Shown here in pieces: positions 1-64,000 of a DNA stretch of 64,000 bases. Positions within the stretch are counted from its first letter, which is position 1. Every line of letters starts with the position of its first letter. The position numbers and the translations under genes were made by a program. Below the pieces are notes generated by a model, which saw nothing but the letters and a program-made list of their open reading frames with translations, did no database searches and had not been told where the DNA came from. The stretch lies in the NCBI GenBank assembly GCA_963682055.1, contig OY821741.1, positions 24,436,711 through 24,500,710 on the forward strand. Reading direction: 5' to 3'. The stretch is from Primula veris (lineage: Eukaryota > Streptophyta > Magnoliopsida > Ericales > Primulaceae).

Positions 1-1722
1 TGTTCAAGATTGATGTCGAAAATCTCATTAAGTAGGATTAAAGGCCATCACAGCCCAAATACTTAATAAGATTCCTACATTGTTCAAAGGCATGAGAAAT
101 GAAGTGAGCAAGTTCAAATGCCGAAAGTCTCATTAAATACGATTAAAGGTCATCACAGCCCAAACCCTTAATAAGACTATGACATTGAGCAGTTGAATGA
201 ACGAGAAAGCAAGTGAGCATGTTCAAGCTCGATGTCGAAAATCTCATTAAGTAGGATTAAAGGCCATCACAGCCCAAATCCTTAATAAGATTCCTACATT
301 GTTCAAAGGGATGAGAAATGAAGTGAGCAAGTTCAAATGCCGAAAGTCTCATTAAATATGATTAAAAGCCATCACAGCCCAAACCCTTAATAAGACTATG
401 ACATTGAGCAGTTGAATGAACGAGAAAGCAACTGAGCATGCTCAAGATCGACGTCGAAAATCTCATTAATGAGGATTAAAGGCCATCACAGCCCAAATAC
501 TTAATAAGATTCCTACATTGTTCAAAGGGATGAGAAATGAAGTGAGCAAGTTTAAATGCCGAAAGTCTCATTAAATACGATTAAAGGCCGTCACAGCCCA
601 AACCCTTAATAAGACTCTGACATTGAGCAGTTGAATGAACGAGAAATCAAGTGAGCATGTTCAAGATTGATGTCGAAAATCTCATTAAGTAGGATTAAAG
701 GCCATCACAGCCCAAATCCTTAATAAGATTCCTACATTGTTCAAAGGGATGAGAAATGAAGTGAGCAAGTTCAAATACCGAAAGTCTCATTAAATATGAT
801 TAAAGGCCATCACAGCCCAAACCCTTAATAAGACTCTGACATTGAGCAGTTGAATGAACGAGAAAGCAAGTGAGCATGCTCAAGATTGATGTCGAAAATC
901 TTATTAAGTAGGATTAAAGGCCATCACAGCCCAAATCCTTAATAAGATTCCTACATTGTTCAAAGGGATGAGAAATGAAGTGAGCAAGTTCAAATGCCGA
1001 AAGTCTCATTAAATATGATTAAAGGCCATCACAGCCCAAACACTTAATAAGACTCTGACATTGAGCAGTTGAATGAACGAGAAAGCAACTGAGCATGTTC
1101 AAGGTCGATGTCGAAAATTTCATTAAGTAGGATTAAAGGCCATCACAGCCCAAATCCTTAATAAGATTTCTACATTGTTCAAAGGGATGAGAAATGAAGT
1201 GAGCAAGTTCAAATGCCGAAAGTCTCATTAAATACGATTAAAGGTCATCACAGCCCAAACACTTAATAAGACTTTGACATTGAGCAGTTAAGTGAACGAG
1301 AAAGCAACTGAGCATGTTCAAGATCAATGTCGAAAATCTCATTAAGTAGGATTAAAGGGCATCACAGCCCAAATACTTAATAAGATTCCTACATTGTTCA
1401 AAGGGATGAGAAATGAAGTGAGCAAGTTCAAATGCTGAAAGTCTCATTAAATAGGATTAAAGGCCATCACAGCCCAAACCCTTAATAAGACTCTGACATT
1501 GAGCAGTTGAATGAACGAGAAAGCAAGTGAGCATGTTCAAGATTGATGTCGAAAATCTCATTAAGTAGGATTAAAGGCCATCACAGCCCAAATACTTAAT
1601 AAGATTCCTACATTGTTCAAAGGGATGAGAAATGAAGTGAGCAAGTTCAAATGCCGAAAGTCTCATTAAATAGGATTAAAGGCCATCACAGCCCAAACCC
1701 TTAATAAGACTCTGACATTGAA
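1..1722. repeat. 219-bp satellite array 1 (about 8 copies, cut by window edge)
   Basis: Tandem satellite with starts of successive units at 1, 220, 439 and 658, giving a strict 219-bp period. Each unit is a dimer: the box GGCCATCACAGCCCAAA follows a TCTCATTAA box in both halves, and the TCTCATTA boxes lie 105 and then 114 bp apart. Half one reads ...AAATACTTAATAAGATTCC, half two ...AAACCCTTAATAAGACTCTG. All copies here carry the GAAATGAAGTGAGCAAG variant of the inter-box segment, so this array is more uniform than the one at 21605-30358. It ends abruptly at ~1722 against a Ty1/copia tail. Confidence 0.97.
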
Positions 1723-1728
1723 CATTTA

Positions 1729-1896
1729 AATGTGCGCGTTCACTTTCTGCAAAATCAGACCAAAGGAGTCGTGGAGCTGGTTCATTGTGGTACACAAGAT
1801 CAAGTGGCTGATGTGATGACCAAACCACTTAAACTTGACTAATTTCAGAAGCTTCGTGATTTGTTGGGGGTTCGCGATGCTCCTGGGGTAAACTAA
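1729..1896 (+). pseudogene. Ty1/copia pol tail (end of RNase H), truncated
   Basis: An open stretch reads ...QTKGVVELVHCGTQDQVADV then MTKPLKLD-stop-FQKLRDLLGV and ends at TAA 1894-1896. The spacing of E-L-V-H-C..T..Q.AD..TK.L is the classic end of plant Ty1/copia RNase H. One in-frame TAA (after KLD, where the family usually continues with a charged residue and F) shows decay. Everything upstream is replaced by satellite, so the element was truncated on its 5' side by the array junction or by deletion. Confidence 0.85.
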
Positions 1897-1927
1897 ACGC
1901 TTATGACAGTTAGTTTAAGGGAGGGAA

Positions 1928-2197
1928 TGACACGTATTTAGGATTTATCTTTATGTTGAGAAGTTCTAGCTTCAGTTAATAAGGTTCCCTATCATCTAGG
2001 GTAGTGCAGTTATGCCTGTAACATTTCCTAACTTATTTACCACGTACCTGGTTGTTTACGTGGGTTGCTTATTTTTCTCTTTTCAGTTGTAAAGGCTATT
2101 ATATAGCCAGACTTGTTATTCAATAAAGTTTAAGTCATTCCCAATTTGCTTTGAGTTATTCATCTGTAACTCTTGTTTTGATCATTCATTTTTAACA
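1928..2197 (+). mobile_element. probable 3' LTR of the truncated Ty1/copia element
   Basis: A purine-rich tract (AAGGGAGGGAA, 1917-1927) follows the pol stop, as expected for a polypurine tract, and is followed by TGACACG... The region contains a TATA-like TATTATATAGCC, an AATAAAG polyadenylation-like signal, and ends ...TTTTTAACA, giving a TG...CA unit of ~270 bp. Only one LTR is visible, so the 3' end is set by the TG/CA rule alone and no target-site duplication can be tested. Confidence 0.6.
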
Positions 2198-2221
2198 TGT
2201 TTGCTAATGTTTAAAGTTTCC

Positions 2222-2400
2222 TGCTATATGTGTTGACAAATTTACACTAGTTAACTGTCAAAAAATTACCACCGCAACAAAAGCAACTAACGAGTTAGAC
2301 AAGGTAGATTCAAACTAAAAATAATAGAACTTAGTTGGGAAACGAGAATTGCCGTTTACAAAGGAACTAAACATCAAAGCAAAGTAAAATTACTTCTGAT
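2222..2400 (+). repeat. diverged direct repeat, left copy (partner 4840-4985)
   Basis: Shared landmarks in order: GTGTTGACAAA, AAGCAACT..(C/T)GAGTTAG, GGTAGA(A)TCA, ATTCAAACTAAAAATA, AGTTGGGAAAC, GTTTACA, AACATCAAA. The copies lie ~2.6 kb apart in the same orientation and flank the RPL4 fragment. The origin (old LTR pair or segmental duplication) is not resolved. Confidence 0.6.
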
Positions 2401-2985
2401 ACGAACTTAGTTGGGGGAACCGAGAGATCCAACTTCTTCGGCGTGGAAGCTCTACCAAGTTGATTGAAAATTTCACAAATGTAAATTCTAGGATAGCTAA
2501 TTAGTAAACCAGTCGAACTGTGGAATTTATTAAGCAAAACACAAAGAATATAGCATGAAAGAAATAACCAAGGCCACTTATTTCCCATATAAAATCCTAT
2601 GAAAGAAACGCTCCTCAGACTAATCCCTAAAACAAAACGCTTGAATCTTTGCACGACTTAACCAAATTTGAGCACGTTCAAATGAAGCACACTACGTCCA
2701 TACCAGAAATCCTAAATGACAAAACAGCAATGCATAACCAGAAAAGGACAGATTCTAATACAAGCAAAAAAAAAAGTCACAAATTTCAAACAAAATATTC
2801 CAAAAGAAATCCTACCAAAGTTCCAAGCAACAAAAGACTCAAAACTTAAATCAAAATAGCAAAATTTTAAGAAAATTCTTAAACAATTAAAGCAGACCCT
2901 GTTTATTTACAAGATAAAACAGAGGATTGGACTCTAAAAACTATTAAACCCACTTATACTCTGTTTGGCAGATAAATTTAACATT

Positions 2986-3066
2986 GGATTAGAAATACCA
3001 CGCGACATCAAATGATACATTTTAGGGGTATATAGAAAGCCATGGAGCGGGTGGTATTTCTAATCC
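2986..3066. repeat. 16-bp perfect inverted repeat (foldback, MITE-like)
   Basis: GGATTAGAAATACCAC at 2986-3001 is exactly complementary to GTGGTATTTCTAATCC at 3051-3066, with a 49-bp loop. The flank CTCTGTTTGGCAGATAA resembles ends of some plant MITEs, but no target duplication was found. Confidence 0.6.
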
Positions 3067-3860
3067 TTGTCAGGACTTTTTTTCCCATTACCAAAATAGC
3101 CTTGCTTTACAGTTGTTGACTTGTCTATTTTTCTTATCTCATAAACATATCAACGATACATACACATTCAATTTACAGAGAACAAATACATACAAACACA
3201 CATTCGATCCATCACAAAGAAAGTACTTCATTGATGGATGACTTATTTCCAGCAAAAAGAAGGTAAATTTTTGATATTAAATCTTTTTTTATAGATAATT
3301 CAACTTTCCAAATATGAAAGCAATAAAATGTTGGTGTAACTTCAAACATGCCAACTCATTATGTGCATCACTAAATTATTACACTCACCGAGCTATGTAC
3401 AAATTTGATGGTAACAGATTCTATTAATATTTTCTTCCCAGCGAAAAGAAACCATTCTGATGGTAACATAATTAGATTTGGGTTAATAACACAGAATTAC
3501 TAAATACTTAAAGACAATTATAGCCTTCTTTAGTTCTAGCTTGCAATCTCAGCTTTTATGCTTAAAAGTTGGATTTCATTTGGTTGACCAGCTTAAAAAC
3601 TAAGGTCTTCTGGGTTTGGACATATGCCAAAACTAGAAACTTTAAAAGCTGGATAGTTCTAGTTATTTTCTAAAACTTGAAAAAAACCATATGATATTAC
3701 TGGAATCAAACAAAGCCCACATGCGCAGGAAAAAGGAACATAGATCTCCTTAGCTCAAAAGTTTCTAATCCATTCATAAAAAATCGAATGGGCATAACAC
3801 TAAACTTCTATCAGGCAAAGCTTAAATCGATAAAAAATAATTTGATTATAGTATGTATAC

Positions 3861-4095
3861 CTGCGGTTGCGCATTTTACCCTTTCCTGGGTGAATACCGA
3901 TGCTGTTCTTGGTCTTCTCTACATCAGCATTAGCTCCAATCTGCTTCAAGGCTTTAATTGCAGCAGCAGTTTTCCCAATACCCTGAGCTGTCATTCGCAA
4001 CAAGAGGAACCTTAGGAACCGATTCAACTTTGCGACCACGACCCATAACCAGAGATGGCACTGCAGATGCGGCAATAGCTGAAACAGCAGCAGAC
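3861..4095 (-). pseudogene. RPL4: ribosomal protein L4 (uL4/RPL4) exon fragment, frameshifted
   Basis: On the minus strand one frame gives [20 protein letters not shown] then [15 protein letters not shown], and after a frame change [20 protein letters not shown], then [20 protein letters not shown]. This is the segment of eukaryotic cytosolic large-subunit protein uL4 that includes the [11 protein letters not shown] signature. The 3' end is an apparent splice donor (CGCAG|GTATAC) and the 5' end a possible acceptor (ATAAG|GTCTGC), so this is a genomic exon copy rather than a processed cDNA. The reading frame shifts near 3995 and no other exon was recognised nearby, so it is a dead gene fragment. 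Confidence is high on family, moderate on exact limits. Confidence 0.8.
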
Positions 4096-5420
4096 CTTAT
4101 AGAGGGAGATCAAAATACAAACGAAGATGAATAAATCAGTGCGCAAGACGCATGAAAAAAACTACACACGAAAGGCATTTTTATTTATTGAAGCGTTTAG
4201 CTACTTACTGATCAGACAGTTTATAGTCATTGAAAAAAAAAAACCAGATTGGTACTTACGGAAATAATATACTTGATACAGCATTGATGCATTGTATGTG
4301 TCCAAACAGTTTGCTTTTTTAACAAGAACTAGCTAAATCAGTTTTCGAGCATAACGAATGAATAAATTACAAGCCGGGGCTAATATCAAAAACATAAGAT
4401 TATCCGTAGTAGCGTAAAACAAAAATAAGTCGCAAACCAAAAAAAATTACTTACCCAACTCAATGCTACATTAAACCAGTCCTAATCTTAGCACAAGAAA
4501 TAAAACAATGGAAGTTTAAAACTGCAAAACAAATAAATAAACCGAAAACGGTGATTAAGAAAATAATTTGGGCAAACAAAGTTTGAAGACGCTGAATAAA
4601 GAAATAGTTCACTCAATCAAATTAAATCACAAATACAAACACCCAATTATAACAATTTATAAATATGTTTAGCTGTAAAAATAAAGTAAATTACATCAAC
4701 CGGGTATTTCCCTCAATTTGCGAGACTTGAGACTAGACTCTCCATGGTGTCAATGTTTTTACCTCCATATTACATTTTAAATAATTTCCTCGATAGACTA
4801 CATAACTTCAACTACGTTTGTTTATTTTAAAAGTTCCCTACTCTATGTGTTGACAAACAGAAGCAACTCATGAGTTAGTAAAGGTAGAATCATAGATTCA
4901 AACTAAAAATAGTATAACATAGTTGGGAAACTTGTTATGCAGTTTACAGCGCAATTGAACATCAAAAGGAAGCAAAATTACGTCAACTGAGACAGATCTA
5001 TCCTATTTAAAGCATCGCAAATATATAAATCAGAAATAAATAAAAAATGATCCATTTTTTGTTGCTCTACTAGCAATTGGGTATATCTAACAAACTCATT
5101 AGACTGGGGGCATATCTAATTATAACTATTCGGTATCTCTAACAAACTCTTAATACGATAACCGTAAGAAAAAATTAAATCAAATCAATTGGGTCCATAA
5201 CAGTTGCATAGAAAAAGAATAAGAAAGTAAAAAATAACAATTAGAAAAAACTGATCAATTTTTTTTTGTATTTCCAGCAATCGGGTATCTATAACAAATT
5301 CATAAAACATGGAAAAGGGAAAAGATAATATCAACTGGGTATCACTAATCATTACATAAAAGAAGCATCCAATAAACAACAATCATAATAATATTAACAA
5401 TAATAATTATAATAATAAAA
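4096..5420. other. AT-rich spacer, nothing recognised
   Basis: Apart from the direct repeat copy at 4840-4985, only low-complexity AT-rich sequence is visible. Confidence 0.5.
4840..4985 (+). repeat. diverged direct repeat, right copy (partner 2222-2400)
   Basis: Same landmarks as the left copy, with small insertions and deletions. Confidence 0.6.
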
Positions 5421-5599
5421 AAGTGGGGAAGAGACGCTGCCGCTCACCGCAACAGAGTGGCCGCAAAGTGACATGGCACCTCCTTTCTTATACGCTGTCA
5501 TCGTTGGGAAGTTTTATACATGAAATACAGGTTTCCTAAAATTATCCAAAAAACGGGTCGGAAGTTTATATCACAATACCAAATGTGAAAGCAAAGCCC

Positions 5600-6850
5600 A
5601 ACCAAACCAAATCCTAATACATGCAACAACAACCAAAAAATAACAAAGACCCATATGAGAAAACCTAACAAAAAATATAATAAAAACTCGAATCGTTGCA
5701 CCCACAAAACCAAAATCCGAACCAATATGCTAATTCCCTGAAAAAAACTCCTAACACAAAAAACTCCCACTAAAAAAAAAAAAAAAAAACAATAAGTAAC
5801 AATAACAACAGTAATAATAAAAAATAACAAAGACCATACGAAAACTCCTAACACAAAAAACGCCCACTAATAAATAAACAAGAACAATAACAATAACAAA
5901 AAAAATAACAAAGACCCATATGAGAAAACCTAACAAAAAATATAATAAAAACTAGAATCTTTGCCCCCACAAAACCAAAATCCGAACCAATATGCTAATT
6001 CTCTAAAAAAACTCCTAACAAAAAAAACTCCCACTAAAAAAAAAATAAGAAAAACAACAAAAACAATAAGTAACAATAACAACACTAATAATAAAAAATA
6101 ACAAAGAACATACGAAAACTCCTAACACAAAAAATGCCCACTAATAAATAAACAAGAACAATAACAATAACAAAAAAAATAACAAAGACCCATATGAGAA
6201 AACCTAACAAAAAATATAATAATAACTCGAATCTTTGCCCCCACAAAACCAAAATCCGAACCAATATGCTAATTCCCTAAAAAAACTCCCACTAAAAAAA
6301 AAAAAAAAAAAAAAAACAATAAGTAACAATAACAACAGTAATAATAAAAAATAACAAAGACCCTATGAAAACTGCTAACACAAAAAACGCCCACTAATAA
6401 ATAAACAAGAAAAATAACAACAATAACAATAACAAAAACAAAAAAAAAATAATAATAACAAAGACCCATATGAGAAAACCTAACAAAAAATATAATAATA
6501 ACTCGAATCTTTGCCTCCACAAAACCAAAATCCGAACCAATATGCTAATTCCATACAAAAACTCCCACTAATAAATAAACAACAACAACAACAAAGAAAC
6601 AATCACAAAAAAAATAACAAAGACCCATACGAAAAAATCTAACAAAAAATAAAATAAAAACTCGAATATTTTCCCCCACAAAACCAAAATCGAAAAAATC
6701 AAACCCGCTAATAAATAACAAAATTCCTAACACACACAAAAACTAATAATTAAATAAACAACAGTAATAATTATTAACAACAAATAAATAAATTAAAAAC
6801 AACAGCAGCAGCATAATAAACAGCTACAACAACAGCAGTAATAATAATCA
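5600..6850. repeat. A-rich ~270-bp tandem repeat (4-5 degenerate copies)
   Basis: The landmark GACCCATATGAGAAAACC recurs at 5648, 5923, 6187 and 6463, with a degenerate copy at 6622. Spacings are 275, 264, 276 and 159 bp. Each unit also carries TTTGCCCCCACAAAACC, ATCCGAACCAATATGCTAATT and runs of ACAATAAC. The strand is strongly purine/A-biased. Minus-strand open frames rich in V, F, L and Y here are artefacts of that bias. Confidence 0.85.
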
Positions 6851-7319
6851 TAATAATCATAAAAGGGGGGAAGAGACGGACCAGAGAGGTCTCGAAACAG
6901 CGTGACGTGGTACCTCCTCCCTTCTAATATGGTTCCTCTTCAACCCGGTTTACGTATAATCTCGTTCCGCTTCAACCCGGTTTACGTATAATCTCTCCCT
7001 AGGGTTTGGTGAGGTGTAAATATCATCGATTTAGTGAGAGATTGGGTCGTGGGTTTAATTATAGCTGGTTATTTATCTCTTTCTGTGTATATATACATGT
7101 ATATATAGAGAGAGATTGCTCGCCTGTATGAATCAAGGCAACAGAGAGAGAAGGGGGGATAGAGAGAATGGGATTTTTTGAAGAGGCTGTATTATTTTAT
7201 TTTTATTTAACACCCTAAAAATGGTTAAATTATTTAAGTACGGTCGTTTAAACTGAAACTAATTAATAATTGGTCCATTTGCTGACATTATTAAAAAAAT
7301 TGCTGACGTTACCGGAACA
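6851..7319. other. GC-richer patch with a 32-bp tandem duplicate, then AT-rich flank of the MULE
   Basis: AAGGGGGGAAGAGACG...GACGTGGTACCTCC resembles 5424-5490 (GTGGGGAAGAGACG...GACATGGCACCTCC), so the A-rich repeat is bracketed by related sequence. A 32-bp unit containing CTTCAACCCGGTTTACG is duplicated at 6932-6963 and 6964-6995. A TATATATACATGTATATATAG stretch and GA-rich tract follow. No gene is evident. Confidence 0.55.
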
Positions 7320-8235
7320 CAATTAAAAAAATGTAAATTTTGGATTGGACTATGGAAACAAAAGTATTTAAGGATTGGTCCATGAAACTGAAACTAATTA
7401 AGGATTGGTCCATTTTTCCTAACTAACCAATAAAAATGTAAAAAATCAGAAAAAATAAAAAAAATTCCAGAAAATAAAAATGCAAAAATGAAAAAAAAAA
7501 AAAAAATATGAAAAAATGCAAAAAAAAATAAAAGAGGCAAAACCCCGAAAATATATGAATATTTTTTTAAAAATCCCAAAAAATATAAAAAATCTCATAA
7601 AATCAACAAAAATCCAAAAACGCAAAAAAAAAACAGTCTGAACCAAAAACAGTCTGAACTATTTTAAGTCATTTTAAAAACAATCTGAACCATTTTTAGT
7701 CATTTTAAAAAAAGTCTGAACCAAAAACAGTCTCAACTTTTTTAAGTCATTTTAAAAACAGTCTCAACTTTTTTAAGTCATTTTAAAAACAGTCTGAACT
7801 ATTTTTAAGTCATTTTAAAAACAGTCTGAACTATTTTAAAAATAGTCTGAACTATTTTAAAAACAGTCTGAACTGTTTTTTTTTTTTTTTTTGCGTTTTC
7901 GGATTTTTGTTGATTTTAGATTTTTTTTGATTTTTTGGGATTATTTTTTGATTTTTTGGGATTTTTAAAAAAAAGTCGTGTTTTTTCGGGATTTTGCCTC
8001 TTTTATTTTTTTTTTGATTTTTTCATTTTTTTTTTTTTCATTTTTGCATTTTTATTTTCTGAATTTTTTTCATTTTTTCTGATTTTTTACATTTTTATTG
8101 GTTAATTAGGGGAAATGAACCAATGCTTAATTAGTTTCAGAAATAATTGATCAATCCTTAATTAAATTTTATAGCCGGACCAATCCTTAAATACTTTTGT
8201 TTTTTTTCATGGTACAATCCTTAATTTTCTCTAAA
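7320..8235. repeat. left end as a foldback: two long inverted arms around a motif cluster
   Basis: Sequence from ~7330 to 7635 (AAGTATTTAAGGATTGGTCC..., TAACCAATAAAAATG, AAAAGAGGCAAAACCCCG, AAAATCCAAAAACGC) is repeated as its reverse complement from ~7885 to 8230. The loop is the 7636-7880 motif array. The inner arm ends with modules A-B-C-D in the same orientation as the right terminus at 19460-19575. The left end is therefore either a terminal inverted repeat duplicated in inverted form, or a ~0.9-kb non-autonomous relative joined to the autonomous copy. Confidence 0.8.
7636..7880 (+). repeat. minisatellite of ACAGTCTGAACTATTTTAAG-type units
   Basis: About eight ~20-31 bp units, each containing (A)CAGTCTGAAC followed by ATTTTTAAGTCATTTTAAAA. 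It forms the loop of the left foldback and contains the octamer in ACAGTCTG orientation. Confidence 0.85.
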
Positions 8236-8365
8236 AGGGAAAAACTGAAACTTTCTCTCTCTCTTCTCTCTCTCTCCGAAAAAACTGAAATTTTCTCTCT
8301 TTATACCGCCAACAAATCCCGCCATCAGACTGTATTATCTCTCTTCGTTGATTTCAGAAAACAAC
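8236..8365 (+). promoter_or_regulatory. CT-rich leader of the Ulp1-like gene
   Basis: A CTCTCTCT-rich tract (8250-8305) containing CTTTATACC lies between the inner terminal module and the ATG at 8366. The transposase gene has a matching GA/CT-rich leader at 19255-19400, so both promoters seem to sit in or beside the element ends. The promoter role is inferred from position and composition. Confidence 0.4.
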
Positions 8366-10616
8366 ATGGTGAAGGTAAGTTTATTAATCGTTGTTTTTTA
8401 TTAAAACAGTCTAAATAAATTAATTAATTTAATTAAGGTAAGTTCAGTGATATTTTACATAAATTAGGGTTATTAATTGAGTTTGCCCATTTATTTCTTA
8501 ATTTATTTAATTTATCTTAATTTAATTTAATTAACTAAGTTTGCCCATTTTACATAAATTAGGGCTCATACTCTATTTTTAAATAAAATTGGTGATTCTA
8601 ATAAAATTAGTGAAAATATTATTCAGACTGTTTATATTCAGTTGTTTTGGTAATAAAAACAGTCTGAAAAAAAGTATTCAGACTGTTTTTATGTTTAGTG
8701 ATTCTAATAAAATTGGTACTCAGACTCTTTATATTCAGTTATTTTCGTAATAAAATTGGTAAAATAATATTCAGACTGTTTTTATGTTTAGCGATTCTAA
8801 TAAAATTGGTTCTCAGACTGTTTATATTCTAATCAGATTATGTTGGAAAAATACTCAGACTGTTTACTTTATCTATATTTTAATATGTGCATGAGTTTAC
8901 ACAAACTGTTTACAGACTTTTTGTTATTGTTTTTAGAAACATATTGCCATCAAACCTTCAACAACCTCCAAAAACCAACCATCTGACACCACAAACCCCA
9001 AAAAAGGCAACATACAGTACAAATCAAACATGGTTACTCTAATCAAGTTCTTTGTCGAAACAAATTTCAATCCAGCACAACTTCAATTAGTTAAGCAATA
9101 CTGTCCGTTCTGGGAATTGATCAATGCTTCTAGAAATGAAGAATTAACCACCAACCAGGCTAGGAAAAGTGATAAAGAATTGTATCAGATGGCCTTGAGG
9201 TACGACAGAAACTCACAAGCCCTTAAGCTAGGTAGATTCACAGTTCCCATAGAGAGAGACCGTGTGCGTGACATATATGGAATTTCTGGTAATGCTAAAA
9301 ATCCAATAGCTCTCACAAGCTTTACTAAAAACCAAGAAGCCTACCACAACTTTGTTGAAAGATGCTTTTCAAATAAACTCAACAAATCCAACCTAACCAA
9401 AACAGCTATCGTAAAGGCATTGAACGAAGCATTGGTATTAACAACAAAAATTGGTAGAGAGGACGTCGTAAGACTGGTAACATCATACATGTTAAATACA
9501 TTTTTCTTAACGGTGAGCGGCATGACCATAGCATTGGGGTATTTGAAAATAGTTGCCGGTGACATCAAAGAGATAAAGGAATATGATTGGACAACTGATA
9601 AACATGAAAAGCTTACGGAGTCGCTCAACAACCAAGACCCAAAATCACTGTCCACGTGTGTACTCACGATACCGGTACAATAAAATTACTTCTCAAGACC
9701 TTTTTTTATTAGTTCAGACTCTTTTTTATAAGTTCGTACTCTTTTTATATGTTCAGAATTTTCTTAAGTTGTTTATTATTACATCAGACTCTTTATTTAT
9801 TTTAATTATAAATCAGACTGTATTATTACTATCATAAATCAGACTGTATTAAAAAATATCAAAAGAATCTCAGACTGTTTTTACAAAAACTGTAAAAAGA
9901 GTCTGAATAATACTAAAAACAGTCTCAAAATATATTATTAAATCTTAGACTGTATTGTTACTATCATTTAAGACAATATACTAAAAAACAGTCTGAATCA
10001 TTTAAGACAATATATTATTGCTCTATCTATCTCAGACTGTTTTTACAAAAACTGTAAAAAGAGTCTGAATAATACTAGAAACAGTCTGAAAATATATTAT
10101 TAAATCTCAGACTGTATTGTTACTATCATTTAAATCTCAGACTGTATTCTTAAAAACAGTCTGAATCAATTAAGACAATATACTAAAAAAATATCATATG
10201 AATTAGAATCTCATATTGTTTTTATTTATTTTCATCTGTACAGTATGTCATCCTTGAAAAGTTCAATATTTCAAACCCGGACATGACAAAAGAAGCGTCC
10301 ACAAAGGCTTTGTGTGTCAAATGGGACGTCCTTTCATTCTTCAAGTTGTGTTTCTCAAGATTCACAATTGTAGACCTGTGCAATGAAAAGGTATAACACT
10401 ATTTTTATATAGACTGTTTTTATTCTATCTATACAATTGCTTCTGAAAAAATCGCTAATACTATTTTCATTCTTTAAATTATCATCATAGGGATGTAGAA
10501 AACAATCAAAAAACCTTGTTATTTATGATGGTAAAAAGAAGCTACCTCCGAAACCAAAGAAGTTAACAGATGAGGAGTTGGAGAAAGAGATAGACGAAGA
10601 TGTTGAAGATCCTCAA

Positions 10617-11210
10617 AATATTTACTCTAGTTCAACAGAAGAGGAAGGGTTGGAAAACTCTAAAAATGAAGGCTCAGAAAACTCAAAAGAAGACTATAAG
10701 AGCGAATGTGAGTCAGACAAAAACTTTACCATCTCCATTAGGAAGCAATTCGGAACACCAATAACTCCAAAATTCAATGAAGTAATTAGAACATCTAAGA
10801 GCACTGAATATGACGAGGGAGGTTCCTCTGGAGGTGGCTGTTATAATTACGGTGACGATGATATGCATGTGAATGAAAGTCCAATTCAAGAAGAGAGGAA
10901 AGCAGAAGAGTCCAATGTTTACTCTAGTTCAGCAGAAGAGGAAGGGTTGGAAAACTCTGAAAATGAAGGCTCAAAAAACTCAAAAGAAGACAATGAGAGC
11001 GAATGTGAATCAGACAAAAACTTTACCATCTCCCTTAGGAAGCAATTCGGAACACCAATTATTCCAAAATTCAATGAAGTAATGGGAACATCTAAGTGCA
11101 CTGAATATGACGAGGGAGGTCCCTCTGGAGGTGGCTATTATAATTACAGTGACAATGATATGCATGTGAATGAAAGTCCAATTCAAGAAGAGAGGAAAGA
11201 AGAAGAGTCA
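10617..11210 (+). repeat. 297-bp in-frame coding duplication in the Ulp1-like gene
   Basis: Copies at 10617-10913 and 10914-11210 encode 99-residue acidic repeats, each starting N-(I/V)-YSSS(T/A)EEEGLENS and containing KNFTIS(I/L)RKQFGTP. Divergence is low, so the duplication is recent. Confidence 0.92.
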
Positions 11211-11543
11211 GAAAAAGAAGAGACCAAAGTGGCTGAATTGCAGAAAAAACTAGATGAGGCAATTTTGCAAATTAAAGAGTATACAGACCTAACAACCACA
11301 ATGCAGAAACACATCAACGACCTTGGGAAATCTTTAGCTTTAGAAGAAAAATTAAAGTCCAAGTGGGTACCTGAGTGGGTACAAAAGGTTGAAAAAATGG
11401 TTGAAGAAAAGAAAATGCTCGAAAAGGAAATAAAAGGTAAACGCCATAAAATGCAATTCAAACTCTTCCTATCTTGTCTTTTTTTTTTCCCATTAAGCTT
11501 GGTTTCCCTAAGTCAGACTGTTTGTGTTATAGAAAATGAGCAG

Positions 11544-11825
11544 ATGATCACCAAATACCAAAGAATTGTATCTGATCTCCAACAAAAGGCATATTTAGAA
11601 AAAAATAAAATGAGAAACAAAGAAGTCGAGTTGAATCAAAAAATAGAAAAATTGGAGAATGAAAAGCAGCAGCTTGAGGAGGACATGATCACCAAAAACC
11701 AAAGAAATGTCTCTGATCTCCAGCAAAAGGCAGATTTAGAAAAAAATGAAATGAGAAACAAAGAAGTCGAGTTGAATCAAAAAATAGATACATTGGAGAA
11801 TGAAAAGAAGCAGCTTGAGGAAGAC
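11544..11825 (+). repeat. 141-bp in-frame coiled-coil duplication
   Basis: Copies at 11544-11684 and 11685-11825 encode 47-residue units rich in E, K, L and Q (MITK.QR.VSDLQQKA...ELNQKI..LENEK.QLEED), with heptad-like spacing that suggests a coiled coil. Confidence 0.92.
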
Positions 11826-14682
11826 CTACAAGGTAAAGTACCTCTATTGTAATCATATAATCTATTACTATCATAAATCAGACTGTATTAAATCTCAGTC
11901 TGTTTAAAAAATATCAATAGAATCTCAGACTGTTTTTACAAAAACTGTAAAAAGAGTCTGAATAATACAAAATTTATTTGAATATTAATGCAACTATTTT
12001 GCATTCACACTATATTACTAAAAATAGTCTGAAAATATATTATTAAATCTCAGACTGTATTGTTACTATCAGTCATAATGTATTATTAAAAACAGTCTGA
12101 AAAATATCAAATAGAAACCTTTATTTGAATATTAATGTAACTATTTTGCATTCATAATGTATTACTAAAAACAGTCTGAAAATATATTATTAAATTTCAG
12201 ACTGTATTGTTACTATCATTCATAATGTATTATTAAAAACAGTGTGAATCCCTTTCTTTTGCTTAATAAATTTCTTTCAATGAAATATATCAAATAGAAA
12301 CCTTTATTTGAATATTAATGCAACTATTTTGCATTCATACTGTATTACTAAAAACAGTCTGAAAATATATTATTAAATTTCAGACTGTATTGTTACTATC
12401 ATTCATAATGTATTATTAAAACGGTTTGAATCCCTTTCTTTTGCTTAATAAATAGAAACCTCAGACTGTATTATTACTATCATAAATCAGACTGTATTAT
12501 TTCAATGAATTATTCAGACTGTTTTTCCTCTTATTGCTGCAGGGGAACATGAGCTAATAGAAGGGCTATACAATGATGCACATGTGTATGCGGCACACGA
12601 CTACTCACAAAAGTGTCGAATCGATGAAGTTATAACTGATGCTCTCCTAAATGCGGATATACAGACTCCACAACTAGATTTAATCCGCAAGGAAATTCTG
12701 GAAAGACTCGGTTTTGATTATGATGGTCCGGGATCCAACATTCTCCGTATCAGAGCAAGAACAGATAGGAGACCACCAGTAAAGTACACACCAAGTAAAA
12801 TAGACTCTCCAACAAAAAACACAGAAAATGAGACCAGCTACGGAAACGTAAGCAAGTTGATCAAGATGACAAGTCTGAAATGGTCACAAACGTAGGCGCT
12901 CCTGATTCGTTGTTGGAAAAACCAAATAAAAAACCAAAGGGTGGACGAATAGCAAAGAAGAGAGCATAAAAAAAGAAATCTCCTGAACAGGACGACCAAG
13001 GTGACGAAGGCAATTTCCCGCTAATTGACTTCAGTAGTCTAGAAGACCATGTACCGGACAAAACAGAGAGAGCACACGACATCATCACAAATAAAAACGA
13101 GAATGATATCACAACAAAGCTCCCTGACAACATCTTCTACAAAATTCAAGAAATTCACAACGCGAATGGACCATTGTAAGTCAGACTCTTTTTATTTTTG
13201 TGTTTATGATACAATTAGGTCTCACACTCTTTACATTTAGGTTTTCCTCAGACTGTTTAAAACAGTATGAATTGTTTTAATGAAGACTGTTTTGTGTTTA
13301 TGATAGTTTTATATAGCTCAGACTCTTTTTAAATATAGTTCAGACTGTTTTGTTATACAAGCTCCAGACTATTTTTGTGTTGTTGTTTAAGTGTAATCAG
13401 ACTGTTTTCTGTAAGAAAAAAAAATGATCAATTGTGTTTTTATATACAACTTTTAATGTTTTTTTTTTATCTCAGACTGTTTTGTTGTCAGACTGTTTTT
13501 TTCAATCTCATATTGTTTTGTTGTCATACTGTTTTTTTCAATCTCAGACTGTTTTGTGCTTACTATAAAATTTTAATTTACAGTGCCGCCTTGTTCTCAA
13601 AACTCGGTTCAACCAATAAGGATTATTTCATCACTCTCAACGACATCTACAACTTAATTAATGGCCAGTTGCTATGCAATAATGTAAGTATACAAGGATC
13701 ATACAATTTAATTGCTTGCTTACAAGCTCTTGTACTCAGATTCTTTCTAAAACTTATCTTTATCGCAGACTCTTACAAGTATACACACATATTCAAGCAA
13801 GGGTACAAGGCAAAGTCTACAAAAACATTCAATATATTGACCTCCATATTATGGGTAAAAACACAAACTCTTTTTATGTTGTCAATGCATCACTTTGTTT
13901 CTTTACAAAAAGTGTCTGAGATTTTATCTTAAACCTTTTCGTTGTTGTTTGGTTTGTAGGTTTTTTTAAAAGACAGAAAAAGATACGAGGATGTGCTCGA
14001 TACGAAAATCACCGATTTGCTGAGGAAGCATGTTCACAACGGATACAAGTTATTGTTCTTCCCTATTAACTCGAATAGGAACCGACCCATTGATGTAGAG
14101 GTAGACCACTGAACTCTATTGGTTCTAAACGTCGAGGCAAAGAAGTGGAGTTTTTATAATAGCAACATACCTCTTTGCAATATCAACAGACCAGACCCTT
14201 ACCTTGATGACGCCAAACTAGTGGTAATTCAGACTCTTTTTAAAATATAACAGTCTGAATTAGCAAAAACTACCCTCTTCTTTTTAATGTATATATTTTT
14301 TGTTATGTTACAGATGGCCTTTGTACAAGAAAAAATGAAAATGATAGCTGATGTGCCCTCTTTCTCACTTGATTCACAAGATGGGTACACATTAGACATT
14401 GTAACAGACTGCCCCTATCAAGGAGCCACGTAAGAAAAATATGCACCCTACAGATATTCAGATTGTTTTTACTATGCATCTAAATCAAAATTAATTTTAC
14501 ATGTTTTATTTTTTTACAGATCAGACTGTGCATTGTATGTGTGCTACAACATGGAGACAATCATCAATGATGAACCTGTCACAAGAGAGACGACTTCAGA
14601 CAAGATACTAGAGTTCAAGGCCAAGATAATAACGAGAATCGTCAATCGATACATATCAGTCAACACAAAGAGTCTGAATTAA

Positions 14683-15898
14683 CAAAAACAGTTTGATTGA
14701 TGTAAATATTAGTTGTAAACAGTCTGAATGGAAAAATAGTTTATTATTTTGTAAACATTCTGAATAGAAAAGAGTTCTATTATTTTGTTCGAATATGATT
14801 TTTGTAAAATATTTTGTTTCATTTTGTTTTTCTTACGCCAATATATTTTTCAATGAATCTTAAGACTGTATTATTACTATCAATCTTAATGTATTATTAA
14901 AAACAGTATGAAAACATATAAAAAATGTATTTATACTGTATTACTAAAAACAGTCTGAAAATATATTATTAAATCTCAGACTGTATTATTACTATCAATT
15001 ATACTGTATTATTATAAACAGTCTGAATCATTAGAATCTCATACTGTTTCAGAAAGAATCTCAGACCGTTTCAGTACTCAAACAATTCAGACTGTTTTAA
15101 AGAAGTCTATTAAAAAAGAGTCTGAATAATATGATTGTTGTAACTAGTTTGCTTCATTTTATTTCTTCCGTTAATATATTTCAATGAAATATAAACAGTC
15201 TAAAAAAATATTATTAAATCTCAGACTGTATTATTACAATCTGAATCATTTACGACAATATACTAAAAAAAACATCATATGACATATATCATTAGAATCT
15301 CAGACTGTTTTTATGTTCATTAGAGTATCATACTACTTTTATGTTCATTAGAGTACCATACTGTTTTCAGAAATAATCTCAGACTGTTTCAGTACTCACA
15401 CAATTCAGACTGTTTTAAAGAAGTATATTGACTAATAAAAAAGAGTCTGAATAATATGATTGATGTAACTAGTTTTCTTCGTTTTCTTTATTATAATATA
15501 TTTTCAATGAAATATATCAATAGAATCTCACACTGTATTATTACAATCATAAAAATCAGACTGTATTGTTAAAAACAGTCTGAAAACATATAAACAGTCT
15601 GTATTACAATCATAATCTCAGACTGTTTTTAATACAAAACTGTAAAAAGAGTCTGAATATTATTACAAAATTTATTTGAATATTAATGCAACTATTTGAA
15701 TAAAAATCAGACTGTATTATTAAAAACAGTCTGAAAACATATAAACAGTCTGTATTACAATCATAATCTCAGACTGTTTTTAATACAAAACTGTAAAAAG
15801 AGTCTGAATATTATTACAAAAGAGTCTGATCTGTAAAAAGGCCAACATCATATACAACTAAAAAAAGTCTAATATAAACCTAAAACATCTATTCACGA
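14683..15898. other. spacer between convergent MULE genes, motif-rich
   Basis: It holds about 17 exact octamers in mixed orientation. Recurrent ~150-bp blocks (for example 15617-15710 and 15770-15830) contain a CTCAGACTGTTTTTA...CTGTAAAAAGAGTCTGAAT inverted pair. It probably serves as the 3' ends of both genes. No reading frame is credible. Confidence 0.75.
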
Positions 15899-18533
15899 TC
15901 ACCCTTCAGAAGAAAGCTTCTCTTTGCACGTCCGTTGATTATGATTTGCATATTTCTTGCACATCCCGCGTTGATTAGCTTTCTTCATTTTCGCGACTGG
16001 ATTTGGTTCACCACCTGATAGAATACGCTTCTTTTGAGGCCTTCCCAGAGGCCTTGATGTTTCTGGAGGTTTAATGTTTGACTCATTAATCAACTCAGAA
16101 TCTCGCCAAATAGAACTAGGGACTGGGTTGATTGGCGTATTGCACGAACTTCGATAAATGTCCACAAAGAACCATTTTTCAACAAAATCCTCCATAGGCA
16201 GTTTGTCCCTAAAAATACACAAAACTGCATGTTGGCACGGGAACCCAGTCCTCTTCCATTCATGACATGAGCATTGCCGATGTCTCAGGTCCACATATTC
16301 GGATGGAGCTGACAACATTTCATATTTCCAAAACCCTAACCTCACAACCAAAAACGACAAACCGTTGTGAATGAATGTGTCCCACTTTTCTTGGTAGAAA
16401 GGACACAGAACACCTTTCCATGTTGCTGCAAAAAAAAAACATAACCAAAAAACTCTTAAAAACGTATACCTAGTAAAAACAGTCTGATATGATGACAATG
16501 ACAACACGAATTCACATAACAGTCTGAGTTGCAACAAAATAATCTAACTTAACAGAAAAAAGTCCAAACCTGCTTTGATTCTTCTTTCATCGAACCATTT
16601 CATCAATTTCAATCTTAGCTTATCAACCAGTTCAGTGATAGGTAATTCTCTAATATCATTGATCCAATTATTGAATGATTCCACAGCATTGGAAGTTGTC
16701 TCACCATATCGCGACTTTACACAATATGCTTCGGCCCATTTCATAGGAGTGCAATTCTGCATAAATTCATCTATTTTACGACCCCCCATATTGCGCAACA
16801 ACTTCATATTCTGTTCAAACAGAGGAATTGTAGCAGAAGTTGCACAAGTTTGCAACAAATTAACAATTTCAGTCCTTTTTGTTCCATCACCGCCACTAAA
16901 CTTCAATTTCAAATTATCCTTCAAATGGCGTAGACAGTAATAATGGTCTGCGTTGGGAAAAATGCGAGACATACTATCCAACAAACCAATATGTCTGTCC
17001 GAGAAAAATGTCAAAGGACGGTCATCACCTATAGTTAACTTCAATTGTTCTAGAAACCAACCCCAATTATCAATATTCTCACTGCTAACAATAGCAAAAG
17101 CAAGTGGATACAACCATGTAACATTAAGAAACTCAAAAACAGTCTGATAACACACAAAAAGTCTGATAACAAAAACAGTCTGATAATAAAACAGTCTGAT
17201 AAAAAAACAGTCTGATAACAAAAACAGTCTGATAACAAAACAGTCTGAGATAAAAAAAATTCTAAAATAACAAAAAACAGTCTGATAACAAAAACAGTCT
17301 GATAACCAAACAGTCTGACATAAAAAAAACATTAAAAGTTGTATATAACAACACAATTGATCATTTTTTTTCTTACATAAAACAATCTAATTACACTTAA
17401 ACAACAACATAAAAACAGTTTAGGCTTGTATAACAAAATAGTCTGAACTAAATTTAAAAACAATCTGAGTTATATAAACCATCAATGTAACAAAAAACAA
17501 ACAAAAAAGCAGCTTGAAAAAGGAAAAACAAACCTTTATTACCATTCTTGCCGACTGCGGACAATAAAACACCCTTATATTTTCCTTTTAAAAAAGTTCC
17601 GTCAATGAAAAGCATGGGGCGAACAACTTTAAACCCTTTTATGCAGCCATGAAGAGAGAAAAATACCCTTTTGAATTGATTTGAACCATTCCCATCCTTA
17701 TCAACTTCCAGGACACTGCGACTTCCAGGATTTGTCGATTTTAAACCCACAAAATACCTCTCTAATTGGTTGTATGATTCATTGATATCCCCACTGTGTA
17801 TTCCGCTGGCCATCTGGACAGCATTCCAAGCTTTATAATAGCTTATCTCCAACCCATAACCAATCCTTAAATGCGATATTATAGCAGAAGGAGCTAAATT
17901 TGGATTTTCCCTCACATATTCATTCATTATGTTCGATACGAGCTTGCTATTTACATGCTTGTTCAGAGCACCTGGAGCTAAGTTTTGGCATGTATGCTGT
18001 GATTCAAACTTTCTATACTTAAATTTTTGGTCTGAGGTCCACACACCAGCATATATGTACCAGGTACAACCAATATTATCCCTCTCTTCACAAAAAGCGA
18101 CCACCCTATCTGATGAATTCCTTCCAAAATAGGGGACATGACCTTCATATATACAAAATTTCCATAATGACTCTCTAAAGTGATCAACACAACTAAACAA
18201 CTGCCCAACCCCAGTTATCAAGTTTGCCCACTCACTCGTTTTATAAACCTTCCTAACAGCTAAAATAGAACCTGCATCACAATAATCATCCTCTTCCGAA
18301 AATTCAGAACAATCAGCACTTATTTCCTTCGAAGTACCAACAGTGCAAGTGGATACAGTCCCAACAAAAACTAGAATCTCTACTATTTTTTTTCCCAACA
18401 CGTTAAACAGAGCGACCATATCTTTCAACTCATCATCCGATCTCAACAAACATCGCTCATCTCTAATTGCTAAGTAGTTTAGAGACACTGAATCCAAATT
18501 CAAGCTAAATCTATTACTTATTGTATGTAATAA
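15899..18533 (-). CDS. MURA-type MULE transposase (DDE, SWIM zinc finger), three exons
   Basis: Minus-strand exons are ~18533/18503-17534, ~17115-16570 and 16425-15899. Exon 1 carries the N-terminal region with an FC..R....C.W.I.A...F....H.C pattern typical of MuDR-type DNA-binding segments, then MLFIDGTFLKGKYKG with the first catalytic Asp. Exon 2 has FFSDRHIGLLDSM (second Asp), CLRHLKDNL (C2H motif) and ETTSNAVESFNNW (Glu). Exon 3 has the SWIM finger CSCHEWKRTGFPCQHAV, a GRPQKKR basic patch and CKKYANHNQRTC. The 144-bp intron 16569-16426 is canonical and in phase. The first intron has donor AAAG|GTTTGT, but in-frame joining to LYPLAFAIVSSEN needs an acceptor at 17116 where ACAT is found, so the site may be mutated. 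The start is unresolved: the frame is open to ~18533 behind a possible acceptor, with no clear ATG. This may be the enzyme that moved the element. Confidence 0.88.
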
Positions 18534-19459
18534 CTACACATAGGTCATACGCTTATTCAGCGCAACAGGGACACATTTATCATTATATCGACAATACATT
18601 ACTAAATCAAACGAATCCATCAGAAAAAATACTTGTGCACAAAAAACATAACAACAATTGATCTCTAAAATAGTCTGAAACAGACTAAATAAGAATAATA
18701 ATAAAACAAAAACAATTGATCTGTAAAAAGAACTCTAAATAATTGATTTGTAAAACAGTCTGAATACAAGAAATATGAACTCTTGAATACAATAGCTCAG
18801 ACTGTTTTTTAATAATAAACGCAATTGATCTCTAAAAACCTAACAAAAACATACATTGTGTTACAGAAAACAGTTTGAGTTATTATAATACAATAGCTCA
18901 GACTGTTTATAATAACTCAGACTGTTTTCTGTAACTCTTGAATACAATAGCTCAGACTGTTTTTTAAAAACAGTCTGAATACAAGAAAAAACAGTATGAA
19001 CTCTTGAATTTTAATAATACAAAATCATACATTGTGTTACAGAACAGTCTCAATTATTATAATAAACACTGTTTTTTAAAACAGTCTGAATACAAAAACA
19101 GTATGAAGTATTGAATTTTAATAATAAACGCAATTGATCTCTAAAACCTAACAAAAACATGCATTGTGTTACAGCAAACAGTATGAGTTAAAAAACAGCA
19201 ATTTGAGCTAAACTCAGCAAGAAAAACGAAGCTAGCAATAAAAAACAATGTGAAGGTTCTAGAGAGAGAGATAACCTGTCCGTCGGAGATAGATAGAGCA
19301 ATTTGAAAAAATTCGTTCAGTGAGAGAGATGATTTAGAGAGAGATATACAGCTAATAGTTTAGAGAGATGGTTTACAGAGAGAGATGGAGAGAGATGGTT
19401 TAGAGAGAGAGATACAACTGATATATGGTTTAAAAAAACAGAATATATATATTATATAT
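18534..19459 (-). promoter_or_regulatory. 5' region of the transposase: motif cluster and GA/CT-rich leader
   Basis: From 18660 to 19130 exact octamers in both orientations are interspersed with CAATTGATCTCTAAAA-type repeats. From 19255 to 19430 there are many AGAGAGAGAT blocks (CT-rich on the coding strand), then an AT run ATATATATTATATATAG just inside the right end that could act as a TATA region for leftward transcription. A GACGGACAG|GTTATCTC donor-like site near 19275 suggests a non-coding first exon. All functions are inferred. Confidence 0.45.
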
Positions 19460-19575
19460 AGTGGACCAATCCTTAATTAGTTTCAGAAATAATGGACCAA
19501 TCCTTAAATAAATTTATTAGCCGGACCAATCCTTAAATACATTTGTTTTCATGGTCCAATCCTTAATTTTCTCTT
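19460..19575. repeat. right terminal module array of the MULE
   Basis: Four tandem variants of GGACCAATCCTTAA with spacers ending in AGTTTCAGAAATAAT, ATTAGCC and TGTTTTCAT. The same order is seen at 8110-8230 (direct) and, inverted and partial, at 7340-7420. It probably contains transposase-binding sites. Confidence 0.8.
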
Positions 19576-19700
19576 TTTTTTAAGGAACATAAGTGGAATT
19601 ACGGTGAGGCTTTTGCTCCAAGTAAAAAAAAAATATTACGGTTTAGACTGTGAAATTACCAAATTGTCAATGCGTTGAAATCTGAAAATTTTACAGAAGG
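19576..19700. other. right flank of the MULE
   Basis: Short T-rich then unremarkable sequence. No target-site duplication matching the left flank could be identified by eye. Confidence 0.4.
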
Positions 19701-19800
19701 CCGATCGATCGGCTGTCAGCTCCGATCGATCGGTCAAGCATTCTGTAAATTTTTACAGATTGCTTGGTCGGTCAATCGGAGCTAACAACCGATCGATCGG
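19701..19800. repeat. 100-bp near-perfect palindrome built on CCGATCGATCGG
   Basis: The two ends are CCGATCGATCGG and CCGATCGATCGG. The next segments GCTGTCAGCTCC / GGAGCTAACA(A)C and GGTCAAGCA.TCTGTAAA / TTTACAGA.TGCTTGGTC pair with few mismatches around a TTT centre near 19751. The structure resembles a tiny foldback element or hairpin-forming recombination product. Confidence 0.85.
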
Positions 19801-19856
19801 TCAACGCATCTGGAAAATTTTTCACACATATACATACATACATACATACACTCATA
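19801..19856. repeat. short CATA microsatellite
   Basis: ACACATATACATACATACATACATACACTCATA lies between the palindrome and the hAT-like terminus. Confidence 0.7.
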
Positions 19857-21030
19857 TAGGGCTGGGAAAAAAATTACAAATTCCCAACCCGGTCCGAGTC
19901 CCGATCCGTTATTTTCCCGATCCGAATATGTCCCGATCCGAATTATTGGATTTTATCCCGTCCCGATTATAATTGGATTCGGGATCGGATTGTCATACTA
20001 AAATCCGTCGGATTTCCCGATCCGTCCCGATCCAATCAATATGTCTTACTTTTATATATTTATATTTTTTATATCTAATTTTATAGTATTTTAACTCTAC
20101 AACTATTAATAAACGTAATTAACAATAATTCTCAATTAACTCTGACTTTGTCTCTCACTTTATTTGCCCTAGCAAAATTGCTGGCTCTTGTGTTTCATCT
20201 CTTCCATCTCTCTCCCCAAAAAGGTTAGATATCTAATCCTTGATTAATATTGGTTTAATTTAATCTATAGTTGAATAAACAAATTATAAAAAAAGTGACG
20301 ATCTGCTAGGTGACTTTTGCCCTTTGTTGATTTGTTATATTAATTAATCCCATATGGTCACACATAACCATACAAGTAATATGGTGGTAGATTCAACTTT
20401 TTTATAAAGGAGGGACTATGATATGCAAAGTACAAACCCCTTCTTTTTATTAACTATTAATAACAGTTTTGCTTTTTGTTTCTATATGATGATCCTATTA
20501 ATTGTTTATTCTTGTTGGTTGGTGAAGTAAAATTAAGGACCGCATAACAATTAGTTAATATTTTATTCAGGCTTAGTTGTTTAACACTTCATATGCCTTA
20601 TGGAGTTATTCAATACATCATTTATTTTTATAAAATGACTTTTTAGTGTTTAAGTGTTGATATTCTTGTGAATTTGAGAACAAACAGAATAATGTATTCC
20701 ATATCTTTCTTTCTCATATTTTTTTATATTGACTATATAACTTGGTTTTAAAGCATACTCAATATAGAAATTAAATGATCTTCAATTAGTTGTATCTAAT
20801 GCTTAAATGCATCTAAGTAAATAATTTTCCAAAAGAAAGTCACCCAATTCTTATCTCATGTTTTATTTCTTTTATAACTTAGTGAAGCTCATTACTTTGA
20901 TCGTGCAACTTTACATTCTTTTTTTTCTTGTAATTAATATTTTTTATTTCTAATTAGGTGAGAATGGATCAACCTACACCAGAAATAGATGTCACAGACT
21001 CAACCTTCATCCCAAATCGAAATACCCATG
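19857..21030 (+). mobile_element. hAT-like DNA transposon, 5' part only
   Basis: The sequence starts TAGGGCTGGGAAAAAAA and is followed by a dense subterminal array of CCCGATCCG/GGATCGG words on both strands (19890-20035). That is the usual layout of plant hAT ends: a short terminal repeat plus subterminal transposase-binding repeats. A donor-like AAAAAG|GTTAGATA near 20223 and an acceptor at TAATTAG 20951-20957 frame a possible ~730-bp leader intron. The element breaks off at ~21030 at the start of the telomere-like repeat; no right end was found. Confidence 0.55.
20964..21030 (+). pseudogene. start of a hAT-like transposase frame, truncated
   Basis: ATG at 20964 directly follows a splice-acceptor-like TAG and opens MDQPTPEIDVTDSTF and about seven more residues before the sequence becomes the telomere-like unit at 21031. 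It is too short to show a BED finger or DDE domain. The assignment rests on its position inside the hAT-like end. Confidence 0.35.
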
Positions 21031-21604
21031 CCATAAATCCAAGAAAAAAAATGAGAAATATTCCCTACATATGCAAGAACATTACCTAAACCCTAAACCT
21101 GAAACCCTAAACACTAAAACATAAATCCTAAACCCCAAACCATACAAATATAAATAAAATGTTGAAAAACAAAAAAGTCGGTAAAAACCGTGTACTATAC
21201 CATAAATCCAAGAAAAAAAAATGAGGAATATTCCCTACATATGCAAGAACATTACCTAAACCCTAAACCTGAAACCCTAAACCCTAAACCCTAAACCCTA
21301 AACCATACAAATATAAATAAAATGTCGAAAAACAAAAAATTCGGTAAAAACCGTGTACTATAGGCCATAAATCCAAGAAAATAAATGAGGAATATTCCCT
21401 ACATATGCAAGAACATTAACTAAACCCTAAACCTTAAACCCTAAACCCTAAACCATACAAATATAAATAAAATGTCGAAAAACAAAAAAGTCGGTAAAAA
21501 CTATAGGCCATAAATCCAAGAAAAAAAATGAGAAATATTCCCTACATATGCAAGAACATTACCTAAACCCTAAACCTGAAACCCTAAACCCTAAAACCTA
21601 AACC
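21031..21604 (+). repeat. composite tandem repeat with interstitial CCCTAAA blocks
   Basis: Four copies start with CCATAAATCCAAGAAAA at 21031, 21200, 21365 and 21508 (spacings 169, 165 and 143 bp). Each holds ATTCCCTACATATGCAAG, a short run of (C)CCTAAA-type heptamers with degenerate members (CCTAAACCTGAAACCCTAAA), and all but the last hold ACAAATATAAATAAAATG and GTCGGTAAAAA. The fourth is cut inside its telomere-like run and joins the satellite at 21604/21605. The longest perfect run is only about four heptamers, so this is interstitial, not a chromosome end. Confidence 0.9.
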
Positions 21605-24600
21605 ATTAAGATTCCTACATTGTACAAAAGGATGAGAAAGAAGTAAATAAGTTCAATATCCATGCCGAAAATCTCATTAAATGGGATTAAAGGCCATCAC
21701 AGCCCAAACCCTTGATAAGACTCTGACATTGAGCAGTTGAATAAACGGGAAAGCAAGTGAACATGTTCAAGATCGATGTCGAAAATCTCATTAAGTAGGA
21801 TTAAAGGCCATCACAGCCCAAATACTTAATGAGATTCCTACATTGTTCAAAGGGATGAGAAATGAAGTGAGCAAGTTCAAATGCCCAAAGTCTCATTAAA
21901 TAGGATTAAAGGCCATCACAGCCCAAACCCTTAATAAGACTTTGACATTGAGAATTTGAATGAACGAGAAAGCAAGTGAGCATGTTCAAGCTCGATGTCG
22001 AAAATCTCATTCAGTAGGATTAAAGGCCATTACAACCCAAATCCTTAATAAGATTCCTACATTGTTCAAGAGGATGAGAAAGAATTGAACAAGTTCAATA
22101 TGGATGCCGAAAACCTCATTAAATGGGATTAAAGGCCATCACAGCCCAAACCCTTGATAAGACTCTGACATTGAGCAGTTGAATGAACGGGAAAGCAAGT
22201 GAACATGTTCAAGATCGTATCGAAAATCTCATTAAGTAGGATTAAAGGCCATCACCGTCCAAATACTTAATAAGATTCATACATTGTTCAAAGTGATGAG
22301 AAATGAAGTGAGCAAGTTCAAATGCCGAAAGTCTCATTAAATAGGATTAAAGGCCATCACAGCCCAAATCCTTAATAAAACTCTGACATTGAGCAGTTGA
22401 ATGAACGAGAAAGCAAGTGAGCATGTTCAAGCTCGATGTCGAAAATCTAATTAAGTAGGATTAAAGGCCATCACAGCCAAAATACTTAATAAGATTCCTA
22501 CATTGTTAAAAAGGATGAAAAAGAAGTGAACAAGTTCAATATCGATGGCGAAAATCTCATTAAATGGGATTAAAGGCCATCAAAGCCCAAACCCTTGATA
22601 AGACTCTGACATTGAGCAGCGGAATGAACGGGAAAGCAAGTGAGCATGTTCAAGATCGATGTCGAAAATCTCATTAAGTAGGATTAAAGGCCATCACAGC
22701 CCAAATACTTAATAAGATTCCTACATTATTCAAAAGGATGAGAAAGAAGTGAACAAGATCAATATCCATGCCGAAAATCTTATTAAATGGGATTAAAGGA
22801 CATCACAGCCCAAACCCTTGATAAGACTCTGACATTGAGCAGTTGAATGAACGGGAAAGCAAGTGAACATGTTCAAGATCGATATCAAAAATCTCATTAA
22901 GTATGATTAAAGGCCATCACAGCCCAAATACTTAATGAGATTCCTACATTATTCAAAGGGATGAGAAATGAAGTGACCCAGTTCAAATGCCGAAAATCTC
23001 ATTAAATAGGATTAAAGGCCATCGCAGCCCAAACCCTTAATAAGACTCTGACATTGAGCAGTTGAATGAACGAGAAAGCAAGTGAGCATGTTCAAGCTCG
23101 AAGTCTAAAATCTCATTAAGTAGGATTAAAGGCCATCACAGCCCAAATCCTTAATAAGACTCTGACATTGAGCAGATGAATGAACGAGAGCGCAAGTGAG
23201 CATGTTCAAGATCGATGTCGAAAATCTCATTCAGTAGGATTAAAGGCCATCACAGCCCAAATCCTTAATAAGATTCCTACATTGTTCAAAAGGATGAGAA
23301 AGAATTGAACAAGTTCAATATCGATGCCGAAAATCCCATTAAATGGGATTAAAGGCCATCACAGCCCAAACCCTTGATAAGACTCTGACATTGAGCGGTG
23401 GAATGAACGGGAAAGCAAGTTAGCATGTTCAAGATCGATGTCGAAAATCTCATTAAGTAAGTTTAAAGGCCATCACAGCCCAAATACTTAATAAGATTCC
23501 TGCATTGTTCAAAAGGATGAGAAAGAAGTGAACAAGTTCAATATCGATGAGAAAATCTCATTAAATGGTATTAAAGCCCATCACAGCCCAAACCCTTGAG
23601 AAGACTGTGACATTGAGCAGATGAATGAATGAGAAAGCAAGTGAACATGTTCATGATCGATGTCGAAAATCTCATTAAGTAGGATTAAAGGCCATCACAT
23701 CCCAAATACTTAATAAGATTCCTACATTGTTCAAAGGGATGAGAAAGAAGTGAACAAGTTCAATATCGATTCCGAAAATCTCATTAAATGGCATTAAAGG
23801 CCATCACCGCCCAAACCCTTGATAAGACTCAGACATTGAGCAGATGAATGAACGAGAAAGCAAGTGAGCAAGTTCAAGATCGATGTCGAAAATCTCATTA
23901 AGTAGGATTAAAGGCCATCACAGCCCAAATACTTAATAAGACTTCTACATTGTTCAAAGGGATGAGGAATGAAGTGAGCAAGTTCAAAAGCCGAAAGTCT
24001 CATTAAATAGGATTAAAGGCCATCACAGCCCAAACCCGTAATAAGACTCTGACATTGAGCAGTTGAATGAACGAGAGAGCAAGTGAGCATGTTTAAAATC
24101 GATATCGAAAATCTCATTCAGTTGGATTAAAGGCCATCACAGCCCAAATACTTAATAAGATTACTACATTGTTCAAAAGTATGAGAAAGAAGTGAACAAG
24201 TTCAATATCGATGCCGAAAATCTCATTAAATGGGATTAAAGGCCATCACAGCCCAAACGCTTGATAAGACTCTGACATTGAGCAGATGAATGAACGAGAA
24301 TGCAAGTGAGCATGTACAAGATCGATGTCGAAAATCTCATTAAGTAGGATTAAAGGCCATCACAGCCCATATACTTAATAAGATTCCTACATTGTTTAAA
24401 GGGATGAGAAATGAAGTGAGCTAGTTCAAATGCCGAAAGTCTCATTAAATAGGATTAAAGGCCATCACAGCCCAAACCATTAATAAGACTATGACATTGA
24501 GTAGTTGAATGAACGAGAAAGCAAGTGAACATGTTCAAGATCGATGTCGAAAATCTCATTAAGTAGGATTAAAGGCCATCACAGCCCAAATACTTAATAA

Positions 24601-27600
24601 GATTCCTACATTGTTCAAATCGATGAGAAATGAAGTGAGAAAGTTCAAATACCGAAAATCTCATTAAATAGGATTAAAGGCCATCACAGCCCAAATCCTT
24701 AATAAGACTCTGACATTGAGCAGTTGAATAAACGAGAAAGCAAGTGAGCATGTTCAAACTCGATGTCGAAAATCTCATTAAGTAGGATTAAAGGCCATCA
24801 CAGCCCAAATCCTTAATAGGATTCCTACATTGTTCAAAAGGATGAGAAAGAAGTGAACAAGTTCAATATTGATGCCGAAAATCTCATTAAATGGGATTAA
24901 AGCCATCACAGCCTAAACCCTTTATAAGACTCTGACATTGAGCTGTGAAATGAACGGGAAAGCAAGTGAGCATGTTCAAGATCGATGTCGAAAATCTCAT
25001 TAAGTATGATTAAAGGCCATCACAGCCCAAATGCTTAATAAGATTCCTACATTGTTCAAATGGATGAGAAATGAAGTGAGCAAATTCAAATGCCGAAAGT
25101 CTCATTAAATATGATTAAAGGCCATCACAGCCCAAACCCTTAATAAGACTCTGACATTGAGCAGATGAATGAACGAGAGAGCAAGTCAGCATGTTCAAGA
25201 TCGATGTCGAAAATCTCATTCAGTAGGATTAAAGGCTATCACAGCCCAAATCCTTAATAAGATTCCTACATTGTTCAAAAGGATGAGAAAGAAGTGAACG
25301 AGTTCAATATCGATGCCAAAAATCTCATTAAATGGGATTAAAGGCCATTATAGCCCAAACCCATGATAAGACTCTGACCTTGAGCAGATAAATGAACGAG
25401 AAAGCAAGTGAGCATGTTCAAGATCGATGTCAAAAGTCTCATTAAGTAGGATTAAAGGCCATCACAGCCCAAATACTTAATAAGATTCCTACATTGTTCA
25501 AAGGGATGAGAAATGAAGTGAGCAAGTTCAAATGCCGAAAGTCTCATTAAATAGGATTAAAGGCCATCACAGCCCAAACCCTTAATAAGACTCTGAGATT
25601 GAGCAGTTAAATGAACGAGAAAGCAAGTGAGCATGTTCAAGATCGATATCGAAAATCTCATTAATTAGGATTAAAGGCCATCACAGCCCAAATACTTAAT
25701 AAATTTCCTACATTGTTCAAAAGGATGAGAAAGAAGTGAACAAGTTCAATATCGATGCCTAAAATCTCATTAAATGGGATTAAAGGCCATCACTGCCCAA
25801 ACCCTTAATAAGAATCTGACATTGAGCAGTTGAATGAACGAAAGAGCAATTGAGCATGTTCAAGATCGATGTCGAAAATCTCATTCAGTAGGATTAAAGG
25901 CCATCACAGCCCAAAACCTTAATAAGATTCCTACATTGTTCAAAAGGATGAGAAAGAAGTCAACAAGTTCAATATCGATGCCGAAAATATCATTAAATGG
26001 GATTAAAGGCCATAACAACCCATACCCTTGATAAGACTTTGACATTGAGCAGATGAATGAACGAGAAAGCAAGTGAGCATGTTCAAAATCGAAGTCGAAA
26101 ATCTCAATAAGTAGGATTAAAGGCCATCACAGCCCAAATACTTAATAAGATTCCTACATTGTTCACAAGGATGAGAAATGAAGTGAGCAAATATAAATGC
26201 CAAAAGTCTGATTAAATAGGATTAAAGGCCATCACAGCCCAAACCCTTAATAAGACTATGACATTGAGCAGTTGAATGAACGAGAAGGAAAGTGAGCATG
26301 TTCAAGCTCGATGTCAAAAATCTCATTAAGTAGGATTAAAGGCCATCACAGCGCAAATCCTTAATAAGATTCCTACATTGTTCAAAAGGATGAGAAAGAA
26401 GTGAACAAGTTCAATATCGATGACGAAAATCTCATTAAATTGGATTAAAGGCCATCACAGGCCAAACCCTAAATAAGACTCTTACGTTGAGCAGTGGAAT
26501 GAACGGGAAAGCAAGTGAGCATGTACAAGATCGATGTCGAAAATCTCATTAAGTAGGATTAAAGGCCATCACAGCCCAAATACTTAATAAGATTCCAACA
26601 TTGTTCAAAGAGATGAGAAATGAAGTGAGTAAATTCAAATGCCGAAATTCTCATTAAATAGGATTAAAGGCCATCACAGCCCAAACCCTTAATAAGACTC
26701 AGACATTGAGAAGTTCAATGAATGAGAGAGCAAGTGAGCATGTTCAAGATCGATGTCGAAAATCTCATTTAGTAGGATTAAAGGCCATCACAGCCCAAAT
26801 CTTTAATAAGATTCCTACATTGTTCAAAAGGATGAGAAAGAAGTGAACAAGTTCAATATCGATGCCGAAAATCTCATTAAATGGGATTAATGGCCATCAC
26901 AGCCCAAACCCATGATAAGACTCTGACATTGAGCAGATAAATGAACGAGAACGCAAGTGAGCATCTTCAAGATCGATGTCGAAAATCTCATTCAGTAGGA
27001 TTAAAGGCCATCACAGCCCAAATCCTTAAAAAGATTCCTACATTGTTCAAAAGAATGAGAAAGAAGTGAACAAATTCAATATCGATGCCAAAAATCTCAT
27101 TAAATGGGATTAGAGGCTATCACAGCCCAAACCCATGATAAGACTCTGACATTGAGCAGATAAATGAATGAGAAAGCAAGTGAGCATGTTCAAGATCGAT
27201 GTCAAAAGTCTCATTAAGTAGGATTAAAGGCCATCACAGCCCAAATACTTAATAAGATTCCTACATTATTCAAAGGGATGAGAAATGAAGTGAGTAAGTT
27301 CAAATGTCGAATGTCTCATTAAATAGGATTAAAGGCCATCACAGCCCAAACCCTTAATAAGACTCTGACATTGAGCAGATGAATGAACGAGAGAGCAAGT
27401 CAGCATGTTCAAGCTCGATGTCGAAAATCTCATTCAGTAGGATTAAAGGATATCACAGCCCAAATATTTAATCAGATTCCTACATTGTTCAAAGGGATGA
27501 GAAATGAAGTGAGCAAGTTCAATATCGATGCCGAAAACCTCATTAAATGGGATTAAAGGCCATCACAGCCCAAACCCTTGATAAGACTCTGACATTGAGC

Positions 27601-30358
27601 AGTTGAATTAACGGGAAAGCAAGTGAGCATGTTCAAGATCGATGTCAAAAGTCTCATTAAGTAGGATTAAAGGCCATCACAGCCCAAATACTTAATAAGA
27701 TTCCTACATTGTTCAAAGGGATGAGAAATGAAATGAGCAAGTTCAAATGCCGAAAGTCTCATTAAATAGGATTAAAGGAAATCACAGCCCAAACCCTTAA
27801 TAAGACACTGACATTGAGCAGTTGAATGAACGAGAAAGCATGTGAGCATGTTCAAGATTGATGTCGAAAATCTCATTAATTACTATTAAAGTCCATCACA
27901 TCCCAAATACTTAATAAGATTTCTACATTGTTCAAAAGGATGAGAAAGAAGTGAACAAGTTCAATATCGATGATTTCTACATTGTTCAAAAGGATGAGAA
28001 AGAAGTGAACAAGTTCAATATCGATGCCGAAAAGTTCATTAAATGGGATTAAAGGCCATCACAGCCCAAACCCTTAATAAGACTCTGACATTGAGCAGTG
28101 GAATGTACGGGAAAGCATGTCATTATTCAAAGGGATGAGAAATGAAGTGAGTAAGTTCAAATGTCGAATGTCTCATTAAATAGGATTAAAGGCCATCACA
28201 GCCCAAACCCTTAATAAGACTCTGACATTGAGCAGATGAATGAACGAGAGAGCAAGTCAGCATGTTCAAGCTCGATGTCGAAAATCTCATTAAGTAGGAT
28301 TAAAGGATATCACAGCCCAAATATTTAATCAGATTCCTACATTGTTCAAAGGGATGAGAAATGAAGTGAGCAAGTTCAATATCGATGCCGAAAACCTCAT
28401 TAAATGGGATTAAAGGCCATCACAGCCCAAACCCTTGATAAGACTCTGACATTGAGCAGTTGAATTAACGGGAAAGCTAGTGAGCATGTTCAAGATCGAT
28501 GTCAAAAATCTCATTAAGTAGGATTAAAGGACATCACAACCCAAATATTTAATAAAATTCCTACATTGTTCAAAGGGATGAGAAATGAAATGAGCAAGTT
28601 CAAATGCCGAAAGTCTCATTAAATAGGATTAAAGGAAATCACAGCCCAAACCCTTAATAAGACACTGACATTGAGCAGTTGAATGAACGAGAAAGCATGT
28701 GAGCATGTTCAAGATTGATGTCGAAAATCTCATTAATTACTATTAAAGTCCATCACATCCCAAATACTTAATAAGATTTCTACATTGTTCAAAAGGATGA
28801 GAAAGAAGTGAACAAGTTCAATATCGATGATTTCTACATTGTTCAAAAGGATGAGAAAGAAGTGAACAAGTTCAATATCGATGCCGAAAAGTTCATTAAA
28901 TGGGATTAAAGGCCATCACAGCCCAAACCCTTAATAAGACTCTGACATTGAGCAGTGGAATGTACGGGAAAGCATGTGAGCATGTTCATGATCGATGTCG
29001 AAAATCTCATTAAGTAGGATTAAAGGTCATCACAGCCCAAATACTTAATAAGATTCCAACATTGTTCAAACGGATGAGAAATGACGTGAGCAAGTTCAAA
29101 TGCCGAAAGTCTCATTGAATATGATTAAAGGCCATCACAGCCCAAACCCTTAATAAGACTCTGACATTGAGCAGTTGAATGAATGAAAAAGCAAGTGAAC
29201 ATGTTCAAGATCGATGTCGAAAATCTCATTCAGTAGGATTAAAGGCCATCACAGCCCAAATCCTTAATAAGATTCCTATATTGTTCAAAAGGATGAGAAA
29301 GAAGTAAACAAGTTCAATATCGATGTCGAAAATCTCATTAAATGGGATTAAAGGCCATCACGGCCCAAACCCTTGATAAGACTCTGACATTGAGCAGTTG
29401 AATGTACGGGAAAGCATGTGAGCATGTTCATGATCGATGTCGAAAATCTCATTAAGTAGGATTAAAGGTCATCACAGCCCAAATACTTAATAAGATTCCA
29501 ACATTGTTCAAACGGATGAGAAATGACGTGAGCAAGTTCAAATGCCGAAAGTCTCATTGAATATGATTAAAGGCCATCACAGCCCAAACCCTTAATAAGA
29601 CTCTGACATTGAGCAGTTGAATGAATGAAAAAGCAAGTGAACATGTTCAAGATCGATGTCGAAAATCTCATTCAGTAGGATTAAAGGCCATCACAGCCCA
29701 AATCCTTAATAAGATTCCTATATTGTTCAAAAGGATGAGAAAGAAGTAAACAAGTTCAATATCGATGTCGAAAATCTCATTAAATGGGATTAAAGGCCAT
29801 CACGGCCCAAACCCTTGATAAGACTCTGACATTGAGCAGTTGAATGAACGGGAAAGCAAGTGAACATGTTCAATATCGATGTCGAAAATCTCATTAAGTA
29901 GGATTAAAGGCCATCACAGCCCAAATACTTAATAAGATTCCTACATTGTTCAAAGGGATGAGAAATAAAGTGAGCAAGTTCAAATGCCGAAAGTCTCATT
30001 AAATTGGATTAAAGGCCATCACAGCCCAAACCTTTAATAAGACTCTGAAATTGAGCAGTTGAATGAACGAGAAAGCAAGTGAGCATGTTCAAGCTCGATG
30101 TCGAAAATCTCATTAAGTAGGATTAAAGGCCATCACAGCCCAAATCCTTAATAAGATTCCTACATTGTTCCAAAGGATGAGAAAGAATTGTACAAGTTCA
30201 ATATCGATGCCGAAAATCTCATTAAATGGGATTAAAGGGCATCACAGCCCAAACCTTTGATAAAACTCTGACATTGAGAAGATGAATGAACGAGAAAGCA
30301 AGTGAGCATGTTCAAGATCGATGTCGAAAATCTCATTAAGTAGGATTAAAGGCCATCC
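21605..30358. repeat. 219-bp satellite array 2 (about 40 dimers), heterogeneous
   Basis: Same family as array 1, with the GGCCATCACAGCCCAAA box every ~105/114 bp. Two sub-variants of the inter-box segment occur: GAAATGAAGTGAGCAAGTTC with AAATGCCGAAAG, and GAAAGAAGTGAACAAGTTC with AATATCGATGCCGAAAA. They often alternate, which suggests higher-order units of ~438 bp. Recent segmental duplications are visible (27264 onward repeated at 28121; 28961 onward repeated at 29403). No gene is present; open frames are repeat artefacts. Confidence 0.97.
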
Positions 30359-31028
30359 AAGCCCATATTTTTTATACTTTACTGTTCATACTCTATTTTT
30401 CCTTGTAGAAAATTATTTAAATATGGAAAAATAAATGGTGGGAGAGACTTATTTAAAAAAAAAGAGAGAAGTACGGAGAGATTTAAGGAAGTAAGGAGAG
30501 ATTTTCTAGGGGTAATTTAGTACATAAAAAAACATGTGTAGTAGAACTTAAACAAGAACCACAAATTTGTGTTTATGAATATTAAGTGTATAGGCATCAT
30601 ACTAAACATAAATTCCCCCTAAATTAAATACTAGTAATAAAAAGCTACTATAATCAAATGCCATGTTTGTTTCCTTATAAGAGGTGTATAATAAGTATTA
30701 ATTATAATGTGGAATTCATATAATATCTTGTATAATATTGGGTATAACTAGTAACAACGGTACGGTTTTATTATTTATGATCAGATCTAAGAGCTCCGCT
30801 TGTTACGTTAGATAAAACACACTCAAAATAGAACAATATAAGGAGAATATAAACAGAGAAAGTAATTGGCAAAATTGCAACTTTAATTAATAATCAAATA
30901 ACCGTTACAATCTCTAACTGCTAAAATTTAATCAACCTTAAAATTTAACGAGACAACTTTATGTTTTGCTGGCTGCCATCTAACTTAGGGAATGCCTAAC
31001 CTATTTATAGGCTATAACTAATCCCATA
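30359..31028. other. AT-rich spacer with a possible degenerate LTR relic
   Basis: AGATCTAAGAGCTCCGCTTGTTACGTTAGATAAAAC-like sequence (30783-30822) is reminiscent of the reverse of an LTR/primer-site junction. CCTATTTATAGGC (31000-31012) is a TATA-like palindrome. Neither is strong enough for a named element. Confidence 0.35.
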
Positions 31029-31923
31029 TGATGCGTGATCGACCAAGGGGTGGACCTATCTATCAGGTTTCTTGAACAAATGCGGAATAAAAATCAATGA
31101 TAAAAATAACAATAAATAAAAGCCAAACTAAAGACCGCGACCCGTCACCTATAAAGAGGTGGGAACCTTGGTATGATTAGCTGGTATGGAACCGCGACCC
31201 GTCACCTATAAAGAGGTGAGAACCTTGGTATGTGAAGACGCCACAAACGGTTGCGGGATACCGATTGATAAGTCAGTTTTGAACGCCACAAGGTAACCCC
31301 TTGATAAGTTCAGAAAGTTCAATGAAGAACCAAAGAGAAAACTCTTAAATATATTAATCAAAACTTAATATTTACAATCTGATTTGACCTCTATTTATGC
31401 TTGGAACAACCCTCCAAGAATTGGGAAAAACTAAAAAAAAACATTAATTAAACATAGGTTCAATGTAGAATAGACCTATGACCTTCAAACTACTAGATAA
31501 CTTCAAAATTACAATAAATTTAGAAATGTATCATAGAAATAAGTGCTTATACTTCTCCAATACGTTCCCCTTGAGTTGTAGCATTTAATGGCTTCAAATG
31601 CATTGAATAATCAGCCCCCATGTATTTAAATCCCCCTTTTGGTTCATGCATGTAAACCCACGAAATTATCCTTTAATGTGGTGTCTTGAATAGCTCCAAT
31701 CAGGTTCACAAAGTAATGAGCTTCGTTTGGACTTGTCACGACCGTGTTTAAGCTTCTATCGGCCTCGTTTATTCTACGCGCGAGCACGTTCTTTCCCTCG
31801 TCATCCCGCATACCTTGCAACAGCCCGTTAAGCGCTTCCTTGAACCTTTTAGCTCTAGCTCTCGTAACTGGTCCGATTGGAACTTGCAATGCGTCTCTCG
31901 GTGTAGCGGTCATGATTACATCA
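31029..31923 (-). mobile_element. 3' LTR of element A (~895 bp)
   Basis: On the plus strand it starts TGATGCGTGATCGACC and ends ...CATGATTACATCA, so on the element strand it runs TGATGTAATCATG...GATCACGCATCA. It is homologous to the 963-bp LTRs of element E. It contains a CATAAATAGAGG TATA-like box and two copies of a CACCTMTTTATAGGTG stem-loop next to CGCGACCCGTC. The polypurine tract AAGAGGGAAGAGA precedes it. The pol stop codon (31644) lies inside the LTR. Confidence 0.85.
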
Positions 31924-33445
31924 TCTCTTCCCTCTTGAAAAGGATTTGTCCTCAATTCATCACCTACATCAAAAGGAGATAAGTCAGAAACATTAAAACT
32001 AGCGCTTACACTATACTCACCAGGAAGATCTATTTTATAAGCATTATCATTGATCCTTTCGACCACTTGGAATGGTCCGTCTCCCCTAGGAAGTAACTTC
32101 GATCTCCTTTGAACGGGAAACCTCTCCTTCCTCATATAAGCCCAAACCCAATCACCTGGTTCGAACACAACTTTCTTACGACCCTTGTTGGCCTGGATAG
32201 CATATTGTTCGGTCTTCCTCTCAATATTTTGCTTTGCTTTTTCATGAATTTGTTTGACAAACTCAGCCTTCATTTTTCCATTGAAATTAGTACGCTCACC
32301 CATAGGTAATGGAGTCAAATCCAAAGGTGTTAAAGGATTAAAACCATAAACAATTTCAAAAGGTGAAAATTAAGTAACTGAATGTACACTTCGATTATAA
32401 GCAAACTCAACATATGGCAAACATTCTTCCCAAGTTTTTAAATTCTTTTGAATTATGGTACGCAATAGAGTTGATAAGGTTCGATTAACTACTTCGGATT
32501 GACCATCTGTTTGGGGGTGACAAGTAGTTGAAAATAAAAGCTTAGTTTCTAACTTACACAACAAAGTTTTCCAAAAGTAGCTTAAGAATTTGGTATCCCT
32601 ATCAGAAACAATAGTCCTTGGCATGCCATGCAAACGTACAATTTCTTTAAAGAACAAATCAGCAATTCGTGAAGCATCGTTTGTTTTATTACAAGGAATA
32701 AAATGTGCCATTTTAGAAAATCTATCAACGACAAGAAAGACAGAATCCATGCCTCTTGTAGATCTCGGTAAACCTAGCACAAAGTCCATAGAAATGTCAA
32801 TCCAAGGCTCACCAGGTATAGCCAATGGCATATACAAACCATGAGGTTTAACTTTAGATTTAGCTTGTTTACAAGTTATATATCTTTCGCAAATTCGTTC
32901 GACATCTCGTTTTAAATGAGGCCAAAAGAAATGTTCTTGTAAAACATCAAGAGTTTTAGTTATACCAAAATGCCCCATTAAACCCCCACCATGTGCTTCT
33001 TTAACAAGAAATTCTCTTAAAGAACAATTAGGCACACATAGCCTATTTCCTCGAAACAAAAATCCATTATGCCTATAAAACTTTTCAAACCCAGTTTTCT
33101 CACATGCTTCAAAAACATTTTTTAAATCAGAATCATCAACATATAAATCCTTAATGTACTCAAAACCAAGTAATTTCGAATCTAGAGTTGAGATCAATGT
33201 ATACCTTCTCGAAAGCGCATCAGCCACAACATTCTCCTTACCTTTCTTGTACTTGATTACAAAAGGAAATGTTTTGATGAACTCTACCCACTTGGCATGT
33301 CTCTTGTTCAGCTTATGTTGACTCCTCATTTGTTTCAACGATTCATGATCGGTGTGAATCACAAATTTCTTCGGCCAAAGATAATGTTGCCAAGTTTCCA
33401 ACGCGCGCACTAATGCGTAAAGCTCCTTGTCGTAAGTTGGATAGG
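31644..33445 (-). pseudogene. element A pol: RNase H and integrase, with nonsense mutation
   Basis: The order is RNase H ([34 protein letters not shown]), the HHCC zinc region ([15 protein letters not shown] ... [10 protein letters not shown]), the integrase core ([32 protein letters not shown]) and a C-terminal domain ending DNFVGLHA inside the LTR. One zinc-binding Cys of the HHCC motif is Tyr here, while fragment C keeps Cys. An in-frame TAA near 32370 (Lys codon in C) splits the frame. RNase H starts abruptly at [12 protein letters not shown] codons near 33445, directly after the protease tail, so the RT domain was deleted. Not functional. Confidence 0.9.
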
Positions 33446-33870
33446 TAAGGGCTGCCCCACTTAGTTTCTCACTTGGTCGTCATACACCTGCCTTGGAGTT
33501 AATGGAACGAGTCTAATCGGTTTTGCATTGAATACAAAAGAGTATCGATTCGTATAGCCATTGTGTGTTACTCTCCTATCAAATTGCCATGGCCTTCCTA
33601 CAGAATATGCCCCGCTTGCATAGGAACTACGTCACACAACACTTCATCGTTATATCTCCCTATTGAGAATGAAACTAACACCTGTTTTAGAACCCTAACC
33701 TCGCCACAATCGTTCAACCATTGTAATTTGTAAGGTTTCAGATGTTTGGATGTTTTTAAATTCAGTTTCTCCACCATAATGCTACTAGCAACATTGACAC
33801 AACTCCCACCGTCAATAATCATACTACACAACTTATCGCTAACGTGACATCTAGTATGAAAGATGTTCAC
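33446..33870 (-). pseudogene. element A aspartic protease and RT-proximal tether
   Basis: FHTRCHVSDKLCSMIIDGGS (active-site D-G-G-S) then VNVASSIMVEKLNL and SIGRYNDEVLCDVVPM is a Ty3/gypsy retropepsin. After a stop near 33598, GRPWQFDRRVTHNGYTNRYS continues in the same style up to about 33475, where the deletion to RNase H begins. Confidence 0.85.
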
Positions 33871-33879
33871 GCGTTGTAT

Positions 33880-35051
33880 CTACTCGCCGTCTTCCCTAAT
33901 TTGAACACTTAACGCCTTCTTAGCAACTAATACCACCCCATCGACCGGATGTTCTTGCTCGTTATCGTCTTCGTCTTTGCTATGTTCAGATTCGCCTTCC
34001 AATTCAATCTCACCATCTTCCCTCATAATCATAGCCCTTCGGTTCGGACAATCACTAGCATAATGTCCCCTCCCTAAACATTTAAAACATTGTACATCTC
34101 GATTTCTAGAAGCTCTCAGTTCAGATTTACCTTGACTCGATGTAGCTTTATCCTTCGTATCCTTCGGCGTTTCGGTTTTAGGTTTCGAATAGGTTTTTTC
34201 CTCCTTTTTATTCCAGTTTTGGTTCCATGAAGTTGAACCAGATTTTTGTCCTGTTCGTGTGAAACTCTTTGCCTTCAATTGTCTCTCTACTTTGATAGCC
34301 ATATGTACCATATCTTCTAACTCCACATAGTGTTGTAACTTTACTACGTTAGCAATCTCCTTGTTTAAACCGTTTAGAAAACGAGCCATAGTAGCTTCCC
34401 TATCTTCATCGATATCAGCCCGAATCATCGCTATCTCCATTTCTTTATGATAATCATCAACACTTTTAGATCCTTGGGTGATTCCTTGTAACCGTCGATA
34501 TAAGTCCCTATAGTAATGACTAGGAACGAACCGTTTCTTCATAATAGCTTTCATCTTGCCCACGTTTCGATCGGTCTCTCTCTATTCCTCCTTCGACTAG
34601 TAACCAATTGATCCCACCAAACGATAGCGTAATCGGTGAACTCAATGGCTGCTATCCTTACTTTCTTTAGTTCTGAATAGTTATGACATTCGAACACCAT
34701 CTCCATCTTCTTTTCCCACTCCAAATATAACTCTGGATCGTTTTTCCCTTGGAACGCTGGGATTTTCATTTTAATAATACTCATGTTGTCATCAACCCTA
34801 TCTCCATTTCTACCTCGCCGATTTCTATGTCGATTATTAGCCCTAGGCATAGTAAAGTCCGATGCCCGATCATCCTCTTCCGCCTCTTCTCCATCGCCGC
34901 CATTGTGATTATTTCGTGGATGCTCGTTATGGTTATTTTGTATTTCCTCGATTCGTTCGTTTATTTGCTCGAACTCAGCAGCAAACAACCTTCGCATTTC
35001 TCCCATCATCGCCTCCATTTGTAACCTTGTGTCGCCTCCCCCCGAACCCAT
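33880..35051 (-). pseudogene. element A Gag (capsid plus zinc knuckle)
   Basis: The N-terminus MGSGGGDTRLQMEAMMGEMR is similar to element E's gag start. The capsid part has FQGKNDPELYLEWEKKMEMV and AIVWWDQL. The C-terminal CFKCLGRGHYASDCP is a CX2CX4HX4C knuckle, followed by an acidic tail. Two frames overlap around 34551-34563 (ETWAR / MGKMKAIMKKRFVP), so a frameshift breaks the middle. Gag would form the virus-like particle and bind element RNA. Confidence 0.88.
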
Positions 35052-35265
35052 TCGAGATGAACGTCACTGCAAATAAAGTATTAGAACCAAAAATTTAAAT
35101 TCTCACGCACTCCTTCACGTGTATCGCTCGTAATTGTTCACTCGTCACTCGTGTATCACTCGAATGGCTTTTACCCTCTATTAATCTCACACACTCTGCC
35201 TTTTTCCACTCAAATATGTTCTCACTCGCTCAACCTTACCCACTCGTCGTTTCCTCTATAGGTTC
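35052..35265 (-). other. element A untranslated leader, part 1
   Basis: Matches the reverse complement of element E's leader (about 59565-59777, GTGAGTGAACATATTTGAGTGG-like region) up to the insertion site of element B at 35265. Confidence 0.75.
35261..35265 (+). repeat. target-site duplication of element B, left (GGTTC)
   Basis: GGTTC directly before the 5' LTR of B; the same five bases follow the 3' LTR at 41055-41059. Confidence 0.93.
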
Positions 35266-35969
35266 TGATGTGCATCATGTTGTGTTAGATTCAGATGCTA
35301 AGCTAAATATTCCTCATATGGGTCCGGTTACTCGTTCAAAATCTAAGAAGCTCCAAGTAGGTAATGAGCTGCTAATGACAAAGGAAATAGCTCATTTAAT
35401 AGCTTTGAACAACAGCTTTACCAATACGTCGAATCTTGGCTATTTCGAGAAACGCAATAATCCGATTCATGAATCTACACATTCATTGATTCTAAGTAGT
35501 CAAAGTCATTAATTAATATTATAGATAAGTCTAAAGGGTTTCTATGCATGTATCTAACTAGATTCATGTAATCTAAGTTATTGATCTTATCCTATCTTAA
35601 GTATGAAATTTTTTGGCTCTTTATAAAGCCACATATATCAAGTTATAAGATATATATTGTGATATAAAGAATTAAGCTTTTTGCTTGTTTATCCTTTTCT
35701 CTTATCTTGCAATTTGTGGAATTCAGATTGTTAGTGGCGAGTTAAATCCCGATTCTTATGACTCCCCTTCTTCTCTCTCCGGAGTGTGGTGAATCATCCT
35801 AACGGAACTTGTTTGTGGCGCCTTTGGGCTTATCAAGCTTGTTTGATTAGAACCCCAACCCATCTTGTTTGTGGTGCCTTCGGCTTATCAAACACGAAGA
35901 GTTGGTTTCTCTCTTGAGTTCTCCTAAAATTCAGTGACTTACCGACATCTTAGCATCCCGGGCACATCA
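35266..35969 (+). mobile_element. 5' LTR of element B
   Basis: Starts TGATGTGCATCATG and ends CCCGGGCACATCA. It contains GGCTCTTTATAAAGCC (TATA region, 35610-35626) and repeated TTGTTTGTGG(C/T)GCCTT words in the 3' part. The first ~246 bp carry the same open frame as the pol C-terminus, ending ...LILSSQSH at 35512. Confidence 0.93.
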
Positions 35970-35972
35970 TAT

Positions 35973-35984
35973 TGGTATCAGAGC
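35973..35984 (+). other. primer-binding site of element B (tRNA-iMet type)
   Basis: TGGTATCAGAGC lies 3 bases after the LTR end and matches the usual plant gypsy primer site complementary to the initiator-Met tRNA 3' end. Confidence 0.9.
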
Positions 35985-35989
35985 TAAAT

Positions 35990-37148
35990 ATGTCGACCAG
36001 GTCACACCAGTCCAACGAAAACGAAAGTCAAATTCCAAGAGGCATGACGCTCGACCAAGCCAAAATCTATCGGCTTGAGCGTCAAATCGAGGCCATGCAA
36101 GCGGAGATGGCGGAGATGCGTCTACAAAACCAACAACCCCAACAACCACCAAATTGAACAAGACAATCATAGTCACCATAGTCATGCCAGTGACTTGAGT
36201 GAATATGCTGAAGAAGAATATGAAGGGGCACCGCGACATCAACAAAGGCGTTATGACAATCCCGGTCGTAACATGAATATCAAGATGCCTCCATTCAAGG
36301 GTAATAGCTCACCCGAATATTACCTCGAATGGGAGCAACGTGTTGAAAAACTCTTTGAATTCTATGATGTACCCGAGGAGAGGAAAGTTCGCTTGGCCAC
36401 ACTTGAGTTCACCGAATATGCTCATTTGTGGTGGGAGAATTTCAAAGGACAGAGGCGTCGGGATGGAGAGGAGGAAGTCCGAGGTTGGAGGATCATGAAA
36501 CGACTTATGCAACGTCGTTTCGTACCGGAGTACTACCGCCAAGAGTTGTACCTACATTTACAATCTCTTCGGCAAGGAGCTATGAGCGTAGAGGAGTATG
36601 TTAAGAATTTCAAAACTACGAAGATGAGGTGTAACCTTCAAGAGACGCAAGAGCAAACCATCGCTCGGTTCTTACGGGGTCTCAATGATGATATAGCAGA
36701 TACAGTGGAGTTGCAACCATTTGTTTTCTTAGAGGACGTGATTAAATTGGCGTTGAAAGTGGAGCGTCAAAGAAAACGAAAGGTCACCACCCGGCCATAC
36801 TCCTCTCGGCCAATTGGTGGGAAATACACAAACGACGCTATGACTGAAGGGAAGACTGTCCCGACCACCAACTGTGTCGGATGGGTTGACATGGGGAAAA
36901 CACCCATGGCTGCACCAAAAAAAGATGAGGTTTCAAGACCTAACCCGAGGCATCGGGACTTGAAATGCTTTCGTTGTCAAGGACATGGTCATATCGCTTC
37001 GGAATGTCCAAATCAGAAAGTTATGATTATCCGAGAATCTGAAATTGAGAGCGAAGAAGAAGTCGAGGAGGAAGTTCAAAAGTACGATGAGGATTCTTTA
37101 GATGTGGCTGAAGATGGAGAGGTCCTTTGTTGTTCGGCGCGTTCTTAA
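35990..37148 (+). pseudogene. element B Gag
   Basis: ATG at 35990 opens MSTRSHQSNENESQIP, but this frame stops at 36157 and the capsid continues in another frame: IKMPPFKGNSSPEYYLEWEQ, HLWWENF, then the CFRCQGHGHIASECP zinc knuckle (CX2CX4HX4C) and an acidic tail. So there is a frameshift within the first ~170 bases. The usual Ty3/gypsy gag length is otherwise preserved. Confidence 0.88.
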
Positions 37149-37661
37149 CGTACAGCCCGTCACTACCGATGAACAACGAGATAACATATTTCACACTCGA
37201 TGCAAAGTGAGTGAAAAGGTGTGCGGAGTTATCATCGATGGAGGGAGTTGTATAAACGTGGCATCCACTACGCTGGTGGAGAAATTGGGATTGGCTATCG
37301 CTATGATGAAGCATCCTAGCCCGTACAAACTGCGTTGGCTTAACGAGATGGGTGATATTCGGGTCTCCGAGCAAGTAAAGGTTCCTTTCACTATTGGCCG
37401 ATACACCGACGAGGTTCTTTGTGACGTTGTACCTATGAGTGCTAGTCATTTACTCTTAGGCTGACCATGGAAGTATGACCGGAGGGTGGTTCATGACGGA
37501 TTCAAGAATACTTATTCATTTGAAAAGGATGGGAGGAATCATACTCTTGCGCCACTCACACCGGTGCAAATTCGAAATGATATTTTAGGCAAGACGAAGC
37601 GGGACAATCTGGTTGTTAGTCGCAGAGAAGTCGAGCGAGCCTTACCAAGGATCAGATTTTT
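37149..37661 (+). pseudogene. element B protease and tether, with stop and frameshift
   Basis: FHTRCKVSEKVCGVIIDGGS has the retropepsin D-G-G motif, followed by TIGRYTDEVLCDVVPM. A TGA at 37462-37464 interrupts the frame right after LLLG, before the conserved PW. KYDRRVVHDGFKNTYSFEKD continues downstream, and another frame change occurs before the RT region. Confidence 0.88.
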
Positions 37662-40597
37662 GTGTTGCTCATGCGGAAAATTATGCTTACCGACAAGTTC
37701 TCACTCCCACCGCAAGTTGTAAAACTTTTGGAGGAATTCGAGGATGTGTTTCCCGAGGAATTACCACCTGGTTTGCCACCGATTCGGGGAATCGAACATC
37801 AAATCAATCTCATTCCCGGTGCTGTTTTACCTAACCGACCAGCCTATCGTTGTAATCCCGAGGAAGCCAAAGAACTGCATCGCCAAGTGTCAGAGTTGCT
37901 AGAGCGTGGGTACGTTCGAGAATCGATGAGTCCTTGTTCGGTTTCGGCATTACTCGTACCGAAGAAGGATGGTAGCATGCGTATGTGTGTTGATAGTCGG
38001 GCTATCAACAAAATTACTGTAAAGTATCGCTATCCAATACCACGCCTTGATGATATGCTCGACGAATTGCATGGTTCAATATATTTTTCAAAAGTTGATC
38101 TTAAGAGTGGATACCATCAAATCCGTATGAAAGAAGGTGACGAGTGGAAGACTGCTTTCAAAACGAACCAAGGGTTGTTTGAATGGCTGGCTATGCCATT
38201 CGGTTTGTCAAATACACCGAGCACCTTTATGCGTTTGATGAATCATGCCTTACATAAGTTTATTGGGCAGTTTGTTGTTGTTTATTTCGATGACATACTT
38301 ATCTATAGCAAGTCCTTTGCCGAACATTTGGAGCATTTACGACTGGTCCTCGACGTTCTACGTCGAGAAAAGCTTTTTGGGAATTTGAAGAAATCTGACT
38401 TTTGCCAAGACCGAGTCGTCTTTCTCGGTTTTGTGGTTTCAGAAAGGGGTGTTGAAGTTGATGAGGAGAAAGTAAAAGCAATCAAGGAATGGCCTGAGAC
38501 GACTAGTGTTTCGGAGGTTCGAAGTTTTCATGGATTAGCATCATTTTATAGACGTTTCGTGAAAAACTTTAGCACTTTGTTAGCCCTTCTAACTGAGTGT
38601 ACTAAAGTTAATGGTGCGTTTAAATTTGATAAGGCTACTCGTAAGAGTTTTGAGATAGTAAAGGAGAAATTATGCTTGGCTCCAATTTTGGCTCTGCCCG
38701 ACTTTTCGAAAACTTTCGAAATCGAGTGTGATGCATCCGGGGTAGGCATAGGGGCTGTCCTCATACAAGACAAGCGACCAATTGCTTATTTTAGTGAGAA
38801 GTTGGATGGCTCTCGACTCAATTATTCCACCTACGACAAGGAGTTTTATTCCTTGATACGAGCCTTGGAAGTGTGGCAGCATTATTTACTTCCAAAGGAA
38901 TTTGTAATACACACCGACCATGAGTCTTTAAAATATTTGAAGGGACAAGCAAAACTGAACCGAAGACATGCGAAGTGGGTCAAGTTTATGGAAGTATTCC
39001 CATATGTTATCAAATTCAAGAAAGGAAATTCGAATGTTGTTGCCGATGCTCTTTCTCGAAGACATGCTCTTATATCGATCATGAGTGTGAACTTGCTTGG
39101 ATTCGAACTCATCAAGGATCAGTACTCAGAAGATCCAAAATTGTCCTCTATCTATTCGGCATGTGAGAAAGAGGCCGTGAATGGGTTCTATCGCCACGAG
39201 GGATATCTCTTTCGGATGGGAAAGCTTGTAATTCCGAATTGTTCGGTACGGCAATTGTTAGTTCGAGAGGCTCATAGTGGTGGTCTGGCAGGACACTTTG
39301 GGGAAAAGAAAACTTTGGAAATGGTCAAAGAACATTTTTATTGGCCTGCTATGATTAAAGACGTACATCGGGTTGTTGAGAAATGTGTAGTTTGTAAAAA
39401 GTCCAAGAGCAAAGAAGCAAATCAAGGGTTATACATGTCATTACCCGTACCGAATCAACCTTGGGTTGATGTGAGTATGGATTTCGTATTGGGATTACCA
39501 AAAACACAGTGGGGTATGGATTCGATCTTTGTGGTAGTCGAACTTTTTTCAAAAATGGCTCATTTCATCCCGTGTCATAAGACGGACGATGCATCACATA
39601 TTGCGGACTTGTTCTTTCGAGAAGTTGTGAAACTACATGGTATTCCGAAAACAATCATGTCGGATCGAGATGTCAAGTTCTTGATTACTTTTGGAAGACG
39701 TTGTGGAAGAAATTGGGTACTAAACTTCTATTTAGTACAGCATGTCATCCGCAAACCGATGGACAGACCAAGGTAGTAAACCGAACTTTGTCTACTTTAC
39801 TTCGAAGTCTTATTGGTAAAAATCTGAAATCATGGGATGGGGCTCTAGCAATGGCCGAGTTTGCTTATAATCGTACTGTGCATAGGGTTACGAAACTCAG
39901 CCCTTTTGAGATTGTTTATGGTTTTAATCCTATTACACCTTTGGATTTATCCCCGTTACCTATCAGCGAGAGGATTAGTATGGATGGAGAAAAGAAAGCC
40001 GAGTTGGTTAAAGAGATACATAAGAAGGTGAAAGAACGGATTGAGAAACAAAATGAAATCAATGAGCGAGTGACGAATAAAAGTCGAAAACGGGTTGTTT
40101 TCGAACCAAGCGATCTAGTTTGGGTGCATTTGAAGAAAGAGCGGTTTCCAAACCTACGGAAATCAAAGCTTATGCCAAGGGCCGATGGTCCTTTTCGGGT
40201 ATTGACTAAAGTCAACGATAACGCATATAAGATTGAACTATCTGAACGATACCAAGGATCAAACACTTTCAATGTTCAGGATTTGACTCCATACATTGAA
40301 GACAATGAAAATATGGATTTGAGGGCAAATCCTAATCAACCCGGAGGAGATGATGTGCATCATGTTGTGTTAGATTCAGATGCTAAGCTAAATATTCCTT
40401 ATATGGGTCCGGTTACTCGTTCAAAATCTAAGAAGCTCGAAGCAGGTAATGAGCTGCTAATGACAAAGGAAATAGCTCATTTAATAGCTTTGAACAGCAG
40501 CTTTACCAATACGTCGAATCTTGGCTATTTCGAGAAGCGCAATAATCCGATTAATGAATCTACACATTCATTGATTCTAAGTGGTCAAAGTCATTAA
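37662..40597 (+). pseudogene. element B pol: RT, RNase H, integrase; frameshift and catalytic change
   Basis: RT spans about 37720-38500 with [32 protein letters not shown] and the active site [10 protein letters not shown]. RNase H follows ([34 protein letters not shown]), then the integrase HHCC ([15 protein letters not shown] ... [10 protein letters not shown]) and core ([17 protein letters not shown]). A one-base loss near 39690 shifts the frame, and the rest runs 39701-40597. The third integrase catalytic residue (Glu in TDGQ-S-E of A and C) is Lys here ([10 protein letters not shown]). The C-terminus ends inside the 3' LTR. Confidence 0.92.
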
Positions 40598-41054
40598 TTA
40601 ATATTATAGATAAGTGTAAAGGGTTTCTATGCATGTATCTAACTAGATTCATGCAATCTAAGTTGTTGATCTTATCCTATCTTAAGTATGACATTTTTTG
40701 GCTCTATATAAAGCCACATGTATCAAGTTATAAGATATCTAGAGTGATATAAAGAATTAAGCTTTTTGCTTGTTTATCCTTTTCTCTTATCTTGCAATTT
40801 GTGGAATTCAGATTGTTAGTAGCGAGTTAAACCCCGATTCTTATCACTCCCCTTCTTCTCTCTCCGGAGTGTGGTGAATCATCCTAACAGAACTTGTTTG
40901 TGGCGCCTTTGGTCTTATCAAGCTTGTTTGATTAGAACCCCAACTCATCTTGTTTGTGGCGCCTTCGGCTTATCAAACACGAAGAGTTGGTTTCTCTCTT
41001 GAGTTCTCCTAAAATTCAGTGACTTACCGACATCTTAGCATCCCGGGCACATCA
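40351..41054 (+). mobile_element. 3' LTR of element B
   Basis: Same length and ends as the 5' LTR, preceded by purine-rich CCCGGAGGAGA. The pol frame extends 247 bases into it (to 40597). Confidence 0.93.
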
Positions 41055-41059
41055 GGTTC
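41055..41059 (+). repeat. target-site duplication of element B, right (GGTTC)
   Basis: Matches 35261-35265. Confidence 0.93.
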
Positions 41060-41515
41060 TCTATGAACTTAATAAACACAAGATGTTTACTTGTAGCGTT
41101 TAAGAGTTGGTAATGCGAACAAACGTTTTATAGAATGAAGTGACACACCTAAAAAAATCAAAATTTTAACAATAGACACAAATACGACAATTATACAATC
41201 CTCTTTCGTTGGCACTTATATAAATATTTTTTTGTGCTCTTTTTGGATCCCTTTAAATTTTTATTTTATTTTTGTTTGGCACTTTTTTTGTGTACTCTTT
41301 TTGATTCTTCTCTTTCTTTTCTTTTTTTTTATATATTAACGAGGATAACAAGACTCAACAAGAAATAGAAATGACTCCCTTTTTTTTTGACAACCTTTCA
41401 ATAGAAACCTAACAAATCAGTTTTTTTTTTTTTTTTGAAATAATTTTCTTTTTTAATGAAAACAAAAATAACAAGACACTTAAAACCTTGATAGAGCCTA
41501 AGCTCTGATACCAAA
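41060..41515 (-). other. element A leader, part 2, with primer-binding site
   Basis: The reverse complement resembles element E's leader (59104-59560): T/A-rich low-complexity blocks and TGTGTCACTTCATTCTATAA-like sequence. The primer site reads GCTCTGATACCA on the plus strand at 41502-41513 (TGGTATCAGAGC on the element strand), 2 bases from the LTR. Confidence 0.85.
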
Positions 41516-41979
41516 TGATGCGTGATCGGCCAAGGTGACAAAAGATCGACCAAGGGGTGGACCTATCTATCAGGTTTCTTGAACAAATGCGGAATAAAAA
41601 TCAATGACAAAAATAACAATAAATAAAAGCCAAACTAAAGACCGCGACCCGTCACCTATAAAGAGGTGGGAACCTTGGTATGATTAGCTGGTATGGAGCC
41701 GCGACCCGTCACCTATAAAGAGCTGAGAACCTTGGTATGTGAAGATGCCACAAACGGTTGCGGGATACCGATTGATAAGTCAGTTTTGAACGCCACAAGG
41801 TAACCCCTTGATAAGTTCGGAAAGTTCAATGAATAACCAAAGAGAAAACTCTTAAATATATTAATCAAAACTTAATCTTTACAATCTGATTTGACCTCTA
41901 TTTATGCTTGGAACAAGCCTCCAAGAATTGGGAAAACCTAAAGAAAACATTAATTAAACATAGGTTCAATGTAGAATTG
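41516..41979 (-). mobile_element. partial LTR shared by elements A (5' LTR) and C (3' LTR)
   Basis: Homologous to 31029-31480 of A's 3' LTR, including both CACCT..TTTATAGGTG stem-loops, but after CAATGTAGAAT it jumps directly to pol sequence (TGGGAAACCTCTCC). About 0.6 kb (rest of the LTR plus the pol end) is deleted. Being next to A's primer site on one side and C's pol on the other, it served both copies. Confidence 0.82.
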
Positions 41980-43210
41980 GGAAACCTCTCCTTCCTCATA
42001 TGAACCCAAACCCAATCGCCTGGTTCGAACACAACTTTCTTATGAACCTTGTTGGCCTGGATAGCATATTGTTCGGTCCTCCTCTCAATATTTTGCTTTG
42101 CTTTTTCATGAATTTGTTTGACAAACTCAGCCTTCTTTTTTCCATCGAAATTAGTACGCTCACCCATAGGTAATGGAGTCAAATCCAAAGGTGTTAAAGG
42201 ATTAAAACCATAAAAAATTTCAAAAGGTGAAAATTTAGTAGCTGAATGTACACTTCGATTATAAGCAAACTCAACATATGGCAAACATTCTTCCCAAGTT
42301 TTTAAATTCTTTTGAATTATGGTACGCAATAGAGTTGATAAGGTTCGATTAACTACTTCGGATTGACCATCTGTTTGGGGGTGACAAGTAGTTGAAAATA
42401 AAAGCTTAGTTCCTAACTTACACCACAAAGTTTTCCAAAAGTAGCTTAAGAATTTGGTATCCCTATCAGAAACAATAGTCCTTGGCATGCCATGCAAACG
42501 TACAATTTCTTTAAAGAACAAATCAGCAATTCGTGAAGAATCGTTTGTTTTATTACAAGGAATAAAATGTGTCATTTTAGAAAATCTATCAACGACAACA
42601 AAGACAGAATCCATGCCTCTTTTAGAACTCGGTAAACCTAGCACAAAGTCCATAGAAATGTCAATCCAAGGCTCACTAGGTATAGGCAATGGCGTATACA
42701 AACCATGAGGTTTAACTTTAGATTTAGCTTGTTTACAAGTTATACATCTTTCGCAAATTCGTTCGACATCTCGTTTTAAGTGAGGCCAAAAGAAATGTTC
42801 TTGTAAAACATCAAGAGTTTTAGTTATACCAAAATGCCCCATTAAACCCCCACCATGTGCTTCTTTAACAAGTAATTCTCTTAAAGAACAATTAGGCAAA
42901 CATAGCCTATTTCCTCGAAACAAAAATCCATTATACCTATAAAACTTTTCAAACCCAGTTTTCTCACATGCTTCAAAAACATTTTTTAAATCAGAATCAT
43001 CAACATATAAATCCTTAATGTACTCAAAACCAAGTAATTTCGAATCTAGAGTTGAGATCAATGTATACCTTCTCGAAAGCGCATCAGCCACAACATTCTC
43101 CTTACCTTTCTTGTACTTGATTACAAAAGGAAATGTTTTGATGAACTCTACCCACTTGGCATGTCTCTTGTTCAGCTTATGTTGACTCCTCAAGTGTTTC
43201 AACGATTCAG
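41980..43210 (-). pseudogene. element C pol fragment (RNase H end and integrase), Ty3/gypsy
   Basis: Nearly identical in sequence to element A's integrase region: [31 protein letters not shown] (both Cys kept), [50 protein letters not shown]. The frame is open for ~400 codons and ends prematurely at the 41979/41980 deletion junction. The 5' side stops within RNase H at ~43210, where unrelated gag of element D begins. Confidence 0.9.
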
Positions 43211-44000
43211 CCCCTTCATGAATCTCCTACATTTTTCTGCACCCCCTAGAACCGAGTCTGGGGCATACCTCGAGAGTGAGGTAAACTTTAGCTGGTATGC
43301 TTGAACGGTCATACCTCCTTGATATAGTTCATCGAACCGCCTCCTCATTTCATCCTTATAAGAATCGGGAAGAAACTATCGATTAAACAACTCGATGAAC
43401 TCGTTCCAGTCGATGTTGGTTAAGTCGTAAGTATCCACGATCCCTAACCACCACTTCCGTGCTTCACCCTTTAGGTGAAACTGAGCCATATTCACCCGTT
43501 GTTCCCCATCGACTATTCCTGCCGCCGATAAGTATTTTTCTCCATTTCATCCACCCATCCCTCAGCTATGGATGATTCACCTATCCCATCGAAAGTCGGA
43601 GCCCTCAATCGGGTGAAGTTAAGAAATCCATTGTTACTTGAACTCCCAGCTTGTGCATTCTGCACCATCATTTGCACCACCTTCTGAAGGTCGGTCATCA
43701 CTTGGTTAGCGTTTACCGATTCCAGTTCTGGTACGAAAGTCTCTTCTTCTCCCTCATTCACCTCCTCATACACATTCTCAACCTCTACCTCCTCCTCGGG
43801 TTTCTCAGGTAGTGGGGCACTAGCGTTACCTCTCCCCCCATGACCTCTTGCAGCCCTTCTTCCTCGAGTTGCTCCCCGCCCCCTTGGAGCTCTTCTTCCT
43901 CTTCCATTTGCCCCACTTCGGGTAGCCACACCGCTTGATGGTAGTGCGCCCCCGCGTGTAGCTGGTCCCCTTCCACTAGTCCTTGTGGTAATAGCCATGA
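43211..44000 (-). pseudogene. element D Gag, frameshifted
   Basis: The start MAITTRTSGRGPATRGG leads into an Arg/Gly-rich segment, an acidic segment, then RLRAPTFDGIGESSIAEGWV and DEMEK. After an A-run near 43540 the frame changes and continues MAQFHLKGEARKWWLGIVD and DEMRRRFDELYQGGMTVQAY. The PTFDG...AEGW...WW pattern is a Ty3/gypsy capsid. There is also an in-frame stop near 43378. Confidence 0.82.
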
Positions 44001-45157
44001 CTACAAACATTTAAAACCGACACTTTAGTTGTCTTACTCGACACTACTACTCATACATGTATATTCATACATGATAAAAGCTCGTTTTTCCTATTAATCA
44101 CTTTATCAAGCTTTCTAAGGTTCAATATCATAGAGTACTGAAATACGAAGCCAACGGTTCAAGCGGAATCAAATTCGGAGTAAAAACGAAGGAGTTATAA
44201 ACGTTTGAAGTATAGCGAGAAAACCTCAAAATTGCCAGAACACGACCGATCGTTTTGGACAAAACGACCGATCGTTTTGGTCCAAATATTACCCGAGAGG
44301 TCAGAAAGATACGACCGGTTGTTTTTGACAAACGACCCATCGTTTTTTGGTCAAAATCTGACCATAGAGGTTTGAAAAATGACCGATAGTTTTTGGTCAA
44401 AATCTGACCAGAGAGGTTTGAAAAATTCGACCGATCGTTTTGACAAACGACCAATCGTTTTTGGTCAAAATCTGACTAGTGAGGTCTAAAAAATTCGACC
44501 GATCGTTTTTCTGCAGAAAATTATCGACACAAAAACGTAAAATTCCTCAACACTTGTAAATTCCTTACATGGAACATATCACACAACTACATCATTTTAG
44601 TCCACAACATATCAACATCTATTCGCATAAAATATTCATTACCACACAAGTTAATAATTTGAAAACGCACTACATAAAACCATCAACTACACAATTCTCG
44701 CACTCTAATACTTCGCTACTACTTGACATGCAAACTTATACCTCATACACACTATATCAATCTACACACGCATACAAACAACACAAAAGTGCGAGGGATA
44801 ACCCATCACGATACGTTATCCTAAAGCATCCGAGCGTCCTCGCATACTCTAGAACTCCACATCACTAAGGTATTTCTTCACACCTACCGACGAGAGGTCC
44901 ACTCACTAGTTTGGCGAGCCGGGATCAACAAGCGTCCTCATTGTCCCCAACTTGCCTCACATGTGGACTTTCCTTTCATCAACTACTACTAAATTCTAGC
45001 TACATGTCTTAAGCTAAATGCAACCCCCCATTTTTAGAAAAAGTTTGAGTTTTTGGAAAAAGTTTTGTGAAAATGATACGATGGATTTGGTCCAATGGTT
45101 ACCCATCTTCCCATCGTCCCAAACTATACAAGAACCTGGTTAGCTCTGATACCAACT
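44001..45157 (-). other. element D leader with CGACCGATCGTTTT minisatellite and primer site
   Basis: From 44235 to 44520 a degenerate ~70-bp unit repeats about four times, made of CGACCGATCGTTTTTGG, TCAAAATCTGACC and AGAGGTTTGAAAAAT. The primer site is GCTCTGATACCA at 45143-45154 (plus strand). No credible frame was seen. Confidence 0.75.
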
Positions 45158-46674
45158 TGTCACGCCCTGAAATCCGTAAGACGGACATCAAAGCGTGACC
45201 TTTTTAAACAAAAGAAAAAAAAACTTGCAAGCTAAAGGAACAAATAAACAAATAAATATAAATTTTGCAAAACGTGGCTATAAGACAAAATGGTTTTAAC
45301 ATAATTATATAAAAAGAAACAAAAAATTGTAATTTGCCCGTAGGCTACATCCTCGAAAATAGTCTAAAGAAATAAAACGATTCAAGAAGCCCAAACCCAT
45401 GCCCTACCTCGCTAATGCTCCTATCCAAACGCCTCAATCTAAGTTGTACCTGAAAGACAAAACTGTAACGGTGAGTCCCACGCACATACATACACGGGAC
45501 GGCACCACAAAATACCGTCACTCCATCCCATAAATGCAAGAACTCACAAACAACAACTACGATAATCAACGTATAAAAAGAAATATAATAACATCATACA
45601 ACGAAATAAATTAAATAACGTCAACACACATCTATAGCAAACATGGACCTCTCACGCCACCTACCCCAGTCCGTAAGGTAGGTCATTCCATATCCCCTCG
45701 GCCGTCTAATGTCCCCGGAATTATGAAGAGACATAGACTATTGCCACTAATCTAAATCACAAGGCCTCGGCCAATAATATAAAACCATTCAATTATCACA
45801 TTCTCATACGTCACTTTAACGTAATTCAACATCACCCATAAGCATAGGTGCTAGATTCACAACTAGCCAAACAAGTCCAACAACATAAAAACTCATTCAG
45901 GCATTTTGACAAACACCTTGTATGCATAAACTACAATTCATCTTTATTCAACATAATTTTACCCAATTTCATCAACAACTATATAATCACATAATCAACT
46001 CATAAAACATGCAAACCCATCCATAATCTCATTAATTCGAAATTAATATGTCTCCAGTCTCAACTTCTACAATTCAAATAATGGAATTAAAAGTACAACA
46101 AATAAACCCCAATTAACAATTTAAGAACATAATTAAGATAAAAGGCAAAAACCCCCAATTTATAATAAACGCAAGACCTAATCCTAACATACACTCTCGT
46201 CTAGTCACAATGGATAACCCCCGTTACCTTAGCGCGTAGAGGAGATGTTTCCGGTAAGAATCCGCTAACGTGGTTTCTTCTTCTTCTTCCTAAGCTTTGG
46301 TTTATCTCTTTTCTCTCTTTTTCTCTCTTGTTTTAGGTTTACTGTTTTTAAAAAGTGGCTGAAAAGAGGTTTAGAAAAACTGTTTTGAGAAAGTTTGGGG
46401 AAGTGAACTATTTGGTCCCCAAAGTTCTAAAAGTTAACTTTTAATCAAAATTATTATTTTCCTACTCAAAAATAACAAGTTTTTAGAAACAAATCTATTG
46501 GGTTCTTTTTATTTATAAAATTAGTAACAGGTTTTTAAAATAAAGTTTTTCGGAAGAGTTTCGGTTTTTGGCTAAAAATTAGTCGAGTGACCAGTTTTTG
46601 GTAAAATTTGTATAAAACGTTTTTGTATAAATTAAATCATAAATAAAATCACTATAAAAATACGGGATGTTACA
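45158..46674 (-). mobile_element. 5' LTR of element D (~1517 bp)
   Basis: On the plus strand it starts TGTCACGCCCTGAAATCC and ends ATACGGGATGTTACA. It lies next to the primer site and interrupts a DRB-like exon at 46675. The opposite LTR is missing, so the TSD cannot be tested. Confidence 0.8.
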
Positions 46675-46790
46675 AGGTGTACAGTAAGCCATAAACTGTA
46701 ACAGTAGCGGTGAAAAACGGGTTGTGGTCCGGACCAGTTCTTAAAGGAGTGCAGTAAATCGGTAACGGCCATAGCATATAGGATTATTGT
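46675..46790 (-). pseudogene. DRB-like dsRNA-binding exon relic a, cut by element D
   Basis: The minus strand reads WPLPIYCTPLRTGPDHNPFF then TATVTVYGLLYT, the first half of a double-stranded RNA-binding domain (YxT...GPDHxPxFxATVxVxG). It ends exactly at the LTR of D, so D probably inserted into the exon. Upstream codons are degenerate. Confidence 0.75.
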
Positions 46791-47520
46791 AATCTGGAGC
46801 CGAGCTATTGCAATGATAGCGTCATTGCAACCGCATCGGTGAAAATCATCTGAACATCCAGATGAGAACTAAATACTTTTTCAAGGAGGTGTAAACACCC
46901 AATTTTTACTCCGGAATCCAAATATTCATTAGTTTATCAAAGTTGTGAAAGGAATTACTTTGTGACAAATAAATTCAGTATTTGTAATAAAAAACAGAGA
47001 CATAACAAGTGATCATATATGGCCCAATCCTTTTTGTAGAAAAAATTAATATCAGTTGCAAGAATCGAAAAATACATAAAGCAGTATTAATTTTTTCTAG
47101 AAATCCTTATATGATCAGGATTGTTAATTTTTTTTAAAATTCAACTAATATCAGGATCATATACTACTAATATCATGAGAAACCCTGTAAACATTTTATC
47201 CAATTACTCCTATCAACAAAAAACATGGTGTTAAACAACCACTATTTGTTTAAGTAAATTCACAGAAAGGAATTTTTTAATTTCCTGTAACTAGGAACAA
47301 TCTAGCACTAATCTAGTACAAAACTCCATCAATTATTATTATTGTTTATATTAAAAAATTAAAGATAACTAATAATAAAATGAAAACTATGTAATCAACA
47401 TGCAATCTTATCAGAATTAATTAGCAATGTAATCAAATAGTAACCATACAAACAATCCAATTAAGAAACAATGACAATTAGAATAAAGCTACAAAAAATT
47501 AAAATATAGTTACCTAAAAA
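46791..47520. other. AT-rich intron/spacer of the DRB relics; outer left arm of the inverted repeat
   Basis: AACATGGTGTTAAACAACCA (47223 onward) and CTCCATCAATTATTATTA pair with reverse complements at 48165 and 48085. No coding signal. Confidence 0.6.
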
Positions 47521-47650
47521 CAGTCATCAGGGAAAGACGTGTCATCAGATCCGAGCCTATATGCGATGTCATGTGTACGTTTCTGGTCAGATTTTCAAAT
47601 GCAATCTTAGCAGGGTTGTTTTGAGCTTCTTTTGAGTTACAGTTAAATCA
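47521..47650 (-). pseudogene. DRB-like exon relic b (second half of the dsRBD)
   Basis: The minus strand reads SKEAQNNPAKIAFENLTRNV followed by HM..IGSDLMTRLSL and a donor-like GTAACT. The EAQNxxAKxAFexLT pattern is the C-terminal helix of a dsRBD. It is arranged head to head with relic c. Confidence 0.75.
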
Positions 47651-47887
47651 GTGGTAGAAAAAAATAATCCGTTCACAATTACGGCTATAATTCACAACCC
47701 AACCTTCACCGCAACCATAATCGTGAACGGATTACCCTTTTCCACCATTGATTCTAGCCGTAACTTAAAAGAAGCTCAAAACAACGATGTTAAGATTGCA
47801 TTTGAGAATCTCACCAGAACTGTACATGTGGCACCGCCTCTGGTCTCGGCTCTGATGGCCTGTCTTTCTGCTAGTTATTGTGTTTAG
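47651..47887 (+). pseudogene. DRB-like exon relic c, inverted copy
   Basis: The plus-strand open frame contains FTITAIIHNPTFTATIIVNG then LPFSTIDSSRNLKEAQNN and VKIAFENLTRTVHVA. It is the only relic on this strand and has no intact N-terminal start (MYKSKLQ-like) or other exons. Confidence 0.78.
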
Positions 47888-48449
47888 GAAACTATACTGT
47901 TTCTCCGTATTTAATTTTACTAGCATTATTGTTATCGTTATTGTTTTTTCATTAGATTGTTTGTATGGTTACTCATTGATTACATTGTTATATAATTTTG
48001 CCAAGATTGCATATTGTCTACAGCGTTTTTATTTTTCATTTTAGTATTGATTATGTTTAATTTTTTAACATAAAATAATAAAAATTGATGGAGTTCTATA
48101 CTAAATTGTTCGTAGTTACAGTAAATTAAAAAAAGCAATGGATTTACTTAAACAAATAGTGGTTGTTTAACACCATGTTTTTATTGATACGAGTAATGGT
48201 TCGTCATGATATTGTTAAAATTCTGTTTGATCAGGATTGTTAGTATTTTTATTAGTAGTATCACTGTTTTGCCTAGTATCACTAAAAATTGCTACACGCT
48301 CAAATTTTCTTGAACGAATTTCATGATCAATTGGCCACTTCTTCTTCATGGAGAATTCAAGAATAAGATGCTAGTCAATAAATTAAATACTACTAACAAA
48401 AAGCTACTAGGAATAGTCAAACAAGTAACAATCAATTTTCCTCAAAAAA

Positions 48450-48645
48450 CACTCACCAGTAGGAAGAGGAGTCGCCGGAGCGGGTTCTCAAAAAGGTGCC
48501 ACGTATAGATGACCAGGGAGGGTGTCGAAAGCGGGCTTAGCAGCGCTGTTTTGAGAAGCTTTTGAGTTACCGTCAGGTTCTGTTGTGGAGCATAGTGAGC
48601 CATTAACTGTAACAGTTGCGGTATAGGAGAGTAATAATATTAATT
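48450..48645 (-). pseudogene. DRB-like exon relic d
   Basis: The minus strand reads YTATVTVNGSLCSTTEPDGN then SKASQNSAAKPAFDTLPGHL and YVAPF-stop, followed by CTTCCTACTGGTGAGTG (donor-like). It is the clearest dsRBD match of the cluster but lacks the N-terminal strand-helix. Confidence 0.78.
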
Positions 48646-48964
48646 ATTCTGTAGGACTCATATTATATCATGCTTGTTTACAATAAACAAATTTGTAATT
48701 GCTACTAAATAAGTATTGATCGTACTGCATATGCTAACAAGGGGTATATGTTCTTATTTATACTACTAATAATACTACCGGTTACAAATTGTACCTGGTT
48801 ACACAAGCAATCCAATCAAAACACTAACAATAACAAAAAGTAAAACAGAACCCAAGTAAGATATTAGTCAATAGATTAAATACAACTCCACTACTAACAA
48901 AAAAGTTTTTTTTTTTTGTAATCACTACTAGAAGTAGTTAAACAAACAACAAATTATTTTCCTA

Positions 48965-49490
48965 AATACACTCACCAGTAGGAAGACAGGCCATCCGAAC
49001 GGAACCCAGATAAGACGCCACATGTACAACAACCGCTTAAAATTGTAAAGAAATTAATGATCACTATAATCAATGAGTAATCACACAAGCAATCTATTAA
49101 GAACACTAGTATCATCACAAGATAGTGTAAAACTACTAAACCTTAAAAAACTATTAATTTTCCTAAAAAAACAATTACCAGTAGGAAGATGGGTCTTCCG
49201 AGCCGAGTCGAAAGAGGATGCCATGTGTACACCAACTGATTAAAATTGTAAAAAAACTAATGATCATTATGATCAAAGAGTAACCCCATAAGCAATATAA
49301 TAAGAATACTAGTAATATACTAATATCACAAGATAGTGTTGAACATTTTATTTCCTATATAAAAAATCAAGTTAGATACTAGTCTAGTTAAAACAACAAA
49401 TTAGTATTTTCCTAAAAATTAATAATCTCTATATTCAAAGAGTATTTTCCTCAAAAAAGTCAATACCAGTACGAAAACGGTGCCAACGAC
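48965..49490 (-). pseudogene. three short DRB-like exon 3'-end relics (e, f, g)
   Basis: Near 48970-49030, 49175-49235 and 49465-49490 the plus strand repeats CACCAGTAGGAAGA...CC(G/A)A..CG.A..(C/A)AGA.GATGCCA(C/T)GTGTACA. This is the end of the dsRBD exon (VHVAS.LGS...ACLPT) plus the donor GTGAGT. Each is followed by AATTGTAAA.AAATTAATGATCA.TAT. The spacing of a few hundred bases suggests stepwise tandem duplication of an exon/intron edge. Confidence 0.6.
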
Positions 49491-49599
49491 CGATTAAAAT
49501 TGCAAATAAAATTACTGATCAAAGAGTAGAACACCGGCAATATCACAAGATAGTGTTAAAATACTAAAAGTAGTTAAATAACAAATTAGCATTTTCCTT

Positions 49600-49868
49600 A
49601 CAAAATACACTCACATGCCACGTATACAACCTCCGATTCCACGTGTACAATACCAGAGAGAAACTCAAAACACGATTTTAGCGGACGGTATTTAGAGCGG
49701 CTTTAGAGTTACGGTCAGGTTGGTTGTGTGGCTGAGTATGGTTCGCTGTTAACGGTAACGGTGGCGTGAAACTCGGTTATGATCCAGACCCGTGTTTAAC
49801 GGCGTTTGGTACACCGGTAACGACCATTGAAGGAGTTGACAAAGGTTTTGTAGCTTCGATTTGTACAT
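49600..49868 (-). pseudogene. DRB-like gene start: dsRBD1 exon, frameshifted (relic h)
   Basis: ATG at 49868 opens MYKSKLQNLCQLLQWSLPVY then QTPLNTGLDHN. After a frame change it continues EFHATVTVNSEPYSATQPT, then broken C-terminal helix sequence. MYKxxLQ...WxLPxY is the usual start of plant DRB (HYL1/DRB family) proteins, which partner Dicer-like enzymes. This is probably the ancestral first exon from which the neighbouring relics were copied. At least one frameshift and several stops make it non-functional. Confidence 0.78.
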
Positions 49869-50532
49869 TATTGATTTATTATTGTTTTTTTTTGTTGATT
49901 TATTATTGTTATTGTTATTAGAGAGAGTTAAAATGGTTTATATATAACGTAAGAGTTTCCGGTACATATTCTACTATATCCAATGGTAAACATCTACCAC
50001 TGATTTTTATATAATTTCAATGTGCAAAATTATATATATTAAAATCATTGACTTCTTTTTTAATTAATATTTAAGTTTTGGTGTGCGTTCTCAACAAAAA
50101 TTGTAGAGATGAGATTTACGCTCAGGGCTACTCCTAGCTAAATAAAATTAGCGTGATGATATATTTTTTGACACACACTAAGTGACTATTGATTTACTTT
50201 GATATATCTTTGGGAAACTATGTAAGGATGTGTCGAAAAGTATCCACATGTATCATCACTCCTAAAATGAAAATAAGCAAACATCTAGATAATACAGAGC
50301 TTTCATTGTTTAACAAAACCAACCTATGACCAATTTAACCATCTGGAAAACAATGCCACCTGACGTTAGAAGAGAAAAGTAAAGCTATATCCAAAGGAAA
50401 TACACTCCATTATGACTTAAAGCTTGTTTAGATATTTAAATAGATTACAACCCAATACTTTCTCAAGCATTTAAAGAAAATTACAAACTAAGATGAAAAA
50501 ATTTAATGATTGGACTAACTTAATATAAAATC
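49869..50532. other. AT-rich spacer, nothing recognised
   Basis: Upstream side of relic h. It contains T-rich TTATTGTT repeats and otherwise no feature I can support. Confidence 0.5.
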
Positions 50533-53040
50533 TGTCACTCCTCAGATTTGGATAAACCCGAATTGTCAATATAAATTAAATGAGTTTTAAATAAAAATGC
50601 AATAAACGAGATTTCAATGAATTAAATTTATAATTACAAAACCAGATAGCTAAACAAGATATGCCGATTATCACATTTGGTAGATCTATTGACCTAATGG
50701 TAGGCAATGATTTTCATATATGATAATAGAAAAGAAAGAGTTCAAACGAAACTATAAAATTCGACATGACCTTTGCGTTTTTTATGTGTTTCCATAAAAA
50801 TAATTCTGCTCATAAAACCATTCAACTACAAGTGTGCCAATACGATTTCACGAAATAAAACAACAGCAAAAACGTCATTATTACCTATCTTGCAATCCAC
50901 CAAATACGAATACAATATAAATGATTGTTTTAAAACGAGGCTTGTCTAAAATAAATAATTTAGTGTGCATGCGGTTAAGGGTGTTTACATTCTAAACCAA
51001 TCTCGCAAGCAGACAACTCTAAGCGTCTTCATGACTAGACCAACACCTGTATATCGATAAGGAACAAAATGTATAGAAAAAGTAAAGGAGGTAAGAAAAC
51101 AATTTTCGCTTTAAATAAATGGGCACACACACAGCCTATCAGTTACATCTCAACCAATATAATAAACACGCGTTATAACCAAATACAGACAATGTCTTAA
51201 GCCGACAAGCAAATAATAGAATCACTTAAATAACCGAATCAATACAATAATAAATACAATCATTAATCAAATCTCAAAGTCATCACAACTCATTCACAAG
51301 ACTAACACATAAGATATTTAAAACATAACATGCACACTTGGCCAACACACACTTAACCAACACACAATTCGGAGCGATCCCCCGTGTCACAGTACCTCTT
51401 TATGCAATGAGACCCTCACCTACTTAGACGGAGTACCGTGCCTAATTGGGGCCGGTTTCAGAAAGAGCTAAACTCAAGATAACCGATATTCCTCTTGCGC
51501 AAATTACAGCTATATAGGAACCTCATCTATATCCCAATGTAAGAACACCATCTATATCTCACCATAGGAACCCCCTCTGCAGTACACACACAACTCATCA
51601 TAGGAACCTCATCTATGATATACACGCATTCTTACTTTATTCAAAAGAAAAAATAGATAAATGTAAATCAATTAATCACCACGTAACACTTCTGAGTCAA
51701 CAAATCCAAGTTAACACATTTCATTTGCAATCCAATTCAACAACGAATACAGTTGCACACCAACACGTAAACAATAAAACAAATGATGACAATCGCAATA
51801 AGATACATTCGGTACACAATCACAATAATAATCCACTTTTAAAGATAAGTCAATTTTATTCAATAACCCAATCGCCAAATCAACGTCATTTATCAAACAT
51901 TCGATACATAACATAATAGTGGTACTAACTTAGTCAAGCAATTAAAATATTAGAGGAATAACGACACAAGTCAAACAAACAAAACAATTCAGCCACTTAA
52001 ATTTTAGATTGGTTTCTTCCCCCTTACCGAACCAAACGAGAGCTCGCTTGTAAACCGCCAAACAGAGCCGAAAACACAAAAAACACAGAAAGACCAGATC
52101 TGGACATCAACTTTATTACCCTTAAAATTGTCCCTAAATGCGATTAAAACAAGACACAGATCGATATAATTAATGTAAATTCGGATTAGGGTAAAACCCC
52201 CTAAAACATGATTTTATAAAAGTGAAAATCGAAGGAAGAGGCTTACATAGATAGATAGGGCTCGAATAGTAGATTAAGAAAAAATATTTGATTACAAAAA
52301 ACGGACATCCGAATACTCCGATATCAGCCTCCAAAGCGGTTGTCCGGAAAACCACAAACCAGCTCAACACCTGATCGCCAGACAGACCACTGGAGTGGTC
52401 GCTGGACTTGGCCGCTGTTTTCTTTCTCTCTCATCTCTTCTCTCTTCTTCGTTCTTCTCCCCATTGAGCATATATATATATATATATATCATTCTATTAT
52501 AATAAGTCAATTCAATTCAAATGAGCCTACCCAATTTAGCCACTATTTTCCAAAAATACCCCTACACTTTTATATTAATTACAATAATATCATACTACCA
52601 TAAAAATATAAAAAGTAAAAACTAATAAAACTATTTATCCCTCTTTAACAACCAAATATTCTTTTAAATTTTAAACTATGTTTTTTTGTATTATCCACGT
52701 ACTTATATCATAACTATACTTATTTTTTATATTTTTATTGCATTACGCATCGCACACGCAACACGTGGGGCATGATTACCAGTATATACATATGTACGGC
52801 TGTGTGTATGTATGTTATATAAACGTGTGTGTCTATATATATATTATGTTTTAGATTTTTATTTAAATAACCGCCTTAGCCCACATAATTATTACTAATT
52901 ACAAATATAACCCAATCATTATTGTTACATATGCATCACTACGTTATTTATTTCACATATATTCACTTACACAATACATTAATGTTACTTTAAAAAAAAT
53001 ACAAATTAACAATAACTACGGAAATTTCCGAGACGTTACA
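50533..53040 (-). mobile_element. candidate long LTR (~2.5 kb) of a Ty3/gypsy element
   Basis: The plus strand starts TGTCACTCCTCAGATTTGG and ends AATTTCCGAGACGTTACA, i.e. TGTAACGTCTCGGAAATT...GAGTGACA on the minus strand. On the minus strand it is preceded by GAAATTTTTTTAAGTTGGTG and AGAA, the layout found before the 3' LTR of Tekay-like elements. No flanking TSD, primer site or pol was found, so this is a candidate. It includes a (TA)n run at 52470-52489. Confidence 0.45.
52175..52440 (+). repeat. direct repeat, left copy (partner 54637-54885)
   Basis: Shared landmarks: TCGGATTAGGGTAAAACCCC, ACATGATTTTATAAAAGTGA, CGAAGGAAGAGGCTTACA, GATATCAGCCTCCAAA, CAGCTCAACACCTGATCGCC, GACCACTG.AGTGGTC. 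Copies are roughly 85-90% alike by eye, ~2.46 kb apart. Confidence 0.88.
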
Positions 53041-54636
53041 TTCTCACCAACTTAAAAAAATTTCGTACAGAAATTTAGCACGCACAATGGTCGTCAAAAT
53101 CTAATGAGTATCAAGTTAATAAGGAACCGGTTTGAGGAGTGAAGAAAATCTAGGTCCAACATGATAGAAAGGGAAACGAACCGTGGAGCAACCATTAAAA
53201 TTTCACGAAAGGTCGTTTACAATTCCCACCCAAGAGAGATCACACAAATTTATGCTACCGCATTCACATTAAAGGATGTATTTACAGCCAAACAATATAT
53301 GTTTCCATATATAAAACAACATAAGTACATATTCATTTACTAAAAAAAACATCACCTCATATCACAATTGTACGACAAATCTCATTAAATCTTCCCACAA
53401 ATGTCTTACTCAAACCAAACAACACTACTCAAGAGAAAAGTGACTGTTAATGTTTATGAATTCTATTAGCAAAACCAAATAATATATCAAACGCTACTTC
53501 TAAAGACCTCTGTTTTTGAAAATATTTAAAATCCCTCTTTAATTATGCCACTGGTTCTAAACAAGTGATGTAACCAACACTACTCAATGAGCAGCTCCAG
53601 ATATTTTAAGATCTCTCTCGCTCTCTCTCAACCTTCATTGTGTATACAAGCAAACTAATAGCCTAAAACCTCACTTTTGGGGTTAGTTGATTTAAATATC
53701 TAAGAACGGAATGCGATGGTATAATGCCATGTAGTACCACAAAGAGTTCAGACTACAAACTTTCTCAACATAATTTCAATCTGTATCGTTAGTGCATAAG
53801 TACAAAACAAATGTCTGTATAACACCCCATTGTAAAATCGGCCTTAGCATGAAAGGAAGAGAAGCAGAACAACAGTAACTTAAAAAAAAAATCTGGTAAG
53901 ACGACACAACAACCCTGATTTATTAATCTATAGACTTATTCTTCTGAAAAATTTGAGAAAACTCTTTAATTATAAAAACAGTCACTAGAAGTTAATTAAC
54001 TGTTCACTTGAAAAGGTCCAAAACGATGACCACATCAACAATGTTCGCCCAATTACCATATTTACATATACGTGTCACAAAAACTCAGTGCAATATTATT
54101 CTCTTAGCCCTTACACATACATCACATACACTTACCAACATAACCAAACGAAAGAAAACAGAATTATAGAACACCAAAAAATTAGTAAAAAGAAATTCTC
54201 ACAACACTTCGCGAAAACTCAAATAAAATAATAATATATTTTTATCACTATATCAATGTACTCCCGAAGACCGGTAGCTAGTCGGTACCTCGTTCGCCCA
54301 TACAATATCATCGTGGTCATGAAGACCGGTAACAAATCGGTGAATCATGTATCCGGTGATATGAAAATTAAGAAAACTCTTCATCTGCAAGTTTTGTCGC
54401 GTCCGACTAACTCAAAAATCATTATACTTTCAAAACTCACATAAATATATAAAATACATACACGAATATCACACCTCAACAAAATTTAGACAAAAAAGAA
54501 ACATATTACTTTTGATCAAATCAATACCAAGAACGTTCAGCGCATGCCAAATATTGGAATGCAGTTTTTAGTAATATAAAAGAAAAAAATGAATTACGAG
54601 AATATAATCACTGATATAGACACAAAGCACATGCAC
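53041..54636. other. AT-rich interval between the direct repeats, nothing coding recognised
   Basis: It begins with the LTR-adjacent TTCTCACCAACTTAAAAAAA segment. A GAAGACCGGTA.C.A.TCGGT word occurs twice (54268, 54322). No supported gene. Confidence 0.5.
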
Positions 54637-54885
54637 ATTTCGGATTAGGGTAAAACCCCCAAAAACATGATTTTATAAAAGTGAAAATCGAAGGAAGAGG
54701 CTTACACAGATAGATAGGGCTCGAAAAGTAGATTCAGAAAAAGTTACAAAAAACGGACACCCGAAGACCCCGATATCAGCCTCCAAATCGGCTATCCGGA
54801 AAACCGCAAACCAGCTCAACACCTGATCGCCGGACAGACCACTGAAGTGGTCACCGGACCTGGCCGCTGTATTCTCTCTCTCATG
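54637..54885 (+). repeat. direct repeat, right copy (partner 52175-52440)
   Basis: Same landmarks as the left copy; probably a fragment of a second copy of the candidate LTR. Confidence 0.88.
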
Positions 54886-56219
54886 TAATTCATGTAATTC
54901 ATATAAATAAGGGTGTGAAACATTCGAAATAACTTATGACAATAAGTTGGAAACTGTGATGCGATGAATTATAGTGATACTAATAATTATTTTGTCATTG
55001 GATTAAGACCAGATGTAAATAAATAGTGGAATTCCTATATCAATCGATGATATGTCTATAGTGTATGCATTTTGATTCTCGACATGAGTGTTGGATTTTA
55101 TTGCTTGTTATGGTAAAGTATGTTGAATGAACTGTTATTGGTTTTATGTGCTCGGAAAGCTATCTAGTAAAAGTAATCGGGTATATATAAAAATATGATG
55201 ATCGAGAATACATTATTTTGTATAACATGTGCATGCATATTCACCCACATTTATATCTTTCAATTTCAACAGGTTTAGCTTTTCTTTTGAAAAATTATTA
55301 TCAGCTCAGTCGTTCTAGCTTCTATTTTGGTGGAAATTATTGTTCGATTTTCATTTGATTGTAGAATAGGTGTTATTAGATTGGTATTATTTTATTTATA
55401 AATAAATAAATTACATAACATTGGTAATGTGTAATTTGATTGCAGTGTTCGTATTTACCCTTTAAAATAGTGAATCTCATTATTGATTGAGATTGTAGTA
55501 GATATTCAGAAGAAATAATTTAATGGTGTAATGTTACTTTAGAAGTGAATAAAATCTTTATATTACGTGTTATTAAATGTTATTTGTTTTATTACTTTCG
55601 ATTTGCTATTCATATGAACAATGTGACTTTATTTGGATCAATTTGTACAATGTTAACGTAGTGATGTTTGACATGTATCCATCTATGTGTTGATAAGTTT
55701 AGCGGGTTATTGTTTTACTTTGTTGTTTTGATATTTGTTGACATTTTTAGGTCGTGAATGTACAAACCTCAAGAGAGTAAAATTTCATATTTACTTTGAA
55801 TTAAATTTTGTTTTGTTTTATTTGAATAGTGAAATTGACGTATCCAGTGTTTAAGTAGGATGAGTATCTAAAATTCTTTAATTTCTTATATTAGATTTTA
55901 GATTACCATTTGAACATGTTGTGGCAAGCTCGGTGCATCTAACATCTCTTTATTCGTGTTAGGTAATTGTGTGTGATTTTGCGAGTTGGCTTTCATTGTA
56001 ATACTTAAGTTTTTATATAATGTAAAAATTTAGGTTGATTCAACTTTTCTTACAAGTTTTCTTAGGTGCTATTAGCCTAACAATAACGTATGGATGTAAT
56101 GTTAGTTGCTACTTATGGAGTTATTGATTTAGAAATTAATTACGTTGTGCGTGAGTTTGTGTGGCGGTACGGTTGTTGATTTCAATTTCTTTCTTTTTGC
56201 TCCATGAAATTAAGATTTA
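54886..56219. other. AT-rich spacer, left flank of the pogo-like element
   Basis: No frame, repeat or RNA gene could be supported. Confidence 0.5.
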
Positions 56220-57135
56220 CAGTAAAACCTCTCTATAAGAATACTCCATATAGGAATAAATCCCTATAGTAATAAAAAATCCCTGTCCCAACTCGGGCCA
56301 GTTCAAAATAGGAATAAACTCTCTATTTTCATATTCCGTAGTTTTTTATGGTCCCAGTTAGTTATAAATTCACCTCCTTATAGGAATAAAATACATTTCA
56401 TTACAAAAAAAAAATATATATCTAGTTACAATAAATTTATGATGATGTAAAATACTTATGTAAGGTTGTTTGCGATGATGACTTAATTTTTTGTGTTGCT
56501 ACCACATCTTTTAACTTGCGCATTCATACTAGCTCGTCGACATGGATACCATCTTGTTGAAGCCAAAACATTTCTAACTTTTCAACCATTTTAAAAGCTT
56601 CTTGACATGAAACCTTTTGTATTTCTATACTATCATCTTCCGGGTTATCTTCTTCTGCATCTTGACTAATTCTAGCAACGATTTCTTCATCGGTTAAAGT
56701 ATGCACAACTTGTTGTTCATTTGGATGATTGAGAAAAACATCCATATCCATTTGGTCATTATAGTGAAGTTGTGTGATTTGATTACTCAATTGTGTAGCT
56801 ACTCTTTGATTCTCTTCATCCATTTCATTTGTAGCTTGTATTTCAATGATATCAGAAGTACGAATTTTACAATGTTTAAAGCAATTCTCAATTGTGCGTG
56901 GCTTCACATCTATTGTCCATGAAGCAATTTTCTACATGCATGTATTTGTTTAACTAAACTTTTGATAGATTCATTTGTTTGTTTTAACTTATAATGTACC
57001 ATGTATATGTATCTAATATTATGTAAATACATATATTTTTTATTTTTGTAATATGTAAACTCTATACAGGAATAACCTCTCTATAGTAATATTTTTTCGT
57101 GGTCCTCACAATATGACTGTATAGAGGTTTTACTG
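56220..57135 (-). mobile_element. pogo/Lemi1-Emigrant-like DNA transposon, internally deleted
   Basis: The left end CAGTAAAACCTCTCTATA pairs with the right end TATAGAGGTTTTACTG and the 916-bp element is flanked by TA on both sides (56218-56219, 57136-57137), the target of the Tc1/mariner/pogo superfamily. CAGTAAAACCTCTATA ends are typical of the Arabidopsis MITE Emigrant and its relative Lemi1. Subterminal blocks repeat CTCTATA.AGGAATAA. The interior keeps only the end of a transposase frame. Confidence 0.92.
56524..56930 (-). pseudogene. pogo-like transposase C-terminal remnant
   Basis: The minus strand reads MKPRTIENCFKHCKIRTSDI and then an acidic tail with TDEEIVARISQDAEEDNPED, ending WLQQDGIHVDELV. 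The V-x-x-x-TI-NCF-x-H-C segment is what follows the DDE domain in plant pogo/tigger-like transposases. The CENP-B-like DNA-binding and catalytic parts are missing, so the element must depend on a transposase encoded elsewhere. Confidence 0.72.
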
Positions 57136-58135
57136 TAGTTGTTGGTGCTAGATAATGTTGTATTTTAAAATTTATTTATGAGTTAGTACCTAATGTCGGT
57201 TCAAATGGACTTATTAGACAATTGTGTTTGCACTAATATCTTTATATGTTTAAGTATTTGATCATGCATCATGGTGAGTGGGATTGTTATTGTGTGTATT
57301 AGTGTAATTTTCTGTTTAATATCTTATTATTATTCTTAAAAAAATGGAACCTTTGTGGAGATTATGATAAATTTCAGGATAACAGACGTTTTGCTTCATG
57401 TCAAATTTGTAGTTCTGTTAGTTTAGCAATATCTACTTCTCTGTTTTACCTGTAGTATAGAGTGCAATTTACTGTGTTTTGTTCACGTGTTAATTTCTTA
57501 TCATAATGGCATGGTTGAATTTCTTATGTGTTCATTTACCATTCTCCTAGTTATGTCTGTTTTGTACTTGTCAATAATTATTTAAAGGGAGTTGGTTTTG
57601 ATAGTATTGTTAGTGGCGAGACATGATGAAAATGCATATATTTATATAAGATATAATATTTATACTATATACTATACTATCCATGTGAGTGTGTGAAAAA
57701 AAGGAAAAAAAAACATTTGAAGGTTAGTAGGGCCCGACTAATTTTCAGATGGGATGTAATGGTTTTGATATTAACGGATTCTTGATGGATCAATTTGCTA
57801 CCGGTCTTCTTGAGTAAGTTATGTCGCTTACTTGAAATTTTATATCGATGTACAAATGAAGTATTGATTATCTACCGATTTTCGTAAGTGTGTTGATATA
57901 GTTTTATCTTACGTTATTATTATTACTATCTATGTTACTTTGGATATATATAAAAAAAAAGTAGCCAGGATTCGAAAAGAAAATGGTTTTTCGTTACAAC
58001 AATGTTCCTAGTAATTTTCTTCAAGTTTTGTGACAATATTTATTATTATTGTTATTTTTTTTTATTTGGATGTGTTATACTGACAAATGCAAGGTGATAC
58101 ACGTATAAATGTCTACATAAACAATTAGTTTATTA
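57136..58135. other. AT-rich spacer between the pogo-like element and element E
   Basis: No supported gene. It contains short A and TATA-rich tracts (57650-57720). Confidence 0.5.
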
Positions 58136-58140
58136 CTTTT
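58136..58140 (+). repeat. target-site duplication of element E, left (CTTTT)
   Basis: CTTTT before the 5' LTR; the same bases follow the 3' LTR at 63584-63588. Confidence 0.92.
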
Positions 58141-59103
58141 TGATGTGATCTTGATTGCGCTAACGAAGTGTTATTCACAAGCCCTTATTTCGACAATTAC
58201 AAATATAATGGCTAAAGAGTTTAAGGCGACATGTTATGGACTTAGACATGATATTCAGACAGATTACACGGATATGAAGACTAAAGGGAAACCGAAGCCG
58301 AATACGCAGCTGAATATGAGCTCAATTAATGTCCAAGACTTTGTTAATCAGATTGGTGTAGTTAAAGAAGCTTCTAATCAAGTTATTTTGGTGGTCATTA
58401 AGGTTGATACTTCAAGTGGCTTAAGTTATCAAAAGATTAATGCATCTTTGCTGATTATCAAAAGATTAATGCATCTTTGCTGAGATTCAATGCATTTGGA
58501 GGTGTTAAAGTCCATTATTGAAAAAGTCACGAATTTATAAAGGGGATGAACTCATTGTTGAGTGGTTATGCTGAATTAGAATGTATATGGTTTTATTTTG
58601 ATGTTTTCTAGGAGTTACATAAGTTGGAAGGTCATATGTCTTATGTACTATGAACCTATGTTTAATTAATGTTTTCTTTAGGATTTTCCAATTCTTGGAG
58701 GCTTGTTCCAAGTATAAATAGAGGTCATTTCAGATTGTAAATATTAAGTTTTTGATTAATATATTTGAGAGTTTTCTCTTTGGTTCTTCATTGAACTTTC
58801 CGAACTTATCAAGGGGTTACCTTGTAGCGTTCAAAACTGACTTATCAATTGGTATCCCACAACCGTTTGTGGCGTCTTCACATACCAAGGTTCTCACCTA
58901 TTTATAGGTGACGGGTCGCGGTTCCATACCATCTAATCATACCAAGGTTCCCACCTCTTTATAGGTGACGGGTCGCGGTCTTTAGTTTGGCTTTTATTTA
59001 TTGTTATTTTTATCATTGATTTTATTCTGCATTTGTTCAAGAAACCTGATAGATAGGTCCACCCCTTGGTTGATCTTGTGTCACCTTAGTCGATCACGCA
59101 TCA
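58141..59103 (+). mobile_element. 5' LTR of element E
   Basis: TGATGTGATCTTG...GATCACGCATCA. The first ~340 bp keep a diverged version of the pol C-terminal frame. TATA box AGTATAAATAGAGG at 58711-58724. Two copies of ACCAAGGTTC.CACCT.TTTATAGGTG with CGGGTCGCGGT lie at 58885-58980. Confidence 0.95.
58713..58720 (+). promoter_or_regulatory. TATA box of element E 5' LTR
   Basis: TATAAATA in the U3 part, repeated at 63193-63200 in the 3' LTR. Transcription should start some 30 bases downstream. Confidence 0.65.
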
Positions 59104-59105
59104 TT

Positions 59106-59117
59106 TGGTATCAGAGC
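59106..59117 (+). other. primer-binding site of element E (tRNA-iMet type)
   Basis: TGGTATCAGAGC, 2 bases after the LTR. Confidence 0.92.
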
Positions 59118-59777
59118 TTAGGCTCTATCAAGGTTTTAAGTGTCTTGTTATTTTTTTTGTTTTCATTAAAAAAGAAAATTATTTCAAAAAAAAAAAAAAC
59201 TGATTTGTTAAGTTTATATTGAAAGGTTGTCAAAAAAAAAAGTTGTCATTTCCATTTCTTGTTGAGTCTTGTTATCCTCGTTAATATATAAAAAAGAAAA
59301 AAAGAGAAGAATAAAAAAGAGCACACAAAAAAAAAAGTACCAAACAAAAAAAATAAAATATAAAAGGATCCAAAAAGAGCACAAAAAAAATAATATAAAT
59401 ATATAAGTGCCAACGAAAGAGGATTGTCTAATTGTCGTTAAGAGTACTTGTTAAAATTCTGATTTTTTTAGGTGTGTCACTTCATTCTATAAAACGTTTG
59501 TTCGTATTACCAACTCTTAAACGCTACAAGTAAACGTCTTGTGGTTTATTAAGTTCATAGAGAACCTATAGAGGAAACGACGAGTGGATAAGGTTGAGCG
59601 AGTGAGAACATATTTGAGTGGAAAATGGCAGAGTGTGTGAGATTAATAGAGGGTAAAAGCCAATCGAGTGATACACGAGTGACGAGTGCATATTATTGAG
59701 TGTAAAGACATGAGAAAGTGTGTGAGGTCCATTTAATTTTTTTCCTAACATCTTATTTGCAGCAAAAAGAATTTCGA
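59118..59777 (+). other. element E untranslated leader
   Basis: Low-complexity A/T-rich blocks, then CCTATAGAGGAAACGACGAG. It corresponds to the reverse of A's leader pieces at 41060-41501 and 35052-35265, which shows where B interrupted A. Confidence 0.75.
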
Positions 59778-60761
59778 ATGAATTCGGGAGAGACTGAAAT
59801 GAAGTTACAAATGGAGGCCATGATGGGTGAGATGCGGAAAATGATTAACACTGATTTCGAGCAATTAAACAAACGACTCGATGGGTTACAAAACGCACCT
59901 AAAAAACAACAACAAAAGGTCCCAAACTTGTGTGAAAGACGAAGAGTCCAACCAAAGAAATCGGAAATTAAAAACAAAGAGTTTCATAAACACGAATCGA
60001 CGATGATCAGCCCAATGCGAGTTGGAAGTTTTTCTAATAAAAAGTCATCACGGAGTGAAATGGATGACAAACATTATTCAAAGCCTAAAGTTCATATCTT
60101 CAACTACGAAAAGGAGATGATCACTTTGAACCAAGGTAAAACTAAAACTCGAGATTATGGAAAAATATTTGATGAATGCTTTAAAGTTTTTAGAAAAAAT
60201 CTCGATGATAGTATATGTCCAAACAATGGTGTTTTAATTAAAAGTGAATTGGCTCATGAGCTTGTTAAGGATGTTAACGAAAAAGATAAGTTGGTTGATG
60301 CAGAGACTAAAGCCATACCTAATGCGCTAGATGGAACGATTAGGAGCGATTTGGAATTACAAAAAGTAAACGCCTTTGAGACCAGTTGTTTTGTTAATGA
60401 AGAGGTGTGTAGCATGACAATTGAAGATCGAGTGAGGTTAAAAGAAAATGAAAAAAAATATGAGTGTGAAAAGAAACAAGAGAGAAAAGAAAAGAATGAG
60501 AGTGAAAAGAAAAACGAGAGTGAAAAGAAAGAGAGTGAAAGTTCAAAAAAATCTGAGATAAAAAGAGAAAGAAAAGAGAGAGGAAAAGAAGAGATGCTTG
60601 GAGAGGAAAGAAAAGAGAGAGAAAATGTGAGCATTTATGTGAGATCAAGTGAGGATTGTTTAAAGACTAACGCTAATGACTATTGTTTTCCTAGTGTTTT
60701 TCAACATCTATTACAGGTTGGTGAAACTTTAGTTCCCCGTGAGATTGCTATTGGGCTCTGA
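59778..60761 (+). CDS. element E Gag/protease-derived open frame, degenerate
   Basis: ATG at 59778 opens MNSGETEMKLQMEAMMGEMR, close to A's Gag start. The capsid core and zinc knuckle are missing. A later segment NAFETSCFVNEEVCSMTIED parallels A's protease region but has lost the D-G-G active site. It is followed by a Lys/Glu/Ser-rich low-complexity tract of ~50 residues. The frame stays open for 328 codons despite the loss of domains. Whether it makes a protein is unknown; retropepsin or assembly activity is not expected. Confidence 0.6.
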   Translation: MNSGETEMKLQMEAMMGEMRKMINTDFEQLNKRLDGLQNAPKKQQQKVPNLCERRRVQPKKSEIKNKEFHKHESTMISPMRVGSFSNKKSSRSEMDDKHYSKPKVHIFNYEKEMITLNQGKTKTRDYGKIFDECFKVFRKNLDDSICPNNGVLIKSELAHELVKDVNEKDKLVDAETKAIPNALDGTIRSDLELQKVNAFETSCFVNEEVCSMTIEDRVRLKENEKKYECEKKQERKEKNESEKKNESEKKESESSKKSEIKRERKERGKEEMLGEERKERENVSIYVRSSEDCLKTNANDYCFPSVFQHLLQVGETLVPREIAIGL

Positions 60762-60839
60762 CAATTTAAGGGAATCGAACACCTTGTTAAAGCGAAAGAG
60801 GGAATTGGAATTCAGACTTGTCAATGCAAGGAGGGTAAG

Positions 60840-62072
60840 ATGCATATCCAGCTGGAGTATTTCATTGAAATTGGTCTTTACGTAACCTACGGACAAGGTG
60901 TTGGAGCTGTTCTAATGCGAGGAGAATGTCCCATTGCATATTTTAGCGAAAAGATTAGCGGGACAGCCCTAAACTATCCAACATATGACGAGGAGTTATA
61001 TGTATTGGCGAGGGCGTTGGAGACGTGGCAATACTATTTTTGGTCCAAGGAGTTCGTGATTCAAGCTGATCATAAATTGTTAAAACACCCACGAGGTATA
61101 CAAAAACTGAACAAAAGACATGCCAAACGGGTGAAGTTCATTGATACATATTCGTTTCTAGTCAAGTATAACAAAGATAATGAGAATATAATGGTTGATG
61201 CGCCTTCAGGAAGGTATACGTTGCTTTCAACTTTAAATACCAAATTATTTTGTTTTGAATACACTAAAGATTTATATATTAATGATTCTGATTTTGAAAG
61301 TGTATTTAATGCTTTTAACAAAGTAGCTATTATCGAGTTTGATAAAATTGATTCGTTATTGTTCAAAAAGCATGAATTGTATGAGCCTTATTGTTCATTA
61401 TCTGATTTGCTTGTTAGAGTTGCTCATGGTTGTGATTTAATAAGACACTTTGGTGTTCCCAAGACTCTAGTCGTTTTTTATGTATGTATTTTAACAAGAC
61501 CATTTGAGTTAACTAATGTTCCCAATTCTTTAAGACGATTGATTATTCAGAAGATAACAGTATTTAAGGGTATAGTTGTGTTTGCATACTTTGAAAAGAA
61601 TATGTTGTATAACAAAAAATTGAAATATGATGTTAAGCATTCAAATATGAATCTTGATTTGTTGAGAACTGAAAATCTGTGTCTTTATGTAATAAAGTGG
61701 GCTTATTGCGACTACATGCTGATTTTACTCTATCTTATTGAAGGAGCTATTGTGGATAGAGTTGGAATGAAAACCATTACTCGTAAGAATGTCAAGTTTC
61801 AAGTCAAATTTCGGTTTAATTATCATGTGCTAAGTTCCTTCCTTTATACGGATCATGTGATAGCCTTGCCAAAATCTAAAAACAAATTTGAGTTTAAGCT
61901 GTGCTTTGTGGAATTTGCTTTTCTGGTGGTTGATAGAGTTTTTAAGGATGGTGATCCTATATCTTGTAAAAAGGCCATCTATGATGCTATTTTATACTTC
62001 AAAGAAGTTTTAAGAATGCACGACAAGTCAAGGAATTTTGCTTTAAAAGGAAATACAAAGTTATTAAGCTAG
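60840..62072 (+). pseudogene. element E pol-derived frame with scrambled domain order
   Basis: One 410-codon open frame. The first part is RNase H-like ([43 protein letters not shown]), with several key acidic positions changed. An HHCC-like piece follows (LLVRVAHGCDLIRHFGVPKT). Then, out of normal order, comes an RT palm remnant (RPFELTNVPNSL ... VFAYFEKNMLYNK, where intact copies have YFDD). Last is an integrase core remnant (ALPKSKNKFEF ... RNFALKGNTKLLS) lacking the D of SDRD. Enzymatically dead by inspection. Confidence 0.8.
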
Positions 62073-62084
62073 TTATGTAGTAAT

Positions 62085-62699
62085 TTGTTTAGAAAGTTCA
62101 GATGTAATATATTGTTTTCAGAACCTTGTCACATCCAAACTTATAGTATAACAAGTCTAATTGATGTGATTCTATCTGGTTTATTGTATGCTATAACAAA
62201 AAGGAAATTGAAAATATGGGAAAAGTGTTTGGAACAAGTTAAATTTGCATTTAATATATATAAACATTTTGTGGTCAAATCAAACGTTAAATTCCTTAAG
62301 AAGGCCCACGAGGATGCTCGAAATAAATTTTATTTCAAAATTAAACGTTTTGCATCTTAGAACTGTAAAAATGAATTTAAGACAGTTGTGTTTGAGCCCG
62401 GAGATAGGAATTCGATGCGAGGATGGTATAACACAAGAGTGTCTATATTGCACCTAATAAAAGAATGGCATGTGTTAATGCTAGAATGTATCAAAGCCAG
62501 AACTTATAAACTGGAGTATCGAGGTAAGTACGATGTTAGTAAAATATTTGATGTTTCTAAATTATCTTGTTTTATTGCAGGTACAGATTTGAGGACAAAT
62601 CTTTTTCAAGAGAGGGAGTCTGATGTGATCTTGATTGCACTAACGAAGTGTTATTCACAAGCCCTTATTTCGACAATTACAAATATAATGGCTAAATAG
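62085..62699 (+). pseudogene. element E integrase C-terminal remnants, running into the 3' LTR
   Basis: ILFSEPCHIQTYSITSLIDV and KIWEKCLEQVKFAFNIYKH follow the same layout as A's integrase tail. VFEPGD, then YKLEYRGKYDVSKIFDVSKL and DLRTNLFQERESDVI continue the C-terminal domain across the LTR start at 62621. Frames change near 62360. Confidence 0.78.
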
Positions 62700-63583
62700 T
62701 TTAAGGCGACATGTTATGGACTTAGACATGATATTCGGACAGATTACACGGATATGAAGACTAAAGGGAAACCGAAGCCGAATACGCAGCTGAATATGAG
62801 CTCAATTAATGTCCAAGACTTTGTTAATTAGATTGGAGTAGTTAAAGAAGCTTCTAATCAAGTTATTTTGGTGGTCATTAAGGTTGATACTTCAAGGGGC
62901 TTAAGTTATCAAAAGATTAATGCATCTTTGCTGATTATCAAAAGATTAATGCATCTTTGCTGAGATTCAATGCATTTGGAGGTGTTAAAGTCCATTATTG
63001 AAAAAGTCACGAATTTATAAAGGGGATGAACTCATTGTTGAGTGGTTATGCTGAATTAGAATGTATATGGTTTTATTTTGATGTTTTCTAGGAGTTACAT
63101 AAGTTGGAAGGTCATATGTCTTATGTACTATGAACCTATGTTTAATTAATGTTTTCTTTAGGATTTTCCAATTCTTGGAGGCTTGTTCCAAGTATAAATA
63201 GAGGTCATTTCAGATTGTAAAGATTAAGTTTTTGATTAATATATTTGAGAGTTTTCTCTTTGGTTCTTCATTGAACTTTCCGAACTTATCAAGGGGTTAC
63301 CTTGTAGCGTTCAAAACTGACTTATCAATGGGTATCCCGCAACCGTTTGTGGCATCTTCACATACCAAGGTTCTCACCTATTTATAGGTGACGGGTCGCG
63401 GTTCCATACCATCTAATCATACCAAGGTTCCCACCTCTTTATAGGTGACGGGTCGCGGTCTTTAGTTTGGCTTTTATTTATTGTTATTTTTATCATTGAT
63501 TTTATTCCGCATTTGTTCAAGAAACCTGATAGATAGGTCCACCCCTTGGTTGATCTTGTGTCACCTTGGTCGATCACGCATCA
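62621..63583 (+). mobile_element. 3' LTR of element E
   Basis: Same 963-bp length as the 5' LTR. Differences noticed include GCGC/GCAC, AAAGAG/AAATAG, ATTCAG/ATTCGG and TTAGTCG/TTGGTCG. Confidence 0.95.
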
Positions 63584-63588
63584 CTTTT
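63584..63588 (+). repeat. target-site duplication of element E, right (CTTTT)
   Basis: Matches 58136-58140. Confidence 0.92.
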
Positions 63589-64000
63589 AATGTGAGGTTT
63601 TACTGTGTAATGTATTATGATATTGGTGTGGCAAATAACGTGGTTGGAGATCACTTTATATTTGAGACAAAAATATAAACTTAGTTACTGTTAATATTAT
63701 TATATTTTTGCTGCTATTAATGAACTATCAGATTTACGTATTTACTCTTAACCTTCCAAGATTTAAGAGATTTAAGTGTATCATACCGTTGATTTGCTTG
63801 AGTGGTACTAGTAAGGAGATTTGATCTTTGAAAGTTACATATCATGTATGTTAAATTACTTGTTCGTCAGATTGTATTGTTTTCATTTAAGTGTATGATG
63901 TTGATCATAGATGTTTCTGATTTGCTTGATTATTCAATAAGTACATCTAATGGTTTGAGTGGATTGGCGTGACTATCTTATTGTTTGTAGTATATATAAT
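63589..64000. other. AT-rich right flank, nothing recognised
   Basis: No supported gene or repeat, apart from a chance-looking GAGGTTTTACTG word near 63594. Confidence 0.5.

Follow-up and report, generated by a model that had tools for sequence, protein, structure and literature searches.

A family-private DNA motif of a Primula veris MULE as the probable address tag of a VANC/KIU-type anti-silencing system

The non-coding DNA of a MULE of Primula veris is filled with a short motif, AAAACAGTCTGA, which is private to the family of this element. We consider it likely, with a probability of about 0.72, that the motif serves as the address tag in a VANC/KIU-type system, with which a plant MULE counters its silencing in a sequence-specific manner. 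Judged by analogy with Arabidopsis, the likely purpose would be that an element protein finds its own copies and lifts host silencing from them. The element lies in a stretch of 64,000 nt (the window; GCA_963682055.1, OY821741.1: 24,436,711-24,500,710, forward strand) and has the following features.

7222..19572 (about), no strand: whole MULE, a decayed copy, delimited by comparison with sister copies ending GGGTAAATTTTGGATTGG...CCAATCCTTAATTTTCTC
7331..8231, no strand: nested relative, non-autonomous and with inverted ends of its own (inverted arms); two sister copies lack the insert there
7633..19088, both orientations: octamers CAGACTGT/ACAGTCTG with core AAAACAGTCTGA, in introns, spacer and subterminal DNA
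8366..14690, + strand: VANC-like gene, hand-made model from sequence alone
8937..9674, + strand: N-terminal domain exon, relatives faintly DUF1985-like; candidate motif reader
10617..11209, + strand: two tandem units of 297 bp in coding sequence; a sister copy has a single unit
11544..11825, + strand: two tandem units of 141 bp in coding sequence, coiled-coil-like on visual inspection; a sister copy has a single unit
12967..12969, + strand: in-frame TAA in exon 12543-13175, which also has a frame change near 12.84 kb
13308..13536, + strand: intron block of the VANC-like gene, shared in inverted form with transposase intron 17135-17478
13960..14690, + strand: Ulp1-type C48 peptidase domain (Pfam Peptidase_C48)
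15899..18620, - strand: transposase, exons about 17530-18620, 16571-17126 and 15899-16426
17135..17478, - strand: transposase intron block, partner of 13308..13536, with 9 octamers mostly 16-17 bp apart
19455..19572, no strand: right terminal region with repeats of GGACCAATCCTTAA and no octamers

An exact count gives 76 octamers in the window (42 CAGACTGT and 34 ACAGTCTG) and none outside 7633-19088, with a chance expectation of about 0.06 (mono-nucleotide model, non-coding DNA of the element). The preliminary description, which had counted about 75 by hand where less than one was expected and had confined them to the element within the 64 kb, agrees well with these values. The octamer that it singled out is real, but the conserved core is longer, with ACAGTCTGA found in 74 of the 76, usually with AAA just before it, and AAAACAGTCTGA as the fuller site. 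The 9-mer ACAGTCTGA is present 74 times, whereas no 9-mer exceeded 7 copies when the element was shuffled 20 times under a Markov model. Placement in introns, spacers and ends, also described earlier, is borne out by our hand-made exon model, which leaves 75 of the 76 octamers outside exons; the sole exonic one, at 14522, codes Ser-Asp-Cys at the Cys presumed to be catalytic in the Ulp1 domain.

The element reaches further than the coordinates proposed earlier, 7636..19130. Its left end is degraded (about 7222-7330), where we infer the boundary, and its right end reads ...CCAATCCTTAATTTTCTC at about 19572. Most octamers belong to this one transposon as had been claimed, but five (7633, 7649, 7789, 7821 and 7863) belong to the nested relative. 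The inverted sharing of the two intron blocks consists of three arms of 55-56 nt that are 91-95% complementary, and was not found in the sister copy examined. Target-site duplications of about 9 bp, as in other MULEs, occur in sister copies: among seven end pairs 9/9 bases agree in two, eight in one, seven in one and one to three in the remaining three. No duplication was seen at the degraded ends of the window copy.

Two opposed genes are present in the MULE, a transposase (-) and a long VANC-like protein (+). The transposase is of the MURA type, with DBD_Tnp_Mut, MULE and SWIM domains all above Pfam cut-offs, which places the element among the MULEs. The exons of the VANC-like gene (8366-8374, 8937-9674, 10244-10390, 10491-11436, 11533-11832, 12543-13175 and Ulp1 exons at about 13584-14690) are open in a sister copy. 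Peptidase_C48 scores 24.5 bits against a cut-off of 20.7 (joined pieces, with X at the stop and joins), confirming the Ulp1-like protein noticed previously. Both genes are broken in the window copy, which had escaped notice earlier; besides the TAA listed above, an in-frame TAG interrupts the transposase at 18536-18534 (-) and an in-frame TGA at 14110 directly follows the presumed catalytic His of the Ulp1 domain. Copies with open frames exist, and the decayed window copy could only respond in trans.

The preliminary description had named equal frequency of the octamer elsewhere in the genome and its absence from sister copies as findings that would speak against recognition, and neither was observed. 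The 12-mer AAAACAGTCTGA occurs 12,580 times genome-wide against 138 for a reversed control pattern. Octamers are present in all ten fetched 14-kb slices of sister copies (24-113 each) and in all of the best 30 transposase loci (19-32 per 3.57 kb, the window's own included). Octamer loci sampled elsewhere (3 kb each) hold just one octamer in 8 of 8 cases, so that the notion of octamer-free DNA elsewhere fails beyond the window. The family thus has a private short motif multiplied in its non-coding DNA, as do VANC systems.

Related families show other words, namely ACAGTATGA, ACAATCTAA, GGGTATGAA and ATACACAAT, and a cross-table of five motifs and seven element loci is almost diagonal. Clear kinship with ACAGTCTGA is seen solely for ACAGTATGA among the motifs of this genome (0 of 2000 shuffles as good), and that of ACAATCTAA is marginal (177/2000). 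Two loci count against a VANC/KIU-type reading: the top 9-mer in L060 is a GC-rich repeat and not the family motif, and the motif count of 6 in L064 lies just above the shuffle maximum of 4. We also surveyed 52 distant transposase places (below 90% identity; each place entered once, fragments of close copies excluded). A piece of the N-domain gene lies within 30 kb at 36 of them, always on the opposite strand, where 0.34 would be expected by chance; the other 16, with no scored N-domain nearby, are likewise counted against the reading. Identity drops faster in the N-domain than in the transposase (46% vs 78%, 29% vs 57%), and coding peptide repeats vary between copies of the close family, the one compared, as they are reported to do in VANC (PMC5735166). 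A reader that diverges faster than the transposase and carries variable peptide repeats is a mark of VANC genes. The strongest candidate for the reader is the Ulp1-like gene.

Similarity of the N-domain to DUF1985, the VANC domain, is weak. It was found in three of four N-domains scanned (best 17.1 bits, E 0.0055, Pfam cut-off 35.1), and a profile scan gave no DUF1985 match for that of the window copy. Nowhere in the genome does DUF1985 exceed the cut-off, and there are two weaker matches at other places. The predicted structure of the N-domain is of insufficient quality for a search by fold (pLDDT 46) and shows no DNA-binding fold. When the 815-residue reader was compared with a protein database, none of the 7990 candidates scored reached E 0.001. 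The low DUF1985 scores and the poor structure prediction weigh against the VANC/KIU-type reading.

In Arabidopsis VANDAL21, the second gene product, VANC21, binds the 9-base motif YAGTATTAY, which is multiplied in introns, spacers and ends and rare elsewhere; the target and the VANC protein both have tandem repeats, and sister families differ (PMC5735166). The Primula element resembles VANDAL21 in its private motif in introns, spacer and ends and in its variable coding peptide repeats. Unlike the same-orientation arrays of VANDAL21 (PMC5735166), however, AAAACAGTCTGA is about equally frequent in both orientations, the candidate reader has a C48 domain and only faint DUF1985 similarity, and clear inverted repeats of about 80 bp form the ends of the element. 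Because of these ends, which match at 85% over 81 bp in one sister copy, we do not file the element as a VANDAL, a group defined by the absence of terminal inverted repeats. The motif has no significant likeness to YAGTATTAY (474/3000 shuffles as good), nor any to AGTTGTCC/AGTTGTAC (2648 and 1659 of 3000), the different motif of the related reader VANC6, tandemly repeated in non-coding DNA of VANDAL6 (PMC5735166). Shared ancestry with Arabidopsis motifs was also considered and rejected; the best of 15 comparisons, ACAGTATGA vs YAGTATTAY (77/3000), is not significant after correction.

KIU-bearing MULEs (Kaonashi) are described as having an Ulp1-domain gene reverse to the transposase, with TIR and non-TIR versions in grapevine, and VANDALs that carry KIU reportedly each recognise a motif of their own (PMC13317346, PMC2528002). 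The Primula C48 gene likewise opposes the transposase, a likeness of gene layout. The preliminary reading of element-specific recognition stands in so far as the motif is family-private, almost confined to non-coding DNA, present in 10/10 fetched sister copies and in two small derivatives, and accompanied by a co-diversifying gene. Its proposal of an independently evolved pair is not supported, because the reader has a DUF1985-like N-domain (weak, 3/4) and a C48 domain, and Ulp1-bearing VANC genes (KIU) have already been described (PMC13317346). With this N-domain and the KIU precedent, the system looks like a divergent branch of the Arabidopsis one, homologous to it. None of the listed literature matches for the octamer concerns a plant MULE by its title, although the motif may still have been described in print, and no such motif is named in titles or abstract openings among the listed matches from the VANC and Ulp1-MULE literature.

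Sasaki et al. (EMBO J, 2022) reportedly found that DUF1985, DUF287 and Ulp1 domains as well as motifs turn over fast in eudicot VANC systems, that Arabidopsis has at least ten such systems, and that motif density and helical periodicity play a part. In contrast to that periodicity, five copies and the derivative arrays of the focal family show no consistent helical phasing of AAAACAGTCTGA, whereas two sister families are phased, and this lack is counted against the VANC/KIU-type reading. For the 56 nearest-neighbour gaps of the window copy R is 0.31 at a period of 10.5 bp, but this signal is out of register with full turns and probably stems from the array with 16-17 bp spacing; R is 0.06-0.18 in the remaining four copies. 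Half-turn phasing in derivative arrays (p about 0.04) was dropped, many periods having been tried.

Three other explanations of the octamers have to be weighed. Subterminal repeats of CACTA or hAT elements are transposase-binding sites, and the octamers might be repeated sites of this kind; they are family-specific, and both small derivatives sampled (2/2) keep them in arrays together with terminal sequence, as would be expected of such sites. However, octamers do not cluster towards the ends of the element: in 6/6 copies (the window copy measured from 7331) none lies in the outer 182-311 bp on the left or 295-484 bp on the right, while internal introns and spacer are filled. The ends bear a distinct repeat, AAGGATTGGTCC, and the right terminal region is the likely, putative transposase site, which leaves this explanation quite improbable. 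A signal acting on transcripts, either a splicing enhancer or a small-RNA target, would suit the many intronic sites, but it is very unlikely given the near-equal orientation (42 vs 34) and the octamers both in the spacer that separates the two convergent genes and in the small derivatives, which lack the transposase and VANC-like genes in the stretch fetched.

It is also possible, though unlikely, that the octamers spread neutrally and without a reader, in minisatellite fashion, as slippage and gene conversion acted on non-coding DNA free of constraint. Many sit in tandem arrays, blocks have been copied between introns, and spread of this kind requires no function in AT-rich introns. Against this, many others lie outside arrays, dispersed in both orientations with varied flanks around a fixed core, and related families have four further motifs. 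Conservation between copies bears on both sides. Pooled, 562/900 motifs are kept against 704/1543 CWG-bearing controls, a modestly higher share from rows that are not independent, and such modest conservation is counted against the VANC/KIU-type reading. From intact to decayed copies, motifs are better kept in only two of five comparisons (41/72 and 8/16 vs controls 43/92 and 3/9) and no better in three (53/83, 11/32 and 14/33 vs 51/78, 8/22 and 14/22), as neutral spread would have it. In the reverse direction, the intact copy contains the motifs of decayed copies (53/65, 41/57, 11/17, 14/20, 8/12) more often than CWG controls (65/127, 53/128, 14/39, 12/49, 5/25), which speaks against neutrality, though the intact copy simply has more motifs.

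Under the preferred VANC/KIU-type reading, the DUF1985-like N-terminal part of the candidate reader and its variable peptide repeats would bind the tag arrays of this family only. Once bound, the reader would remove or block silent chromatin along the whole element, acting both in cis and in trans, and autonomous as well as tag-bearing small copies would escape silencing. Local tandem duplication and the copying of blocks from one intron to another may multiply the tags, and joint drift of tag and reader would leave every related family with a tag of its own. Each strand of the core CAG-T-CTG has two CHG sites, and 57-67% of non-coding CWG (CHG) sites fall in exact tags (150/265 in the window copy, 222/331 in a copy with open frames); CG sites are few in the same DNA (37 and 41, respectively). 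A methylation-loaded switch can be imagined, in which the same nine bases would be both the main host CHG-methylation site and the reader's seat, binding would shield tags or need them unmethylated, giving two states, and the Ulp1-like domain would act on SUMO-bearing silencing proteins. We regard this switch as rather doubtful. If it were true, the sister-family tag ACAATCTAA, two positions off the focal tag and free of CHG sites, would be an escape route from the contest, its kinship with the focal tag being only marginal.

At least five tags occur in one genome together with fast-changing relatives of a single reader domain, which provides a ready test set for co-evolution between a DNA-binding protein and its target; the VANC part that sets specificity was named as future work in PMC5735166. 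The finding suggests that sequence-specific anti-silencing extends past the non-TIR VANDALs of Arabidopsis, and it may offer new motif-reader pairs for steering methylation in plants. Release from silencing that is restricted to self may also explain how such elements burst without wrecking the host, as 19 matches share one identical score and two fetched copies are 99.86% identical over 11.9 kb.

Analysis of our exact counts reveals 76 copies of the octamer CAGACTGT/ACAGTCTG in the window (42 CAGACTGT and 34 ACAGTCTG), all located between positions 7633 and 19088 with none in the remainder of the 64 kb, which agrees with the preliminary description of about 75 octamers confined to one element. 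The chance expectation for the non-coding DNA of this element, a decayed MULE, is 0.06. In an exon model made by hand, 75 of the 76 octamers (hereafter tags) lie outside exons, and the sole exonic one of the window copy, at 14522, codes for Ser-Asp-Cys of the Ulp1 domain. This octamer overlaps the presumed catalytic codon of the presumed Ulp1 active site, possibly by chance. Position counts give a fuller site, AAAACAGTCTGA; ACAGTCTGA is present in 74/76 sites, the 3 bases 5' of it are mostly A, and CAGACTCT (16) and CATACTGT (10) are frequent one-mismatch forms.

The minus-strand exons encode a MULE transposase in which DBD_Tnp_Mut, MULE and SWIM domains all exceed their Pfam cut-offs. The plus-strand exons encode a long protein whose C48 (Ulp1) domain is also above its cut-off. 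The presence of an Ulp1-like protein alongside the transposase, suggested earlier from sequence alone, is thereby borne out. Both genes are broken in the window copy. The plus-strand gene, the candidate motif-binding protein (reader), has a TGA at 14110 directly behind the presumed catalytic His, and a TAA at 12967 plus a frame change in one exon; the transposase has a TAG at 18536. One sister copy has open frames in three transposase exons and in all reader exons read. Ends of the sister copies are GGGTAAATTTTGGATTGG...CCAATCCTTAATTTTCTC, and the 9-bp target duplications of seven end pairs are exact in two, 8/9 in one, 7/9 in one and 1-3/9 in three. The copy at 23.68 Mb of contig C2 has the same flanks as the window locus (98% across 14.0 kb); it is a segmental duplicate and not a separate insertion. 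The sister copy at 12.30 Mb of C6 (39 octamers) measures 4.6 kb end to end, with transposase sequence present and the reader gene absent. Copies also differ in the following:

7331-8231, no strand assigned: nested relative that has separate ends and contains five octamers, absent from both sister copies compared
Reader gene, plus strand: coding repeats of 297-bp and 141-bp units, two units each in the window and one each in a sister copy

Immediately outside the element lies a 49-nt, CGATCGATCG-rich inverted repeat (19701-19800; arms 86% complementary, 2-nt gap), followed by ~163-bp units with AAACCCT runs, an interstitial telomere-like repeat (21030-21604), a long satellite array of ~220-bp units close to the MULE (21651-30365; two rows, of 32.6 and 6.9 copies, common GATTAAAGGCCATCACAGCCCAAA) and several pieces of Gypsy-like retrotransposon polyprotein on both strands, recognised by eye (31644-44010).

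In the genome as a whole (34 contigs, 436.5 Mb), there are 22,806 octamers and 6,360 copies of the reversed control; for the 12-mer AAAACAGTCTGA the corresponding numbers are 12,580 and 138. Among the best 150 of 1,368 candidate matches to the transposase exon, by our own count at least 82 cover nearly the full length with an identity of 90% or higher, and 19 of these have an identical score. Counting in sister copies, a check named in the preliminary description, gave 24-113 octamers in 10/10 fetched 14-kb slices (78, 84, 39, 113, 105, 105, 45, 44, 24 and 112) against 0-2 for the reversed control in each. The octamer is not equally frequent elsewhere, as the best 30 transposase-exon loci (3.57 kb, one of them in the window) contain between 19 and 32, whereas 3-kb loci around the first octamers of contig 1 hold one each in 8/8. 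Two tight clusters of 11 and 17 octamers without a scored transposase nearby bear the left terminal sequence of the element (97% over 134 bp and 94% over 85 bp), and on this likeness they are small derivatives retaining an end and tags. A further cluster on contig 1 (5591780-5594754), with 27 AAAACAGTCTGA within 3 kb in a single orientation and no scored transposase nearby, is perhaps a large tag-only derivative.

The N-terminal exon of the reader (8937-9674, the N-domain) was used as a genome query, and the best 150 of 193 candidates were scored. A match lies within 30 kb of 36/52 distant transposase places (within 12 kb of 32; chance expectation 0.34), on the strand opposite to the transposase in 36/36; at the other 16/52 there is none within 30 kb among the scored matches. 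Over 35 distant pairs from a first, hand-picked list, the transposase piece has a mean identity of 54% and the N-domain one of 31%. DUF1985, the VANC domain, weakly matches 3/4 N-domains (E 0.0055, 0.037 and 0.012); it does not match the window's own N-domain, and its whole-genome search returned no place above cut-off. The predicted structure of the N-domain is unreliable.

Six more distant relatives were sampled with a 4-kb piece each. The 78% relative has ACAGTATGA x6, which is modest (shuffle maximum 4), three relatives at 56-59% have ACAATCTAA x13, x5 and x11, the 51% relative GGGTATGAA x13 and the 44% relative ATACACAAT x15. The motif-by-locus cross-table is almost empty off the diagonal, with reversed controls of 0-3; off-diagonal counts are 8 ACAGTATGA and 1 ACAATCTAA in the focal element, 1 ACAGTCTGA in the 78% relative, and 1 ACAATCTAA and 1 ATACACAAT in the window outside the element. 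In one 56% relative, L060, a GC-rich repeat, CCCGACCCG, ranks above the family motif; a somewhat similar tcccgatccg repeat is present at window positions 19898-19943, outside the MULE. Genome-wide, TTAGATTGTC occurs 8,431 times (control 927) and GGGTATGAACT 2,552 times (control 148). Gaps follow a period of 10.45 bp for GGGTATGAACT (R 0.87; 54 gaps, first 100 places) and 10.9 bp for TTAGATTGTC (R 0.69; 60 gaps, 71 clustered of the first 100 places), values which are not independent tests since the copies share descent. For the focal motif the phase is not consistent: R of nearest-neighbour gaps at 10.5 bp is 0.31 in the window copy, offset from whole turns, and 0.08, 0.09, 0.18 and 0.06 in four other copies.

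Many tags of the focal element sit within tandem arrays. Blocks move as well: the reader intron at 13308-13536 and the transposase intron at 17135-17478 have inverted segments in common (91-95% complementary), and no such segments were found in the one sister copy used for comparison. When ten pairs, which share copies, are pooled and read in either direction, 562/900 tags are unchanged, against 704/1543 CWG-bearing control 9-mers, 1269/2488 GC-matched others and 20659/41186 of the remainder. Tags are kept better than the CWG control in 5/5 comparisons that go from a decayed to the intact copy, and in 2/5 that go from the intact to a decayed one. Tag loss from decayed copies thus seems nearly neutral, and it is the open-frame copies that have the high tag counts.

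According to Hosaka et al. 2017 (PMC5735166), VANC21 binds YAGTATTAY in non-coding parts, the VANC6 motif is AGTTGTCC/AC, and tandem repeats occur both in VANC targets and in VANC proteins. Sasaki et al. 2023 (PMC10398659) describe competition with RdDM, and a 2026 review (PMC13317346) describes VANDALs with KIU (the Ulp1-bearing MULE gene) as recognising their own motifs and dates Ulp1 capture to the monocot/eudicot split. In view of these findings, the Primula MULE system is probably a variant within the already described VANC/KIU kind. It differs from the described systems in its motif, in the mixed orientation of its tags without consistent phasing, in its clear inverted ends and in the CHG load of its tags. 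In the window copy, 150/265 non-coding CWG sites lie inside exact tags (205/265 allowing one mismatch), and in five sister copies 222/331, 220/328, 206/317, 206/331 and 164/282 do so; the same five hold only 39-43 CG sites. We propose that the tags may be the site of a CHG-based switch.
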